64,000 nt of DNA, taken from NCBI RefSeq assembly GCF_018138715.1, contig NZ_JAGSHX010000001.1:1256036-1320035 (forward strand), read 5' to 3'. Shown piece after piece: positions 1-64,000 of this stretch. The position numbers and the translations under genes were made by a program. How positions within the stretch are numbered: position 1 is the first letter of the stretch; each line of letters begins with the position of its first letter. This DNA is from Streptomyces asiaticus (GTDB taxonomy: Bacteria > Actinomycetota > Actinomycetes > Streptomycetales > Streptomycetaceae). Under the pieces are notes generated by a model. It saw only the letters and a program-made list of their open reading frames with translations. It was not told the DNA's origin and made no database searches.

Positions 1-1
1 C

Positions 2-193
2 AACATCGCCGAGATCGAACTCTCCGCGCTGACCCGGCAATGCCTCGACCGCCGGATCAGCGACCTCGGCATCCTCAACACCGAACTCTCAGCCTGGCAG
101 AACGCCACCAACACCGACCAACGTCAAGTGAACTGGCAGTTCACCACCCACGACGCACGCATCAAACTGCGCCACCTCTATCCCAAAAATTAG
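2..193 (+). pseudogene. IS630-type transposase, C-terminal end (runs off window)
   Basis: The open frame enters from the left edge and ends at TAG 191-193. The 63 visible residues carry the C-terminal pattern of IS630-family DDE transposases: a DRRI block, an AWQN block, a W-x-FT-x-x-DAR-x-KL block and a final LYPKN. The catalytic region lies outside the window, so it is unknown whether the element is complete. No terminal inverted repeat could be assigned between the stop and the next gene. Family membership rests on recalled motifs. Confidence 0.7.
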
Positions 194-343
194 CCGCGAC
201 AATCTACTAGAACCCGAAGACAGTACGGCACGTCTTCACAGGTGCCCGGGCGCAGGCGGGTTCTGCCTGCGCCCGGGCACCTCCCGCTCCGCTTCTCACT
301 ACAGCCTCCTCGGGGTCACCCCTGGCGGCGGATTGTGCGGCTC

Positions 344-1096
344 ATGGCCTTGGAATTACGTGGTGTCTGCTTCCGGTACAACCGGAAGACGACCGTTCTC
401 GACAGCTTCGACCTTCGCGTCAGCAGCGCGGCAACGGTGCTGCTCGGCCCGAACGGGGCGGGGAAGTCCACGCTGATGGCGCTGGCCGCTTCCCAGCTCA
501 AGCCCCTGGACGGCACGGTCACCTGGAAGGGCCGCGACCCCGCGGCCCGCAAGGATGTGCGGGCGTACCGGAAGGCGGTGGCCTGGCTGCCGCAGCACAG
601 CACGCCTGTACCGGGCCTGACCGTACGGGAGCAAGTCGCCTTCGCCGGCTGGCTCAAAGGCATGAACCGCTCTGATGCCTGGAAGGCATCGGCCACCACG
701 CTGGGCCGTGTCGGCCTGGACAAGCTCGCCGACCGCCACAGCCACCAGGTCTCCGGTGGCCAGCTGCGCCGGATGGGCATCGCCGGCGCCCTCACCCACC
801 ACAGCGAGCTCATCCTCATGGACGAGCCGACCGCCGGCCTGGACCCCACCCAGCGCAAGGTCTTCCGGTCCTTGCTCGAACAGCTCGCCGACGACGTGCA
901 CATCGTCGTCTCCACCCACCAGACCGAAGACCTCGCCGACCTCTACCAGCACGTGGTCGTCCTGGACCGGGGCACGGTGCGCTTCCACGGCACCACCGCC
1001 GAATTCCATGCCATGGCCGACAATGCCGGCAACGCCCAAGGTCCTCGCGAGCGCGCGGAAGCCGCCTACACCCAGCTCGTGGGCGAGGAGATCTGA
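344..1096 (+). CDS. ABC transporter ATP-binding protein
   Basis: This is a 250-residue ABC ATPase with every expected motif: Walker A GPNGAGKS near residue 36, signature VSGGQ near 137, Walker B LILMDEP, and the H-loop STHQ. I chose the ATG at 344 because the domain begins immediately (MALELRGVCFRY); the frame is open further upstream but that extension has no family resemblance. The next gene starts 3 nt after the stop, so the two are an operon. The ATPase should energise the membrane proteins encoded at 1100 and 2365. Substrate and transport direction cannot be read from the sequence. It resembles DrrA/CcmA-type exporter ATPases, which is inference from general layout. Confidence 0.92.
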   Translation: MALELRGVCFRYNRKTTVLDSFDLRVSSAATVLLGPNGAGKSTLMALAASQLKPLDGTVTWKGRDPAARKDVRAYRKAVAWLPQHSTPVPGLTVREQVAFAGWLKGMNRSDAWKASATTLGRVGLDKLADRHSHQVSGGQLRRMGIAGALTHHSELILMDEPTAGLDPTQRKVFRSLLEQLADDVHIVVSTHQTEDLADLYQHVVVLDRGTVRFHGTTAEFHAMADNAGNAQGPRERAEAAYTQLVGEEI

Positions 1097-1099
1097 CCC

Positions 1100-2368
1100 G
1101 TGCTGCTCTGTACCGTCGTCCGCGTCTCGTCCGGCACCCGTCTTCTGCCGTTTCTGGCCGGCTTCATCGTCATCGCCCTCGGTGACAACTTGTCCGAGTG
1201 GGTCACACCCCACTACTGGCTCTCCGCCACCAGCACCGCGAGCCTGGCCCTGTCCTTCGTGGGCCCCGCGTGTGCCGGAGCCGGTGCCTGGGAGGGAAGC
1301 CGGCTCAGGCGCGCACGCATCTCCGACCAGAACGCGGTCCGCTCGCCGCTGGCCATCGCCTTCCCCCTCTTGCTGCCGGTGTTCGTGATGGGTCTGGTCG
1401 GGATGACCGCGGCCCTTCTCGTCTCCGCGGCCGCCGCCGACGTCGGCTTCGGCATGCCGGATCCCGGCATCCTCGCGGTCGAAGCGGTGCTGCTCGCGGC
1501 CAACACCCTGGTCGGTTTCGTTCTGGGCCGTCTATGGGCTCCGATCGTCGCGGTGCCGGTCACGCTGATCGCGAGCTTCGTCGCCAACGCCTACCCGGTC
1601 TCCTGGAGCATCGTGTGGATCCGCCACCTCGTAGGTGGAGGACTTCAGGACTGCTGTGTGCTCGATCAGAGCCTGGACGTATGGGCGCTGGTCAGTGCGG
1701 GAGCGTTCGGTACCGGGGTCTGTCTGTCCGCTGCCGTGCTGATCCAGTACCGGAAGTCCGCTCCCGCCGTCGTCGCCGCGGCCGCGCTGCTCGCCGGAGG
1801 GTTCGTGGGCGGTGTTGCCTCCGCCCACGGCATGGGGGCCGACCCGGTGACCTCCCGCCCGACCGGCGACCTGGTGTGCGACCACGGTCGGCCCCGCATC
1901 TGCCTGTGGCCCGAGATGGACGACCAAGAGGGCATGGTCCGCACCGAGTCCCGCAAGGCCGTCGCAAGACTCCGCCAGGCCGGCGTCGCGGTGCCCGCAA
2001 CCCTGACCATGGCCGACCGACCCGGCTCTGACGAGACCAAGCTGGCCATCGGTCCCGGCATCAGTGCCCGCGGTGTGCCCACAGGTGTGGCGGCAGGGCT
2101 TCTTCCACAATCTCCTGCCTGCGCGGACAACGGGGAACCCTACCCGGCCGCTGACGCCTACGGCCCCGTCGGAGCGTGGCTTTCCCTGACCGCCGGCGCC
2201 TCGCCCCGGACCCTCACCAACCGGGTCGCACCGCCGGAACTCGCCCTGGCCCAGCACGTCCTCAAGCAGTCCCGACAGGTCCAGCTCGACTGGTACGAGC
2301 GCAACATCCGCGCCATGAGATCCTGCAACGTAACCCCCCAGCTGGGCGTCAACGGGAGCCACGGATGA
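1100..2368 (+). CDS. Multi-pass membrane protein with large extracytoplasmic C-terminal part
   Basis: The GTG at 1100 follows the ABC ATPase stop closely, which supports translational coupling. Residues about 10-240 hold roughly six hydrophobic segments. The remaining ~180 residues are polar and contain several cysteines (for example VCDHGRPRICLW), which suggests a disulfide-bearing domain outside the membrane. The position behind an ABC ATPase makes it a likely permease-type partner, but it lacks an obvious classical permease motif. The stop overlaps the next start as ATGA (2365-2368). I do not recognise the C-terminal domain. Confidence 0.8.
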   Translation: MLLCTVVRVSSGTRLLPFLAGFIVIALGDNLSEWVTPHYWLSATSTASLALSFVGPACAGAGAWEGSRLRRARISDQNAVRSPLAIAFPLLLPVFVMGLVGMTAALLVSAAAADVGFGMPDPGILAVEAVLLAANTLVGFVLGRLWAPIVAVPVTLIASFVANAYPVSWSIVWIRHLVGGGLQDCCVLDQSLDVWALVSAGAFGTGVCLSAAVLIQYRKSAPAVVAAAALLAGGFVGGVASAHGMGADPVTSRPTGDLVCDHGRPRICLWPEMDDQEGMVRTESRKAVARLRQAGVAVPATLTMADRPGSDETKLAIGPGISARGVPTGVAAGLLPQSPACADNGEPYPAADAYGPVGAWLSLTAGASPRTLTNRVAPPELALAQHVLKQSRQVQLDWYERNIRAMRSCNVTPQLGVNGSHG

Positions 2369-2958
2369 ACTGGTGGCTGAAGGCCCGCGCCGTTCCCGCG
2401 CTGAGTGTGTCCGTCGTCGTGACCAATGCGGTGGGACTGCTCATGGGCGACGCCGAACTCCCTGTGCCCGTGCTGACCGGCCAGTCCGGACACTTCCTCG
2501 TCGGCCATCTCATCACGCTGCTGCCGGCGGTGATGCTGCTCCACGGCATGGGACGCGGCGACCTGCGCACCGAAGGCGTCGCCTGCCGTCCCGTTCGGAG
2601 GTGGGACGCCGCGCTCGGCTCGGCGGTCGCCGTCACCGGGGCGGGGGTGGCAGCCCTCTGCTACGCCCTGGGGGCCGACAGCGTCGCCTTGGTGCTGGGG
2701 CGCAACATCGCTGGATACGTCGGCCTGGCGCTGCTGCTGTTTCCCTTCCTCGGCCACCGCATCGCGGCTGTCACCGTCGTCATCGTGCCCCTGCTGTGCG
2801 CGGCGGCCGGCTGGAGAAGCGGCGGTCGCCCCGAGCCATGGGCCTGGATCCTGTACCCCGCGAACTCCCTGATCGCCCCGCTCATCACGGCAGCCATCGT
2901 CCTGGTGGGCGTTCTCGTCTGCCTCACACGACAGGACCCTTTGCGGTCCGCCCACTGA
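2365..2958 (+). CDS. Small multi-pass membrane protein, third gene of ABC operon
   Basis: The ATG at 2365 overlaps the preceding TGA in an ATGA arrangement. The frame continues upstream without a convincing start, so this overlap decides the start. The 197-residue product is almost wholly hydrophobic, with about six predicted spans, and ends in a short basic tail. With the two genes upstream it forms a compact ATPase-membrane-membrane operon, consistent with a heteromeric ABC exporter. No signature identifies the substrate. Confidence 0.8.
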   Translation: MNWWLKARAVPALSVSVVVTNAVGLLMGDAELPVPVLTGQSGHFLVGHLITLLPAVMLLHGMGRGDLRTEGVACRPVRRWDAALGSAVAVTGAGVAALCYALGADSVALVLGRNIAGYVGLALLLFPFLGHRIAAVTVVIVPLLCAAAGWRSGGRPEPWAWILYPANSLIAPLITAAIVLVGVLVCLTRQDPLRSAH

Positions 2959-3035
2959 GGAAGCCATCGGTATGGATGAACCCGGCTACTTGGGATCGCT
3001 GGCGAGACGTTCTCCTGCCAGTGGTGCGGCCCGGG

Positions 3036-3560
3036 TCAGGTGACGGGTGCGGTGGGTTCACCGCGCAGCAGGTCGGGGCGGGCATCGGCGATCGCGAAGG
3101 CCCGCCGGAGCCCTTCCACCAGTGCCGGGTCGATGTGATAGAGCCGGGCCCGCTCGTCCCGCTGGAGCAGCCGGGCCGAGCCGGCCGGGCCGACGCGGCG
3201 CTGTACCGCCGGGATGCTGGTGAGGGTCCCGCCGATCTTCGCCTTCGTGATCGGGGTGGTCGGATGGTCGGCGAAGTACTGCTGCACTTCGTCGAACGAG
3301 GCGGTGCCGCCCAGGTCGGTGATCCGTCGCAGCACCGTGCGGGCCCCGGGTATCAGGGAGGCGATCATCCGGAAGAGCGCCTGCTCACTCCAGCCGTCCC
3401 CGATGTCATCGTCGCCCAGGTCCTGCGGGCCGGGACGTGGGTCGACCGGTGGTGGTTCCGGCCAGTCGTCAGGGGTGACGGGACGCAGTCCGTAGGCGGC
3501 CTGTACCGCCGCAATCGCCTGCTCGTAAGTGTCCGTCTCGGTGTCGATCGTCAGCCGCAC
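3036..3560 (-). CDS. Conserved hypothetical protein
   Basis: The product is about 174 residues from GTG 3560, which has a purine-rich stretch just upstream; a longer start at 3590 adds ten residues. The sequence opens with VRLTIDTETDTYEQAI, is soluble and mixed alpha/beta in character, and has a helical middle (DEVQQYFADHPTTPIT) that looks like a small winged-helix or wHTH segment. It is transcribed away from the ABC operon. I do not recognise a family and assign no function. Confidence 0.6.
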   Translation of the reverse strand: MRLTIDTETDTYEQAIAAVQAAYGLRPVTPDDWPEPPPVDPRPGPQDLGDDDIGDGWSEQALFRMIASLIPGARTVLRRITDLGGTASFDEVQQYFADHPTTPITKAKIGGTLTSIPAVQRRVGPAGSARLLQRDERARLYHIDPALVEGLRRAFAIADARPDLLRGEPTAPVT

Positions 3561-3801
3561 GACGCCCCCTTCGTGATCGCTGCCAGGCATTCTTCCTCAG
3601 GACGGTGATGTGCCTGCTGCCGAAGGCTCGGCGCGCCGGGAGCACACCACCGCGTGGACCAGACCGAGGTCGGGGGACGAGGCGGGGCGACCTCACATCG
3701 ACAGCGCCCGCTCATATCGGTCGCAGACGCTTCGGCGGGATCCACGGGCGGGCTGTACGGAGTAGGTTCATCGCTCCGGGCTCGGATTGGGAGGGGACAG
3801 G

Positions 3802-5037
3802 GTGGGATCGCTGCGTTTTCCTGATCTGCAGGATCTTGGGCCGTTGAGCGAGGTGGAGTGGGAGACGCTGCGTTCATTGAACCGAGCGTGTGTGGATCTG
3901 GAGCAGGAGTGGGAGGCGGCTCGCGTCCAGGCCAGCCGTGCCATGACCCGGTTGGAGGTGGCCGAGGGCTACACGGAGGACGGCGGGTTTCGCTACCACG
4001 TTGCGGCCGTGGACGAGGTGAGCGAGCCTGCTGCCCAGTACGAGCGGCAGATCAGCGAGATCACCTGGTGGTACGCAAGCGCGAGTGCGCTGCTCGGTAT
4101 CACGGTCCTGGACCGGCTCGTTTCCGGCCGACCCCCGCTGAACCGGAGCGTGGTGAAGCAGCTCGCATCCACCGAGCCCACCCTCGGCCAGCTGCAGGAG
4201 GCGTTCTCCATCCCGTCGAGCCGGCTGCGTGCGGCCCGCGGTGCCAAGGAGCAGCAGTTCGGCGAGGAGCAGCGCGAACTGCTGCTGGCGGGCTTGAAGG
4301 GGGCCTACTACAACGTCACGCACCAGGAAGTCGACGGTCGACGCAGAAGCAGGGAGGAAGCCGACGGGTGCCGGCTGACCGTGGCCTCCGAAGAGGGCAT
4401 GGACCCGTTCTGGGACCACCTGTTGGAGCCCGTCCTGCATCTGGCCGAGTCGTTGCCGTACGAGATCTCCTGCTCGCTTCCGTACCTGGGTGCCTACCGG
4501 CACGTTGTCCCTCGGGAGTCCGACGCGCCGGTGGGCCGTCGGCCGGGCGCAGGAAGAGAGGTCACCGGACTACGAACCGTCCTGGACTGCTCCACATCCG
4601 GCACGACGCTGCGTCAGGGCCCCGACACTGGCGACGGACCGGCTTGGCTCCTCCATCTGTGCCCCGCGCACACCGAGGCGCTTGCCTCGTGGCCCGGTGC
4701 ATGCACGGACACCCCTGATCTCGCACTGGATTGCGGAACGGTCATCGAATACCGCACCACCGAACAACTTCTGCAATCCCACGCCGGCCTGTGGCTCACC
4801 AGGTTGACGGGCCTACGGCCCGGGATCCCGGAGAGAACCTGGGCTGATCTTCTTGAGCAGGCGCACCAGGTGCTGAGCACCCGACTCGCAGGCCATGACA
4901 CCGACGAAGAAAGCCCACTGGCGAGCGTAGTGACGACGGTAGACATGGCACGCCGATATACCGCCGAAGGCAACCTCCAGCAGGCCACCGTCGCCCTCAG
5001 CTACGCAGAAACCCTCGCCCTCCGGCTTGACGCCTGA
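3802..5037 (+). CDS. Hypothetical protein, about 411 residues
   Basis: GTG 3802 is chosen because a GGAGGGG sequence lies a few bases upstream (3790-3796). The product is soluble and rich in charged residues and leucine, with long helical stretches in the first 170 residues and no membrane segment. The C-terminal stretch (ARRYTAEGNLQQATVALSYA) resembles a single TPR-like helix pair. I could not place the protein in a family. It is followed closely by a second hypothetical gene in the same direction. Confidence 0.6.
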   Translation: MGSLRFPDLQDLGPLSEVEWETLRSLNRACVDLEQEWEAARVQASRAMTRLEVAEGYTEDGGFRYHVAAVDEVSEPAAQYERQISEITWWYASASALLGITVLDRLVSGRPPLNRSVVKQLASTEPTLGQLQEAFSIPSSRLRAARGAKEQQFGEEQRELLLAGLKGAYYNVTHQEVDGRRRSREEADGCRLTVASEEGMDPFWDHLLEPVLHLAESLPYEISCSLPYLGAYRHVVPRESDAPVGRRPGAGREVTGLRTVLDCSTSGTTLRQGPDTGDGPAWLLHLCPAHTEALASWPGACTDTPDLALDCGTVIEYRTTEQLLQSHAGLWLTRLTGLRPGIPERTWADLLEQAHQVLSTRLAGHDTDEESPLASVVTTVDMARRYTAEGNLQQATVALSYAETLALRLDA

Positions 5038-5087
5038 ACGGGGGACACCTCGACGCTTCCAGCGCCAGTGGCGTTCATCGCTCGGGC

Positions 5088-5390
5088 ATGTCCATGCCCA
5101 TAGAGCGAGGAAGTGCCAGACTAGACAGGCGAGCTACTCACCCAACACGGGAACCGTGCATTCCGTACAGCGCCGTTCGTGCTCGGCTCGTGGACGTCTT
5201 GGCCATGGTCGATGACTGGAGCACGATGACCCGCCACGCCCACCCCGTCCGCTACATTCGGCCGCTCGTGGAGCACGCGTTGGACTGTCTGGGTGCGCTC
5301 CGACGAGACGAGGGTGCTCCACCGCCTGATGAAGCCTTCACCCAACTCAAGGAACTACGTGAAGCGCAGTACGTTTCAAGGATCGCTTGA
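5088..5390 (+). CDS. Small hypothetical protein
   Basis: The 100-residue frame sits just downstream of the 411-residue gene and has a helical, well-mixed composition in its second half (VRYIRPLVEHALDCLGAL). The start is uncertain because no good ribosome-binding site precedes ATG 5088. The gene runs directly into a Tn3 transposase fragment, so its C-terminus may have been altered by that rearrangement. No family is recognised. Confidence 0.4.
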   Translation: MSMPIERGSARLDRRATHPTREPCIPYSAVRARLVDVLAMVDDWSTMTRHAHPVRYIRPLVEHALDCLGALRRDEGAPPPDEAFTQLKELREAQYVSRIA

Positions 5391-5692
5391 GGCTTCATTC
5401 ACGACTGGTCACCTACTGCAGCAGTGGACCGAGTGGGACTCCGTCGACGAGAAAGTTCAGAGAACACGTCAGCACCCTGCTGCTGCAACAGGCCCTGGCC
5501 GAGCCGGAGTGGGCGGGCAGGCTCACCGCAGAGGACCGGCGGGCTCTGACCGTCCTGTTCTGGTCGAACATTAACCCGTACGGCACGTTCCGTCTGGACA
5601 TGGACAAGCGTCTGGAGCTGCCGCTGTGCGCTGTGGTTCCCGGCCCGCGCCGGGCGGCCGAGGACGCCGCCCGTCCGGCGGGCGTGTCGTGA
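5387..5692 (+). pseudogene. Tn3-family transposase, C-terminal fragment
   Basis: From about 5455 the frame matches the end of the Tn3-family TnpA DDE domain: LLQQALAEPEW, then EDRRALTVLFWSNINPYG, then RLDMDKRLEL. The first ~23 residues do not fit the family, so the join to foreign sequence lies near 5455. The full transposase is about 1,000 residues, so more than 90 percent is missing. A serine recombinase gene at 17.8 kb is too distant and unlinked to be confidently its partner. It marks an old Tn3 insertion and deletion. Confidence 0.7.
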
Positions 5693-5778
5693 GGGACCTG
5701 GCGCCGTCCTGGGGCGGTCGGCCCCGGCGGGGCGGGGGCGAGGAGGAAGGGGCAGCGTGGCGCATTCCTCCCGGTGCG

Positions 5779-7068
5779 TCACTGCCGGTGGGCGGCACGC
5801 TGCCGCTTCGCTTCCTCGATGGTCTCCTCGCGGATCGTCCGGAAGAAGGGGAAGAGCAGCAGCGCGCAGGCCAGGGCGCCCAGGGCGAAGACCAGCCGGG
5901 GCCCAACGAGCTGCGACAGCACACCGGCCAGCGCGGCACCCAGGGGCATGCCGCCCCAGCCGATGAGGCGGCTGGCGCTGCTCACCCGGCCGAGCAGCGC
6001 GTCGGGGATCAGCTGCTGGCGTAGCGTGACCACCGTGACGTTCCACAGCCCGCTGCCGACGCCTCCCAGGAACGTCACCGCCGCGACACTCCACACCTGT
6101 GCCGTCAGCGCTGGCACCGCGAGCATGACGATTCCCGTGACCACGTCGATGGCGAGGAGATTGCGCGTGCCCAGCACCTTGCGGACCCGGCCGGCGGTCA
6201 GCGAGCCCAGCACGCCGCCGAGGGCGAGCGTGGTCAGCAACAGCCCGTATCCCGTGCCGCTCAGACCCATGGGTCCGGGCGTCACGGCGTACAGCACCAG
6301 GACCGCGCTCCACGCACTCCAGGTCGCTGCCATCACGCAGACCATGATCGCAAGATTCCACAGCACCGGCTGCCGCCGCAGGTAGTGCAAGCCTTCGGTG
6401 AGTTCATCCCGCAGCCGGGGCCGCGCGGCCGTCGCTGTCTCCTCCCGGCGTTCCCCGTCGGCCTCGGTGCGGTCGCGGGGGTCGTAGGAGCCGCGCAGGA
6501 GCAAGAGCACCGCTCCGGCCGCCACAAGGTAGAGGCCCGCCATGCTCAGCGTGGCGGTGATGGCGCCGATGGCGACGAGCAAGCCGCCCAGCGGCGGGCC
6601 GACGAACTCGTTCAGTGAGGAACGGGCGCTTTCCAGCCGAGCGTTGGCGCCGTCGAGCCGGTCCTGCGGCACCATCGCGGGCAGGACAGAGGTCGTGGTC
6701 AGATCCGCCACGAGTTCGGCCGTGCCGAGCAGGAAGGCCACGACGTACAGGAGGGGCAGCGGCGCCACGTCTCCCGCCAGGGCGAGCGCCAACAGGACCA
6801 GGGCCACCGCTCGCAGCACATGCGCCCGCAGGATCAGGCGGCTGCGCTCTGCCCGGTCGATGAGTATGCCGATAGCCAGCGTGCACAGCACGTACGGCAG
6901 CGTCTGCGCCCACTTCACCCCGGCCACCAGCCCCGGCGACGAGGTGAGGTCGAGAGCCGTCAGCGGCAGGACGATGACCACAAGACCGTCCGCCAGGCTG
7001 CTGAGGCCATAGGAGGCCCACAGCCCGGCGAAGTCCCGCCGTGCAGCGGGCTGAGTACCGGTGCTCAT
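5779..7068 (-). CDS. MFS transporter (drug-exporter type)
   Basis: The 429-residue product has about twelve hydrophobic spans and the layout of the major facilitator superfamily: an N-terminal half beginning GLWASYGLSSLADGL and a polar loop at the middle (RDRTEADGERREETA). This resembles exporters of the EntS/MFS_3 group. ATG 7068 is preceded by GAGAGG at a suitable distance. The gene lies alone on its strand. Two tandem palindromes at 7130-7167 sit 60-100 bp upstream of its start and are candidate operators. The substrate cannot be deduced. Confidence 0.88.
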   Translation of the reverse strand: MSTGTQPAARRDFAGLWASYGLSSLADGLVVIVLPLTALDLTSSPGLVAGVKWAQTLPYVLCTLAIGILIDRAERSRLILRAHVLRAVALVLLALALAGDVAPLPLLYVVAFLLGTAELVADLTTTSVLPAMVPQDRLDGANARLESARSSLNEFVGPPLGGLLVAIGAITATLSMAGLYLVAAGAVLLLLRGSYDPRDRTEADGERREETATAARPRLRDELTEGLHYLRRQPVLWNLAIMVCVMAATWSAWSAVLVLYAVTPGPMGLSGTGYGLLLTTLALGGVLGSLTAGRVRKVLGTRNLLAIDVVTGIVMLAVPALTAQVWSVAAVTFLGGVGSGLWNVTVVTLRQQLIPDALLGRVSSASRLIGWGGMPLGAALAGVLSQLVGPRLVFALGALACALLLFPFFRTIREETIEEAKRQRAAHRQ

Positions 7069-7129
7069 CCATGGCCTCTCTCGGGCTTGCTCGGACCGCT
7101 CGCGGAGGCGAGCCTGGCGTCTTCGGCAC

Positions 7130-7167
7130 GGGGACGGCCGTCCCCGGCGTGTCTGGGACGGCCGTCC
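7130..7167. promoter_or_regulatory. Two tandem palindromes upstream of the MFS gene
   Basis: GGGGACGGCCGTCCCC occupies 7130-7145 and GGACGGCCGTCC occupies 7156-7167. They share the 12-bp core GGACGGCCGTCC, and their centres are 24 bp apart. Both lie between the MFS start (7068) and the end of the intron-split gene (7189). Repeated perfect palindromes at this distance upstream of an exporter look like a repressor operator. No dedicated regulator gene is adjacent, so the binding protein is unknown. Confidence 0.5.
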
Positions 7168-7188
7168 GGAGGTCTCGGCGCTACGCCG

Positions 7189-10096
7189 TCAACACAGGAG
7201 GGCACACGTGGCCCGGGTGAACGTCCCCTCGCCGTGGCCACGCACGGTGTGCGCGAAGGCGGCCCGGTGGCTGGCGGGCGCCGGGACGGTCCCCTGCACC
7301 TGCATCCCGAGGGGAGCCAGCACGGCGCGGGTCTGCTCACCGACACAGTGGATGCCCCGGTTGGCCAGGATGGTGTCGGCGAGACTGCCGCCGAGCCCGT
7401 CGAGCGAGTCGCCCGACCAGGTGGAGACCGTGTACTGGCCGTCCTCGGCCCGCTCGAAGAGTGAAGTAGGCCGCCGACGAGGTGCCCGTGGCTCGGGTCC
7501 TTTTCCGACGGCCCCTTCCCGAACGGAACGGGCGAGTTTCCCCGCATTCCGCTCTCCAGTGATCACGTCCGTTTGAGCGCAGTGGGCCGCCCGGAATGGA
7601 TGTCTTCATGACAGCGGCGGCAGATCACCAAGGTTTTCCGCCGTCGCATCGCCATGAGGCGGACCCATGCCGGTTTCTCGCGCCGTCCTGGGCGGTTGAG
7701 GTCGGCGAGTTTGCGGACATGGTGCACTTCCAGGTGTGTCCGTGACTCGCAGAGCTCACAGCATTCGGCGAGGAGTCGATGAATCAGCTCGTTGCGCTTG
7801 CTGCTGGCCATGACGGGCTTGAGGTCGGTGAGGGTCGCTGTGCGCTGTCGTTTGAGCGGGATCCCCCCGAATCGGGCGACCAGTGGTTTCCTCCCTCGAT
7901 CGCGTTCGACAGTGACCTGGAAACAGGTGCGCGGTCCTTCCGGCGTCTCGATCATGCTCTTGTACTTTCGAGCCGTCTTCGTGACCGTGCTGCGATGTTT
8001 CCCGGCCAAGGTCTTGAGCATCGAAGTCTCCATGACCCATCGGAGCTTGCCCAGGCGAAAGACGTCCTGGGCCAGAAGGTAGTACTGGACGACACCTTGA
8101 AACTCGGACTGGTACTTCGCAACGATGGTGAAGTCATCGTCACGCATGACCGAACCTCTCAGCGCCGGTTTTCCCTTGCTCATGTAGAGCGCGCATCGCT
8201 GCCTGATCGCCTGCCTGGGCACAAACAGCCCAATGGATCCATTGACTGCCCGTCGATTACGGGTGATCTTGTCGTTGGAGTATTGGGATTTGATGTCGTA
8301 GCCGAGGAAGTGCGCCGCCTGGCTGGTGGCGTGCGTGATCAACGTCTTGGCCTCAGAAAGTTCCAGCTCGAGTTCCTCTCGCAGGAACGCCCGAATCTTT
8401 GACTTGATCTCCTCTGCTTCGTGCCTGGGCCCGGCGAATCCCAGCAGCCAGTCGTCGGCATAGCGCACATACCGAAGCCGTCGATAGTCTGGATCATTGG
8501 GGTCTTGGCTCGGCAACGCTCGGCGCCGGGGTTCGAGCTCCCGCACCGATTTTCGGCAACCGCGCCGTCTCGCCCCTTGGATCCAGTGCTCCAACCGCCG
8601 GTATTCCCGGTTCGGTTGTCGACGCTGGCCGTGGTTGTATTCGGGCAGCAGCGACTGTTCAACGAACTGATCGAGCCGATCAAGGTAGATGTTCGACAGG
8701 ATCGGGCTGGCCACTCCACCTTGCGGAGCACCGCTGAGTGTCGCATTCCAGCGCCAATCCTCCAGATATCCAGCCTTGAGCATGTGCCCGATCAGCCGGA
8801 GGAAACGGCCATCGTGGACTTTCTCCGACAGGATCGACAGCATGACACTATGGTCAAGGCTGCCGAAGCAGTCGGAGATATCGCCCTCGACGAACCAATG
8901 GGTTCCCGTCCAATACCGTTCCACCTCACTCAGTGCGGTGTGACAGCCCCGGCCGGGACGGAAGCCGTGGGAGCGGTCGGAGAACTGGACGTCGTAGTAC
9001 GCCTCTAGAAGCATGCGCACTACCTCGGCCACGAGCTTGTCCGACCAAGTCGGCAGTCCTAGCGGACGCTTCTTGGCTGATCCCTTCTTCTCGATGTATA
9101 CGCGTCTCGCCGGGGACCATCGATAGCGCTCGCAGCGGAGCGATTCGATGATCCTCTGGATCTTCTCCAGGGACATGCCATCCACGGTTTCCCTGGTGGC
9201 CCCGGGAGTCATCGCTCCCTTGTTGGCATAGATGCGCCCGTAGGCCAGCAGAAACAACTCCGTGTTGAATAACTGCCGGTAGAGTCTTTCGACCGGCAAA
9301 CCTCTCTCACCGCGCTTGCGGAGGACGCTCAGCACCGTTTCAGCACTCTGCATTGCGCATGCTTCCCTTCGCCGAACATCTCGATCACCTGGTGCCCTTC
9401 GCCCTGTGGTCCCGGTTTTCCCGGCCTCCTTGGCAGGTCGTTACTCCTGCGACTACTACGGCACCTCCGTCGCCATAGGGCTCGCGCCCCGTAGGCGATC
9501 CCGTGGTACGTCTTCGCTGTACGTATCGAGCACGACGTAGGCCGTTCACTCATCTCCTTGACCACCCTCGTTGGGCGGCGTTTCGCGCCATGGAGGTTGC
9601 CTCGGCTTCACGGTTCATGGCCGGGCATGACGCGACGTCGGTTTCAGACGTTATTCCGACGGGTGCGCACTTTCACCACCGGAGATTGAACTTCAAGCAA
9701 TCCAGCCTTGGCCTTATCGTGCGGGCCTTGCGGCACCCCGCCCTGAACGTCTCCAGACGGCCGCCGCTTTCCTGACATGCTCTTGTCCCCTCGCGCTTTC
9801 GCGTCCAGGTAAGTCAGGTGACCCAGAAACATTCCTCCAAGTTCCTCCCGATTGGGTCGGGGATACAACGAAGCGCCTCACGGCGCACAGCGGACTTGCG
9901 CCTGTCCCGCGCTTTCCGTGAGCAGCACGAAGATCCGGCGGTCGGAAAGCTCCATGTCCAGGCCGTCCATCTTGTGCAGGATGGCTTCCGGGTCGCCGTA
10001 GAAGTCATGGACTTCCGGCGTCCAGGAATAGGCCACGCAACCGAGTGCGGCTTCGGTTTGTTCTATCTGCGACACAGCATGCGCTGTCGTGGTCAC
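7189..10096 (-). CDS. Conserved hypothetical gene interrupted by a group II intron
   Basis: Exon 1 is 10096-9889 and exon 2 is 7460-7189; intron 7461-9888 is removed between them. Exon 1 ends one base into a codon and exon 2 supplies the other two, so the splice gives a continuous frame across GQAQVR-F-FERAEDGQYT. The joined product is about 159 residues from GTG 10096, which has GGAG six bases upstream; a TTG at 10108 is an alternative. Exon 1 contains an aromatic-rich stretch (CVAYSWTPEVHDFYGDP) and exon 2 a glycine-rich one. I do not recognise the family. Without splicing the gene is dead. Confidence 0.65.
7521..7554 (-). ncRNA. Group II intron domain V
   Basis: Read on the minus strand this 34-nt segment begins GAGCGGAAUGCGGGGAAA and ends CUCGCCCGUUCCGUUC. 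It forms the conserved catalytic hairpin with a GAAA tetraloop, a two-base bulge and the AGC-type triad near its base (here GAGCGG). It lies seven bases after the stop codon of the intron-encoded protein, the normal place for ORFs looped out of domain IV. Confidence 0.88.
7563..9353 (-). CDS. ltrA: Group II intron reverse transcriptase/maturase with HNH endonuclease
   Basis: The 596-residue protein has the reverse-transcriptase palm with SHGFRPGRGCH, the GAPQGGVASPILSNIYLD motif and the catalytic box YADD at about 298-301. A maturase X domain follows at roughly 390-480. A C-terminal HNH endonuclease has the pattern CELCE..HLEVHHVRKL..CRRCHEDIH. It should assist intron splicing and carry out target-primed reverse transcription. 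All key residues are present and no frameshift is seen, so the intron may be mobile. The RT with an HNH domain resembles the bacterial CL/ML intron classes, which is inference from memory. Confidence 0.95.
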   Translation of the reverse strand: MQSAETVLSVLRKRGERGLPVERLYRQLFNTELFLLAYGRIYANKGAMTPGATRETVDGMSLEKIQRIIESLRCERYRWSPARRVYIEKKGSAKKRPLGLPTWSDKLVAEVVRMLLEAYYDVQFSDRSHGFRPGRGCHTALSEVERYWTGTHWFVEGDISDCFGSLDHSVMLSILSEKVHDGRFLRLIGHMLKAGYLEDWRWNATLSGAPQGGVASPILSNIYLDRLDQFVEQSLLPEYNHGQRRQPNREYRRLEHWIQGARRRGCRKSVRELEPRRRALPSQDPNDPDYRRLRYVRYADDWLLGFAGPRHEAEEIKSKIRAFLREELELELSEAKTLITHATSQAAHFLGYDIKSQYSNDKITRNRRAVNGSIGLFVPRQAIRQRCALYMSKGKPALRGSVMRDDDFTIVAKYQSEFQGVVQYYLLAQDVFRLGKLRWVMETSMLKTLAGKHRSTVTKTARKYKSMIETPEGPRTCFQVTVERDRGRKPLVARFGGIPLKRQRTATLTDLKPVMASSKRNELIHRLLAECCELCESRTHLEVHHVRKLADLNRPGRREKPAWVRLMAMRRRKTLVICRRCHEDIHSGRPTALKRT

Positions 10097-10279
10097 TGCT
10101 GACTCCAATCATCGGGTACCCGGAAAGGCACCGAGAGGTCAGCGTGCGTGTGACCATGCTTGTCCAGAACGATAGGAGAAGGACAGACCAGTTCCCGTCA
10201 TTGACGCACAAGGGGTCCAGTATCGGTAGGAGTCTGTGATCGAGTGGTCGGTGTTCCAGTAGCTGACAGGCTGTGGGGT

Positions 10280-10925
10280 CACCGAGTGTGGTCACCGGGG
10301 CGTACTTCTTCCAGATGCCTGCGGCTTGGGCGGCAACGGCCTCGGTGTGGACTGTGTGGTAGCCGAGCATCCCCGCGACGACCGACGGCGGTGCCTGAAG
10401 AACGAGTTGCTGCAGGGTGGCGGTCCGGCCGTGGAGGGTGGGGACGCCTGCAGCGGTGAGTCGCTTGCCGAGGGTGGCGGGTCCATGGGCTGTCCTGCCC
10501 TGCGTCCGGGGAAGAGCCAGTCGCTGGTGGGAAGAGTGCCACCTGGCCTGTTCGGGCGTTCGTCACGTATGTAGCCGAGCAGTAGGTCGGCAAGGGGCTC
10601 TGGAACTGGCGTGGGCGGGTCGCCGAGGAGGAGTGTGACCTGGTCACCGTCGTGCTGGACGTCGTGGACGGCGAGCCGGACGAGCCGACGGACGGGCTGG
10701 GCATAGAGGAGGATCAGGGCTGCCGCGATCCGTTCCATGAGCGGGAGACTGTCGCTGGTCATGATCTTGCGGATCAGGGGATCGTGGGCACCTTCAACCG
10801 GGGCATGTCCGGGTGGTCCATGCTCCAGCGCAGGAACGCTTGGACGACGCGGCGGCTGGTGGCGTCCTGGGCGAACCAGGAGGCCAACCGGAATACGCCG
10901 GAAACGTGCCGTAGGCCGCTGTGAT
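10280..10925 (-). pseudogene. Frameshifted tyrosine recombinase / integrase relic
   Basis: Three consecutive reading frames together give one recognisable protein. About 10925-10790 reads VVQAFLRWSMDHPDMPRLKV. From 10780 to about 10482 it reads MERIAAALILLYAQPVRRL, followed by DWLFPGRRAGQPMDP. From about 10482 it continues as TLGKRLTAAGVPTLHGRT then LGYHTVHTEAV. The last shift is a single missing base near 10480. This is the C-terminal half of the divergent integrase-like proteins common in Streptomyces. It has no intact start and no proper stop. It is probably a remnant of an integrated element. Confidence 0.6.
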
Positions 10926-11054
10926 CAACCCAGACGGCGAGCGGCGGGGTCGTGCTCAGCGACGTGCCGGGCGACGGCGTCGATGATCAGCTCACTAGCA
11001 GGCGGGCAGGAGCACAACACCGGGTTTGTCAACGGCCCAGGCCATCGCTCATTT

Positions 11055-11549
11055 TTACGTGCGGGGGTCGGCGTATTTCACGTTGACGGTGACCGTCAAG
11101 TTCCCATTCTGCTCCATCTTGGCATCTACCCCATACGATAGATTTCCGGCTTGCGTGATTCCATCGTACAGTGTCGCTACTCGAAAGCTGACCTCTCCAT
11201 TCTTCCAAACCTGCCCCTCCCCGGCAGTCAGCGCTTTTCTTTTCGAGGTGTAGATGATGATGATGCCGAACCTATCCTCTTCTTTGGTTTCCGTATGGAC
11301 ACTCCACTCCTCGCCAAGGCAGCTGATACAGCGCGGCAGCAGCTGGTCAGGGATTCTTAGGAAGCAACGAATAGCGTCACCACCGACGGTGAATCGAGAG
11401 TCCAGGAACACTGACATCGAGTAACGTTGGCCAACATCGATCCGAAACCCTGACTCGCGATTAAAGTGTTCTCCCCATTCTGGCGGGATGGGTGTATCGC
11501 GCGAGATTGGCTTAGTGTGTTGGATGATCGCATGCGTGAAATCGATCAT
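11055..11549 (-). CDS. Hypothetical protein of atypically low GC
   Basis: The product is 164 residues from ATG 11549 to a stop at 11055. Unlike its neighbours the gene uses many A/T-ending codons and stretches of roughly 50 percent GC, which suggests acquisition from a lower-GC donor. The protein has beta-rich features (FGIIIIYTSKRKAL and NLTVTVNVKYADPRT at the C-terminus) and no membrane span. I do not recognise a family. The next genes on either side are mobile relics, which fits a transferred fragment. Confidence 0.65.
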   Translation of the reverse strand: MIDFTHAIIQHTKPISRDTPIPPEWGEHFNRESGFRIDVGQRYSMSVFLDSRFTVGGDAIRCFLRIPDQLLPRCISCLGEEWSVHTETKEEDRFGIIIIYTSKRKALTAGEGQVWKNGEVSFRVATLYDGITQAGNLSYGVDAKMEQNGNLTVTVNVKYADPRT

Positions 11550-12027
11550 TCCGTAGTCGATTCAGCAATAAAAATCTGGCGGGCGCATCCGGAGGCGGCG
11601 CGCTTTGGCCCATTCGAGTGATTATGTGCGACATCCCTCGAGTTCCCCGGCGCCTGCGTCTCGGTGACCATGCGCCATCTGCCCCGACGCCGTGATTTAC
11701 TCCATACGGGTGGTCTGTCGTGACGTTGCCTTGTCGGCCCGGCATTGCCTGTGAGGCACTGTGTATGGCATGGCGGTCCACCCCGGCGCCGGAGAGTTGC
11801 AGCCCACGCTGCATAGCCTGCGCCCGGCGTGGAGTGCTCGGCCCCCTTCGGGCCGGGGTGGGCTATGGCTTTCCCTCGCTGGGGCAGCACTGTGGGGGCG
11901 GACATGCCTCTGAAGACCGCAAGAACTGGGCGGCGGTGGTGGCCACCGCCTTCGGGTCGATCAGTCTCGTTGCGCTTCGCGGGATGCCGGATCTCAGCGT
12001 CAACGGCTGCGCCAGTCAAGGCCCGGG
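11550..12027. other. Region without a recognised gene
   Basis: Frames of up to about 155 codons are open here on both strands, but none has family resemblance, a good start signal or plausible protein composition. I see no terminal repeats or RNA gene. It separates the low-GC gene from a small hypothetical gene and may be rearranged debris. Confidence 0.4.
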
Positions 12028-12240
12028 TCAGGAGGCGGAAGCGCCAGCGCGGTTGAGAGGGCCCAGGTCTCCGTACAGAGCGGCGTGGAGTGCGGCCGCG
12101 AGTTCGCGGGCTCGGTCTTCGCTCCGCACGCCGTGCATCACGAAGTAGACCGGTCCTGTGTAGGCGTCCAGGTCGACCTCACGGTTTTGGACCAGACGGG
12201 TGATCGCGGCCCGCCCCGCATCGTTGACGACATCGCCCAT
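12028..12240 (-). CDS. Small hypothetical protein, 70 residues
   Basis: ATG 12240 opens a 70-residue frame with good amphipathic character: MGDVVNDAGRAAITRLVQN, then VDLDAYTGPVYFVMHGV, then a helical tail. Composition and codon use look like a genuine actinobacterial small protein, perhaps a fragment of a larger one. No family is recognised. It lies directly upstream of the hairpin and IS1380 region and its context gives no function. Confidence 0.5.
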   Translation of the reverse strand: MGDVVNDAGRAAITRLVQNREVDLDAYTGPVYFVMHGVRSEDRARELAAALHAALYGDLGPLNRAGASAS

Positions 12241-12316
12241 TATCTAGTGCTGTCAAGCATCTCTACAGATCAACGAGCTGGAACAACGTAAGGCAAGTTA
12301 GCCTCGATCTTGCATG

Positions 12317-12347
12317 AGGGGTCCGTCAGCTTGCTGGCGGCCCCTTT
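12317..12347 (+). terminator. Hairpin followed by TTT
   Basis: AGGGGTCCGTCAG (12317-12329) pairs with CTGGCGGCCCCT (12334-12345), with one bulged T and a G-U pair, around a 4-nt loop, and TTT follows. It resembles a rho-independent terminator reading rightward. No plus-strand gene ends immediately before it, so it may be a relic or act on minus-strand transcripts. Confidence 0.4.
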
Positions 12348-12473
12348 GTGGTGGGTGTTGGTCGGGGTTTTCGGAGTCTGGGCAGGCTGATGGCCCGGTT
12401 TTCGCGTCGGGTGGGCGCCGGGTTCCACTGCTCCGGTGGGCTGGTGCTGCTCGCAGGGGCGGGAAGACGCTGG

Positions 12474-13850
12474 TCAGACGGGGTTCGGGAGGGCGTGGAG
12501 TCGTTCCAGGGCTTCGGTGATCACGTCGGTCCAGGGACAGTGCTTGGCCAGGCGGAGGATGCGGCGGCGTCCGGTGGTGATGAGCTGGGCGGCGGTGGAG
12601 AACAGCCGAAGCCGCAGGCGGCGGGGCTCCCACAGGCGGGCCTTGCCGGTCAGGGCAAGCACGGGCATCCAGGCCAGCAGGTCGAGGGCGATCTGGACGA
12701 TCTCCAGCCAGATCTGGTTCTGCGCGGCGTCGTGGAGGGGGAGGTTGCGCAGGCCGGTGGCGCGGGCGGCGCGGATGCGGTCCTCGGCGCGTGCCCGCTG
12801 GCGGTGGCGCAGTTCGAGGGTGGCGATCGCCTCGTCGGCCGTGTTGGTGGCGAAGCAGGTAAGGCGCATGCCGGCGGCGTCGGTGAAGCGCAACTGGGCA
12901 CCGGGGTGCGGCCGTTCCTTGAGCACAATCAGCCGTAGTCCCTTCGGCCAGCCCGTCAGGCAGTCACCGGCGAGTTCGGCGACCCAGGCGCCGTCGCGGA
13001 TCTCGCCGTCGGCTTCCACGGCCGGTGTCCACGCCGAGGCCGGGACCTTCAGGACGGCTTGGTGGATGGCATCGGTGATGGTCATGCCGACCGAGTACGA
13101 CAGCCACCTTCCACGCTGGGCGAGCCAGGCGACGAACTCGTGGGTGCCACCGCCGGAGTCGGTACGGATCAGCGTCTGCCGCCCGCGTCGTAGCCGTTTC
13201 GGCAGCTGGGCCAGGGCCAGCTTGGTGGCCTCGCTGTGGTCCGCGGCGGTGTTGGAGCCCGCATTGCCGGGCCGCAACAGACCCACGACCGGCTCGCCGG
13301 ACCCGCCCCGGCCATGATCGACGAAGCCCATCAGCGGGTGGTGTCCGAACGTCTTCTTCCAGGTCGCGGCGGCGTCCTGCTTCTCGGAGTGCGCCAGGAC
13401 GAGGACCCCGTCGATATCCACGATCACCTGCCCGCCCGCGTCCGGCGCGGCTTCCCCGGCCAACCGCCGCACGTGTTGGCGTACTTCAGCACGGGCGGAA
13501 CGCAACGCGGTCAGGACCCGCTGTCCGCCCGACGACAGCGTGCTGATCAGCCGGGAGACCGTGGGGTCGGAGGCCACCGGACCGAACACGGCCGGCTCGG
13601 CCCGCAACATGCCCACATCGGCCAGGCAGTCCCCTCCCAGCGCCACGGCGAGCACCACATCCAGCAGGATCTTGCCCGGACCATGCACCGCCCGCGGCCT
13701 GCGCCACGGCGCCAACGCCGCAGATATCGCCTGATCCAGGCCGGTCCTGCGAACCGTCTCGACCAGCAGCACACCGCCGGCCTGGGAGACCACCCCGCGA
13801 CCACCGCCTTCGGTACGAACACGCGGATAGGACCCGATACGCTTCTTCAC
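12474..13850 (-). CDS. IS1380-family transposase
   Basis: The product is about 458 residues from GTG 13850 (VKKRIGSYPRV); an upstream in-frame ATG at 13919 would add 23 atypical residues. It shows the IS1380 layout: an N-terminal helical region, DIDGVLVLAHSEKQDAA carrying the first acidic catalytic cluster, TLIRTDSGGGTHEF with the second, and a late segment RAEDRIRAARATGLRNLP with the E of the E-x6-R signature typical of related DDE families. No frameshift is seen, so it may be functional. The exact ends of the element could not be fixed. Confidence 0.88.
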   Translation of the reverse strand: MKKRIGSYPRVRTEGGGRGVVSQAGGVLLVETVRRTGLDQAISAALAPWRRPRAVHGPGKILLDVVLAVALGGDCLADVGMLRAEPAVFGPVASDPTVSRLISTLSSGGQRVLTALRSARAEVRQHVRRLAGEAAPDAGGQVIVDIDGVLVLAHSEKQDAAATWKKTFGHHPLMGFVDHGRGGSGEPVVGLLRPGNAGSNTAADHSEATKLALAQLPKRLRRGRQTLIRTDSGGGTHEFVAWLAQRGRWLSYSVGMTITDAIHQAVLKVPASAWTPAVEADGEIRDGAWVAELAGDCLTGWPKGLRLIVLKERPHPGAQLRFTDAAGMRLTCFATNTADEAIATLELRHRQRARAEDRIRAARATGLRNLPLHDAAQNQIWLEIVQIALDLLAWMPVLALTGKARLWEPRRLRLRLFSTAAQLITTGRRRILRLAKHCPWTDVITEALERLHALPNPV

Positions 13851-13852
13851 CT

Positions 13853-13924
13853 GGAGAGTGCTTCTTTCACGCGACGACCTGGACCCTAAACACGTCCCAT
13901 CGTTGCAGGTCAGGAGCACTCTCC
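13853..13924. repeat. Nested inverted repeat at the 5' side of the IS1380 element
   Basis: GGAGAGTGCT (13853-13862) is inverted as AGCACTCTCC (13915-13924). A second pair, CTTTCACGCG near 13865 and CGCGTGAAAG at 13955-13964, partly interleaves with it. They lie directly upstream of the transposase start and probably belong to the element's terminal or promoter region. A matching copy at the other end was not found. Confidence 0.45.
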
Positions 13925-13964
13925 GCGTTTCTGATCAACCACTGGACGCCCTGCCGCGTGAAAG

Positions 13965-14462
13965 CGCGAGGCTAGGCATGCACCTCAGTGCACGAGAGAC
14001 GGACAACGCTTCGACAGCGCTCCTTCTGAGCGGCGTTCGGCGGCGACCCAGGCGGAGTTGGGCGGTGGTGGTTCGCAATTGCCGAGAGCATCCGCAGCGA
14101 CAGGGCCGGGTAGTTCAAGGACTTCGTGCCGGAGGGCAGAGCCAGGGGACGCTGCGGCTGAGGCTGCGATCTCGTTCGAAGAGTGCGGAAAGGTATCCGA
14201 CGCCGCGTGGCTGGCCTACCCCGACGCCGGGAAAGATTCAGCGGGATGTCGGGATAGCTGCCCGATTCGCAGGTGAGAGCAAGGTCGAGTGGCACAGCGC
14301 AGGCTAGCGAGTTGCCATCTGGCGGCAGTCGGCCTGGCTACTTTGCGCCACTTTCTTTGTTTGGGCCTAGATCTGTGCCCGTGGCGATGCATCCTGGGCG
14401 GTCGCGTGACGGAGTGGGGGGACCAGGGCTAGCAAGCAGCCCCGGCCACCGGAGGAGGGGCA
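13965..14462. other. Intergenic region without a recognised gene
   Basis: About 500 bp between the IS1380 element and the next operon. Short frames are open on both strands but have no start signals or family features. It ends in a purine-rich GGAGGAGGGG that serves as ribosome-binding site for the gene starting at 14463. The GC content of the stretch around 14330-14380 is visibly lower, which may be promoter sequence, but no clear -35/-10 pair can be defended. Confidence 0.4.
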
Positions 14463-14927
14463 GTGGCGTTATCTGACCCAGAGCAGCGGGCTGAGGTGCT
14501 GGAACTGTACAAACTCGCCGTCGAGATGGCCGACCGGGTATCGGTGCGCCGCGGAACCGCCAACGCGTTCTTCTTGACCGTGCAGACCACGTTCGTCGCC
14601 TTGATCGGTCTCGGCTTTCCGAAGCTGTCCAACGCTCCGTGGTGGGTGTCGGCGTCGCTGCTTCTGGTCGGCGTGACGCTCTCTGCGACGTGGTGGATGC
14701 AACTGCGTAGCTACCGGGACCTGAACACCGCGAAGTTCAAGGTCATCATCAAGCTGGAGGAAGGTCTCCCTGCCAAGATCTTCACCGACGAGTGGGATCA
14801 GCTGCGACGCGACCCCGTTCACGGCTGGCGCAAGCGTTATGCGGAACTGGGCACATCCGAGCGCGTGATCCCCGTGGTGTTCGCCGTAGCGCATCTGCTC
14901 GTCTTCGTTGGCACACTGACGATGTGA
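14463..14927 (+). CDS. Two-span membrane protein (RipA/SLATT-like)
   Basis: GTG 14463 follows a strong GGAGGAGGGG. The 154-residue product has two adjacent hydrophobic spans (AFFLTVQTTFVALIGLGF and WVSASLLLVGVTLSATWW) near residues 33-80. A cytoplasmic helical part follows (LRSYRDLNTAKFKVI), and a final hydrophobic stretch (VIPVVFAVAHLLVFVGTL). This matches the small RipA-type membrane proteins of actinobacteria and resembles SLATT-type pore proteins of conflict systems. The family link is recalled, not searched. Its stop overlaps the next gene start as GTGA, so the two are co-translated. Confidence 0.75.
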   Translation: MALSDPEQRAEVLELYKLAVEMADRVSVRRGTANAFFLTVQTTFVALIGLGFPKLSNAPWWVSASLLLVGVTLSATWWMQLRSYRDLNTAKFKVIIKLEEGLPAKIFTDEWDQLRRDPVHGWRKRYAELGTSERVIPVVFAVAHLLVFVGTLTM

Positions 14928-15223
14928 CCTACCTCGACCAGCTCGCCGAACTGATCCGTTCCTGCCTTCCGGCTGAAGCCGAACCTCCTGAGGATTCTGA
15001 CGATTTGTTCCGTATCTACGCCGTGCTCTTGAGGGCTAAGGGGGAGCAGGTCACTGAAGAGGACGTCCACGACGCCTGGTCGGCCTGGATACAGTCGGTC
15101 AACAGCCGTCACCAGGCGCTGGTGCCCTTCCAGGACCTCGACGCGCAGACCCGGGCCTTCGACGCTCCGTACGCGCGGGCTATCCGCACTGCCGCCCGCT
15201 ATACCCAAGAGCGCGTCAGCTGA
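14924..15223 (+). CDS. Small soluble protein coupled to the membrane protein
   Basis: GTG 14924 overlaps the upstream TGA (14925-14927). The 99-residue product is acidic and helical: VTYLDQLAELIRSCLP, then EEDVHDAWSAWIQSVN, then a stretch LVPFQDLD. It looks like a familiar domain of unknown function that accompanies two-span membrane proteins in Streptomyces genomes. Coupling implies the two products are made in balance and may form a complex. No enzymatic motif is visible. Confidence 0.75.
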   Translation: MTYLDQLAELIRSCLPAEAEPPEDSDDLFRIYAVLLRAKGEQVTEEDVHDAWSAWIQSVNSRHQALVPFQDLDAQTRAFDAPYARAIRTAARYTQERVS

Positions 15224-15345
15224 CGCCAGAGCGCCACGAGGCGTACCCCGAAGCCGTCAAACAGGCCCATGCCGACTTCGCCGCCCTGAACCGCGGAGAG
15301 ATTCCCGAGCCCCGCACCGAAGCAGAGGCCCTGAAATTACGCTGA
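15220..15345 (+). other. Possible short coding frame without standard start
   Basis: Directly behind the 99-residue gene an open frame of 41 codons encodes a protein-like sequence (LTPERHEAYPEAVKQAHADF ending in EAEALKLR) and stops at TGA 15343-15345. Its composition is convincing but there is no ATG, GTG or TTG. It would need a CTG start, or a frameshift from the upstream gene. It may be the end of a damaged gene. Confidence 0.3.
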
Positions 15346-15385
15346 GCTACTTGTCCTTTCACCGTAGCTATACGAGAACAGGGCC

Positions 15386-15556
15386 ATGACCGAATGCGCC
15401 TCTTTTGAGGCGATGCTCGAAGCGGAGGATGACGCCGCCATCGGCAAAGCAGGCATGACCCGCGACCAGTTACTGGCCGCCTGCCGCAGCATCTATCCCC
15501 CGGCCAAGGAAGCCCTCGGCGTCTTCGCCATCCACCTCGAACTCCAGCCCGCATAA
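15386..15556 (+). CDS. Small hypothetical protein, 56 residues
   Basis: ATG 15386 to TAA 15554-15556. The product begins MTECASFEAMLEAEDDAA and continues MTRDQLLAACRSIYPPAKEA before a final hydrophobic stretch and LELQPA. The acidic helical start and clean end immediately before a strong hairpin support a real gene. No family is recognised. It lies in the same direction as the membrane-protein pair upstream. Confidence 0.5.
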   Translation: MTECASFEAMLEAEDDAAIGKAGMTRDQLLAACRSIYPPAKEALGVFAIHLELQPA

Positions 15557-15557
15557 C

Positions 15558-15589
15558 AGGCCGTCCCGGACACTCCCCGGGAACGGCCT
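15558..15589 (+). terminator. Strong hairpin after the 56-residue gene
   Basis: AGGCCGT (15558-15564) pairs with ACGGCCT (15583-15589), and the stem continues CCCGG (15565-15569) with CCGGG (15577-15581) around a 7-nt loop with one bulged A. This 12-bp stem begins two bases after the TAA. There is no T tract, as is usual for terminators in this GC range. Confidence 0.65.
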
Positions 15590-15641
15590 TGGGGGCGGCC
15601 AGGATGATGACCGGCCACAGATCTTCCAGCACAGTGTGTGC

Positions 15642-17129
15642 ATGAATTTATCGCCTGAGTCGGTACTACGGTTCCTGCTGATCTGGGCCACGGGCATGCT
15701 GGCGATGTCCGGACTGAGCGGACGGAGGACGCGCCAGCAGCTCGTCGGGATGCTGTGCCAAACCGTGTTCCCGCTACTGCTGTTCGGGCTTTTCATTGCC
15801 ATCCCGTTGCTGGTGCCCGACCGGTTCCCGCAGTGGTGGGACAGGTGGTGGCGGTACGTGGTTCCGCTGTCCACGGTGCTCGGCGGCCTGGTGATGTGGC
15901 TGCCGCAGCAGGGCAAGCGGCTGAGCTGGAGCGGCCGCTGGGAGTTCCGTGACCCCGCCCAGGGAGATCCCGCACAGGAACCCGCGACCGGCGTGGATGG
16001 TCCGACCCGGCCTCCGCATACGAGGCTGCGGGTCCTCGGCTACGTGATGATGCTGGCCGGTGTCGCCCTCACGACCGTTCCCACGCTGGTGCTGCAGCGG
16101 CCTGACATCACCCCGGACTGGGTGGAGCCCAACGGGTTCCTCATCGGTGTCACCGGGTTGTTCAGCGTCCTTTACGGCGGCAAGACGCTGAAGCTCGCCC
16201 GCACCCGGCAAGCGCGGGAGCTCCTGTCGAGGCCGATCCGCAGGGACGCGTGGCTGGGATCGCTGCTGTGGGTCGCGGCCTGGTTATGCTGTCTGGTCGG
16301 GCTGACCCTGACGCTCGGCGGACTGTCCGTGATGATGGAACCCCTCGACCTCGCGTGGTGGCAGATGTTCCTCACGCTGTGGACGATGATCCTCGGCGGT
16401 TTCGTGTTCACGCAGGGCCGCAAGACCTTCCTGCGGGCGCGGCGGCACCGGTCCCGCTTCGTTCCGGATCATCGACACCTCAAGGCCGGTTCCTACGTGC
16501 TTTACCTGCGCTCGTTCAGGGAAGACGAGCAGCAGACGGCCCTGCACGAAGTGCCGCTGCCGGGCATGGGGGGTGGTGCAATTACCGGGTTCCTGGTGTC
16601 CGGAGCTTCGGCAGAGGAGCACCTCGCCGAGATCTTGCGGCCGGTCGGGCCGTTGGTCGCGGTCGGCGCACCGGGTGAGCGGCTGCCGCATGTGGGCGCG
16701 GTGCGCATGTACCTGCCGCACGAGGGCTGGCAGGAGCCGGTGCGCGAGCTGATGCGGAAGTCCCGGCTGACCGCGCTGACCCTGGGCACCAGTGAGGGCA
16801 CGATGTGGGAGCTGGCCGAGGCGTTCCAGCTTCTGCCTCCGCATCGGCTGGTGTTGTTCATCCCGGCGCTGAAGAAGGCCGAGTACCAGCGCATCCGTGC
16901 CGCTGCGCCGCGCCTGCCGGAGTGCCCCCGGTGGCTGGACACTCAGCACCGGACGGTGATCCAAGGCGTCATCCATTTCGCTGCGGACTGGACGCCGGCC
17001 ATCGCGCCCGTTGTGGACGACTACGGCAACGTGAAGTCGAACCTGTTCACGGCGATGATGCCCGCGCTGCTCCCCGCCTTCACCGCGATCGAAGAGTACG
17101 AGAAGGAAACCGGCGTGCTGTATGGCTGA
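15642..17129 (+). CDS. Multi-pass membrane protein with C-terminal nucleotide/TIR-like domain
   Basis: The 495-residue product has an N-terminal region with about six hydrophobic spans (residues 8-260), interrupted by a polar loop. It is followed by a ~200-residue cytoplasmic domain. That domain has a Rossmann-like pattern: YVLYLRSFREDEQ as a first strand-loop, LVAVGAPGERLPHVGA, then VRELMRKSRLTALTLG and TSEGTMWELAEAFQLL, then RLVLFIPALKKAEY. This looks like a TIR- or SLOG-like fold with a conserved TSEGTMWE segment, but I cannot name the family. The ATG at 15642 has no clear ribosome-binding site. A role in conflict or signalling is only a suggestion. Confidence 0.75.
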   Translation: MNLSPESVLRFLLIWATGMLAMSGLSGRRTRQQLVGMLCQTVFPLLLFGLFIAIPLLVPDRFPQWWDRWWRYVVPLSTVLGGLVMWLPQQGKRLSWSGRWEFRDPAQGDPAQEPATGVDGPTRPPHTRLRVLGYVMMLAGVALTTVPTLVLQRPDITPDWVEPNGFLIGVTGLFSVLYGGKTLKLARTRQARELLSRPIRRDAWLGSLLWVAAWLCCLVGLTLTLGGLSVMMEPLDLAWWQMFLTLWTMILGGFVFTQGRKTFLRARRHRSRFVPDHRHLKAGSYVLYLRSFREDEQQTALHEVPLPGMGGGAITGFLVSGASAEEHLAEILRPVGPLVAVGAPGERLPHVGAVRMYLPHEGWQEPVRELMRKSRLTALTLGTSEGTMWELAEAFQLLPPHRLVLFIPALKKAEYQRIRAAAPRLPECPRWLDTQHRTVIQGVIHFAADWTPAIAPVVDDYGNVKSNLFTAMMPALLPAFTAIEEYEKETGVLYG

Positions 17130-17782
17130 CCTAGGATTTCTGGTGTGCAGGAGCCCGCGTCGGGACTCGGGGGATCGTGGACGGGCGCGAGCTGTTCGCG
17201 CGTGTGTGGTCAGCTCAGGGCCGTGATCAATCTCGGCGCCAACGACTGTACCGATGTAGAAAGCGCCGCCAACTGCATCCAGCAGCGGCTCCGGCAACAA
17301 CTGCGTTCAGTCGCCGACCGTTCTGTGTCACATCTGGAGCGCCTCCCCCACGCGCGGGCGCCCCTTCGCTCCCTACCGGCACACGCCCCGCTCCGGCAGG
17401 GTGAGAGTCGTCGGCCGCTGCGATCAAACGGGAGGGGATACGGCATGGCGTATGAGGAGCGTATGTACCACGGCGTGCAGGGATTGGAGACGAGGAAGAT
17501 GAGCGGCAGCGAGGGTCGGAGAAGGTCAAGCCCGTCACCGCGCTTCGCCGGCAGGCACTTGAAGCTGGCCACCGTTCGGCACCAAGTGGCGTAGGGCAAC
17601 TGGCGACGCCATACCACGCGGCTGATGTTCGGCTTCGCGGCCTGGAAGGCTGTCGTGATGCTGACCAGTGGACGACCCGTTACTCAACATCCTGAGTCAT
17701 AGATGGCAGCCCTGAGGTTGTCCCGTCGCATCCCTCACCCGCACCTGCGTCCCGTAGTGATCGGTGAGATTGATCTTGCTGG
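17130..17782. other. Intergenic region without a recognised gene
   Basis: About 650 bp between the membrane protein and the convergent serine recombinase gene. Open frames here look like chance frames of GC-rich DNA, with biased, arginine-rich translations. No RNA gene, repeat pair or hairpin with clear function was seen. Confidence 0.4.
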
Positions 17783-18790
17783 CTACTCGCCCTCTGGACG
17801 CTGGAGAACCTGCCTCTGAAGGCGTTCGCGAAGATCCGCCTCCTCGGCCGTCAGCGGGTCCTCGGGCCGGCGGATGCGGACAGGCTTCGGCCGGAGCGAC
17901 ACGCCGTCGTCCGCGGCGGTCTGCTCGGCTTCGGCGAGGGCGCGGTAGAGGGAGGCGACCGAGGGGGACTGGCCCGCGTTCTTGCCGGTCTTGATGGTGA
18001 GCTTCTTTGCGATCTCCGGGACGGGGACGCCTTTGTCCTTCAGCGCGATGGCGAAGGTGAGCATGTCGTCGTCGATGACCTTGGGCCGTCCGCCGTGGTT
18101 GCCCTTGGATGCGGCGGTGACCTGGCCTTCGAGGGTCTTCTCCCGGATGTAGTTGCGCTCGATCTGTCCGGCGACGGCGAGGACGGCGAAGAACATGGCG
18201 CCCATGCCGTTGGGGTCGTAGATGCCGGTGAGCGGGCAGGTGAGGAGCTCGAGCTGGATGCCTCCGGCCTGGAGCTCGGCGGAGAGCGCCATGAGCTCGG
18301 CGGCGTTGCGGGCGAGCCGCTTGAGTTCGTGGACGGTGAGGATGACCGGGGTCTCGGGCGCGGCCTCCTTGAACTGGTGGGCCAGCGCGAGGGCCTTCTC
18401 CAGCTCGGGCCGGACTTTGACGCGGGTGCTGATCTGCTCGTGGAAGATCTTGTGACACTCCGCCCGTCGGAGGGCTTCGAGTTGGCTCGCCAGCTCCTGC
18501 CGCGCGGTCGACGTCCTCGCGTACCCGATCCGCACCGGCTGCTGGGTGCGGGGCGCGGGCACGACCGCGAGCGCCGGGCCCTGCTTCCAAGCGCGGCCGG
18601 GTCCGCGGTCGGCGGGCACCGGCACCTCGAGTTCCTCGCGCAGCGCGGGCACGAGGACGAAGCGCGGGGTGTGGTACTTCGCGGCCGTCTTCCCGCCCCG
18701 GGTGCGGCAGGCGCTGCCGGCGGGGGCGTCACAGTTGGGGCAGTCGTGGCGTTCTACCGCCAATGCTGCCTGATCGGGCGTGAGATCCAC
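17783..18790 (-). CDS. Serine recombinase / resolvase with N-terminal zinc-binding motif
   Basis: The 335-residue protein starts at GTG 18790. Residues 14-45 carry C17-x2-C20-x7-C28..H40 within HDCPNCDAPAGSACRTRGG, a small zinc-binding module. A resolvase catalytic domain follows, starting VRIGYARTSTARQEL with nucleophile Ser94, then LKRLARN and the long E-helix segment (GQIERNYIREKTLEG). It closes with a Hin-like DNA-binding HTH (GVPVPEIAKKLTIKTGK). It should cut and rejoin DNA at short sites. The catalytic residues look intact. No res site or partner transposase was identified next to it. Confidence 0.88.
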   Translation of the reverse strand: MDLTPDQAALAVERHDCPNCDAPAGSACRTRGGKTAAKYHTPRFVLVPALREELEVPVPADRGPGRAWKQGPALAVVPAPRTQQPVRIGYARTSTARQELASQLEALRRAECHKIFHEQISTRVKVRPELEKALALAHQFKEAAPETPVILTVHELKRLARNAAELMALSAELQAGGIQLELLTCPLTGIYDPNGMGAMFFAVLAVAGQIERNYIREKTLEGQVTAASKGNHGGRPKVIDDDMLTFAIALKDKGVPVPEIAKKLTIKTGKNAGQSPSVASLYRALAEAEQTAADDGVSLRPKPVRIRRPEDPLTAEEADLRERLQRQVLQRPEGE

Positions 18791-19134
18791 GGCGGCAGTC
18801 TCTCAGAAGTGCCTCGCACAACGCGCCGGTTTCGAGAGGACTTCTGCGAGTGGCGACCTGGGGAAACGTGATTGTCTCCGGGGTTTTCGCAGAACTCTCG
18901 CATTCGGTCATTTGTGAGAGGCATCAAATCGCTACCGCTAACCGCTGTTCCGTTGTTCCCCGAGCCGGCGGCGGGGGTCTTCTTCTCCTTGGACCGTTGA
19001 CGGGCTTCGGCCTGAGCTGCGGTGAGGTACCGCTCGACCGCCGCAGCGTACGTCGGCGGTCGAGCGGAAAAGGGCACGACGCGGGCGCGCGGTACTTGAA
19101 GGCCCCGGGCTCCTACCTCGGACATCAGCCGCAA
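18754..19134 (-). pseudogene. Possible N-terminal fragment of a tyrosine recombinase
   Basis: The segment RVVPFSARPPTYAAAVERYL about 20 residues into the frame resembles the N-terminal core-binding region of Streptomyces tyrosine recombinases. Beyond about residue 60 the resemblance ends and the frame overlaps the start of the serine recombinase. A later part (MPLTNDRMREFCENPGDN) may be a short independent start. I treat it as a relic; the evidence is one motif recalled from memory. Confidence 0.3.
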
Positions 19135-19708
19135 GGCGCGGCCCCCCGGGGCGCAGTCGCGTCGCCGCGCCGGGGGGCCGTCGAACGCGGTGCTGCGTGG
19201 ATAATGCGGCGCGCCGGCCCAGGCATCCCCTCAGCTCTGGCCTGGACCGCCATGGCCCTGATGACGCGCCGGCTGACGAAACCGGTAGCCGACTGGCGCG
19301 AGCCGAAACCCCCGCCGCCCCCGCCGGCCCCGGCCCTGCGCATCCGGCTATGCCCCTGGACCGTCCGCCTCGCACCCACGCCTTTATGACCAGGTAGATC
19401 ACACGACAGGAACAATCCGCGGACGCGGAACGTGTCTCAGCAGGTCCCGCGGTAAGTCACCCCGGGGAGGTATGTCTTCCAGTCGGTTTGTGCGGATCCT
19501 CGACGGTCTGGAGGCCCTGATCACGCGCCGTACCGGGTAACTCGGGGAAGATCAGCCGCGACTCATTTCAAGTGGCGCCTACTCGGGTGCGATCTCCAAC
19601 TGATCATGTTCCCCCGTGACCGCGTTGAACGACAGTGCCGCCCCTGCGCCGGCTCTTTCGCCCTGGACGAGGTCGGTGTCCGCGCCGGCGGCCGACGCGT
19701 TCACTCGC
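19135..19708. other. Region without a recognised gene
   Basis: About 570 bp. Frames on both strands are low-complexity, with proline and arginine runs, and lack start signals. No terminal repeats or hairpins of note. Confidence 0.4.
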
Positions 19709-20227
19709 TTACGGAAGGAGTTTCGCCTGGCTCGCCCACTGCCGGAGGTCGCCGCAGGTTGCGGTTGTTGTCCGGCTACGGCTGGCCAGGGTGTCGAAGG
19801 TGGCACGTACCTGGCTGCCGAGGTAGGCAAACACATGAGCCGCGCGGCCGGTCTGGTAGGCGAGCAGCCGAAAGGCGGCGACGTCGTGTTCCTCCATGTC
19901 GTCGTCCGCCTGCGCGGGCGCCGCAGCCAGGAACTCGTAGTCGCGCTTATTCATGACGGTATGGGCGACGGTGCGCAGTGCCGTGGCGTGCAGGGCTTCG
20001 ACGGTGGACGGGCGTCCGGCCGCTGCGGCGTCCAGGATGACGGTGTGCATGGTGAGCGCTGCGAAGGTCCCGAGCAATCGCTCCCCCTGGGGCACGTCCA
20101 GGCCGCGTTCGCGGAAGTCGTCATGGCGACGATCACGCCGCCAGGTTTCCTGGTCGATCAGGGGCAGCAGACATCGGCTCAGGGCGCGGCACTCGCGCCA
20201 GACGACGTTGTCACGGGCACTGTTCAT
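19709..20227 (-). CDS. Hypothetical protein, 172 residues
   Basis: ATG 20227 to a stop at 19709. The product is helical and well mixed: an N-terminal WRECRALSRCLLPLIDQET, a middle LLGTFAALTMHTVILDAA, and a C-terminal DVAAFRLLAYQTGRAAHV. It has no transmembrane span or known motif. It lies downstream, in the same direction, of a secreted-protein gene that has been split by an insertion sequence, so it may have lost its original promoter. Confidence 0.6.
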   Translation of the reverse strand: MNSARDNVVWRECRALSRCLLPLIDQETWRRDRRHDDFRERGLDVPQGERLLGTFAALTMHTVILDAAAAGRPSTVEALHATALRTVAHTVMNKRDYEFLAAAPAQADDDMEEHDVAAFRLLAYQTGRAAHVFAYLGSQVRATFDTLASRSRTTTATCGDLRQWASQAKLLP

Positions 20228-20642
20228 GGCTGCTGAAGCCCCTCTCGAGAGTGCTGTGCCCGCCGCAGCCGGGCAGGGCGAGCACAGGTCTGTCTCACGT
20301 CATGCTCACACGCAGGGCACGTACAGGACGGAGCTGTAGGCAGTTCCGGAGTCGTGGCTACCGTTGGGGGAGACGATGGTTCCAACCGTCACGGTTCGCC
20401 ATCCGGTATTCGGGTCGCCGGGTTTGTCCGTGCAGGTCGCCGAGGCCGAACTTGAGCGCAGTGGGGGCGGGCACTTGGTCTGACGCGGTCCTGACCCGCC
20501 GGTCATCCACTGGTTGGAGTAGTTGTTGTAAAACTCGACGTCGACTTCGCTGTTGCAGCTGGCCGGAGTTCCGCCGGCACAGGAAGAGATGCCGCCCGTG
20601 CCGGTGACCTTGCTACCGCTGTGGTTGGGCTTCGAGGCATAG

Positions 20643-22072
20643 TAGGACTCCGTTAGGTCTCTTTCGATCTTGGTGCTGTGTGTGTCCTGCTGGGCAGGGG
20701 GTGGTGGCAGGTGGCGCAGATGCCGGTCCAGCACCTCAAGGTGTCTTGGAGGGCGTCGAGGGTCTGGTAGAGAGTGAGCTGGGCCCGGGGACTTTTGGGG
20801 CCAGGCGTTGTTCGGTCAGGAAGGCGTGGGTGGCGGTCACGAGGGTGACGTGGTGGTGCCGGCCGGGCCAGGAGCGGCCTTCGAAGTGGTCCAGGCCCAG
20901 GGCGTGTTTGAGTTCGCGGTAGTCGTGCTCGATGCGCCAGCGGAGACCTTGGCCAGGCGGACCAGGTCGGCGATCGGGGTGTCGGCCGGCAGGTTGGACA
21001 GCCAGTAGTCGGTGGGAGCCTCGGCCTCTTCGGGCCATTCGACCAGCAGCCAGTAGTCGGGCAGGATGCCGTCCCACCAGCCCTGTTCGGCCGAGGCGGC
21101 GGCTCGGATGGGACGTTCGGCGGCGTTGCCGGCCGGGCGGACGCGCACGGCGGCGACGCGGGAACGTAACTCGCCGCGTGAGCCCTGCCGCCAGGTGAGG
21201 GAGGTGAACGCTTCCTGTCCGAGATCGGCGGCGAGGGCTGCCACCGAGGGTGCGGGCTGACGGTAGCGGGGCTGAGGCCGGCGGCCGACGATGCCTTTGC
21301 GGTCCGGGGTCTCGGGCTTCGCCTCGAACGGGTGGGCGGTCACGTCCGCGCGGTTCGGCAAGCACGTAGTGGATTTCGCGGTCTGCCAGGGCGGCCCGCA
21401 GGTGTGCGTTGGTGCCGTAGGCGGCGTCGGCCACGACGACCGGCGGCCTCATTCTCCAGTCGGCCAGAGTGTCGAGCATGTCCAGAGCCAGCCGCCACTT
21501 CTCGCGGTGCCCGGCCTCGGGCGGGACGCGGGTGAGGGTCCTGCGGGCGGTGTCCGCCGCCCACTCCTTGGGCAGGAACAGCCGCCACTGCAGCGGGCAG
21601 GAGGCGGTATCGGTGGCGGCGTGGACGCTGACCGCGACCTGGCAGTTCGCCCGTTTCCCCAGGGCCCCGCAGTACTGCCGGGCCACAGCCACCGACATTC
21701 TTCCGTCTTTGGGTACCGACACATCGTCGATCACCCAGGCCGTCGGGGTGATGAGCGGAAGCATCCGCTCGCAGATCCGCCGCTGCACCGGCACCGGATC
21801 CCACGTGGACTGGTTCACGAACTGCTGCAGGTTCTGCTCATTGCCGTCCGGCAGCCGCGAAGCCATCGCCTGGATCGACTTGCGGCGACCGTCCAGCATC
21901 AGCCCCCGTAAGTAGCAGTCACCCTTGGCCCGCTGATCCTTCCGCGGCACCGACGCGAACACATCAGCCACAAACAACGCCAACTTCACCCGCACCCGGT
22001 TCACTTCATGTGCATCCACACACCCACCATGCTCCTGAACAGGCCCGACAGGAAAGACCTAACGGAGTCCTA
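20643..22072 (-). mobile_element. IS701-type insertion sequence, copy 1 (complete ends)
   Basis: Both ends carry the inverted repeat TAGGACTCCGTTAGGTCT: left end 20643 onward, right end inverted up to 22072. The 4-bp target duplication ATAG is present at 20639-20642 and 22073-22076; this matches the YTAR-like target preference reported for IS701. Removal restores the reading frame of the host gene. The length is 1,430 bp. The transposase inside is frameshifted, so this copy may be immobile on its own. Confidence 0.92.
20736..22019 (-). pseudogene. IS701-family transposase, two compensating frameshifts
   Basis: GTG 22019 opens with the family start (DAHEVNRVRVKLALFVADVF). The sequence then contains WVIDDVSVPKDGRMSV (first catalytic Asp), PPVVVADAAYGTNAHLR (second) and, near the C-terminus, WRIEHDYRELKHALGLDHFE (catalytic Glu). 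One extra base near 21360 and one missing base near 20955 put the middle third (ADVTAHPFEAKPETPDRKG onward) in another frame. The family length is about 420 residues, which the locus matches. It is either two real mutations or assembly error. Confidence 0.8.
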
Positions 22073-22232
22073 ATAGAGAGTGCAGGTGATGACCGCATCG
22101 GGGGACGGGCTGTCGTCGACCGACAGTGTCACCTCCGGTGGCCCGGGATTCGGCGGCGGCACGGCCTGCGCGGTCGGAACGGAAAAAGCGAGCAAGGCGG
22201 CACCTATAAGTGATGCGCCAGCTACGGGTCTG

Positions 22233-22632
22233 AGAAGTTGTTGTCTTTCCGGGCTTGAGAACGGTCTTTTCGATGGCAATACGCCTCCGGTTGCCCGCCC
22301 CGGCCGCGCATCCAGTCCGGCGTCGGGAGCAGCGGCCGGATGGCCGCCCACTCTCCGTCCGTCATGTCCGTCGGGTACCGGCGCTGCCGCTCGGACCGGT
22401 CGACCGCGTTGCCGTACACGTGCGCGAGGCGATCACACGATGGAGCAGCCCTGTTGGACTGCCGGATCACCGACACGGGAGACTGCGGCACAGGGGCCTC
22501 CTGGTGCTCTATGGATTTGACACCCACGAGCTGTTCAGGAGGCCCCGTCTTCATGCTCTCGCCACGGCAGGATCACCCGACCGGGAACCCTCGTCCATCG
22601 CCACCGCTCAAGATCGAAAAGACAACAGCTTC
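22233..22632 (-). mobile_element. IS5-derived mini-element (internally deleted)
   Basis: The ends are imperfect inverted repeats: AGAAGTTGTTGTCTTTCCGG at 22233 and, read from the other side at 22632, GAAGCTGTTGTCTTTTCGAT, both followed by TTGAG. Between them the minus strand encodes only the start of an IS5-type transposase (MTDGEWAAIRPLLPTPDW from 22365), truncated after about 27 residues. A 51-codon leader frame (MKTGPPEQLVGVKSIEHQ) lies before it. The ~400 bp size, intact ends and deleted interior are what a MITE-like derivative looks like. It overlaps the N-terminal coding region of the secreted-protein gene. Confidence 0.65.
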
Positions 22633-22633
22633 G

Positions 22634-22670
22634 TAGTACTGCAACGGCACTTCGTGCCGTTGCAGTACTA
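22634..22670 (-). terminator. Perfect 17-bp hairpin containing the stop codon of the amidohydrolase gene
   Basis: TAGTACTGCAACGGCAC (22634-22650) and its exact inverse (22654-22670) are separated by TTC. The TAG stop of the minus-strand gene at 22668-22670 is the first triplet of the stem. Position and perfection argue for a terminator of the catabolic operon. It directly abuts the IS5-derived element. Confidence 0.75.
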
Positions 22671-23636
22671 AAGTCCGGCCACCCGGTCGGCCGAACGGCG
22701 TGCAATGGCCGGGAAAAGCTCGAGCGCCCGCCGCCCGATCAGCTCGGCCTGGGCAGAGGTGATTATCGAGGACTTCCGCAGGGCGGTGATGTTCGCGCTG
22801 AGCGTGCGGTCGTCGCTGCACGGCACGCCTGCGTCTCCGCCATAGACGATGTGGTCGACGGGAACCATCGTCAAGGCCGCCGCCAGGTTGGCGTCAGTGC
22901 CGGACGCGGCGGTGTCGAGGTAGAGGCGGCTCAACTGCTCGGCGATCTCCTCCGGGGTGAACTGATCCCCGGCAGGCACCCATGCCTCCGTTCCGAGCAG
23001 CCGGAGCCGGCCGGAGAGGCCGGGCAGTGCGCCGCCACAGTGCGCGAGGACGAAGCGGACGTCCGGATAGCGGCGGAACATGCCCTGGTACAGCATGGCG
23101 ACGATCGTGCGTGTCGTGTCGAACGCGACCTCCACCAGCGGGGTGGGCAGCCCGAGTTCGGGCCGCTTCGTCGTGTCAGGGTGTACGAACACGACCGCGC
23201 TACGCCGGTTCAGCTCCTCCCATACCGGCTCCAGCACCCGATCGGACAGGTTGATGCCGTTGTAGGTCGTGCTCACCGCCCAGCCGTCCGGCCGCAAAGC
23301 CGCCTCCGCCCGGGTGATCTCGGTAAGCGCGGCTTGCGGGTCGTCGGTGGGCAGCGCCGCCAGCAGGCCGAAGCGACCGGGGTGCTCGGTCACGAGTTCG
23401 GCGCCGTAATCGTTCGAGGTGCGTAGCGCGTCGTGGGTCTGCGGCACCGCGCTGAGAAGTTGCATCGCCACCCCTGTCCGGTCCATCGACCGCAGGGCAC
23501 CTTCGACGGTCCAGTGGTACGGCTGGGGTGCGAGGAAGCACAACTCGCGCATGGCGGTCCACGCGGTGTGCCGCTGCTCTTCAGTGGCCGGTGGGGTGAA
23601 GTGTGCGTGCACGTCCACCCAGGTTCCAGTGGTCAA
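22668..23636 (-). CDS. Amidohydrolase-2 family protein (decarboxylase-like)
   Basis: TTG 23636 overlaps the upstream stop as TTGA and has AAAGGA upstream, which decides the start (322 residues). The protein has the ACMSD/gamma-resorcylate-decarboxylase layout: the metal-binding start VDVHAHFTPPATEEQ, VVFVHPD with a ligand His, VRFVLAHCGGALPGL with the next His, and VYGGDAGVPCSDD with the catalytic Asp. Family members are zinc-dependent decarboxylases or hydrolases of aromatic or muconate-type acids. It is the last gene of a three-gene operon with an aldehyde dehydrogenase and a second family member. The actual substrate is not identifiable. Confidence 0.88.
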   Translation of the reverse strand: MTTGTWVDVHAHFTPPATEEQRHTAWTAMRELCFLAPQPYHWTVEGALRSMDRTGVAMQLLSAVPQTHDALRTSNDYGAELVTEHPGRFGLLAALPTDDPQAALTEITRAEAALRPDGWAVSTTYNGINLSDRVLEPVWEELNRRSAVVFVHPDTTKRPELGLPTPLVEVAFDTTRTIVAMLYQGMFRRYPDVRFVLAHCGGALPGLSGRLRLLGTEAWVPAGDQFTPEEIAEQLSRLYLDTAASGTDANLAAALTMVPVDHIVYGGDAGVPCSDDRTLSANITALRKSSIITSAQAELIGRRALELFPAIARRSADRVAGL

Positions 23637-25144
23637 CGGCGTTCCTTTCGGTCCGGGGCCGCGGTGACGTCGAGCGACGGCTGCCATCGGGGTATCGGCC
23701 CGAGTCCGTTGGGAATGCGCAGACTCTTGCTGTAGCCGAACTCGTGCAGGGTCTCGCGGGCGTGCTCGCGGCCGTAGCCGCTGGCTCCCGTGCCGCCGAA
23801 CGGAACCCCGACAGCAGCCCTGTTGTAGTGGTTGATGAAGACCAGACCCGCGCGGACCGCGTTGCCGATCCGCAGCGCGCGCTGGTGGTTCCCGCTGAAC
23901 ACACCCGCGACGAGTCCGAAAGGGGTGCCGTTGGCGATGTGGACGGCCTCGTCCTCGTCACTGAACCGGATCATCGTGACGACCGGTCCGAAGATCTCCT
24001 CGTTCGCCACCCGCATTGCCGGCGTGACCTGCGTCAGTAGTGTCGGCGGAACATAGTACCCGTCGGCCAACCGCGGGTCCGTGGGCAATTCGGCCTGCGC
24101 GAGGATCACAGCCCCCTCGGTGCGGCCGATGTCCAGGTAGTCCAGCACCCGGCGTTGCTGTTCGGACGTCACGAGTGGCCCGACGTGGGTGGCGGGATCA
24201 GCGCCGTCGCCCACGGTCAGTCTCCGTACGGCCCGCGCCACGCGGTCGGCCACTTCGTCGTAGATGGTGTCCTGCACGAGCAGGCGTGAGGCGGCGGTGC
24301 ACGCCTCGCCCTGGTTGAAGTAGCCGCCCTCGATGAGCCACGGTACGACCGAGTCGAGGTCGGCGTCGTCGAAGACGACGAACGGGTTCTTGCCGCCGAG
24401 TTCGAGCAATGCCGGGGTGAGGTTGTCTGCCGCCGTCTTCAGCACGGACACGCCCGTGGCCGGAGCGCCGGTGAAGGAGATCTTCCTGACGAGCGGGTGC
24501 GCGGCGAGCGCGGCGCCGACCGGGCCTCGGCCTGGCACGAGGTGGACAACGTCATCGGGGACGATCTCCTCGATCAGCTCGATCAGCCGGAGCACCGACA
24601 GCGGTGCTTGTTCCGGTGGTTTGAGCACGACGGCGTTACCGACGGCGAGCGCAGGGGCGAGCTTGCCGGCGGTGTGGATAGGTGGCCAGTTGAACGGCAC
24701 GATCGCCCCGATGACGCCATAGGGCTCAAGGGTCGTGACATCGAGCAGCGGCCCGTTGTGCACCGCGGCGCTCGGCGGCGTCGTGATCAGCCCGGCGAAC
24801 AGGTCGAAGATCGCGGCGGACGCGACCAGGTCGAACCCCGCCGCCTGGCTCGTCGGCTTGCCGTTGTCACTGGTCTCGATGGCGGCGATCTCCGCGGCGT
24901 GGTCGCGGATCGTGTCGGCGATCCGACGCAGGACGGCGCCGCGCTCGGCGTGCGAGCGGCGGCGCCAGGCCGACTGACCCGCGTGCGCGGCTCGCACGGC
25001 GGCGTCGACCTGCTCCGGACCGGCGCCCTGAATGGTGGCGATGGCCTGGCCGGTAGCCGGGTTGTGGACGGTGAACTGGTCGGCGGTGTCGGGCGACGAC
25101 CAGCGCAGCCGGGCAACGGCCGGCATCGTGGCCGAGGTCGTCAT
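23633..25144 (-). CDS. NAD(P)-dependent aldehyde dehydrogenase
   Basis: The 503-residue protein is a standard ALDH-superfamily enzyme. It has FNWP with Asn at about 152, LKPPEQAPLS, SFTGAPATG, the general-base Glu at about 248 in LELGGKNP and the nucleophile Cys at about 282 in GEACTAASR, followed by EEIFGPV and PFGGTGASGYGREH. It oxidises an aldehyde or semialdehyde to the acid. The 4-nt overlap with the downstream amidohydrolase and the short gap from the upstream one make it the middle gene of an operon. Pairing with ACMSD-like enzymes suggests a semialdehyde intermediate of aromatic breakdown. Confidence 0.93.
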   Translation of the reverse strand: MTTSATMPAVARLRWSSPDTADQFTVHNPATGQAIATIQGAGPEQVDAAVRAAHAGQSAWRRRSHAERGAVLRRIADTIRDHAAEIAAIETSDNGKPTSQAAGFDLVASAAIFDLFAGLITTPPSAAVHNGPLLDVTTLEPYGVIGAIVPFNWPPIHTAGKLAPALAVGNAVVLKPPEQAPLSVLRLIELIEEIVPDDVVHLVPGRGPVGAALAAHPLVRKISFTGAPATGVSVLKTAADNLTPALLELGGKNPFVVFDDADLDSVVPWLIEGGYFNQGEACTAASRLLVQDTIYDEVADRVARAVRRLTVGDGADPATHVGPLVTSEQQRRVLDYLDIGRTEGAVILAQAELPTDPRLADGYYVPPTLLTQVTPAMRVANEEIFGPVVTMIRFSDEDEAVHIANGTPFGLVAGVFSGNHQRALRIGNAVRAGLVFINHYNRAAVGVPFGGTGASGYGREHARETLHEFGYSKSLRIPNGLGPIPRWQPSLDVTAAPDRKERR

Positions 25145-25153
25145 GTGGTCTCC

Positions 25154-26194
25154 TTACCTGTCGGACTGGCTGGCAGAGGCGGGCACGAGCCCGATGCGCG
25201 CGGCGGTGCCGCCCGCGATGGCCGCGGTGGCCACGACGTCCAAGCCGACGGCGCGAAGCCGCTCGGCGGGGTCGGGCACGCCCATGTCGAACGGGAAGTC
25301 CGAACCGAGCAGCACGCGTTCCGTCCCGAGCGCGTCCACGAGCCGTCGCAGCGCGGCGGGCTCGTAAACCAGGCTGTCGACGTACAGCCGGGACAGATAC
25401 TCACTCGGCGGGAGTTGCGTCGTACGGGCCTCCCGCCGCGCGTGCCAGGCGTGGTCGGCGCGGCTGGTCATGGCGGGCAGGTGGCCGCCGCCGTGCGCGG
25501 CGAGCACGGTGAGGCCCGGAAACCGCTCCAGGACCCCACCGACGATGAGATGTGAGAGGGCGACGGCGTGCTCGACGAGCTGGCCGACGCTGTTGGCCAG
25601 GTACCAGTGTGCGAGCCGCTCGTCGAGCGTGCACCCCCCCGGGTGCACGAAGATCACCGCGCCGCGTTCCGCGGCGCGCGCCCACAGGTCGTCGTATCGG
25701 CGGTCGGACAGCTCGATCGGCGGACCACCACAGGGATCGGGCGCGTGCGTGGCGATCTCGACACCGCGCAAGCCACGCGTCAGCGCGTCGTCCAACGCTT
25801 CGACTGTCCACTCGGGAAATTGCTGTGGCACCACCCCGAGCCCGGTGAGCCGGCCAGAGCGACGGACGCAGTGTCCGGCGACGGCTTCGTGGGTGAGGCG
25901 GGCAAGATCGCGGGCCGCGCCAGGATCGGTGATCCAGTGGTGGTACTGGGTCGGGGTGACGGAGACGACCTGAACGTCGACCCCGGCGGCCGTCATCGCG
26001 GCCAACCGGCGATTGACGTCGACAAGCAGCGGCAGTTCGTTCACGAACCGGTCGGCGGCGGTCTTCGCGGACAGGGGGCCGAGCCGCCGCAGGTCGAGCG
26101 CGATTCGCTCGGCGTGCCCGGGCAACGTGCGAGCCATCGTTTCGACCTCCGCAGCCCACAGGTGCGCGTGGACGTCGACGACGAGATGATCCAC
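25154..26194 (-). CDS. Amidohydrolase-2 family protein, first gene of the catabolic operon
   Basis: GTG 26194 has GGAG upstream and places the metal-binding VVDVHAHLWAAEVE at the start; the longer open frame has an unrelated N-terminus. The 346 residues include VISVHP-type (VIFVHPGGCTLDER), LTVLAAHGGGHLPAM and VLLGSDFPFDMGVPDP, the usual His/His/Asp set. It is about 9 bp from the ALDH start. It is distinct in sequence from the third gene, so the two probably act on different intermediates, for example one hydrolysing or decarboxylating before and one after the dehydrogenase. Confidence 0.88.
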   Translation of the reverse strand: MDHLVVDVHAHLWAAEVETMARTLPGHAERIALDLRRLGPLSAKTAADRFVNELPLLVDVNRRLAAMTAAGVDVQVVSVTPTQYHHWITDPGAARDLARLTHEAVAGHCVRRSGRLTGLGVVPQQFPEWTVEALDDALTRGLRGVEIATHAPDPCGGPPIELSDRRYDDLWARAAERGAVIFVHPGGCTLDERLAHWYLANSVGQLVEHAVALSHLIVGGVLERFPGLTVLAAHGGGHLPAMTSRADHAWHARREARTTQLPPSEYLSRLYVDSLVYEPAALRRLVDALGTERVLLGSDFPFDMGVPDPAERLRAVGLDVVATAAIAGGTAARIGLVPASASQSDR

Positions 26195-26300
26195 CGGAGG
26201 GCGCTCCGATCGGGAGTGGTGGGAAGTTTGCACCTTCCACACTGCACTCCGTCCTGCCCGGAACGTACGGCATATCGCGCATGGGCCGCATGCCCTGGAG

Positions 26301-27242
26301 CTATACCCGCTGGCCGCCCAGAACACCGCGCAGCCACCGATGCCCCGGGTCGGCGTCGTGCACCGGATGCCACCAGAACGCCTCGATCAGCGGCACCACC
26401 TCGAAGGGGAACTCCAGCACCCGGATGCCGGCGCCTTCGGTCGCCGCGACCCGGCCGGGCACGACCCCGATCGCGTCCGTGCCGCGAACGAGCCGGGGCA
26501 CGACGAGGAAGGACTCCGCGACCGCGACGACCCGACGGATGATCCCGAGCAACTCCAGCTGCCGCCAGGCGGGCGGCCGGCCGGCCTGGTCCGCGAAGGT
26601 GGCAATCCACGGCAGCCGTTCCAGGTCCTGTCTGGTCAGCCTGTCGCCGACGAACTGGTTGTCCGCGGAGACCACACACACCCACCTGTCCGTGTGGACG
26701 TCCAGAGAGGACGCACGTGTGAGATATCCATGCGGCAGCAGGACACCGTCGACGTTCCGCAGGTACTTGTCCTCGTGCTCCAGCAGTTCGGCGCTGACCG
26801 GCATGAAGCGCAGGCCCACACCGGGCGCGAGGCTGCGGACCCGGAGTAACAACTCGGCCCCCGCCGTGGCGATCCCGTGATCGGACGAAACGATGGTGAA
26901 GGTCCGGGTCGACGTTTCCGGCGAGAAGGTCGTCTCTGCGGCGAAGGTCCGGTCGACGGCCGTGACCGCGGCTGCGACCAGGGGACGTAACCGCTCCGCG
27001 AACGCGGTCAGCCGGTAGGAATTGCCGGCCCGTTCCAGCAACGGGTCGCCGAAGTGCCGGCGCAGTCGCCGCAGCGACTTCGACAACGTCGGCTGGGTGC
27101 GCTCCAGACGCGCCGCCGCCGCGGTGACGCTGAGTTCACTCAGCAACGCGTGCAACGCCTGCAGGTGAGTTGACTCCAGGCCGAAGGAGAGAAGGGCATC
27201 GCCGTGCCGGGTGGCCTTGTCCTGGTTGTCAGCGCCCGGCAC
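26301..27242 (-). CDS. LysR-family transcriptional regulator
   Basis: The 313-residue product has the LysR HTH at about residues 25-80 ([20 protein letters not shown], then [15 protein letters not shown]). An effector-binding domain follows with [20 protein letters not shown] and a C-terminal [20 protein letters not shown], typical of the NahR/PnbR/LinR group that senses aromatic compounds. It lies directly upstream of and in the same direction as the amidohydrolase-ALDH-amidohydrolase operon, separated by 106 bp, and is the likely regulator. The start (GTG 27242) lacks a clear ribosome-binding site, so a start some residues downstream is possible. Confidence 0.88.
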
Positions 27243-27334
27243 GACGACGCCGAGGGGAGAGTTGCCGAGCGGAGAGGCCTGGTGTGCGGGCGACCCCCGC
27301 AGACTTCCGCCGTCGGCGCGGTTCGCACGTTCGG

Positions 27335-27649
27335 TCAGTCACCACTGCAGTTCGGGCTCCGTTTCTCCAGGGCTGCGTTGACCACGTCTTTCGCGTCGCG
27401 GTAGGCCGACACGTCTCCGAACAGGCCTTGCTCGTAAGTGTATCCGTCGCGAAAGTTCAGGTATTCGATCTCTTTCAGGCTCCGCTTCTCAAATTCCAAG
27501 GCGACCGGGCTGTGCCGGGCCATCAGCCGGGCAGCCTGGTAGGCCGCATCGAGTAGTTGGCCCGCGCAGGTCGTTCCTGCGGGCCGGGCGGCGCGGATCG
27601 ACTTCAGTGCGATGTGTCGGCTTCGTGCCAGTGAGAGGGTGTCAGTCAC
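27335..27649 (-). pseudogene. Enoyl-CoA hydratase (crotonase) family, C-terminal remnant
   Basis: The last ~70 residues (AAYQAARLMARHSPVALEFE, then SLKEIEYLNFRDGYTYEQ, then GDVSAYRDAKDVVNAALEK) match the end of crotonase-fold enzymes. The first ~30 residues of the open frame do not. A typical member is about 260 residues, so the whole active-site half is missing. Truncation coincides with the IS5-derived sequence starting near 27674. It may once have belonged to the same catabolic cluster. Confidence 0.65.
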
Positions 27650-27673
27650 GGTTGAGCGGGAGGATCGGGCCAG

Positions 27674-27906
27674 TCAACCGCGTTGCCGTACACGTGCGCG
27701 AGGCGATCACACGATGGAGCAGCCCAGTTGGACTGCCGGATCACCGACACGGGAGACTGCGGCACAGGGGCCTCCTGGTGCTCTATGGATTCGACACCCA
27801 CGAGCTGTTCAGGAGGCCCCGTCTTCATGCCCTGGCCACGGCAGGATCACCCGACCGGGAACCTCGTTCGACCGCCACCGCTCAAGATCGAAAAGACAAC
27901 AGCTTC
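27674..27906 (-). mobile_element. Truncated second copy of the IS5-derived element
   Basis: These 233 bp are nearly identical to 22397-22632 of the mini-element, including the same terminal repeat at 27906, but the other half is absent. The minus-strand leader frame MKTGPPEQLVGVESIEHQ is conserved between copies. No transposase coding sequence remains. Together the two copies bracket the catabolic operon and LysR gene. Confidence 0.75.
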
Positions 27907-28017
27907 TAAGATGTCGGGCTCAGCCATGCCCCGACCCTATGCGTTACGCGAAGAACCGTACCCGGCGTACCCCACATGAGACTCAGGGACGGGGGCTCGG
28001 CCACCGCTGCTCTTGAC

Positions 28018-28950
28018 CTACGGGACGAGGACAAGACGGCCGCGCAACCCGCCTTCTGCGAGGGCCCGGTGGGCCTGGGCGATCTCCTCCAGCGGGAAGG
28101 TCTGAGACACCCGCAGAGTGAGCAGGCCGGTGCCGGCGAACGCCGCTAGCTTGGCCAGGCGCTCACCATCGGTGTGCCAGGCCAGATTGGTCATCCGCAC
28201 CTGACGGCGGGCCATGGGCGCGGAGTTGAGCAACGACACAAACGCGCCGCCGTGCCGGACCGCGTCCGCCGCCCCAGCGGCCATATTGGCCGCATCGATC
28301 ACACCGTCCACACCACCCGGCACGAGCGCGAGGACCACGGGTACGAGGTCCTCCTCGCGTGAGACGAACAGCTCCGCGCCTGCCTTGCGCACCAGCTCCT
28401 CGTCCCCAGCGCCCGCCTGGGCGACGACGCGCAGACTCCGCAGGCGCGCAAGCTCCAGCGTGTAGAGGCCGACACCGCCGGCCGCGCCGGTGACCAGCAG
28501 CCACTGGCCCGGCTCCAGGGCCAGTGCATCCAGCGCCTGGTCCGCGGTGGTCGCGTTCAGGCCAAGCGCGGCCAGCTGCACGAGATCAGTTCCGGCCGGG
28601 GCGGGAGCGAGTTCCCAGTCCTTGAGGAGGACGTACTCAGCCTGGGTCCCCAGTTCCCGGTCCAAACGCTCCTGGGTACCAACGACCCGGTCACCGACGG
28701 CGTACTGCGTGACGCCCTCGCCGATGGCGGCGACGGTGCCCGCCACGTCCGCACCCAAGCCATACTGATCACGCTGAGCGACAGCTCCGTACTTCACGTT
28801 CAGGCCCTCGCGCACCATGACGTCGGCGAAGTTGACCGATGCCCCGGCCACCTTGACCAGCACCTCTCCGCGGCCCGCCTCGGGGGTCGTCACCTCGACA
28901 ACCTCAAGGGCCTCGGGCCCGCCGAACTTCCGCACCACTGCTGCACGCAT
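28018..28950 (-). CDS. Zinc-independent quinone oxidoreductase (MDR superfamily)
   Basis: The 310-residue protein follows the medium-chain dehydrogenase layout: MRAAVVRKFGGPEALEVVEV at the N-terminus, GLGADVAGTVAAIGEGV, and the NADPH-binding VTGAAGGVGLYTLELARL at about 145-160. It ends FPLEEIAQAHRALAEGGLRG. The cysteine/histidine ligands of zinc-dependent alcohol dehydrogenases are absent, so it is quinone-reductase-like. It is transcribed divergently from an XRE regulator with a strong palindrome between them, a common regulator-oxidoreductase pairing in actinobacteria. Confidence 0.9.
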   Translation of the reverse strand: MRAAVVRKFGGPEALEVVEVTTPEAGRGEVLVKVAGASVNFADVMVREGLNVKYGAVAQRDQYGLGADVAGTVAAIGEGVTQYAVGDRVVGTQERLDRELGTQAEYVLLKDWELAPAPAGTDLVQLAALGLNATTADQALDALALEPGQWLLVTGAAGGVGLYTLELARLRSLRVVAQAGAGDEELVRKAGAELFVSREEDLVPVVLALVPGGVDGVIDAANMAAGAADAVRHGGAFVSLLNSAPMARRQVRMTNLAWHTDGERLAKLAAFAGTGLLTLRVSQTFPLEEIAQAHRALAEGGLRGRLVLVP

Positions 28951-29056
28951 CCGCTGCTGCCTTCCTGGTCTTGTCGGTGTCCAACTGCGCTCGTGCAGCT
29001 GGACACGGAATCACCCCTCCGACGGTGCGCGAGTGGTCGACGGTGAGCCAGGCCCG

Positions 29057-29089
29057 GCTTTACCTGGTCCCAGCAGGACCAGGTAAAGC
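29057..29089. promoter_or_regulatory. 14-bp perfect inverted repeat between divergent genes
   Basis: GCTTTACCTGGTCC (29057-29070) is repeated exactly inverted at 29076-29089 around a 5-nt spacer. It lies 107 bp upstream of the oxidoreductase start and 20 bp upstream of the regulator start, over the likely divergent promoters. It should be the operator of the adjacent XRE protein, giving autoregulation and control of the oxidoreductase. Confidence 0.8.
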
Positions 29090-29108
29090 ACGAAGCGGAG
29101 GGCGTAGC

Positions 29109-29990
29109 GTGGACGGTGTGGAGACGACGATCGGCGAGTTCCTACGCCTCCGGCGCGGGCGCATCTCGCCCGAGCAGGCAGGGCTGCCGCCGAGCCACAC
29201 ACGTCGGCGGGTGCCGGGGCTGCGGCGGGAGGAAGTGGCGCTGCTCGCCGGGGTCAGCCCCGACTACTACGTCCGCCTGGAACAGGGCCGCACACCCCAC
29301 GTGTCCGACCAAGTGCTTACTGCTGTCGCCCAGGCTCTGTCACTCTCCGACACCGAGACGGAGCACCTGCGCAACCTCGCCCGCTCTGTACGGGGCGCCA
29401 CCCCGGCACGGAAGACCAGCAACGGATCCGGCGGGTCGCCGGACGAGCCGCTCGTGCGGCTGCTGCACACCATGACCGGCACCCCCGCCCTGCTCCTCGA
29501 TGACCGCCTCAACATCGTCGCGGCCAACACAACCGCCGAGGCCGTCTTCGACGTGGCCGGCATGCCCGAGCCCCGCAACGCTGCCCGCCACCTCTTCCTG
29601 CATCCCGAAGCGCGGTCGCGCTACGCGAACTGGGACGCGATCGCCGCCGAGACCGTAGCTCAACTGCGGCTGCTGACCGGCCGCCGCCCCGACGACACTC
29701 GGCTCGCAGCGCTCGTCGGTGAACTCGCCATACGCAGCGAGCCCTTCCGGGTCCTGTGGGCTACTGGCGACGTACGGGAAAAGCGCCTGGGCGTCGCCCG
29801 CATCGTGCACCCCACCGTCGGCACACTCAGCTTCGACTACCACGCACTCGCCGTGCCAGCCCGACCGGACCGCACCCTGCTCGCCTACCTGCCCCAGCCC
29901 GAATCCGTTGAGGCTCTGGCCATCCTGCTGAGCTGGACAGCCGAAGAGACCGCTGAAACGCACTCCCAGCTCAGCCAGCCCGGCCACTGA
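29109..29990 (+). CDS. XRE-family regulator with MmyB-like ligand-binding domain
   Basis: GTG 29109 is preceded by GGAGGG at five bases; GTG 29118 is an alternative. Residues ~8-70 form a Cro/C1-type HTH (RRRVPGLRREEVALLAGVSP, then YYVRLEQGR). The remainder matches the MmyB-like domain: LLDDRLNIVAANTTAEAVF, then HPEARSRYANWDAIA and LAYLPQPESVEAL. Members are autoregulated repressors or activators of neighbouring oxidoreductases and sense small hydrophobic ligands. The operator at 29057-29089 supports this role. Confidence 0.88.
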   Translation: MDGVETTIGEFLRLRRGRISPEQAGLPPSHTRRRVPGLRREEVALLAGVSPDYYVRLEQGRTPHVSDQVLTAVAQALSLSDTETEHLRNLARSVRGATPARKTSNGSGGSPDEPLVRLLHTMTGTPALLLDDRLNIVAANTTAEAVFDVAGMPEPRNAARHLFLHPEARSRYANWDAIAAETVAQLRLLTGRRPDDTRLAALVGELAIRSEPFRVLWATGDVREKRLGVARIVHPTVGTLSFDYHALAVPARPDRTLLAYLPQPESVEALAILLSWTAEETAETHSQLSQPGH

Positions 29991-30021
29991 TCATTGACGC
30001 GTCCGGATTGGACACGACTAG

Positions 30022-30810
30022 TAGGACTCCGTTAGGTCTGCGTGTCGCCCGTGTTCGGGGGCATGAGGGTTGTGTGGACTCACATGAAGTCAATCGTGTT
30101 CGGGCGTCGTTGGCGTTATTCGTGGCGGATGTGTTCGCCTCGGTGCCGCGGAAGGATCAGCGGGCCAAGGGCGACTGTTATCTGCGGGGGCTGATGATGG
30201 ACGGTCGGCGCAAGTCCATCCAGGCCATGGCCTCGCGGCTGCCGGACGGCAATGAGCAGAACCTGCAGCAGTTCGTGAACCAGTCCACCTGGGATCCGGT
30301 GCCGGTGCGTCGGCGGATCGCCGAGCGGATGGTGCCGCGGATCGGCCCCGCCGCCTGGGCGGTCGATGACGTGTCGTTCCCCAAGGACGGCAGGATGTCG
30401 GTCGGTGTCGCCCACCAGTACTGCGGTGCTCTGGGCAAGCAGGCCAACTGCCAGGTCGCGGTCAGCGTGCACGCGGTCTCCGATGTGGCCTCGTGCCCGC
30501 TGAACTGGCGGCTGTTCCTGCCCCGGGAGTGGGCGGATGACGCCGTCCGGCGCCGGCGGACCGGCGTCCCCGAGGGCGTCGGGCACCGGGAGAAGTGGCG
30601 GCTGGCACTGGACGCCCTGGACGAACTGGCCACATGGCAGCTTGTGCCGCCGGTGGTGGTGGCGGATGCCGGCTATGGCCAGAACGCCGACTTCCGCGCC
30701 GACCTGGCCGAGCGGGGACACACGTACGTGGTCGGCATTCGCGCTGATATCACTGTCCAGCCGCACGAGGCAGTCCCCGCCGCCCCCGCCTGGTCCGGCA
30801 GACGCCCCAA
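30022..30810 (+). mobile_element. IS701-type element, copy 2, 3' truncated
   Basis: It starts with the same TAGGACTCCGTTAGGTCT end as copy 1, preceded by CTAG at 30018-30021 (a likely target half). The transposase frame opens at GTG 30074 (DSHEVNRVRASLALFVADVF) and contains WAVDDVSFPKDGRMSVGV and PPVVVADAGYGQNADFR. It stops matching after WSGR near 30810, where another gene begins. The C-terminal third with the catalytic Glu and the right inverted repeat are missing. The sequence differs from copy 1 at many positions, so the two are different family members. Confidence 0.85.
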
Positions 30811-31460
30811 ACACCATTGGTTTCTGGGGCTACAAGTTCGATCGCCCAAAGGCTGAAGTACAAGCTGCGGCCCAGATCGTGGAGCAGATCTTGGACCGTG
30901 TGCTCCCTGACTGGCGATCCGTAGAGTGGGAAGAGGCCAAGAGGCAACCGATGTGGCGCCATCGCGAAGCAGCGCACCGCGCGATCGCCCTCCTGGAAGC
31001 TGAGCAGGAGCTACAGGAGAACCTCGGCAGCGGCGCACCCCAGCTTGACGCATCCACACTGCACTCATGGGTCTGGGGCAGCGTGCAAGGCTTGTGGAGC
31101 AGCGGCCACTTCCGTGAAGCGGTCGGCGCTGCTGCCAGGGCGGTTAATGCCCAAGCCCAGGCGAAGCTCGAACGGCGGGACGCTTCCGAGGCTAAGCTCC
31201 TCTCCGACGCTTTCTCCACCAACCCACCCACTCCAGGGCACCCGCGCCTGCGCCTGTGCGAAAACGACGGAGGCGATACGTTCAAAAATCGCCACGACGG
31301 TGCCGGAAACTTTGCGCGGGGCGTCTACGCGGCCATCCGCAACCCCATCGCCCACGAAGAGGATGAGGAACTGGAAGAGAACGAGGCTCTGGAGCAGCTT
31401 GCCGCCTTCAGCATCTTGGCGAGATGGGTGGACAGCGCTGCAGTGGTGAAGGCCAGTTGA
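30811..31460 (+). pseudogene. Ymh/TIGR02391-type (HEPN-like) protein, 5' truncated
   Basis: The frame ends at 31460 and encodes about 215 residues that match the Ymh family end: HSWVWGSVQGLWSSGHFREA, then AAARAVNAQAQAKL, then FARGVYAAIRNPIAHEE with the R-N-P-x-x-H signature. Such proteins occur in phage and conflict loci and contain a HEPN-like fold. The 5' end is fused out of frame to the truncated IS701 copy and no good start remains, so it is probably not expressed. The R..H motif itself is intact. Confidence 0.7.
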
Positions 31461-31512
31461 ACAGCCAAACTGTGCCCTCGGGAGCGGGGTCCCTGCCCAG
31501 AGGCGAGCGCCG

Positions 31513-32520
31513 CTACGCCGACGACCGGGCCCCGGACCTCCACACGCGTCGAGTGCTCTTCCCGTCAGTGTCCCGGAGCAGTAGTGATGCGGCGGTGGTC
31601 AGCAGCGCCTGCTGATGCGGGTGGAGCCGGTCCCACTGGGTGATCTGCCGGTCCGCCCAGCGCCGCAAGACCTCCGGGACGGGCCCGCCTGCGGCGGCGA
31701 GGGTGCGGTGCACGTGGTAGTTCCGTTGCCAGGTGAAGGGCCAGAGTGGGTTCCACCACGGGTCCAGGACGGTGAGTTCTTGCAGGGTGCGGGCGGACAG
31801 CTGGCCTGAGCGGGCTTTGCGGCGCTGCTGCACGAGCCAGCGTCCCAGGGGAAATCCGTCCTGGTGGGCATGGATGGATACCGCCAGGTGCCCGTGCAGG
31901 GTGGCGTAGGCGCGGGCGTGGGGCAGGCCCTCGCCTGGCGGGTAGTGGCGTGCCGTTGTGCGGGCCTGCGTGGGTACGGTGGCAGGCCCGGTCATGCCGA
32001 GGTGGGCGAGGAGTTGCTGCTGGGCGGGGCTGAGGCTGTCCCATAGCTGTGCCTGTGTCCTGATCCAGCGGCGTTCGCTGCTGGTCAGGGTGCCGCTGGC
32101 GGTGGCGGCGCGGGCCCGGTGGTAGGCGCGTTGCCAGGCAAGGGGCCAGGAGGGGTTCCAGTGAGGGTCGAGGGCGTTGAGCGCGGTGATCCGGACGGGC
32201 TCGATGCGCCCGTCGGCGGCGCGTTGGCGTTGGCGTAAAAGCCAGCTTCCCAGGGGGTGGCCGTTGTGGCGGGTGCGGTCGGTCACGGCCAGGTTTCCGT
32301 GCTCGGCGGCGTAGCTGCGGGCATGGGCCAGCCCGACCTCCCCCGGGGTGGCAGCGGTGAGGGACGCGGTGACGGTGCGGGCGGTGGCGGCGGTGATCCC
32401 AACGTCTGCGAGGAGGTTTTACTGTTCGGGGTGCAGGACATCGTGCCGGGCGCACTGCCGGCGCAGCCACACCGTCAGCGGATCTTCATCCTCGTCCCGG
32501 TTGCCTGATGGCGATATTTG
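31513..32520 (-). pseudogene. TniQ-HA protein gene, 3' part (two HA repeats)
   Basis: This is the downstream portion of the gene whose 5' part lies at 36344-38728, the two being separated by an IS21-type element. It encodes two helicase-associated repeats: GLAHARSYAAEHGNLAVTD with ALDPHWNPSWPLAWQRAYH, and GLPHARAYATLHGHLAVS with VLDPWWNPLWPFTWQRNYH. Each ends in the recurrent WDSLSPAQQQLLAHLGM-type linker. An in-frame TAA interrupts the segment HDVLHPEQ*NLLADVG near 32420, where the repeat pattern expects a glutamine. A shorter protein from GTG 32286 remains possible. Confidence 0.7.
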
Positions 32521-32668
32521 AAAATCCCCACACCGTGCTCAGCGGTAGGGCAAACCTGCTCGGTTGATCTCCCCACCCTTCGTGTGATCTTGGTCGGCGT
32601 GTCGGGATGGCCGGGTGGAGCGATGGCAAGCCTGCGTGGGCAACGAGTCGGCCTCTTCGGAGGGCTGA

Positions 32669-34030
32669 GTGCTCACGTGGGAGGAAGACGTGGATGCGCA
32701 CGCGCTGCGTCGCCAGGGTTGGACAATCTCAGCGATCGCCCGGCATCTGGGCCGTGACCGCAAGACGATCCGCGCCTACCTGAACGGCGAGCGCGTCCCC
32801 CAGCAGCGGCGGCAGGCCCCGGACGCGTTCGTGCCGTTCCTGGACTACTGCCGTCAACGCCTCGCCGACGACCCGCACTTGTGGGCCTCGACCCTGTTCG
32901 ACGAGGTCGTCCAGCTCGGCTACGCAGGCGCCTACTCGACCTTCACCCGAGCGCTTCGCCGCTACGAGGTCCGGCCCCACTGCGAGCCATGCCACGCCTC
33001 GCAGGGCCGGGACCGGGCGGTGATCGAGCACCCACCGGGCGAGGAGATCCAGTTCGACTGGATCGAGCTTCCTGACCCACCCGCTGCCTGGGGCGTCGGG
33101 GCGAACGCGCACCTGCTGGTCGGGGCACTCGCGCATTCGGGCCGGTGGCGGGCGGTCCTGGCGGAGTCGGAGGACTTCCCGCACCTGGTCCAGGCCCTCG
33201 ACGCCGTGCTGCGCAAGCTCGGCGGTACCGCGAGAAAGTGGCGGTTCGACCGGATGGCGACCGTCTGCTACCCCTCCAGCGGCCAGGTCACCCCGGCGTT
33301 CGCCGGGGTCGCGAAGTTCTACGGCGTCCAGGTGGCGATCTGCCCGCCGCGGCGGGGCAACCGCAAGGGAGTCGTGGAGAAGGCCAACCACTCGGCGGCA
33401 CAGCGGTGGTGGCGCACGGTCCCAGACGCGCTGACGGTCGAGCAGGCCCAGTCCGGCGTCGACAAGCTCGCCGTCCGGATGGATGAGCGCCGCCGCAGCG
33501 TCGACGGCGTCAAGGTGACCGTCGCCGAGCTCGCCGATGCCGAGCCGATGCTCGTCCTGCCCGCGCTGCCGTTCCCGGCCGAGTTGGAGGTCGTCCGCAC
33601 GGTCAGCCCGCAGGCCCTGGTCTCCTTCGAGGGCAACCGCTACTCGGTCCCGCCCGGGATGCCGGGAGCCCAGGTGACCGTCCGGCACCGGCTCGGCGAG
33701 GACTACCTGCACATCGTCACCGCAGGCCGGGCGGTCGTCGCCCGCCACGAGCTCGCCCCGCGCGGGGCCGGGCGGAAGGTCCGCGACAGCGGGCATGTGA
33801 TCGCGCTGGAGCGGGCGGTCCTCGCGCAGGTCAGCGACCGGGCCCCATGCAAGACCAAGACCCGCCGGCCGCTCTCGCCCGCGGCCCTCGCGGAGGCCGA
33901 GCGGCTGCGGGGACAGGCCCCCAGAGCCGGCTCGGCCGAGCGGGTCGTGATCAACCTCGACACCTATGCCGCCGTGGCCGACCGGCTGCGGACCGCTCCG
34001 ACAACACCCAAGGAGGAACCCGGCGAGTGA
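32669..34030 (+). CDS. istA: IS21-family transposase IstA
   Basis: GTG 32669 has GGAGGG upstream. The 453-residue protein begins with an HTH (WTISAIARHLGRDRKTIRAY). It carries an RNase H-like DDE core with EEIQFDWIEL (first Asp), RKWRFDRMATVCY (second Asp) and NRKGVVEKANHSAAQRWW (Glu), then a C-terminal beta domain (NRYSVPPGMPGAQVTV). All catalytic residues are present. Its stop overlaps the istB start as GTGA, the usual coupling for this family. Confidence 0.95.
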   Translation: MLTWEEDVDAHALRRQGWTISAIARHLGRDRKTIRAYLNGERVPQQRRQAPDAFVPFLDYCRQRLADDPHLWASTLFDEVVQLGYAGAYSTFTRALRRYEVRPHCEPCHASQGRDRAVIEHPPGEEIQFDWIELPDPPAAWGVGANAHLLVGALAHSGRWRAVLAESEDFPHLVQALDAVLRKLGGTARKWRFDRMATVCYPSSGQVTPAFAGVAKFYGVQVAICPPRRGNRKGVVEKANHSAAQRWWRTVPDALTVEQAQSGVDKLAVRMDERRRSVDGVKVTVAELADAEPMLVLPALPFPAELEVVRTVSPQALVSFEGNRYSVPPGMPGAQVTVRHRLGEDYLHIVTAGRAVVARHELAPRGAGRKVRDSGHVIALERAVLAQVSDRAPCKTKTRRPLSPAALAEAERLRGQAPRAGSAERVVINLDTYAAVADRLRTAPTTPKEEPGE

Positions 34031-34836
34031 GCACATCACCGGCCCACATGAGTGAGGCACGTCGCTATTCGCAGCTGCGGGCCCACCTGTCCTACCTGAA
34101 GCTGAACGACGCCTTTGAGGCCCTTCCGCGGGTGCTGGACCAGGCCCGGGGCGAGAACCTGTCGCTGACCGCCGCGCTGGAGCGGCTGCTGGAGATCGAG
34201 GTCGAGGCCACCGAGTCCCGGCGACTGGCGGCCCGGGAGCGGTTCGCCTGCCTGCCCGAGCCCTGGACCTTGTCGGACTTCGACTTCTCGGCCCAGCCCG
34301 GGGTCGACGAGAAGCTGATCCGGGACCTGGCCACCTTGCGGTTCCTGGACGACGCGTCGAACGTGTTGTTCGTCGGGCCGCCTGGGGTGGGCAAGACCAT
34401 GCTGTCCGTCGCGCTCGGCCGGGCCGCGGTCGACGCCGGCCACCGGGTCTATTTCACCACCGCAGCCGAGCTGGCGGCCAAATGCCACAAGGCCGCCCTC
34501 GAGGGCCGCTGGAAGACCTGCATGCGCTTCTTCGCAGGTCCCCGGCTTTTGATCATTGATGAACTTGGCTACCTCCCGCTGCCTGAGGATGGCGCGTCGG
34601 CGCTGTTCCAGGTGATCAATCAGAGGTATCTAAAGTCGAGCACGATCCTGAGCACCAACGTCGGCATCGCGGACTGGGCCTCGGCGTTCGGGGACGCCAC
34701 CGTCGCCGCGGCGATGCTGGACCGGCTCTTGCACCGGGCCGCGGTGGTCGGCATCGACGGCCCTTCCTACCGGCTCCGCCACCACCAGAACCACGCCGAC
34801 AGCCTTCGCCAGGGAGTGAACGCCCGTGTCTCATGA
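34027..34836 (+). CDS. istB: IS21-family helper ATPase IstB
   Basis: GTG 34027 overlaps the istA stop. The 269-residue AAA+ ATPase has Walker A GPPGVGKT, Walker B LLIIDELGYLPL and a C-terminal LHRAAVVGIDGPSYRLR. IstB bends target DNA and stimulates IstA-mediated transposition. It is intact and about the usual length for the family. Its end overlaps the following zinc-ribbon gene by 11 nt, which suggests that gene is part of the element's own operon. Confidence 0.95.
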   Translation: MSTSPAHMSEARRYSQLRAHLSYLKLNDAFEALPRVLDQARGENLSLTAALERLLEIEVEATESRRLAARERFACLPEPWTLSDFDFSAQPGVDEKLIRDLATLRFLDDASNVLFVGPPGVGKTMLSVALGRAAVDAGHRVYFTTAAELAAKCHKAALEGRWKTCMRFFAGPRLLIIDELGYLPLPEDGASALFQVINQRYLKSSTILSTNVGIADWASAFGDATVAAAMLDRLLHRAAVVGIDGPSYRLRHHQNHADSLRQGVNARVS

Positions 34837-35455
34837 ACTCGACACCGCTGGGGGCGAGTTGGATCGCAGCTGCCCCGAGTGCCAGACCGGGTTCAGGGTC
34901 GATTCCGTGACCAGCCGGCGCAAGTACTGCTCGCCGACCTGCCGGGAGAAGGCCCGCTCGCACCTGCCCACGCAGCGGACCTGCCCCCAGTGCGAGCGGG
35001 AGTTCACCACCACCCTCAGCCCGAAACGCATGTTCTGCTCGCCCGAATGCCGCACTGCCGCCCGCGAGGCCCAGACGGAGACCCGAACCTGCCCGGTCTG
35101 CGAGAACCCCTTCCAGGCCAGGACGACGGTCCGTACCCGCTACTGCTCGGCCGTCTGCCGCCGCGAAGCCGAGCACCGCCGCGACCGGGCCCTGGACGAG
35201 GAACGGGCCCGCCGCCTCGGCCAGGCACCACCCGCGCTCCCGGCCCGGATCGAGCTCCCTCCGCCGCCACCGGCTCGCACCGCCTCCCGGCAGCCCGCGG
35301 CAGTCCGTGACCCGCTGGAGCCGACCGCGACCCGGAACTGCCCCCACTGCCAGCAGCCCATCACCATCGTCGCCCTGCTGGCCACCCCCGAGGCCGCCCG
35401 TCCGACGATGCCGCACCACCGCACCGACATCGTCCCGCTGCGGCGGACCCCATGA
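34826..35455 (+). CDS. Multi-zinc-ribbon protein of the IS21 operon
   Basis: GTG 34826 overlaps the istB stop. The 209-residue protein has three successive C-x2-C..C-x3-C modules: CPECQTGFR..YCSPTC, CPQCEREFT..FCSPEC and CPVCENPFQ..YCSAVC. A fourth partial one, CPHCQQPI, sits near the C-terminus after a proline-rich linker. The repeats resemble zinc-finger modules binding DNA or protein. Translational coupling to istB points to an accessory role in transposition, target choice or regulation, but no such role is established to my knowledge. Confidence 0.8.
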   Translation: MSHELDTAGGELDRSCPECQTGFRVDSVTSRRKYCSPTCREKARSHLPTQRTCPQCEREFTTTLSPKRMFCSPECRTAAREAQTETRTCPVCENPFQARTTVRTRYCSAVCRREAEHRRDRALDEERARRLGQAPPALPARIELPPPPPARTASRQPAAVRDPLEPTATRNCPHCQQPITIVALLATPEAARPTMPHHRTDIVPLRRTP

Positions 35456-35661
35456 CCGGCCCCTCCACGCTCGCCCAGGTCGACGAGTTGGTCACCCCCA
35501 GCCACAGCGACGGCACCCGCACCTTCGTCTTCTCAACCATCGTGGACCAGCCCGACAACGTCTGCTGAGCCAGCGACATCCCGCATCGCTGGATCGACAA
35601 CATCACCATCAGCGACCTGGTCCCCGAGATCGACCACGTCCTTCGCGCCTGCTTCGGCTGA
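35452..35661 (+). pseudogene. Fourth small gene of the IS21 operon, interrupted by an in-frame TGA
   Basis: ATG 35452 overlaps the preceding stop as ATGA. The frame reads MTGPSTLAQVDELVTPSH and FVFSTIVDQPDNVC, meets TGA at 35566-35568, then continues in the same frame ASDIPHRWIDNITISDLV to a second TGA at 35659-35661. The two halves together look like one 69-residue protein, so a TGG (Trp) to TGA change is the simplest explanation. The truncated product would have 38 residues. Confidence 0.6.
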
Positions 35662-35676
35662 CCCTCACCCATCACC

Positions 35677-35708
35677 GCGGTCCGGCGACCTGACGGTCGC
35701 CGGACCGC
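35677..35708. terminator. Perfect 14-bp hairpin between convergent genes
   Basis: GCGGTCCGGCGACC (35677-35690) and its exact inverse (35695-35708) enclose a TGAC loop. It begins 16 bp after the end of the IS21 operon and lies 13 bp beyond the stop of the convergent SnoaL-like gene. It is most likely a bidirectional terminator. Confidence 0.8.
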
Positions 35709-35720
35709 AAAGCGGTGTCG

Positions 35721-36200
35721 TCAGGCGGGTGATGCACCCGCGGCAGGGAGCCGTTCCGTTCCGCCGCCGAAGGGAAGGAAGACCGTGCGGCTGGCGAGCA
35801 GCCAGACGCCGTCAATCTTCCGGAAGATGTCCTCGTAGTGGCCGACGTTCGCCGGGAGCCTGGGCTCGATCATTCCACCTGAGTAGCCATCGACCCGGTA
35901 TGTCGTCAGATACGAGACCGCCCGTGCTGTCGCCTCGGACTCCACCGTGACCAGGATGTTCGTCATCAGACGGCGTGACAGCCTGTCCGCCGGGCGAGAG
36001 GCGAAGTAGGCGCGCAGGGCCTCGCGTCCCTCGATGCGCCGGTCCCCGAAAGGCCAGTCCCAGACACCATCGGGCGTGAACAGCTCGGCCACCGAACTTG
36101 GCTCGCCGAGGTCAAGGCGGTGGATGAAGTCCACAATGACGCGCTCGCAGGCGCGTTCCGCGAGCATCCGCTCGACCGGGGGCATCACCTTGTCATCCAT
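35721..36200 (-). CDS. SnoaL-like / NTF2-fold protein
   Basis: About 159 residues from ATG 36200 (MDDKVMPPVERML); an upstream in-frame ATG at 36236 adds twelve residues. The sequence follows the SnoaL_4/NTF2 pattern: ACERVIVDFIHRLDLGEPS, VAELFTPDGVWDWPFGD, EALRAYFASRPA, and a final GHYEDIFRKIDGVWLLASR. The fold binds small hydrophobic molecules and may be an enzyme or a carrier. It lies on the opposite strand to the istAB genes but inside the same inverted repeats, so it appears to be a passenger gene. Confidence 0.78.
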   Translation of the reverse strand: MDDKVMPPVERMLAERACERVIVDFIHRLDLGEPSSVAELFTPDGVWDWPFGDRRIEGREALRAYFASRPADRLSRRLMTNILVTVESEATARAVSYLTTYRVDGYSGGMIEPRLPANVGHYEDIFRKIDGVWLLASRTVFLPFGGGTERLPAAGASPA

Positions 36201-36343
36201 ACCCCTGTCTATCAGCCCCAACAGGTCCCAGGGCACCGCTTTTCCGCACCAGCACCGGCAGGACGCGCTCTTCGCTCCCCACCCTCCCCACTCGATTTAC
36301 TAGCGGACGAACTGAGGCGAAGATCGGCCGTGGGGATTTTCGC

Positions 36344-38728
36344 GAAGCCTCATCATGCCGGGCGGGGTGTTCTGGCCGGGCAGGAGCAGCCTGCCTTCCT
36401 GCCATAGCGTGCGGGCCTGTTGGTAGTGGCGCTGCCACGGGAAGTGCCATGGCGGGTTCCACCAGGGGTCCAGCTCAGTCAGGTGCAGCCCGGGCGGCCA
36501 GGCGGTTCCCGTCGCCCGCAGGTGGCGGCGTTCCTTGCTGCGCTGGGCCACCAGCCAGCGGCCCAGCGGATACTCCTCATGCACATAGTCGAAGGGCAGC
36601 GCCAAGTGCCCGCGTGCCGCGGCGAAGGACCGGGCGCTGGCCAAGCCGGCCGGTCCACCCAACCGTGCTGCGGCCTGGCTGGCAGCCTTGGCCTCCTCTG
36701 CCGTCATGGGTACTTTGCTGGCTTCCTCAGCCGTGATGCTGATACCTGCCAGCAGGCACTGCTGATCACGCTGCAGACTCCCGTACACGGCGCACTGGTG
36801 CGACAGCCACAGTGCGAGCTCCGCTTCCAGACCCGGAAAGCCACGCTGCGCATCCAGTGCGTGTCCGTCCTGCACCAGCCGACGGACCTGCGCGAAGGAT
36901 CTCTGCCATGACAGCGGCCAGGGCGGGTTCCACCACGGGTCGACGGCCGCAAGCGCGCGGGAGCGCTCGGTGGGCCTTGCGGCCCGGTGCGCCTTACTGC
37001 GCTGGGCCACCAGCCAGACGCCCAGCGGATACCCCTCGTGCACCGCCCCCCTTGCCGGAGACCGCCAGGTGGCCGTGCTCGGCGGCATAGGCCCGGGCGT
37101 GCGCCAGTCCTGTATCGAAACGTGCCCGCATGCTGGCCCGCCGCGGCCGGGCGGTACGGGCTGCTTCGGCCGTGACGCCGATGTCCGCCAGCAGCCGCTG
37201 CTGCTCAGGGTGAAGGGCGTCGTAGTGGGTGCACTGCAGGTACAGCCACTCACCGTTCAGCACGGCGGTCCCGGCAAACCCTGCGGCCGCATCCGGCGGA
37301 CCGTCCACGGCGGCGTGATCGCGCGCCCGGTAGTACGAGCGCTGCCACTGCACCGACCAGGGGACGTTCCACCACGGGTCCAAGGCCATCAGCGCCTGGA
37401 CACGATCCGACGACAGAGCCCAGGCCCTGGCCTGCACATTGTGCAGCCATTCCCCAAGCCGGAAGGACCCCGCCATGGTGTCCTTCTGGACAGCAAGGTT
37501 CCCGTGTTCGCGCACGTACTGGCCCGCATGCGCCAGGCCGGTCGTGAAGGACTCATCCGACTGGCGGTTAAGTCCCCGCCGTCTTTTGCCCTCCGCCTTC
37601 TGCCCGTCGGCCCTGACGGACATCCGCGCGGCGAGCTCGTCAACCAGCGGGCGCAAACGGTGCGCCGGGGCGACCGCCCACATCGCCTGCTCTCCCTGCC
37701 CGGTGCGACGCGGCGGCCGCACGCACTGATACGCCCACGCGAACAAAGGTCCCGACGTCTCATCCGCCAGCTGTTCCCTGTACCAGGGGCGCCCCACACA
37801 GCGCGCAACCGCCGAAAGCAGCACCGGCAGGTCGGCCAGCCGGTACGGAGCGTGCCCCCGGGCGTCGGCGATCAGGCACTGCCGGAACCCGTCATCGGCC
37901 AGCAGCGTGGCGAGCGCAACCGTCTCCGGGTACGTCACCAGCTCCCGCGCCAGGACTCGCCACACCCCCGGATCCATCCGTCCACTGCCCAGGCTCCGCA
38001 GCCGAGAAGGCCACACGTGTTCCCGCGGCCACGTCTGCCACCACCACGAGGCAGTCACTGCTGCAGCCACCTCGAACGCCTCCGCAGCCACCGAGGAATG
38101 CCGCAGAAACCTCGCATGACGACGCTGAGCCTGCACCCACTGCTCGCCCCCCCCCGCCGGCAACCTCACTACCCGGCCGGCCGTGCCCGGCACCTGCATC
38201 AGCCACCGACGGTGCAGCGCGCACACCCGCTGCTGCGGCTTTAGGTACAAGCGCGCGCCCTCGGCGCGCCCGGCTGATCGCGCCGCACACTCAGGACATG
38301 CCGCCCCCCAGGGCACAACCTTCTCCGCGGTGTGATGAAACTGCGCTGCTGGGCCTGCGGTGAACCGCTTTCGAGGCTCCTCCTGTGCCCAGGCAGGCAG
38401 TGCCTGTCGCAAATGATCCTCCGGGACTCGGCACAGCTGGGACACCCGATCCCGAGCCTGCCCGGTTCAGATACACCTCGCTGTCCACCCGCGTCTGACC
38501 CGTGACGTTCGACAGCCCGCCCACCTCAGCGATTGCCGCCAGCAGATCCCTGAGCCCTATGCCATAGCCCGCAGCCACCCGGCTCAAGAACGACTGCGTC
38601 ATCTCACCTTGCAGCGGTGCCACGCGCCACACCCCACCTGCCAGGGGCATCGATCCTGCCCCTAACGGCGCCAGCTTCCGATTCCTGCCGTCCATGCCTT
38701 GCCCGGTCTGTTGATCTGCAACTCCCAT
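36344..38728 (-). pseudogene. TniQ-HA fusion protein gene, 5' part
   Basis: The N-terminus (from about 38650: GEMTQSFLSRVAAGYGIGLR) and the zinc motif CPECAARS..CALHRRWL identify a TniQ domain. A helical middle then leads into three HA repeats: GLAHAGQYVREHGNLAV, GLAHARAYAAEHGHLAV and GLASARSFAAARGHLAL, each with a DPWWNxPW motif. Frameshifts occur near 38465 and near 37045; the second is a run of six G where five restore AVHEGYPLGVW. The gene is then cut by the IS21 element and continues at 32520. Fully joined it would encode TniQ plus five HA repeats. Confidence 0.75.
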
Positions 38729-38974
38729 AACCGCCAGTCGGCCTCACTCGTTATGGGTCACCAGCCACGGCTTGGCAGAGGGGTAATCTCGGGGTTCCTA
38801 CACCGTTGGTGGTCTGGTGGTTGGTGTATGGGGGCTGGTCAGTGGGGTGTTGAAGGTAGGGCTGGCACTGTCATAAGGCGAGAGTGTGATGGCTGGGATC
38901 GCTGTCGTGGGGCTTTATCTGATGGTGGGTGATGCTCTGATGCGGTGGGGTGGGCGGGGCCGGTGTGATCAGGG

Positions 38975-39505
38975 GTGGATCAAGGTGTAGGAGTCGGCCG
39001 GAGGGCTGTGCTGCCGAGGGCGTTGGTGGTGCGTCGTCTGCTGGAGCGTCAGCAGGCGGGGGAGTTGTCGACGCGGCATGTGCGTGCGGTCGCGGAGACG
39101 GTGGGTGTCTCGGAGCGTACGGTCTGGCGCTGGCTGGAGCAGGCGAAGGCTTCCGGGCGGGTGGAGGAGCCGGTCCGGCAGGGATACGCGGTGTCGGACG
39201 AGGTGTGGGAGCTGCTGGGTGAGGCGGGGGGCAATGTCTCGGAGCTGAGGCGTCGGCTGGTGGCTGCCGGAGGTGAGGTGCCAGTTCCGTCGATGTCGAC
39301 GTTGTGCCGGGTGATCCGTAGGGACCGCCGGGCGGGCCGGGCGTTGATGGTTGAGCGGGAGCCTGAGGTTGCCGGGTCGCGCCGGCCGGATCCCCTCAGC
39401 GAGCTGGGCCTGAGCGTGGTGGTCGAGAAAGGCGTCGGTGGGCAGGTGTTTCTGCGGGAGCAGAAGCACCTGGCGCAGGTCCCGGTCCTGGTCCCGGATG
39501 CCTAG
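38975..39505 (+). pseudogene. Truncated Mu/TniA-type transposase, N-terminal DNA-binding part
   Basis: The 176-residue frame (GTG 38975) parallels the N-terminus of the intact transposase at 40204: LSTRHVRAVAETVGVSERTV and VWRWLEQAKASGR correspond to LTTRHVRLMAESLEVTERTV and VWRWLAAAERD. A VPVPSMSTLCRVIRRDRR region follows. The match ends before the catalytic core; the last 30 residues are unrelated. It is coupled to the next gene (stop TAG directly followed by GTG 39506), so a truncated DNA-binding product could still be made and could act as a regulator. Confidence 0.65.
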
Positions 39506-40207
39506 GTGGTGCACACACCTGCCGTTCGGTCGGTGCTGCGGACGGTCGCGCACGCGGCCGCGGTCGGGGCGGTGGTGTGTTTGTACGGCGACGCCGGCCA
39601 GGGCAAGACCGTCGCGTTGCAGTACGCCCTGTCCCAGCTGCCGCACCCGGCCAGGGTCCGTCGGGTCCACGTCGGTGTGCACCCGACGGTTCCCGAACTG
39701 CGCCGGGTGCTCGCGGACGCCCTCGAGCTGGGCAGGCGTCTGCCGCGCGGGGCGGGGGAGGCCGACCTGATGCTGGTGAACGCGCTACGGCAGCCCCGCG
39801 TGCTGGTATTGGACGAGGCACAGCGCCTTCCGGGGCCGGCGCTGGAGTTTCTGCGCGGGCTGTGGGACCACCCGGACACGGACACGGCGCTCCTGCTGGC
39901 GGGCGCGGGCAGCGAACGGGCGCTGCGCCGGGTGCCCGCGCTGGCCTCTCGGGTGCTGACCTGGGAGTTGGTGCCTCGTCTTCGTCCGGGCGAGGTGGCA
40001 GCGGCGATGGCGGCCTTCCACCCGCTGTGGGAGGACGTGAGCGAGGACGATGTCGTGTGGGTGGACGAGCATGTGGGCCACGGCAATTTCCGGACGTGGG
40101 CGAAGCTCACCTCGCACCTGACCGCCGAGATCTACGGCAAGAGCCGTGCGGTGGTGGACCGCCGGTTGCTGGAGCGGGCCTGCGCACGGCTCATGGGTCC
40201 GCTGTGA
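39506..40207 (+). CDS. TnsC/TniB/MuB-type AAA ATPase, first of two
   Basis: The 233-residue ATPase has Walker A GDAGQGKT at 28-35 and Walker B VLVLDEAQ at 97-104, then LLLAGAGSERALRRVPALAS as the sensor-1 region. This size and layout match the ATPase regulators of Mu- and Tn552-like transposition, which mark target DNA and activate the transposase. It starts at GTG 39506 immediately after the preceding stop and ends in a GTGA overlap with the transposase gene, so all three are coupled. Confidence 0.85.
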   Translation: MVHTPAVRSVLRTVAHAAAVGAVVCLYGDAGQGKTVALQYALSQLPHPARVRRVHVGVHPTVPELRRVLADALELGRRLPRGAGEADLMLVNALRQPRVLVLDEAQRLPGPALEFLRGLWDHPDTDTALLLAGAGSERALRRVPALASRVLTWELVPRLRPGEVAAAMAAFHPLWEDVSEDDVVWVDEHVGHGNFRTWAKLTSHLTAEIYGKSRAVVDRRLLERACARLMGPL

Positions 40208-41916
40208 CCGGCGCGGCCGGGCCGGAAGAGGCCGGCGGCGAAGAGGCCGGCGGCCACGAGGACGGTCCGCACGTGCGGGGAGGCCTGCCTTCTTCCTCCC
40301 TGTCGGCGCTGCGCGGCCCTGCCGTGCGCCGGCTGCTCGCCCTGCGACAGGACCAGAAACTGACGACCCGACATGTACGGCTGATGGCGGAGTCGTTGGA
40401 AGTGACCGAGCGCACGGTGTGGCGGTGGCTTGCCGCTGCCGAGCGTGACGAGTCCGCGGCCGCGGAGCCCGGGGCGCGGGCCCAGAGCAAAGACGGCTTC
40501 TCCGTCACCCCGGAAGTGCGCCGCCTGCTGGCCTTGTGGAAGGGCAACGTCGCGGCGGTCCACCGTGAGCTGATCGCTCGCGCGGCCAAGGGCGAGGGGG
40601 ATCCGTCTCCGTCGATTCCGACGCTGCACCGGGCGATCCAGCGGGATCTGACGCCGGGGGAGCGGGCCGGGCTTGCGGGAGGGGAGCGGGCGGCGCGCAA
40701 GCACGATGTGTTCCTGGCCCGGCCGCGGGGCTGGCGCAACCAGGTGTGGGAGACCGATCACGTCCAGGCGGCGGTGCTGGTCGATGTCGACGGCAAGGCC
40801 CGCAGGCCGTGGGTCACGTGGTTCACCGACTGCGCGACGAACGCGATCACCGGTGTCGCGGTCACGCCGGGGCATCCGTCGCGGGAGTCGGTGCTGGCCG
40901 CGCTGCGCTCCGCGGTCCTGCGAGAGGACCCCTACGGTCCGTTCGGTGGCCTGCCCGAGAAAGTGCGGGTCGACCGTGGCAAGGACTTTCTGTCCCGAAC
41001 GGTGACCGCTGCGTTCGATCTCCTGGACGTGACGGTGGAGGACCTGCCCGCCTACACCCCCCACCTCAAGGGCACCGTAGAGGGGCTGAACCGGGCGGTG
41101 GAGAGCATGTTCCTGGCCGCGCTGCCCGGCTATGCCCGTCAGCCGCGCTCCGGTAAGCGTGCTTCCCGTCCGAAGGACGAAGTGCTGCTCGGCTTCGAGG
41201 ACTTCACCGCCCGGCTGCTGGATTGGACGCTGTGGTGGAACACCGAGCACCGCCCGGCCCCGTTGCGGGGCAGGACTCCGCTTGAGGCGTGGCAGGACGA
41301 TCCCACCCCGCTGCGGGACGTGCCCGCTGCGGATCTGTGGACGTTCACCCTGGAGGACGCCGGCACCCGCACGTTGACCACTCGCGGCATCCGCTTCAAA
41401 AGGCGCGACTACGTGGGGCCGTGGATGACCGGCCAGGCAGGGATCCAGGTCCGCATCCGTTTCATGCCCCACCACGACCACCGCATCGAGGTCTACCACG
41501 CTGCCACCGGCCGCTACCTGGGTCCTGCGGACCTGGCCGACCAGGCCACCGACGAACAGATCAGCGCCGTACGGCGGTCGCGGGCCGCTCGCTCCCGCCG
41601 TCTGAAGAAGGACCTGGAGGCTTCCCAGCGCGAGCGCTACGCAGCCGTGAACCAGCCGGAGGCGCCCCGGCGGCTCGGTGCGCTGACCACTGCGCAGGCC
41701 GAGGCCGAACTTGCCCAGGCCGCCGGCACCGACCTCGCGGAGCTGGCGCTGCCGGACCTCATCCCGCCCGCCGCGCCTCCGGCCGACTGGCGTACCCCGC
41801 CCTCTTTCGCCACCCGGACCATGCCCGGCTGGCCTTCTCCCGTCCTGTCCGAGCCTGTCTCCGACGGCCTACCCGAACCCACTACACAGACCGCTGAAGA
41901 CGGAGACGCCTCGTGA
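40204..41916 (+). CDS. Mu/Tn552-like DDE transposase, intact
   Basis: GTG 40204 overlaps the ATPase stop. The 570-residue protein has an N-terminal HTH (residues ~52-80) and an RNase H-like core with Asp185 (VWETDHVQAA), Asp257 (VRVDRGKDFLS) and Glu293 (LKGTVEGLNRA). A Mu-type C-terminal beta-barrel follows (GIRFKRRDYVGPW). All three catalytic residues are present. Its TGA overlaps the next ATPase start (GTGA at 41913). It should carry out strand cutting and joining with the neighbouring ATPases. Confidence 0.9.
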   Translation: MTGAAGPEEAGGEEAGGHEDGPHVRGGLPSSSLSALRGPAVRRLLALRQDQKLTTRHVRLMAESLEVTERTVWRWLAAAERDESAAAEPGARAQSKDGFSVTPEVRRLLALWKGNVAAVHRELIARAAKGEGDPSPSIPTLHRAIQRDLTPGERAGLAGGERAARKHDVFLARPRGWRNQVWETDHVQAAVLVDVDGKARRPWVTWFTDCATNAITGVAVTPGHPSRESVLAALRSAVLREDPYGPFGGLPEKVRVDRGKDFLSRTVTAAFDLLDVTVEDLPAYTPHLKGTVEGLNRAVESMFLAALPGYARQPRSGKRASRPKDEVLLGFEDFTARLLDWTLWWNTEHRPAPLRGRTPLEAWQDDPTPLRDVPAADLWTFTLEDAGTRTLTTRGIRFKRRDYVGPWMTGQAGIQVRIRFMPHHDHRIEVYHAATGRYLGPADLADQATDEQISAVRRSRAARSRRLKKDLEASQRERYAAVNQPEAPRRLGALTTAQAEAELAQAAGTDLAELALPDLIPPAAPPADWRTPPSFATRTMPGWPSPVLSEPVSDGLPEPTTQTAEDGDAS

Positions 41917-42657
41917 CCGCGGCCACCTACCAGTACGTCGACCTGCCGGACGCCTCCGTGGTCACCACCCGCGCCCTGCTCACCGCACGGGAGAACATCA
42001 CCGACACCGTCGCCGCCCGCGCCATGATGTGCATCCACGGCGGCGCTGGCTTCGGCAAGACCCTCGCCGTCAACACCTGCCTGCGCGCACTCGAACCCGG
42101 CGAGGACGTCCGCAAGATCACCTTCCGGGCCCGGCCCACCGCCCGCGCGGTGCGCTACGAACTGTTCATCGCTCTCGACCTGGCCGGTGAACCCCCGTGC
42201 CACCCCAGCGAGTTCGACCGCCTGCTGAAAACCGCTCTGGCTGAACGCCCTCGCACCTTCCTCGTGGACGAGGCCCAGTGGCTCAACGGCGAGGCGTTCG
42301 AGTACTTCCGCTACCTATGGGACGAACCCTCAACCCAGCTCGCGATCATCTTCGTCGGCGGGGACGGCTGCCACACCGTGCTGCGCCGCGAACCGATGCT
42401 CTCCTCCCGCATCTTCATCTGGCAGCACTTCACCCGCCTCAACCCCGACGAGGTCCTCGAGGCCATCCCTCTGTTCCACCCGCGTCTGGGCCGACGCAGA
42501 CCCCGATGACATCGCCTTCGCCGACAGCCACGCCGCGCATGGCAACTTCCGGGCTTGGGCCCAGCTGACCGCCCATACCCGCACCGCCCTGGCCCGCACC
42601 GGTCGCCCCCGCGTCGACCAGGAACTGCTGCGCTGGGCCTTCAGCCGCCTTGGCTGA
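41913..42657 (+). pseudogene. Second TnsC/TniB-type AAA ATPase, one frameshift
   Basis: From GTG 41913 the frame encodes Walker A GGAGFGKT, Walker B TFLVDEAQWL and SSRIFIWQHFTRLNP. One extra base near 42483 then shifts it to an early stop at 42509. In the next frame the family end continues: VWADADPDDIAFADSHAAHG, then NFRAWAQLTAHTRTAL, to TGA 42655-42657. Both ATPases of this module share the GNFR-x-WA-x-LT end. The shift could be a mutation or an assembly error; the full product would be about 247 residues. Confidence 0.75.
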
Positions 42658-43390
42658 CCACCACACCGCCATGCCGCTCACCGTGCCACCGTCGTCCGTC
42701 ACTGTGGTCCTCGACCCAGGCGACGACGCGATTCACACCCACACCGCCCTGGCCGCCCACCATCCACCGTCCGGCCGGATCACCCTGCACCCCGGCCCGG
42801 GCACCACCAGCGAGACCGGCCTCGCCCACGACCTTCTGGCCGCTCTGGGTAAACCGCCCCTGCTCCCGGGCCGCTTTCCCGGCGGCCGTCAGCCCGCCTG
42901 GCAAGCAGCCACCGCCTGGATGGCCGCCCTGCCCGTCACCCGGCTGACCGTCCTGCGCGCCCACCGCCTCACCGCCCGCCGCACGATGCGCCTCCTGCAG
43001 CTACAGGCCCGAACCGGTATCCACCTGACCCTGGTCTGCCACCGCCCCCACCTTCCCGCCGCCCTGCACCAGGCCCTGCGGACGGCCGACTACTCCGTCA
43101 CCGCCGACTTCGAGGCTGCCCGCCGCCACTACTACGGCACGCCTGTCACCGAACCCCCGCCCGCAGACAGACCCGCCGGGCCGGCCAGCCGGTGGCTCAC
43201 CCTGCCCGCACTGGACCGCCTCGTCTCCTATGACAGCCCCACCGCCTGTACTGCCCCCTGCACGCCGCCCCTGATCATCTGGCGGCACCGCCCACCGCCC
43301 GCGGCTCTCACCGCGCACACCGCCCAGCGAGTCGCCCACCGGCTGCACGCGGCGACCGCACATCCTCGCCTAGCTGTGATGGAGCAGTGA
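42650..43390 (+). CDS. Third module protein, possible degenerate ATPase paralogue
   Basis: The start is probably TTG 42650, overlapping the previous stop region, or ATG 42671. The ~246-residue product has the strand-helix rhythm of the two preceding ATPases: VTVVLDPGDDAIHTHTAL at the Walker A position and RLTVLRAHRLTARRTMRL at the Walker B position. Neither the GxxGxGK nor the DE residues are present. It may be a non-hydrolysing partner subunit. The resemblance is by eye only. Confidence 0.55.
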   Translation: MADHHTAMPLTVPPSSVTVVLDPGDDAIHTHTALAAHHPPSGRITLHPGPGTTSETGLAHDLLAALGKPPLLPGRFPGGRQPAWQAATAWMAALPVTRLTVLRAHRLTARRTMRLLQLQARTGIHLTLVCHRPHLPAALHQALRTADYSVTADFEAARRHYYGTPVTEPPPADRPAGPASRWLTLPALDRLVSYDSPTACTAPCTPPLIIWRHRPPPAALTAHTAQRVAHRLHAATAHPRLAVMEQ

Positions 43391-43579
43391 TTTTGAGGGG
43401 GCTGGGTGGCTCTGGTCTGGTGTCCCGTCATTGGGTTGGGATTTGGAGCGAGGGGGGCGGTCCGGTACAGAGGTGGTGAGGAGGGCATGGCGGCGCGTTC
43501 GAATTAGGTGTTCTGATGGTTGGCCTGCGGTCCTGTAGTTGTGTGGGAATGATCTTGGGTATCTCGTTGGTGTAGTGGT

Positions 43580-43592
43580 GCGCCTATAGGTA
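43580..43592 (+). repeat. Direct repeat GCGCCTATAGGTA, copy 1
   Basis: The same 13 bases recur at 46281-46293 in the same orientation, both preceded by a GTGG-rich stretch. The two copies bracket the HEPN gene and the HA-repeat gene. They could be transposase-binding repeats, recombination sites or the scar of a deletion. No third copy was found by eye. Confidence 0.5.
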
Positions 43593-43613
43593 GTTGTGAG
43601 TTGCTGTTGCAGA

Positions 43614-44615
43614 TCACCGGATGGTGGCGGCGAGGGCTGGCCAGTTGGCTACGGTCTGGTGCCTCACAGCGGCGAACGTGGGGTCTTGCTCGACAAGAGC
43701 TTTCAATGCGTTGCCGTGGGGGAGGCCTGCCTCGACGAGCAGCCGGAGCTGGATGACGGCCTGGGTTACTCGAAGGACTCCTATGAGGGCTTCTGCGTCG
43801 TGCTCAAGGCGATGCTTGGTGGGATAGCCGTGACTGAGCGCGTTTCGGATGGCAGATGCCACGAACGCCCAGTCCTTTGTTCCGCTCTGGAAGAACCAGG
43901 TACAGAACTCCTCGCCCAGCCCTCCGGCCAACTGCAGCAGCCGTGTTTCCAGACGCAGCTGGGTCATCTTGACGGCGGAGTACACGGTATCCCGCTCCTT
44001 CCGGTTCGTCCTCTCCGATTCCTTGAGGATGTCGAGCACCTTGTCGGCGAACGGGTAGTCGGAAGGCTCGCTGTGGGTGGTCCGGTGGAGAGTCTCGGCC
44101 GCGTTGACGACCTCCACAACCCCTGTCTGAAGGACTCCTGAGGTGTGGTGTGCTTCCGCAGCAGAGATAGGCACCGAGTTGACCTCTGCAAGCGTCAGCC
44201 ACGCGGGGATGAACGAGCTCAGGTCGGTGTCATCCGCGGTGAACGTCGGCCGTTCATCTGGACGGTCCGACGCAACTTCGGCCTCTCCGTCGATCACTCC
44301 CGGATCAACCGTGATCGGGTATCCAAAGCGGGCCTGATCAGGATAATCATCGTCGAGCGGCCGGAGCCGCAGATTGAAGCACTCGACGCGCCGGTGACTG
44401 ATGATGGCCAGCAGGCTGCGAAGAGGCGTGATCACCCGTTCCTGCAGTTGAGTCAGCGTGAGCCCGGTCTCGCTGGCTACCTCCATGCACACCCGCTCCG
44501 CTACAGAGTGGTATCGGTTCCACCCGCTCGTCTCTTGCAGACTGGCCCAGATAGTGATGGTCAAGCCATTGCCGCAGTCCGCAATGGTGGGTTCCGGGGG
44601 CTTATAGCCCTTCAC
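43614..44615 (-). CDS. ApeA-like HEPN protein (putative anti-phage ribonuclease)
   Basis: The C-terminal part carries the HEPN signature R-x4-H as RNALSH (residues 257-262 in AIRNALSHGYPT), preceded by LRLETRLLQLAGGLGEEF, a pattern typical of the ApeA HEPN domain. The N-terminal part (PLRSLLAIISHRRVECFNLR) resembles the end of the ApeA N-terminal domain. ApeA proteins are abortive-infection nucleases of about 500-600 residues; this one has 333 from GTG 44615, so the N-terminus appears shortened. GC is lower than in the neighbours. It sits between two transposition modules, as cargo would. Confidence 0.65.
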   Translation of the reverse strand: MKGYKPPEPTIADCGNGLTITIWASLQETSGWNRYHSVAERVCMEVASETGLTLTQLQERVITPLRSLLAIISHRRVECFNLRLRPLDDDYPDQARFGYPITVDPGVIDGEAEVASDRPDERPTFTADDTDLSSFIPAWLTLAEVNSVPISAAEAHHTSGVLQTGVVEVVNAAETLHRTTHSEPSDYPFADKVLDILKESERTNRKERDTVYSAVKMTQLRLETRLLQLAGGLGEEFCTWFFQSGTKDWAFVASAIRNALSHGYPTKHRLEHDAEALIGVLRVTQAVIQLRLLVEAGLPHGNALKALVEQDPTFAAVRHQTVANWPALAATIR

Positions 44616-44708
44616 CTCGGACGGGTCGATCCGGCGTCTCCCGAAACCACTCAGTGGTGTCGCGGTTCGTTCGTTCTGATCGGCATCTGGGGCGTTGAAC
44701 TGGGCTGA

Positions 44709-45980
44709 TCAGTTGGCTGGTTGGGTCCGGCGGTGTGGTGTGTGCTGGCGAGATGTTTGGTGTTGTTTGCGGGTCGGGCCTGGGCGGGCCTGTGGACTGC
44801 GGGTTTCCTGCTCTGCGTTGGTCTTGTTGGTGTTGATCAGATCTGTTGGTTGGTTGGTCAGGTTCTTTGGGTGGCTGTTGTAGCGGCATAGGGGTGTGGG
44901 CCCGTGGATGCCGAGGGTGGTCATGAGGTGTTGTTGGTGGGGGTGGAGCTGGTCCCAGGCTCGTTGCTGGGTGCGGATCCACTTTGTGGTGTTGTTGGGG
45001 AAGGACTGAGCCGTGCTGTGGTGGGTGTGGGCTTGGTGCCGGCTGTGGTTCCAGGTGGCGCGCCAGGGTGGGTTCCACCACGGGTCGAGCGCGGCGAGTT
45101 GGTCGTGGTGGGGCCAGGGTTGGCCGGTTCGTTTCAGGTGGGTATATGCGGCTCGGCGTTGTTTGTACAGCCACCATCCGAGGGGGAAGCCGTCGTGTTC
45201 GGTGCGGTAGCTGGCTGAGGTGAGGTTGCCGTGCTGGGCGGCCCAGGACCGGGCGTAGGGCAGGCCGGCGGCGATGGACGAGGGTGAGTTCTTCAGACGG
45301 GGGCGGGCCGGACGGGATGGCTGGGGAGGTTTCGGCGATGGGGCCAGGGCGCGGGCGCGTTCAGTGGTCAGGCCCATGCCGGCCAGTAGCTGGCGCTGCT
45401 CATGGCCGAGGCTGTCGTAGCTGGCGCATTGCGTGAACAGCCATTTCGAGGTGACTGTGGGCAGCGCGTCGAGGTCGGCGGTGGTGTTCAGTGGCCGGTC
45501 GGCGGTGTGGGCGCGCGCGGTGTGCAGGGACTGCTGCCAGCGCATGTTCCAGGGCGGGTTCCACCACGGGTCAAGGGCGACGAGAGCGTGTGTACGGTCT
45601 TCCGGAAGCCGTCCGCGGGCGGCGCGTTTGCGTTGATGGCGGAGCCATCTGCCCAGTGGGTAGCCGTCGTGGTAGGTGTCTCCGGTGACTGTGAGGTGGC
45701 CGTGCTCCTGAGCCCAGGCGCGGGCGTGGGCGAGACCGGCCGAGAAGGCTGCGGCTTGGGGGATGCGGCGGGGGCGGGCGGTGCGGGCGCCTTCGGGGGT
45801 GAGGCCCAGGTCGGCGAGCAGTTGCTGCTGGCGGGGGTGGAGGTCGTCGTAGACGGTGCACTGGCTGTACAGCCACTGTCCGGTCCAGTCCGGTGTGCCG
45901 GGGAAGCCCTGGTTCGGGGTGAGGGCGTGGCCGGGGGTGAGCTGTGTGCGGGCGGCCTGGTAGCGGCGCTGCCATTTCAT
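44709..45980 (-). CDS. Helicase-associated (HA) repeat protein
   Basis: From ATG 45980 the frame encodes 423 residues with two full HA repeats: GLAHARAWAQEHGHLTV with ALDPWWNPPWNMRW, and GLPYARSWAAQHGNLTS with ALDPWWNPPWRATW. The linkers WLYSQCTVYDDLHPRQQQLL and WLFTQCASYDSLGHEQRQLL separate them, and a low-complexity basic tail follows. The frame is open upstream and encodes the end of another HA repeat (ALARIDPYWNPPWGMKWQ), but no start codon lies in it, so the gene is probably truncated or frameshifted at its 5' end. It follows the TniQ gene in the same direction. Confidence 0.75.
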   Translation of the reverse strand: MKWQRRYQAARTQLTPGHALTPNQGFPGTPDWTGQWLYSQCTVYDDLHPRQQQLLADLGLTPEGARTARPRRIPQAAAFSAGLAHARAWAQEHGHLTVTGDTYHDGYPLGRWLRHQRKRAARGRLPEDRTHALVALDPWWNPPWNMRWQQSLHTARAHTADRPLNTTADLDALPTVTSKWLFTQCASYDSLGHEQRQLLAGMGLTTERARALAPSPKPPQPSRPARPRLKNSPSSIAAGLPYARSWAAQHGNLTSASYRTEHDGFPLGWWLYKQRRAAYTHLKRTGQPWPHHDQLAALDPWWNPPWRATWNHSRHQAHTHHSTAQSFPNNTTKWIRTQQRAWDQLHPHQQHLMTTLGIHGPTPLCRYNSHPKNLTNQPTDLINTNKTNAEQETRSPQARPGPTRKQHQTSRQHTPHRRTQPAN

Positions 45981-46345
45981 GCCCCAGGGCGGGTTCCAGT
46001 ACGGGTCGATGCGGGCGAGGGCCTCTTCGTGTGGCCAGGGGGTGTCGAAGAGTTCGCGGTGGAGGTTGGCCTGGTGCCGTTGTGGCGTAGCTGTTGAGCC
46101 TGCTTATTGATCTTTGTTGTGACCTGCTGTTGCTCAGTTGTACTGGGCGGTATTTCTGTTCCGGCGGGGAGCACTGTGCGGCGTCGGGGCGTGGGCGACC
46201 GGTGGTGCGTGGGCTGAGCTGGCTGTTTGTGTTGCGCAGTCAGCTGAGTGTGGTGCCGATCTTTGCGCAGTGTGGTTGGCGCGCCTATAGGTACGGGAGT
46301 CGTTGGCCGTTGTGCTGGGGCCGGGGCGGCGACGGAGCGTGCGAT
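45981..46345. other. Gap between TniQ and HA-repeat genes
   Basis: The first ~125 bp upstream of 45980 still encode HA-repeat sequence in frame until a TAA near 46109. The remainder, up to the TniQ stop at 46346, has no recognisable gene and contains the second copy of GCGCCTATAGGTA (46281-46293). In the related locus at 31.5-38.7 kb TniQ and HA repeats form one protein, so this gap may be where a fused gene was broken. Confidence 0.5.
46281..46293 (+). repeat. Direct repeat GCGCCTATAGGTA, copy 2
   Basis: This copy is identical to 43580-43592. It lies between the end of the TniQ gene and the HA-repeat gene. See copy 1 for interpretation. Confidence 0.5.
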
Positions 46346-47260
46346 TCAGCGGGCGTGCAGGCGTTGCCAGAGCAGGTCGTGGTCGGCGGGTGCGAAGCGG
46401 GGCAGTTGGAGGCGGCCCGCGAGGTGGTGGAGGAAGGCGGTCTGCTGCGCGCGTGTCAGGGGGTGCGGGGGTAGGCGGTCAAGGGCCGCGGCGAGGGTGA
46501 GGGTTTCGGGGTAGGTGATCAGGTTCCGGCAGGTCAGAGCTGGGGAGGCCGGGCCTTGGGGGATGTGGGGGTTGGCATCGGTGAGGCGGTTCAGGCGTGT
46601 GTGCCAACGCGCGTGCAGGTGCTGATGGTGGTCGTACCAGCGCGTCGTGATCGTCGATGCCCAGCTCAGGGAGGCCGTGGTCGCACGGTGGCGGGCGCCT
46701 GGGCGGGTTCGGGTGAGCTCGGGGAGGGGGTGGATGTTGAGGGGGGCGGGGTGCCGGGGATCGCTGGAGGCCTGCTGGTGGCGGGTGCAGATGATGGCCC
46801 GGGGCAGGTCGGGCGCCGGGTGGATCCACGCGGGGACGGCCTTGTGCGGGCTGCGGTGCGCGGTGCAGGCGGTGCACGCCGCCAGCGGCTGGACCGCGGG
46901 CTGGAGGGGCTGCCAGCGGGCGAGGGCGGCGTGGGCCATGCCGATACTGGCGGGCGGGGGCTGGCGGGGCAGTGCGCGGTTGAGGTGTGCGGGCGGGATA
47001 CGGGTGAAGGCGGACAGGCGGCGGGTGGCTTCGGCGCTGAGGTGGATGTCGGTGGCGGGCGGGGCCGCAAAGGTGCCGGTGGCGGCGATGTGCAGGCCGT
47101 CGAGGAGCTGGTCGACGGTCAGCTGATAGGTGGCTGCGAGGCGGGTGAGGTATGAGGCTGTTGACTCGCGGGGCAGCGGCTGTACGCGCAGCGCGCCGGG
47201 CGGGGACGGCCACATCGTGCGGGCTCGCACCGCAGGGCTGCTCGGGGCGTGGGCGGTCAC
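46346..47260 (-). CDS. tniQ: TniQ-family target-selection protein
   Basis: GTG 47260 overlaps the upstream stop as GTGA. The 304-residue protein has the TniQ start (LRVQPLPRESTASYLTRLAA), a helical spacer and a zinc motif, C129-x2-C132 (ACTACTAHRS) with C158-x2-H161 (IICTRHQQ). A long helical end includes LTCRNLITYPETLTLAAAL, which parallels RVLARELVTYPETVALATLL of the TniQ-HA protein. TniQ/TnsD proteins choose the insertion site for Tn7- and Tn5053-like elements. It is the fifth gene of a run joined by 4-nt overlaps. Confidence 0.85.
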   Translation of the reverse strand: MTAHAPSSPAVRARTMWPSPPGALRVQPLPRESTASYLTRLAATYQLTVDQLLDGLHIAATGTFAAPPATDIHLSAEATRRLSAFTRIPPAHLNRALPRQPPPASIGMAHAALARWQPLQPAVQPLAACTACTAHRSPHKAVPAWIHPAPDLPRAIICTRHQQASSDPRHPAPLNIHPLPELTRTRPGARHRATTASLSWASTITTRWYDHHQHLHARWHTRLNRLTDANPHIPQGPASPALTCRNLITYPETLTLAAALDRLPPHPLTRAQQTAFLHHLAGRLQLPRFAPADHDLLWQRLHAR

Positions 47261-48294
47261 CGGCTGCTGGGCCGGGTACGGCGGCTCGCTGGGGCGCGGG
47301 GCCGGTAGTGCTCCTCGGCCAGGTGGTCCAGCGCGATGGTGTCCAGCAGCGGTTTGGTGATGCGCTCGCTGCCGTCCAGGATGGCCTCGATCGCGGCCTG
47401 GCGGAGCAGGCGGGACAGGCTGCCGATCCGTCCGGCGGTCCGCTCGTGCAGGTACGGCGCCAGTTTCGGCAGGCTGCCCGCCCGGTGTGCGTGCAGGTCG
47501 AGGGCCTGTTCCAGAGCGGCGATCAGCTCGCGGAAGGGCTCACGGCCGCCGGCGCGGGCGGGCAGCGCCCCGCAGTCGATCAGAGAGGCCCGCCCGGCCA
47601 GCTGCGCCCCGCGCACCCCGGTGAACACCGTGCTGGCGGTGACGTCGATGCCCGCGTACACGAACGTCGCGGCGACGCGTTCGGTGAGGTCCTTGAGCCA
47701 GTCGGCCGCCTCCGCGCCGGTGGACGTGCGGGGGTTGAGCCGGTGGATCTCGTCGATCAGCACCAGCTTTACCCCGGCCGCGGTGTAGGTGTGGCAGACG
47801 GCGGTCGTGATCTGCGCGGTGGTCATGCGGGTGGTGACGGGGATGCCGAGGTAGCGGGCGAACTCGCCGGCCAGGGTCTTGGCCGTGGCGCCCGGCGGAA
47901 CCAGTACGTAGGCGACGGGCACGCTGTGGTCGCGGGGGTGGGCGCGGCGGGTGTGGGCCAGGTGGCAGGTCCGGCCGACCTCGAGCAGGGCGGTGGTTTT
48001 GCCGGTGGTGGCCGGGCCGGTGACGATCAGGGACGGGCGGGCGGTGACGTGCTGGTGGCGGCCGAGGATCATCAGGGTGCGCACGCTGCGCGAGAGGTTC
48101 TCGATGGCGGGGGTGCGCACGGTGACGAACTGGGAGTGGTAGGCCAGGCGTTCCTCCAGCGAGCATGGTGGCTGGCCCGGCTGCGGGGGTGCGGGCGGGG
48201 CGGCGTGGGCGAAGTGGGCGAAGGCGTCGAAGGTGGTGACCGTTGCCGGGGATGTCTGTTCGGCGGCGGGTGTGGTGGTGTCGGGGCTGGTCAC
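47257..48294 (-). CDS. tniB: TnsC/TniB-type AAA ATPase
   Basis: GTG 48294 overlaps the transposase stop (GTGA). The 345-residue ATPase has Walker A GPATTGKT at 93-100, Walker B LVLIDEIH at 177-184, an arginine-rich sensor region and a long helical lid (TAGRIGSLSRLLRQAAIEAI). It is the size of Tn5053 TniB rather than the shorter MuB-like ATPases on the plus strand. It should link target choice by TniQ with the transposase. Intact. Confidence 0.9.
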   Translation of the reverse strand: MTSPDTTTPAAEQTSPATVTTFDAFAHFAHAAPPAPPQPGQPPCSLEERLAYHSQFVTVRTPAIENLSRSVRTLMILGRHQHVTARPSLIVTGPATTGKTTALLEVGRTCHLAHTRRAHPRDHSVPVAYVLVPPGATAKTLAGEFARYLGIPVTTRMTTAQITTAVCHTYTAAGVKLVLIDEIHRLNPRTSTGAEAADWLKDLTERVAATFVYAGIDVTASTVFTGVRGAQLAGRASLIDCGALPARAGGREPFRELIAALEQALDLHAHRAGSLPKLAPYLHERTAGRIGSLSRLLRQAAIEAILDGSERITKPLLDTIALDHLAEEHYRPRAPASRRTRPSSR

Positions 48295-50381
48295 CAGTGT
48301 TCGGCCTCCTTGAAGGCGTCGTACAGCGCGAATCGGCCTGTCGGCAAGGAGAGTTCATCGCTGTCGGCGGGCCTGCCGTCAGCGTCAGGGGCGTGCGCTT
48401 CGATGGCGTCGAGACTGTCCTGGGCCTGCGCGTGGTCATCCGCCGTCTGCGGTCCCGTCGCTCCCGCCGCTGCTGCTGCGACGGGAGCGGCGGGAGCGGG
48501 CTGGGGGCGAGCATGGCGCAGGACCTGGTCGGCGGCTTCGGCCAGGTCGGCTTCGTGCCGCTCGCGGCCTGCGCGCCGGTTGACGGCTGCGCGGATGTGG
48601 CGCCAGGCGGTCTCGCCCATCGGGGCGTGGACGTGGTCGCGGTGGATCCACGGGACCTCGTGCAGGCAGCCGTCGGGCAGACGGATGTAGATCTGCCGCA
48701 CATCGTGCGGGTTGAGGTGGACCTCCCACCTGCCGCCGGGCCCGGTGGGGGAGGGGCGGCCGCGGTGCTCATTCAGGCAGGCGTGGTCGTAGGTGCGGTA
48801 GTTGATGCGGATGCCGCGGCCGGTGACGGGGTGGAAGCGCACGGGCAGCAGTTCCAGGTAGTCGGCGCCGGTCAGCGGCAGCGGCACGTACCCGGACGCG
48901 CCCAGCAGCGCGCCCCACATCTCGTTCGGGGCCAGCGCCTTCTTCGGCAGGACCGGGTGGCGCAGCCCGTCGTGGGGGCGGTGCTGCCAGCACGCGGTGA
49001 CCCACTCGTCCAGCAGCTCCTGCAACTGGGCCACGGTGAAGCGTGCTTCGTCCTCCACCGACCCGCCGCGCTGCAGGACGTGGGAGCCGGTGTAGCCGGC
49101 GACGTGCTGTGCGAACAGCGTGTTGATACTTCCGAACGTCCGCTCGACGGCGCCCTTGGCGGCCGGGGAACGCGGCGGGGCGGGCTGCACGCTCACCCCG
49201 AGGGTTTCGCAGGCGGCCAGGAACGCGGCGGAGACGAAGACCCTGCCGCGGTCGATGACGATCGTCTCGGGCACCACCACAGGGCGTGCCGCCGCCTGCT
49301 CAAGCCGCGAGTCCAGGGCCAGCAGCCGGGTGTAGGGGACGGCGGCGTGGGCCAGGCGCAGCTGGCCGGGCCAGCCGGGCCTTGCGGGGTGGGGCACGGC
49401 CATCTCGGCGAGCAGCAGGGCCGCGTCCACGGCCCTCGTGCTCTCCTCGCGCAGCACGGCCGCCACCACCGACCGCGTGGCCACATCCAGGGCGATGGTC
49501 AGCTCCGGGCGTACCGGGCGGCCGTCCTCGCCGACAGCCATCACGTCCAGGCGGGTGGTGTCGACCTGGACCAGCTCGCCCGGCCGCAGCGCCACCGTCG
49601 GCCTGAGGGGCCGCGTCGGCGTAGTGGTGGCGGTGCGGGCCGGGCGGCCGGGATGCTCCAGCGGGTCGGCCAGTACCCGCGCCAGCCGGTTGAACGTCGA
49701 CGGCGTCGGCAGCGCCACCGCGCCCGGCCCGTGGGTGTCGGCCAGGATCTGTCCGGTCAGCTCCCTAAGCCCCTTCAGCGTGCCCCTGGAGCGGCCGCGC
49801 TGGCGGCGCAGCGCCTCCAGCACGGCGGCCACCACCCGCTCATCGGCCCGGCCCGTCGCGCGGGTCGGTTTGCGGCGGGGGACCAGTCCCATGAGGCCGC
49901 CCGCGTGGTAGCGGGCGCGCATGCGGCGCACGGTGGCGCGGCTGACCCGCGGCCAGCCCAACGCCGCGAGTTCGTCGGCCTTGGCCTGCTCCCGCTCGGC
50001 CATCGACCGCCGTTCAGGGTCGTATTCGGGCCGGGGTATCCCGCCGCTGCCCGGGCCGCCGGGCAGCCCGGTCTCGATCTCGCGGATGTGCCGCTGCCAG
50101 GCCAGAGCCCGCTCCCGCTCACGGTCGGGCACCGCCTCCAGCAGCCCCCACGGCGGTACCCCGGCGGTAGGGGAGTCGACTACCGCGAACGTGGGGTCGG
50201 CGAACAGGAACGAGGCGAGCACCGAGGCGGTCTGCCCGTGCTCGTCGACCAGCCGCACCGACGCCCCGGCCACGGCGGTCACCTGCCAGGCGCGGCCCTC
50301 GAACGTCACATACGCACCCAGCTTCACCTGCCGGACTGCGGGGGCGGCCACGGCCCGTGCCGTACGGCCGGGTGTGCTCAC
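48291..50381 (-). CDS. tniA: TnsB/TniA-type DDE transposase, catalytically intact
   Basis: The second of two tandem GTG codons (50381) overlaps the upstream TGA as GTGA. The 696-residue protein has an N-terminal beta/HTH region (VSRATVRRMRARYHAGGLMG) and an RNase H-like core with Asp274 (LVQVDTTRLDV), Asp377 (IVIDRGRVF) and Glu413 (KGAVERTFGSI). A Mu-type C-terminal domain follows (GIRINYRTYDHACL). It ends with an acidic tail, RFALYDAFKEAEHW, which the inactive paralogue also has as GFGVYDAGAEAEQW; the shared tail could be the ATPase-contacting peptide. Confidence 0.92.
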   Translation of the reverse strand: MSTPGRTARAVAAPAVRQVKLGAYVTFEGRAWQVTAVAGASVRLVDEHGQTASVLASFLFADPTFAVVDSPTAGVPPWGLLEAVPDRERERALAWQRHIREIETGLPGGPGSGGIPRPEYDPERRSMAEREQAKADELAALGWPRVSRATVRRMRARYHAGGLMGLVPRRKPTRATGRADERVVAAVLEALRRQRGRSRGTLKGLRELTGQILADTHGPGAVALPTPSTFNRLARVLADPLEHPGRPARTATTTPTRPLRPTVALRPGELVQVDTTRLDVMAVGEDGRPVRPELTIALDVATRSVVAAVLREESTRAVDAALLLAEMAVPHPARPGWPGQLRLAHAAVPYTRLLALDSRLEQAAARPVVVPETIVIDRGRVFVSAAFLAACETLGVSVQPAPPRSPAAKGAVERTFGSINTLFAQHVAGYTGSHVLQRGGSVEDEARFTVAQLQELLDEWVTACWQHRPHDGLRHPVLPKKALAPNEMWGALLGASGYVPLPLTGADYLELLPVRFHPVTGRGIRINYRTYDHACLNEHRGRPSPTGPGGRWEVHLNPHDVRQIYIRLPDGCLHEVPWIHRDHVHAPMGETAWRHIRAAVNRRAGRERHEADLAEAADQVLRHARPQPAPAAPVAAAAAGATGPQTADDHAQAQDSLDAIEAHAPDADGRPADSDELSLPTGRFALYDAFKEAEHW

Positions 50382-52360
50382 CACTGCTCGGCCTCCGCCC
50401 CGGCGTCATACACCCCGAACCCGCTGGACTTTGGGGTCACTTGGCCACGGGCGTCGTCCCCCCCGGCATCGTGCACCACGTCACCGACGATCCCGTGCAC
50501 AGCCATGAAGTCTCCAACGCGCCCTGCCTCACCGAAACAGCTGGCCCTCTCGCTGCCCGGCTGCGCGCCCGCGCCGCGGCGCGCGAGGACGCTGCCGGTT
50601 CGGCGCCGGACCGTCTCGTCGAACGGGCGCAGGGTGTGCTCGCCCTGCGTCCACGGGACCGCATGGAGCAGGCCGTCGGGCAGCCGGATGAAGACCTGCC
50701 GCAGATCGTAGGGGTGGTGGTGGACCTCCCACCGCTGGCCGCGGCCGCGGTGTTCGTCCAGGCACGCATCGTCGTAGCGGCGCCCGCCCAGCCGGATGCC
50801 CGATTCGGTGAGCGCGCACCGGCGTGCCGGGAGCAGTTCGCCGTAGTGCTGTCCGCCCAGCGGCAGCGGCACGTTCCCGGCCGCGCCCAGCAGCACCTCC
50901 CACATCTCCTGCGGGGCCAGTGACGCCCGGGGCAGCAGCGGATGGCGCAGCTGCTCCTGGGGGCGGTGGTGCCAGCAGGCGGTGATCCATTCGTCCAGCA
51001 GGTCCTGCAGCTGCAGGAGGCTCCAGTACGCCCCGTCCTCTTCGGTGTCTTCGTTCTCTTCTGTTACGGCGGCAGGCGGCCGGGCCGCGGCGGCGTGCCG
51101 TGCGAACAGTCCGGCGAGAACCCCCAGCGTGCGCGCCGCGCCGCCCCGGGCGTCCGCCGCCCGGGGCGGCACCGTCTCCAGGCTGACGCCCAGGCTCTCG
51201 CACACGGCCAGCACAGCGGAGGTGACGGCGGCCGGGGACCGGTCGACGACGAGCGTCTCGGGCACGGCCGCCGGATGCGCCGCGGCGGCTTCGATCCGTG
51301 CGGGCAGGGACATCAGCCGCCCGGGCGGCCCGCCCGCATAGGCCTGCTCCAGCAGGGCCGGCCAGCCCGGGCGCAGCGGCCTGGGCACGGCCATCTCGGC
51401 CAGCAGCACCGACAACTGAACCGGCTGGGCCTGTAACGGGTGTAGCACGGCGGCCAGCACACAGCCGCTCGCCCCGTCCAGCGCGGCCGTCACCGCCACC
51501 TCCACCACACCCCCGTCCTCGCCCACCGCCTCAAGACCCAGGCGGGCGGTGGCGATGTGGACCCGCTCGGCGGGCCGCAACACAGCAGGCGGGCCACCGC
51601 AACGGGCCGGGCCGGTGGCGGTGCGCGCCGCACTGCCCGGCGGCTCGGCCGGATCCGCCAGCGCTTTCACCAGCCGGTACAGCGACGAGCGGGCGGGCAG
51701 CTTCACCCGGTGCGGCCCGTAGGTGTCCGCCACGATCTGCTCAGCCAACTCGATGACCTGCCGGGTGGTGGTCTTCCTGCGGCCGCGGCGTCGGCGCAGG
51801 GCCTCCAGCACAGCGGCCACCACCCGCTCGTCAGTACGCCCGGTAGTGGACGGGGCGCGCAGGTGGCGCTTGTCGACCAGCCCCCACAGCCCCTGCCGCC
51901 GGTAGACCAGCCGCATCCGCTGCACCGTGGTCCGGCTGACCCGGGCCCAGCCCAGCGCCGTGAGCTCACGCGCCTTGGCCCCTTCCCGCTCGGCAAGCGT
52001 GAAGCGCTGCGGGTCGTACTCCGGCCGGGGCACACCGCACTTTTCCGGGGCGTCAGGCAGTCCGGTTTCGACCTCGCGGATGTGCCGCTGCCAGGCCAGG
52101 GCACGCTCCTGAGCGGCCAGCGGCACCGCTTCCCACAGGGCCGGGGCAGGAGGCGCCACGGCGGCCATGCCGATCACCGAGAAGCCAGGCGCGGCCACCA
52201 GATAGGCAGCCACGACGCAGGCGGTGGCCCCGTCGTCGGCAACCAGGTGCACCCGGCCGCCGACCAGGGCGGCCACCTGCCAGGTGCGGTCTTCGAACGT
52301 GACCTGTGCGCCCACCTCAAGATGCCGCCCACCGGGGGCGGTTGCACCGTTCCTGCTCAC
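50378..52360 (-). CDS. TnsB/TniA-like paralogue with lost catalytic residues
   Basis: GTG 52360 overlaps the upstream stop. The 660-residue protein aligns with its downstream neighbour over nearly the full length (WQRHIREVETGLP, RVSRTTVQRMRLVYRRQGLW, DERVVAAVLEALRR, LLDEWITACWHHRP). At the first catalytic position VDTTRL is replaced by IATARL (Ala270), and at the third KGAVERT is replaced by RGGAART (Ala409). Only the middle Asp373 remains. The frame is open throughout and the C-terminal tail is kept, so it is a maintained non-catalytic subunit rather than obvious debris. Confidence 0.88.
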   Translation of the reverse strand: MSRNGATAPGGRHLEVGAQVTFEDRTWQVAALVGGRVHLVADDGATACVVAAYLVAAPGFSVIGMAAVAPPAPALWEAVPLAAQERALAWQRHIREVETGLPDAPEKCGVPRPEYDPQRFTLAEREGAKARELTALGWARVSRTTVQRMRLVYRRQGLWGLVDKRHLRAPSTTGRTDERVVAAVLEALRRRRGRRKTTTRQVIELAEQIVADTYGPHRVKLPARSSLYRLVKALADPAEPPGSAARTATGPARCGGPPAVLRPAERVHIATARLGLEAVGEDGGVVEVAVTAALDGASGCVLAAVLHPLQAQPVQLSVLLAEMAVPRPLRPGWPALLEQAYAGGPPGRLMSLPARIEAAAAHPAAVPETLVVDRSPAAVTSAVLAVCESLGVSLETVPPRAADARGGAARTLGVLAGLFARHAAAARPPAAVTEENEDTEEDGAYWSLLQLQDLLDEWITACWHHRPQEQLRHPLLPRASLAPQEMWEVLLGAAGNVPLPLGGQHYGELLPARRCALTESGIRLGGRRYDDACLDEHRGRGQRWEVHHHPYDLRQVFIRLPDGLLHAVPWTQGEHTLRPFDETVRRRTGSVLARRGAGAQPGSERASCFGEAGRVGDFMAVHGIVGDVVHDAGGDDARGQVTPKSSGFGVYDAGAEAEQW

Positions 52361-53244
52361 CTCGCGTGCTGCTCCTGCCGCTTGTCGCCTGCGGCCGGGG
52401 CGGGGGAGACACGGGTGTGCTCGCCCAACGGCCGCATCAGGTCTGCGGTCAGCCGCCCACTCCACAGCGCGTGGTAGACCACCGGCAGCGCCGTGAGGAC
52501 CTCGCCCGCCGCCGCGGCCCCGGCCATCAGCGGCCGCGGGGCGGCGAACGCCTCGAGCACCGCCTGCTCCAGACCGCCTGCGTCACGGTGGCGGGGGTGG
52601 CGGTAGCCGGCCAGCCACCGCACATTCGCCGCCACCACCTTCTCCGGCGGCACCAGGCGCCGGTAGGTGAACCCCACCGCCTCACACGCCGCAGCAAGCA
52701 CCGCGGCCGCCCGCGCGGCACGCTCCCCGGCGGGCTCGGACGTGGCGGGACAGTCGGCGAGCAGGGCGCGCCCGTCGGCGTAACGGGCGAACAGCTGGGG
52801 CACCCACGTCAAAACCCGCCCGCTGTCCGGATCACGCCAGATCAGCCGCACCGGCCGCGCCGACAGCCCCACCACCTGCGGATCGCGGTCCAGGACCATC
52901 AGCTGCGTGCACATCGCCTGCGAGCCGTGCATCACATGCCCGGCCGTGGTGGCCGACCACCACCAGCCCGGCCCCCACCTGCGCCCGGGCACCACTGGGA
53001 AGGCCGTCACCGGCTGGAGCTGCTCGAACCGGACGGCCACGGCGGCTTCGACCCAGCGGCGTTGTACGAGTGTGCCGTCCGCCCCGGCGAACTCCGCCTC
53101 CACCGCCCCTGATTCCGGCACTCGGCACGCCCTGCCCGCGACGGCAGATAAGCCGTCCTGGCTGCTGTCGATGATCACGCACTCCACACAACGCCATACC
53201 GGCCATGGCGCGCAGGCGAACCGACCGGTAACCGCAACTGCCAT
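52357..53244 (-). CDS. TnsA-like endonuclease-fold protein, acidic residues missing
   Basis: The C-terminal two thirds match actinobacterial TnsA-like subunits: GPGWWWSATTAGHVMHGS, LMVLDRDPQVVGLSARPVRL, FARYADGRALLADCPA, and ANVRWLAGYRHPRH with a final LPVVYHALWSGRLTADL. In family members as I remember them, the HVxxES-W-E and the TPDYFA segment supply the acidic residues. Here these read GSQAMC and VPQLFA, so the nuclease is probably inactive. The start is uncertain: ATG 53244 is used, and a longer frame reaches 53376. Its TGA overlaps the next gene start. Confidence 0.7.
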   Translation of the reverse strand: MAVAVTGRFACAPWPVWRCVECVIIDSSQDGLSAVAGRACRVPESGAVEAEFAGADGTLVQRRWVEAAVAVRFEQLQPVTAFPVVPGRRWGPGWWWSATTAGHVMHGSQAMCTQLMVLDRDPQVVGLSARPVRLIWRDPDSGRVLTWVPQLFARYADGRALLADCPATSEPAGERAARAAAVLAAACEAVGFTYRRLVPPEKVVAANVRWLAGYRHPRHRDAGGLEQAVLEAFAAPRPLMAGAAAAGEVLTALPVVYHALWSGRLTADLMRPLGEHTRVSPAPAAGDKRQEQHAR

Positions 53245-53418
53245 TCCACACAGGCCGGTTGCTTTGCGCGGGGGACAGGATGCCGCCTGGGGCGTCCCGG
53301 TGTCAGTGCAGATCTCTGCACTTTCCCACCCAATCGCCCGCCGTGTCGCGGCGGGCGGACCGTGGCGCGGGTCCACCCGGGCCGCAGGAGTGGGCGGGCG
53401 CCCGGACCGGTTCCGCCG

Positions 53419-53739
53419 CTACCCCAGAGACGACAGTACCCATCCCGAGTCGTCCTCGCCGGAACCGAACCTGATCAAGGCGCCGGACGGCATCGCCGCA
53501 CCGCGCGCGAGCGTGTCGACGAAGGCATCCGCGAGCGCGTTGACCTGCTCGCGCCCAGCACCCTGGCCGTCGTCGCAGACACCGGAGTCGAGCCACAGAT
53601 GGTCGCGGTGTCCCGTGACCTTCAGCATGATCTTGAACGTCTCCCAGTCGTAGGGCGGATCGCTCACGGCGACGCCCACGATGGTGTCGCCGCGCACCAG
53701 GTCGTCCCCGACGCGTACCCACACATCGCGTTTGGCCAC
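53419..53739 (-). CDS. Small hypothetical protein, 106 residues
   Basis: GTG 53739 has GGGAGG about nine bases upstream; an in-frame GTG at 53748 is too close to that site. The protein opens with a beta-rich stretch (KRDVWVRVGDDLVRGDTIVG), continues YDWETFKIMLKVTGHRDHLW and ends DSGWVLSSLG. It lies upstream of the TnsA-like gene in the same direction, about 170 bp from the longest possible TnsA start. No family is recognised; it may belong to the element. Confidence 0.6.
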   Translation of the reverse strand: MAKRDVWVRVGDDLVRGDTIVGVAVSDPPYDWETFKIMLKVTGHRDHLWLDSGVCDDGQGAGREQVNALADAFVDTLARGAAMPSGALIRFGSGEDDSGWVLSSLG

Positions 53740-53896
53740 TGCCCCCACCTCCCCCGCCCGGCCACATCAGCAGCCGAGCGTAGCCGTCTTGAACCCCCTC
53801 CGGCTCGAGCCGGAGAGCCGGACTTGCGAGAAGGGCTCAGCCTGCGGCCTTCCTGCCGGCCCTCTGCGGCCCGGGGCCTGGCGGCGGCGGCCGGGG

Positions 53897-55123
53897 TCAG
53901 GGATGGCGGAAGCCGCGGTCGGGGTCGCGGGCCTGGCCCGGGCGGAAGGGATCGAACCAGTCCGCGGCGGCCAGGTTGGCGAGTCCGAGGGCCTGGTTGA
54001 TCTCGTTGCCGCTGTCCTCGATCCCGTCCAGGGAGGCGTCGAAGAGCATCAGTACGTCGTGGTCCTCGAACAGGACGGTCGAGCACCAGTCCCAGTCGAA
54101 GTCGCGGCGGTCCTCACCCAGACCCTCCACTGCTTCCGCCACCAGGCGCGGCCGGTTCCGCGTCAGCGCTCTGGCCCGGTCGATGCCCAGGTGCAGGGCC
54201 ATCTCCTCGCCGGTGCAGCCCGGGCGGACGGTGCCATTCTTGGCGAGGTCGGCGGCCAGGTCGTCGAAACAGCGGGCCATCTGCCGCCGCCACTGCTGGT
54301 CCTGGTGAAAGGTGATCGGCGGCAGCGAGCCAAGGACACGGCCCTCGCCGCGCCCAAGAGGCGCATCGCCCACGGCGGCGATGTCCAGCCAGATCTGCTC
54401 AGACAGCTCCTCGAGCGCCACCCGCAGCACCGCAGCCGTCCGCGCGGTGAGTTCCTCGTCCTCCTCGCCGTCCTCGTCCCAGCCGTCACCCTCGCTGTCT
54501 TCTTCGTCCCACGCCGTCGGCTGGCCGTGGCGGGCGAGGGAAAGCAGACGGCTGCGCACGCGCTGCGCGGCCTCTTCGGGAGCAGCCGGGGCGTTGTCGA
54601 TGATCTGAAGTTCGTCGGAGAACTCCTGGGCGCTCAGCAGCGCGCCGGCCTCGGCAAGCAGGGCGGAACCCGCACCCAGGCAGGCGTTCTGGGCGGGCAG
54701 GACCACGGCGAAGTAGTTGTCCGTCAGCCGGTCGATGACGGCGGCCACCACCCCGGCGACGATCAGCGGGTCAGCGAAGGCCTCCTCCAGCTGCAGCCCG
54801 TCGACGACGAGGACGCTGGAGGCCGACTCGATGAACTCCTCGAACTCGTAGGTGAACCGGCCCTCCTCGTCCAGGAGCTGGGTGGCCACCAGAGCCGGGA
54901 AGGACTGTTCGTCGGCCATCCGCTCGCGCAGGTTGTCGGACTTCCAGTACAGGCCGCGTACGGCCGTGAGGCTGCCCACCTGCGTGTCGGCCACGGTGAT
55001 GCGCACCTCCCAGGTCTGCACCCCCTGCGCGGCAGGGTCCAGCAGCTGGTGAGTGTGGTGGAAGGTGAGCGCCAGCCGGGCAAGGTCCGCCCCCGCTGAC
55101 GCCGGGCCCGGTCGACTGCTCAA
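53897..55123 (-). CDS. Acidic hypothetical protein, about 408 residues
   Basis: TTG 55123 is chosen because GAGGGAG lies five bases upstream and because the sequence before it is arginine-rich and unlike a protein. The product is soluble: VRITVADTQVGSLTAVRG near the start, FEEFIESASSVLVVDGLQLE in the middle, and a strongly acidic linker (DEEDSEGDGWDEDGEEDEE). The second half ends LNLAAADWFDPFRPGQ-like. I do not recognise a family. Its position between TniQ and TnsA genes, all colinear, hints at a link with the transposition or telomere module. Confidence 0.65.
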   Translation of the reverse strand: MSSRPGPASAGADLARLALTFHHTHQLLDPAAQGVQTWEVRITVADTQVGSLTAVRGLYWKSDNLRERMADEQSFPALVATQLLDEEGRFTYEFEEFIESASSVLVVDGLQLEEAFADPLIVAGVVAAVIDRLTDNYFAVVLPAQNACLGAGSALLAEAGALLSAQEFSDELQIIDNAPAAPEEAAQRVRSRLLSLARHGQPTAWDEEDSEGDGWDEDGEEDEELTARTAAVLRVALEELSEQIWLDIAAVGDAPLGRGEGRVLGSLPPITFHQDQQWRRQMARCFDDLAADLAKNGTVRPGCTGEEMALHLGIDRARALTRNRPRLVAEAVEGLGEDRRDFDWDWCSTVLFEDHDVLMLFDASLDGIEDSGNEINQALGLANLAAADWFDPFRPGQARDPDRGFRHP

Positions 55124-55319
55124 CGTGCTCCCTCGGTGCCTGTCCTCGCCCCGCCGCCTGCCGAGGCTCCGCAACAGCGTAGTGGCCAGGCGCCGCCGGT
55201 CTTCCCGAAACGGCGCCGTACGCGCATCCGGGCCCGGGAGGCGAAAAACAGCCCGAGCCCCTGCGGGCCGGGCTGCGCCGTGCAGTGGGCAGAGCCCGCC
55301 ACACCTGCCGCCGAGCACG

Positions 55320-56720
55320 TCAGCCGTGGTCCTTGCCCACGGCCACGATCTCCGCCAGCTCGTGGGCGGACAGGCGGGCCCATCCGGCGACCTCCTCCAG
55401 CGCCACCCCGGCGGTGACGGCCGCGGTGGCGGTGTGCACAAGGGCCTTCTCGATCAGGGCGGCACTTTCACTGAGGTGCTCCAGCAGGGTGCGGGCCACT
55501 TCGGCGGTGGTGCCGCTGTGCACGCCGCGCAGCTCCACCAGCTGCTCGCCGGCCTCCTTGACCAACTGGGTGATGTGGAGACGGTGTTCGGCGGACACGG
55601 CGGCCCGCCACCGGGTCGCCGAGCCACCCGAATGCGCCTCGGCGGTCATGACGCGCAAGCCTCCGGCCATGGTGGCGGGCTGCTGTTCGCGCCGCAGCCG
55701 CCACGGATCGTCCCTCCACCCGGGCGGCCCGCCTTCACCGCGCCGCCGGCGGATGACAGCGCCCATCCAGGCGAGTAGAGGCCCGCCGTAGTCCACTGCC
55801 GACAGCGGCCCCAGCCAGTTGCGTCCCACCCGCTCGCCCAGCCGGCGGCAGAACGCCCCGTCAGCGGACAGCGGCCGCGGCCGCCCGGCACCGCTGTCCC
55901 TCCACACCAGCTCGGCCATGGCCGGATCCAGCAGAGCGTCGGCCACGGCCACCACCTCCGGGAAGACGACCGCGTCCCGGCCCACGATCCGCCACCGCTT
56001 AAGATCCGTTCCCGCGTTGCCGCCCGCTACCCGGTGCAGGCGCTGCGGCCAGATCTCCTCCTGATGCCAGTGCAGGGCTTCCTCCCACCACCGGGCCACG
56101 ACCGCGTGCGCTAGGCGAAGACCTCCCCGGGGTCCGCCGCGGCCCGCACCGCACGCCGCGCCACGCCCGTCCACCGCCGCTGTGCGGCCACCACCTCGGG
56201 ACACCGCGCAGGTCGAGGTGTTCCAGCGGCTGGTCGGCGTCCGCGTCCAGCAGCCACCGCCCGTGCCGCCCGCACACCCGCTGCCGGCGCGGCACATACC
56301 GCACCGCCCGCAGCGCCTGCCCGGTGCGCCGCGCGGTGCACGACCGGCAGGCGAACGCCGCTTCTCCCGCCACCGCGCTCGCCGCCTGCCAGCGCCCCTG
56401 CGCCAGGCCGGCCTCCCGCCCTTGCTGATCTTGGGGTCGTCCACGGTGAAGGCGGGCAGAGCCCGCGCCAGCACCGCCGGTTCCACCCCGCACAGCTCGG
56501 CGAGCACAGCCCGCCCGGCCTCGTTGAGGACGACCTCCGCGTCGGCCCGCATGCCGCCGCCGTCCATCCGGGCGGGGGAGTTGCGGCAGGTCCACAGCCG
56601 CAGCACACCGGCGGCAGGCAGACCGTAGCGGGCTGCGGCCCGGTTGATCAGTGACGAGGTCAGCTCCCCGGCCAGTGGCGCTGTCCGTAACACCCCTGCT
56701 GCCACAGCTCTCCCCGGCAT
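55320..56720 (-). pseudogene. Third TniQ-family gene, frameshifted
   Basis: ATG 56720 opens with TniQ-like sequence (RTAPLAGELTSSLINRAAAR). Near 56420 the frame shifts; the next frame gives GRWQAASAVAGEAAFACRSC and VCGRHGRWLLDADADQPL, the zinc motif of the domain. Two further shifts near 56210 and 56115 return to the first frame, which continues RLAHAVVARWWEEALHWHQE to the stop at 55320. The total length fits a TniQ protein of about 465 residues. It directly follows tpg, 41 bp away. The three shifts within 300 bp may be real or sequencing error. Confidence 0.65.
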
Positions 56721-56761
56721 CTGTTCCTGGTCTCCTGCTACTCCCGGCGCCTCTGACCGGG

Positions 56762-57321
56762 TTACAGCTCGAACTCGAGGGCGACGAGGTCTTTGAGTTC
56801 GACTTCGAGGCCGTGGGCGCGGCGGCCGTTGTCGCGGAAGTAGACCTCGCCCAGTGCCTCGGCCGCGACCTGACGGAGGTCATCCTCGTCGAGACCGGCT
56901 TCCTGTGCTTCGAGGAGGCGGGCGGCGTGGCGGGGCGGCAGGGCGAGGGTGAGGTGGCGCACGCGGGCCTGGTCGGTGCTGCCGGGGGCGGCGGTGTAGC
57001 CGAACCGGGCCTGGACATCGATCATGATGCCGTTCGTGGTGGCCGCGGCCTGCTTCGCCCTGGCCCTGATCTGCGGCTGCCAGCGGGCGCGGACCTCGCG
57101 TTCGAGGCGGTCGGCGAGCTTCCGGCCGGGGGGTTTTGATCTGGTTCTTCACGTACCGCTCGACGGTGCGCTGACTGATACCGAGCAGTTCGGCGACGCG
57201 CCGGGTGCTGCGCTGGTGCTGCTTGACCAGGTACCGCATCCGCGCCCCGGCGGACTTGGGAACGGGACGCGTGAACGCGCCCTGCACCGCCTTGTCGAGT
57301 TCTTCTGCGACCGTGACCATC
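56762..57321 (-). pseudogene. tpg: Telomere terminal protein Tpg, one frameshift
   Basis: ATG 57321 begins MVTVAEELDKAVQGAFTRPV, continues VPKSAGARMRYLVKQHQRST and has a HTH (RRVAELLGISQRTVERYVKN). After a shift near 57125 it continues KLADRLEREVRARWQPQ, then IDVQARFGYTAAPGST, then EALGEVYFRDNGRRAHGLEV. This is the Tpg family, which primes end patching and stays covalently bound to the 5' ends of linear Streptomyces replicons. The shift is in a run of six C; five restore the frame. Full length would be about 186 residues, as expected (184-185). It follows tap by 14 bp. Confidence 0.85.
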
Positions 57322-57335
57322 GACCCGTGTCCTCT

Positions 57336-59572
57336 TATTCCCCGGTGTCCTTGGCGGTGACCTCGCCGGTCTTGATGTAGCGGGCGAGGTTGGCGGTCTT
57401 GCCGTCGGTGCCGAGCTGCTCGAGCACGTCCGCGCCCCACAGGACGCTCTGGGTGCCCTCGTGCTTGACCATCCCGGCGAGACCCCCAGCCGGAACGAGC
57501 CCGGCACGGTCTTGCCGTCGGCTCCGTAGGGCAGGACGTCCAGCGGGCTGGGCCCGTTGGCGGCGTACACGGCGCAGTCCGACAGGACCGCGACCGGGTA
57601 GCGGCCGGTGGCCGCCGCCAGGTTGAGCATCTTGCGGTGCATGTTGATCCGGGCCCGGGAGATGACGGTCGCGCGGATGTCCGGGCGCCAGGTGGGGCGG
57701 GCGAGGGCGGGCCAGGGCTGCCCTGGCTTCCAGCCGCCGCGCGGGCCTTCTCCTGCAGCTTGCCGATGCTGCCCTTGACGGTCATCTTGATGGCGTCCAC
57801 CACGATGGCCAGCTCCGCATCCCGCTGCCTGTAGCCGTCCATCGCTTCCAGGAACTGGTGCGGGGCGAGCTTCTCGCCCACGGCGAGGTCCGCCATGGTG
57901 TCCACGTAGGCGTTGCGCAGCCGCTTGTACCAGCCGTCCAGGAACCGGCCGCACTCCGGGCGCACCCATGCCTCAAGCGGGGCGACGTCGTAACCGAGCT
58001 CGACGGCGTACGCCACGGTGGGGGTGGCGTACCAGGCCGGACCCTCCGGGCGTTCGCCGGTCGGCGTGAAGGGGCTGGGCAGCAGATCGCCGTCGAGCTG
58101 GTGCCACTGCTTGCCGACCTTCACCCGGGACAGGTCGACGTGGGAGAGGTCGACCAGCCAGGAACCGGGCACCGCTGGGTCGAAGACCGGGCTGGCGGTG
58201 TGCGCGGGGGGCGATGCCAGGCCGACGACCGCGCCGTTGGCGGCAGCACCGAACGCCAGGTTCACGTCGATGCCGACCAGGTAGCGCTGCAATGCACTCG
58301 GCGTCGGTCAGATCCCGCGCCCAGTCGTAGGCCTCCTCGAACAGCCTCTCGCCGGGGCCGCGCACGTGGAACCGGGGCAGGTCGCCAGGACGGGGTGTCC
58401 GTCGGTCGCCTCGCACGGCGCCGGGTCCATCGGCTGCGTGCCAGCGAGCCGGACCGGTGCTCGGAATGCCGCCTGCCCTCCTCGTCCGGCTCGCTCGCGC
58501 GGGTCGGCGGGTTGAGCGCGGTCATCAGCTCCAGCCCTGTCACGGCCGTGGAACCGACCGGCGTCATCACCCGCATCGCGTACACGCCCAGCACCCGGCC
58601 AGCTCCGCGGGCTCGAGCTGAGCTGCGTGGCCCCAGGCGCGGTCGTCGAGGGCGTGCCAGGAAGGGATGCACAGCTGCACGCACTGCCGACGGCCGTCCT
58701 GGGCAGGGCGGTAGATCCGCGCCCACGGCCCCAGCCCCCGCTTGGTCAGCTGCCAGTCGGCGCGCTGGAGCTGCTTGAGGACCTTGTGCCCCTCCGGGAG
58801 CCGCCCGGCGAGCCGCTCGGACTCCGACAGCGCGGCGGGCAGGCTGTAGCGCTCGCACGCCGCCTTGGTGAGCACCAGCAGCGGGTCGGCGTCCTTTCCC
58901 GAGCCGTGCAGCTTCTCCGCCCCCAGCCGTGCCTCCGCCAGCGTCACTCCACCAGCGCGGGGAGTGACTTGGCGGGCACGTCCAGATCAGGCCGCCGATG
59001 CCGTAGCCGGTCACCTGCCGGTCGGCGTCGGCGTCGAGGACGAGCAGCGGACCGTGCGCGTACGGGCTGCCGGGCGCGGGCGTGCGGGCCGCAGCGGTCT
59101 TCGGCGCGCCCGGGCGGGGTGATCCTTGCGGCGGCCGGGCGGCCCGCGCTGGACGCGGCGCGGCGGCTGGTGCGTGAGCGGCGGCGGGCACAGCGGATGG
59201 GGCGGTGCCGGGCGTGGGGGCGGCCGCGGCCTCAACAGCCCCGGCCGCGGGCCTGGTTCGCGCCGTGGACGCCGGGCCGCTGGACGTCTTCGGTGTCGGG
59301 GCGTCCTTCTGCGGGGCGGCGGTGCTCTCGGCGGCGGGGTAGAGCTGTGCGAGCTGCCGCAGCAGGCGCGCGTACGGCTCCCGCTGCGGCGGCCGCGGCT
59401 CGGTCTTGCCCGACTCCCAGCCGCTGACCGTCGCCCGCCGCACGTTAAGGGCGGCGGCCACCTCGTCCAGGGTGAGCGCGTGCGTCTGGCGCAGGCGCTT
59501 GCGCTCGGCCGGCGGCGGCAGCGGGGACCGGGACGCGACCAGCGCGTCGACCGCATCGAACAGCTCGGACAT
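57336..59572 (-). pseudogene. tap: Telomere-associated protein Tap, several frameshifts
   Basis: ATG 59572 (GGAGG six bases upstream) starts with MSELFDAVDALVASRSPLPP and an XRE-type HTH (LTLDEVAAALNVRRATVSGW). Successive frames then give MTLAEARLGAEKLHGSGKDA, VYAMRVMTPVGSTAVTGLEL, QRYLVGIDVNLAFGAAANGA, RATVISRARINMHRKMLNLA and MVKHEGTQSVLWGADVLEQL, to TAA 57336-57338. Shifts lie near 58970, 58605, 58430, 58290, 57715 and 57480. Tap binds the telomere overhang and recruits Tpg. The summed length (about 745 codons) equals a normal Tap, so no large part is missing. Confidence 0.82.
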
Positions 59573-59588
59573 GGAACACCTCCACCCC

Positions 59589-59669
59589 CACCCTACCCCA
59601 TGAATCGTACATAGCCCGTACGAAATCCGTACATTGCGCGTACGATTCGCGTACGTTGGTGGTAGGGTG
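59589..59669. promoter_or_regulatory. Five CGTAC boxes at 11-bp spacing inside a 9-bp inverted repeat
   Basis: CGTAC occurs at 59606, 59617, 59628, 59639 and 59650, exactly 11 bp apart. The array is flanked by CACCCTACC (59589-59597) and its inverse GGTAGGGTG (59661-59669), and the centre of that pair falls on the middle box. The spacing of about one helical turn puts all boxes on one DNA face. It lies between divergent tap (59572) and the helicase gene (59755), so it may be a shared operator, or an iteron-type replication site. Confidence 0.85.
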
Positions 59670-59754
59670 CCGGATTGAAGGTGTTCTCTTCAGCGGCCTT
59701 GCCGCCCTTCCGGCCCGGCCGCCGCTCGCTTTGGACCGATCGAGGAAGAGCTTC

Positions 59755-62169
59755 ATGACTGTGGTCGAACTGCCGCGGCCCGGCCGTCCCGAGAAGGCGC
59801 GGCTCTTCCCCGATCAGGTCAAGGCCGTCAAGCGGCTGGTACGGCACCTGCGCCGCGCCGGGACGCGGGGACTGTTCGTGTCGGCGACGGGGACCGGCAA
59901 GACACTGGTCTCGATCCGGGTGGCGGACGCACTCGGCGCGCGGCTGGTGCTGTTCGTGGTGCCCTCTCTGGACCTGGCGGCACAGACGGCACTGGCCTGG
60001 CGCCGGGACGGCCACGGCGAGCACATGGTGATCGTCTCCTCCCTGGACGCCAGAGGCCGGGACGACCTGGTCGGGGCGCGCGTCACGTCGACCACTGACC
60101 CGCACGCACTGGGCGGGCTGATGTCGGCGGTGGGGGAGGGCGAGGACCAGATTCCGGCGCTGACGGTGATCTGCACCTACGACTCCCTGAACAAGATCGA
60201 ACAAACCCAGAACACGAAGTACGCGGTCCCGCCGTTCGACCTCGCGGTCATGGACGAGGCGCACCGGATCGCAGGCCGCGCGGACAAGAAGTGGGCCATC
60301 GTCAACGACGCGAAGCGCATCCACGCGGACCGCCGCCTCTACATGACCCCACTCCGAGGATTTTCGCTGCGCCGGAGCTGGCCGAGTCCGCCGACACCAC
60401 CCGCCCGCGCCGCCGCCACCGCGGCGGCGCGGAGGCGGACGCGTTCGCCAACTCCATGGACAACGAGGCCGTGTACGGCAAGAAGGTCTTCGAGTACCCG
60501 CTCGCGCAGGCAGTCGCTGACGGCCGGGCTGCGGACTACCGCATCGTGATCCCCACCCTCACCGACGCCGACCTGCGCCGCCGCCTGAACCTGCCCGCCC
60601 CCGGCACAACCCGGCCCGGCGAGGATCAGGACACCGCGCTGCGCACCACCGCCCTGCACCTCGCAGTCCTGCGCGCCATGACCGAACACCGTCTGAAGAA
60701 GGTGCTGGTCTACTTCAACCTCGTCTCCGACGCCCGCCGCTTCCGCCCCCCACACCTTGCGCCAACTGGCCCGGACCGACCCCGGCCTGTGCCCGGACAT
60801 CACCCCCGAGCTGTTCTTCGCCCACGGCGAGCACACCCCCGCCCAGCGCGCCGACACCTTCGCCGCCTTCGCCGCCGCCGACTGCGCGATCCTCGCCAAC
60901 TCCCGCCTCATCGCCGAAGGCGTCGACATCCCCAGCGTGGACGCCATCGTCTTCGCCGACCCCACCCGCAGCGTCATCCGCTGCGTCCAGGCCCTCGGCC
61001 GCGCCCTGCGCCTGGACGTCTCCGGCAAGACCGCCAGCCTCATCGTCCCCGTCTACGTCCCGCCCGGCGCCGACGCCAAGAACATCCTCGGCACCGCCTA
61101 CGAACCCGTCTGGGCGATCGCCTGCGCACTGGCCAGCCACGACCACCGCATCCTCGAACGCCTCCCCGACAAGGCCAACCGCCTCCCACGCGAGACCAGC
61201 GACGTCATCGAACGCCGCTGGCACTTCGACTTCACCGTCCACCCCGAGCGCATCGCCCAAGCGATGGACCTGGCCTCCTTCGACCCCCGCGACCCGGCCG
61301 TCTCCCGCTCCCGCCGCCTCGGACTAGCCGCCGCCCAGGCCTACCACGACGAATATGGTCACCTCGACGTCCCCGCCGACCACGTGGACCCCACCGGCTA
61401 CACCCTGGGCACCTTCATCACCACCATGCGCGACGCCCGGAGGGCCGGCCGCCTGGAAGCCGCCTGGATCGCCGAACTCGACGCGCTCGGCATGATCTGG
61501 GACAAGCACGACGCCGCCTGGCGCTCCCGCCTCGCCGCCGCATCCGACTACCACCGCACCCACGGCCACCTCGCCGCCCCCGCCACCACCCCCGTCGGCG
61601 CCTGGCTCGCCGAACAACGCCACCTCGCCGCCAAGAACCAGCTCGACCCCGCCCGCGACGACGCCCTGACCGCCCTCGCCCCCGACTGGCGCCTGCCCCA
61701 CGGCGCGGACTGGCACCGCAAATACCACCTGCTGCGCACCCATCTCGCCGACGGCGCCGACCCAGCCACGCTCACCCCCGACACCCAGCTCGGCAGCGTG
61801 AAGATCGGCTCCTGGCTGCACCGCCAGCTCACCACCTGGCACACCCTCCACCCCGGCCAGCAGCACCTGATGACCTCCCTCGGTCTGACCCCCGACAGCA
61901 ACCCGCTCACCCCCGCCCGCCGCACCCGCCGCACCTTCACACAGACCGTCCAGCTCCTGGAACTCTTTCTCCACCGCGAAGGCCGCGCCCCTGCCGCCCG
62001 CGAGACGATCCGCGTTGACGGCGACACGGTCAGGATCGGCGCCTGGCTCGCCAAGGCCCGCACCAAGCACCGCGCCGGCCAGCTCCCCGACGACGAGGCA
62101 CGCCTGGTCGCCGCCCTTTTCGACGGTGACTGGACAACCGAAAACGCCATCCCGGCCGCCCTGGCGTAG
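59755..62169 (+). pseudogene. DEAH helicase with helicase-associated repeats, two frameshifts
   Basis: ATG 59755 follows GAGGAAGAG. The superfamily-2 helicase core has Walker A SATGTGKT at 43-50 and DEAH-type MDEAHR. After a missing base near 60350 it continues TPRIFAAPELAES and KKVFEYPLAQAVADGRAADY. After an extra C near 60735 it reads RTDPGLCPDITPELFFAHGE and QALGRALRLD (motif VI). The C-terminal third contains HA repeats (AYHDEYGHLDVPADH, YHRTHGHLAAP) and ends at 62169. Helicases of this type are found near Streptomyces telomeres (ttrA-like). Summed length is about 804 codons. Confidence 0.8.
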
Positions 62170-62215
62170 ATGCCGCTCCAGAACCACACACCTGGGCCCC
62201 ACGCTGCGCCCGTCG

Positions 62216-62543
62216 CCGCCGTCGGGCCGCCTGTTCCCCCTCAACCCGGCCACCGTGGACCTGTAGGCGGTCGGCGTGCACTGGGCCCTCGGCGACGCCG
62301 GCGCCGCGTTGGAGGCCGGGAAGGACCTGCGGCCCGCTCAGTTCCCGACCGTTGAGTCTGAGCGCAGGGCGCGGCTGGGCACGGACATGGCGCGGGCCTG
62401 GTGGGTCTGGAGGCGGCCCGAGCAGACCGCCCGCGCCCTGCTGGGCGCATACCGGGCCCGTCCCGGCGAGGTCCGAGACCCGCAGCGTCGTCACCGAACT
62501 GGCCGACCGGCGTCCGCTCACCACCGCGTTTATCCAGGGGTAG
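62216..62543 (+). pseudogene. C-terminal remnant of an XRE/TPR-type regulator
   Basis: The sequence FPLNPATVDL then TAG (62264-62266) then AVGVHWALGDAGAALEAGKD follows the helical-repeat end of the large HTH regulators common in Streptomyces, with the TAG where the family usually has Tyr. Near 62475 the frame shifts to reach VVTELADRRPLTTAFIQG and the stop at 62543. The N-terminal two thirds are missing. It is joined directly behind the helicase gene. Confidence 0.55.
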
Positions 62544-62727
62544 AGGGTACTGTGCGCAGGTCAGACCGAGTGCACCGACGTCAGGCAAGTTAGGTAAGTA
62601 CGGCTTCGGGAAGGCTGTTCGAGGCGGCCGAAGCCACCCGGCCTTGATCTGTCGCGCGAGAGCGACGGTCGCTTGGTATCGACTGCCTCCACCGACTCCG
62701 CGGCCCCGTGTCTCTCCCCGGCGGTCG

Positions 62728-63309
62728 TCACTCGGCGACCTCCGCCTCAGTCTCGGTCTTGGCGATCCAGATGAGGCTGCCGATCAGCACCACGTCGGCG
62801 GCGATGCTGCCCAGGTGCACGGGCCCGTGGTGGCACGCGTAGACGGCCGTGCCGACCTCGCAGCCGAGCGGTACGGCCCGGCCTTCGTGCTCTTGGTGGA
62901 CGGCGCACGCCAGGGCGACCAGGGAGCCGGTAACCCCGGGGACCGTGAGTGCTTCGATCGCCGCTTCATCGGTCTCCGGGTGGTCGACCGCGAGGAGTTG
63001 CAAGGCGCGCACTGCGGTGGTGTCGGTCAGGGCCTCCCGGGCGCCGCTCGGCAGCGATTCCTTGCCGGGCTGGACATTCCGCGAGGCGCCGAACAGGCAC
63101 CAGCCCACGGTCAGCGTCGGGAGGCGGCTGACCCCGGTGTAGAGCACCAGGCGGGGGTCCTCGAACCCGCCCGTCTGGTACAGGTCGACATCGCCGTAGA
63201 CGTCGAACGGCCCGGCCGGCATCGCCGTCGGCCACCCGGCGAACGCCTGCTCCATCGACGGGAGCTGTCGCTTGACGGCGTCGATGGCAGCGTCGTGATT
63301 GCCGCTCAC
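62728..63309 (-). CDS. Hypothetical protein with C-terminal membrane segment
   Basis: GTG 63309 has GGAGGG upstream; a longer frame to 63408 is less likely. The ~193-residue product begins VSGNHDAAIDAVKRQLPSME. It has a beta-rich middle (LVLYTGVSRLPTLTVGWCLF) and ends with a hydrophobic stretch (IAADVVLIGSLIWIAK) and an acidic tail. It is divergent from a regulator gene, with paired inverted repeats between them. No family is recognised. Confidence 0.6.
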   Translation of the reverse strand: MSGNHDAAIDAVKRQLPSMEQAFAGWPTAMPAGPFDVYGDVDLYQTGGFEDPRLVLYTGVSRLPTLTVGWCLFGASRNVQPGKESLPSGAREALTDTTAVRALQLLAVDHPETDEAAIEALTVPGVTGSLVALACAVHQEHEGRAVPLGCEVGTAVYACHHGPVHLGSIAADVVLIGSLIWIAKTETEAEVAE

Positions 63310-63416
63310 TGGGCTGATCCCTCCTTCTCGATGGCGGCCCGCGTCCAGCTTCGCCGCCACCCACTTGGCCGCCGAGGCGACGGTCCCGAAACGGCTTCGG
63401 GCCCCCAAGCATCCAC

Positions 63417-63518
63417 CCCTGAACGAACCGCCGTTTTCGTTGACTCCGGGGTTTGTTCAGGGTCGCACAGATGGTCTGAACGAACCGCCGGTTCCTGGCA
63501 TCATGCGGTTCGTTCAGA
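63417..63518. promoter_or_regulatory. Two related inverted repeats in a divergent promoter
   Basis: Site 1 is CCCTGAACGAACC (63417-63429) with GGTTTGTTCAGGG (63450-63462), one mismatch. Site 2 is TCTGAACGAACCGC (63475-63488) with the exact inverse at 63505-63518. Both use the half-site CTGAACGAACC. They lie upstream of the regulator start (63539) and of the divergent gene (63309), so autoregulation by the adjacent HTH protein is likely. Confidence 0.75.
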
Positions 63519-63538
63519 GCGGCGGCTGGAGGTTCACC

Positions 63539-64000
63539 GTGTCCGAGGCTCCGTACGGTTCAACTGCCTGCGCCTGCGAGCCGCGCGGAAGGAGGGTGGC
63601 CTGACGGTGGCTGAGATCGCCAGGGCGGCCAGCGCGAGCGACAGGACGGTGAGCTTCTACCTGAGCGGGCAGCGGCACCCGCGAGCCGAGGTTTGCCTCG
63701 CCTGGCCCGTGCGGTCGGGGTGGCCGATCCGCTCGACCTATGCGACCTCCTGAAGGACGGTGAGCGGATCGTCCACCTGCGGGTGCGGGTCGGGAAGAGC
63801 CGGGCAACGGTGGCTGCTGACCTCGGCTGGCACCCGGATACCTACCGGGAGTGGGAGACCCGCGGGCACGCGCCGGACAAGATGACCGGTCCACGCGGCG
63901 CTGGGAAGACGACCCCGGCGGCCCGGCTGGGGCTGGCGGGTGAACACCCCGTTCTTCATCAGGCCCGTGGTCGAGAAGGGCGTGAGCATCGACGGCACGT
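63539..64000 (+). pseudogene. XRE-family regulator, two frameshifts, runs off window
   Basis: GTG 63539 has GGAGG at six bases. After VSEAPYGST the frame shifts near 63566 to LRLRAARKEGGLTVAEIARA and SDRTVSFYLSGQRHPRAEV, a Cro/C1 HTH. A missing base near 63706 shifts it again to LARAVGVADPLDLCDLLKDG and DLGWHPDTYREWETRGHAPD. The last part visible continues to the window edge without a stop. The paired operators just upstream support a working regulator, so the frameshifts may be sequencing artefacts. Confidence 0.65.

Follow-up and report, generated by a model that had tools for sequence, protein, structure and literature searches.

A putative Tn7-like telomeric transposon of Streptomyces in which a live TnsB is accompanied by a catalytically dead paralogue and a TnsA-like protein without its acidic residues

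The window, the whole stretch of 64,000 nucleotides analysed here, is the terminal 64 kb of contig C1 (1,320,035 bases) of genome G000, which comprises 11.88 Mb in six contigs. A Tn7-like element runs from position 46081 as far as 64000, where the contig stops, or further; it includes tap, tpg and a helicase gene together with a minus-strand operon, its reading frames open, for a TnsA-like protein, a dead and a live TnsB, TnsC/TniB and TniQ. The features are as follows, some scores having been obtained on the copy of the block on contig C3 of the same genome.

44709..45980, minus strand: helicase-like gene, apparent insertion flank just outside the transposon end (32% identity to the element's helicase over 172 aa)
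46081..46345, minus strand: transposon end, 265 bp without an assigned gene, left of tniQ, with three ACTGMGCAA direct repeats
46346..47260, minus strand: TniQ (TniQ1; PF06527, 1.4e-08)
47257..48294, minus strand: TnsC/TniB AAA+ regulator (PF05621, 4.4e-16)
48291..50384, minus strand: live TnsB, DDE intact (D275, D378, E414; rve, 2e-08; aligned to the solved TnsB 9y7b)
50378..52360 (maximal ORF to 52465), minus strand: dead TnsB paralogue, A/D/A at the DDE positions, GTGA start near 52360
52357..53376, minus strand: TnsA-like protein with M155 and Q194 (339-aa frame; NF033179, 270.8 bits; true start uncertain)
53897..55441, minus strand: open frame with relatives in several such elements (no NCBIfam or Pfam match at the limits used)
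55320..56720, minus strand: TniQ2, second TniQ-like protein (TniQ, 0.00016, under the curated cut-off; open in L014 at 8611-10014)
56762..57320, minus strand: tpg, telomere terminal protein (NF047541, 284.5 bits on the C3 copy, cut-off 90; open in L014 at 8012-8569)
57330..59572, minus strand: tap, telomere-associated protein (NF047542, 1069.3 bits on the C3 copy, cut-off 600; open in L014 at 5754-7997)
59656..62169, plus strand: helicase with helicase-associated domains (HA 3.4e-30 and ResIII 9e-23 on the C3 copy; open in L014 at 3298-5670)

A first-pass annotation had recognised the core of this unit, at 48291..53244, as genes joined by GTGA overlaps, and GTGA is indeed present at all four junctions of the TnsA-to-TniQ operon; the extent given there was too short, however, and the telomeric setting was missed. 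The operon combines a DDE transposase (TnsB), an AAA+ TnsC and TniQ, as expected of a Tn7-like element. Telomere maintenance genes are aboard, with Tap and Tpg both above their curated cut-offs, and a location at the replicon end is indicated by the end of contig C1 (topology not given) together with the plasmid-record statistics given below. Contigs C1 and C3 both stop within the element, and the telomere of G000 lies outside the contigs. Right of 56113 (56113-63899) the C1 copy differs from the C3 copy by about 20 small indels that disturb the tap, tpg, TniQ2 and helicase frames; given that the same frames are full in the C3 copy, these indels near the contig end are read as assembly errors. 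In the flank fetched upstream of the operon, tap/tpg occur in only 6 of 17 loci. The element is most likely a Tn7-like telomeric transposon with one TnsB-recognised end and the telomere on the other side. Inward of it, two minus-strand frames of the window, one TniQ2-like (36997-38466, 33%) and one helicase-like (31516-32418, 36%), are possibly remnants of older telomeric elements, and an inverted pair of about 700 bp, 81% identical, lies at 21379-22076 and 30018-30714.

The two TnsB proteins of the window, which the initial reading had described as adjacent paralogues, share 53% identity over 590 aa. The triad of the live protein, originally given as D274, D377 and E413 by counting from the second GTG, is D275, D378 and E414 from the first; D378 and E414 align well to 9y7b, and the D275 stretch is in register with it at only 3.3 bits. 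This comparison thus bears out the positions given in the first-pass annotation, weakly so for the first Asp. The dead protein reads IATARL and RGGAART at catalytic positions 1 and 3, the two alanines already reported there, and keeps the middle Asp; with A, D, A in place of DDE it lacks the triad of a DDE transposase. Its frame is open, and the C-terminal tail is kept in both proteins.

A protein search with the dead TnsB returned at least 433 proteins at E<=1e-20, and the named homologues among the matches listed are almost all from Streptomyces. The best 120 and the window pair together gave an alignment of 122 rows, two of which, P0001 and P0080, are apparently the window proteins a second time. 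In it the DDE triad was common to 61 rows, the live ones, and the other 61 were non-DDE. The first D is replaced in these by A (56 rows), S (4) or T (1); the E is replaced in 56, gapped in 2 and kept in 3 (P0053-P0055); and the middle D is retained in most, not all. The same residue losses in tens of homologues are more than chance would produce. All 61 non-DDE rows group in one clade with a FastTree support of 1.0, a result that holds with the catalytic columns removed; the sister group of this clade is made up of live proteins, among them the live TnsB of the dead-bearing elements. The TnsB of telomere-adjacent elements with a single TnsB branches outside this dead/live duplication.

The same pair recurs in other genomes. 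Dead adjoins live TnsB in 16 of 17 loci. Twelve of the 17 have an open dead frame, counting two pairs of loci that each come from a single genome (L019/L020 and L024/L025), and in 5 the frame is split or partial (L021, L026, L028, L029 and L033). Homologues of the inactive gene are thus neither absent elsewhere nor full of stops, either of which would have told against the first-pass annotation. In the S. blattellae copies (L024/L025, 13883-19192), about 5.3 kb of inserted DNA splits tnsC. The dead-TnsB type of element is uncommon: among 61 genus-level genomes, 5 gave a match at E<=1e-160 and two, G000 and G030, the high-scoring dead type. Nor is the dead TnsB generally required, given that it is absent from all 12 fetched telomere-adjacent loci with a single TnsB (L034/L060, L039-L045, L048-L050 and L059). 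Further, at the NBC_01483 plasmid end (L037, 10400-15300) a natural deletion has reduced the dead TnsB to its first ~120 residues, with TnsA and the live TnsB remaining. In the literature searched, with most subscription journals and the full Hsieh et al. 2025 outside its scope, neither a dead or duplicated TnsB nor a naturally inactive TnsA was found, and PMC8743542 and PMC7205883 nowhere mention transposons, transposase, tniQ or anything termed mobile.

What the dead protein has retained bears on what it may do. Of 60 dead proteins, 51 have a hook-like tail motif, resembling the TnsC-binding hook, as do 56 of 60 live ones. By domain, dead-live similarity is highest in the DNA-binding NTD1 (0.63), with lower values in NTD2 (0.56) and the N-terminal beta domain (0.44), and in the C-terminal core the dead proteins are 0.73 identical to one another. 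The predicted model of the dead TnsB is middling (pLDDT 64, pTM 0.37), and in the fold search it came closest to TnsB structures (7pik, E 8e-17); with TM-scores near 0.2 and large rmsd, the model supports the domain content of the protein and not the arrangement of its domains. DNA-binding domains and a tail would be equally useful to a competitor, and the dead TnsB may be a regulator, a dominant-negative brake that competes with the live TnsB for end sites and TnsC and that is not required structurally; its absence from the telomere-adjacent relatives and its loss in L037 are consistent with such a role. However, its gene lies inside the operon in overlapping frames, so that it is presumably made together with the live TnsB, and its C-terminal core stays conserved. 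Neither point is decisive, and a brake seems somewhat unlikely. A telomere- or second-site-specific DNA-binding adaptor, pairing telomere-side sequence with the true end, is a more doubtful proposition. Such a partner would complete a Tn7-type complex at an end that stands alone, and the larger dead-live divergence of NTD2 and the N-terminal beta domain than of NTD1 is in keeping with it, yet the telomere side gave no match in the end-motif search, and the peak of dead-live similarity in the DNA-binding domain argues for shared sites.

The dN/dS of the inactive copy, raised in the first-pass annotation as a check, points to purifying selection that is detectable though relaxed. In ten pairs compared by the Nei-Gojobori method, with frames taken stop-to-stop so that whole-gene values take in some upstream sequence, w is 0.46-0.72 for the dead TnsB and 0.24-0.37 for the live one, with 0.21-0.40 for TnsA and 0.12-0.37 for TnsC. 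Within the dead TnsB, w is 0.28-0.94 in the N domain, 0.37-0.67 in the catalytic domain (0-0.22 in the live protein), 0.35-0.68 in the C core and 0.43-2.50 in the linker and tail, where it exceeds 1 in 3 of 10 pairs. The frames for these tests were chosen open, and the pairs share sequences and are non-independent. In a random-redistribution control the neutral nonsynonymous fraction for the dead gene is 0.74-0.82 against 0.54-0.67 observed, the observed value being the lower in 9 of 9 pairs, with between 0 and 4 of the 300 shuffles attaining it. Some 0.9 to 6.0 stops would be expected and none is present, in frames preselected as open. Purifying selection on the dead TnsB is supported, relaxed as it is, the contrast with the live copy being greatest at what was once the active site. 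That an old duplicate TnsB and an unneeded TnsA nuclease are simply drifting without function is accordingly very unlikely: the shuffled expectation is undercut in every pair and no stops interrupt the open frames taken, the 61 rows fall in one clade, and w for TnsA is low. Such decay could nevertheless claim the relaxation itself, which falls chiefly on the catalytic domain, as well as the tail segments with w above 1, some broken frames and the L037 deletion. Across 10 loci, the distances among dead TnsB proteins are correlated with those among live ones (r = 0.80). Despite this, strict co-evolution of the two was rejected, being contradicted by L019/L023, where live TnsB and TnsC are nearly identical and TnsA and dead TnsB are divergent, that is, modules have been exchanged between elements.

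The TnsA-like protein, likewise reported from the first as lacking its acidic residues, exceeds the curated cut-off of NF033179 (TnsA_like_Actin; 110 bits), and its predicted fold matches TnsA in a fold search, from which the rows ranked under the TnsA matches (common winged-helix and nuclease folds) were left out; a PDB sequence search with the TnsA alignment gave no TnsA match. M and Q stand where a relative in the same genome has E and D, and judged by these residues the protein is not the catalytically competent TnsA of a cut-and-paste Tn7-like element. Among the best 120 of 594 homologues the E is lost in 119 of 119 that could be scored and the D in 120 of 120, one of which has E there. 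Telomere-adjacent elements that have just one TnsB, a live one branching outside the TnsB duplication, carry dead-type TnsA as well; the TnsA and TnsB losses therefore appear to be separate steps, and that of TnsA looks older. A second telomere-adjacent group, at plasmid record ends (L041-L045), has lost the acidic residues in another background (GSxxMR; Q, H or D at the Asp position), which suggests parallel loss.

The location of these elements is strongly skewed. Among plasmid records of at least 100 kb, the dead TnsA type lies within 30 kb of a record end in 27 of 28 and the ordinary TnsA type in 12 of 42 (Fisher p 5e-9, a value that overstates the case given that related strains are among the records and topology was checked for some only); the second group does so in 8 of 8. 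TnsA motifs were read in 7 of 33 first-group, 5 of 9 second-group and 2 of 47 ordinary records, the rest being typed by identity. The sole exception among the 28 is SNP1, whose palindrome centre lies inside its record.

The terminus at 46081 reads ...AGCTACGCCACA outward and TGTGGCG inward, and the putative TnsB repeats, ACTGMGCAA in direct orientation, start at 46138, 46240 and 46271. The broader pattern ACTGNGCAR, defined by eye from these ends, has three occurrences in window 46081-64000, all at the transposon end beside tniQ1. Its presence at ends is by construction, as it was drawn from them; the informative observation is that a search by end motifs found no such cluster towards the telomere in the G000 element, a search that a diverged second end would escape. 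At other loci there are 2-3 matches at the end where any were found there, one of these only in some, and scattered single matches elsewhere; L018 has the end, yet no ACTGNGCAR match there. Of 20 loci scanned, 13 have the end motif, and the sequences that follow it outside are 13 different ones; the single-TnsB loci L034, L039, L040, L048, L049, L059 and L060, whose ends are not defined, gave no match to it. In L017, L030 and L031, outside this 20-locus scan, the sequence past tniQ1 does not align with that of other loci. The TGT...ACA ends with repeated TnsB sites on both sides that mark a Tn7-like element are thus represented by one recognised end, with a slight chance of a diverged second one. 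At some loci the sequence beyond the end carries genes of subtelomeric type: helicase-like ones in the window, in L027 and in L028, tap/tpg-like ones in L018 and a tpg-like one in L023. In pNL15-2K-Lin (L036, 20394-21521), TnsA-like and TnsB-like fragments lie directly past the end, the element having apparently inserted into an older relative.

The same end bounds duplicated arms. A BLAST match between C1 and C3 runs from window 46080 to 64000 (17.9 kb, 0 mismatches, 21 gaps) and halts at the transposon end, from which the stop of identity differs, by chance, by one base; on C3 (117,989 bases) the block lies near the left contig end. Plasmid SNP1 (L038) has two inverted copies, identical over 15,608 bp in the compared stretch and different past the end, and its palindrome centre near record position 951,698, by self-comparison, is the midpoint of its two transposon ends. 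Similarly, the paired copies of genome G030 are identical over 14,311 bp of the compared stretch up to the transposon end. Paired identical copies therefore diverge exactly at this end in three genomes (G000, SNP1 and G030). An ordinary two-ended transposon near a replicon end, its second end beyond the sequence read, gains some room from the unsequenced G000 telomere and from the C1 and C3 contigs that stop inside the element; it is nonetheless highly improbable, as the sequence of SNP1 extends beyond the palindrome centre and that arm showed no second cluster of repeats, and as the strong terminal bias of the plasmid records and the tap/tpg cargo speak against it. A two-armed paired-end insertion was also considered and rejected: it predicts a 5-bp duplication in the outer flanks, and by eye none of the three pairs (G000 C1/C3, SNP1, G030) matches.

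The reading we favour, at about even confidence, is one-ended, copy-type transposition that transplants a telomeric arm, with the dead TnsB as a dedicated non-cutting subunit. With one end only, the normal two-ended reaction is unavailable, and tap/tpg aboard, the lone end and arms identical up to that end favour arm transplantation. Arms bounded by the transposon end are predicted by one-ended copy transposition, although homologous recombination following a single insertion could likewise have produced shared arms. In such a reaction TnsC and TniQ would bring the complex to the target, where the live TnsB would join the element's single 3' end. The inactive TnsA would make no 5' cut, so that the donor arm would be retained, and replication from the junction through the element to the telomere might then add a new arm to the target replicon. 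The dead TnsB would take DNA-bound positions held in two-ended relatives by structural or second-end protomers, would be tethered to TnsC through its tail, and could complete the complex without a second cut. We think that the telomeric setting explains the dead subunits. The heteromeric transpososome with a non-cutting subunit envisaged in the first-pass annotation fits as far as the conserved non-cutting paralogue beside an active TnsB is concerned; the dead TnsA, for its part, occurs elsewhere without the TnsB duplication. More tentatively, and short of an even chance, the whole may be a naturally heteromeric DDE transpososome: the non-cutting TnsB would come from a gene of its own, TnsA would be a silent scaffold, and one join at one end would transplant a telomere, building new arms and terminal inverted repeats. 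This would offer a possible answer to a long-standing question in Streptomyces, namely how linear replicons gain, exchange and duplicate their ends.

Several known systems invite comparison. Tn7-like telomeric transposons of linear bacterial replicons, with the telomere as one boundary, have reportedly been described by Hsieh et al. in 2025 (Science, eadp1973), and the present element is likewise Tn7-like and telomere-linked. It may depart from those in its tandem catalytically dead TnsB paralogue and in the TnsA losses. Telomeric transposons are an already published kind, and the dead TnsB appears to be new within the literature searched. The C6 element of the same genome, a two-ended Tn7-like element of 7331 bp present in two copies, shares a TnsA-like protein, TnsB and TnsC and has TGT/ACA ends, flanked by 5-bp target duplications (ggtgc and gccca, by eye). 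Unlike the telomeric element it has two ends, a TnsA with E and D and a single live TnsB, and no tap/tpg match was found within the fetched stretch. Elements of the Tn5053 and V-K CAST types also have two ends, and differ in that TnsA is missing altogether. They are alike in making no TnsA 5' cut, such that replication is expected; elements without TnsA form cointegrates by replication, according to PMC11406308. In S. rimosus, a 6.7-kb TnsA-like/Mu-transposase segment moved from chromosome to plasmid, as reported in PMC9045324, and such TnsA-like relatives may therefore be mobile. Finally, Tn7 and type I-F CAST share the TnsA and TnsB folds, a hook-type tail and the division of TnsB into catalytic and structural protomers: TnsB tetramers comprise two of each (PMC9527255, PMC13228271), TnsA is resolved on the catalytic protomers (PMC13228271) and the TnsB tail is a TnsC-binding hook (PMC9371665). 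There one TnsB gene gives both kinds of protomer and TnsA cuts, whereas here the protomer roles are perhaps split between two genes, which would make them testable by genetics.
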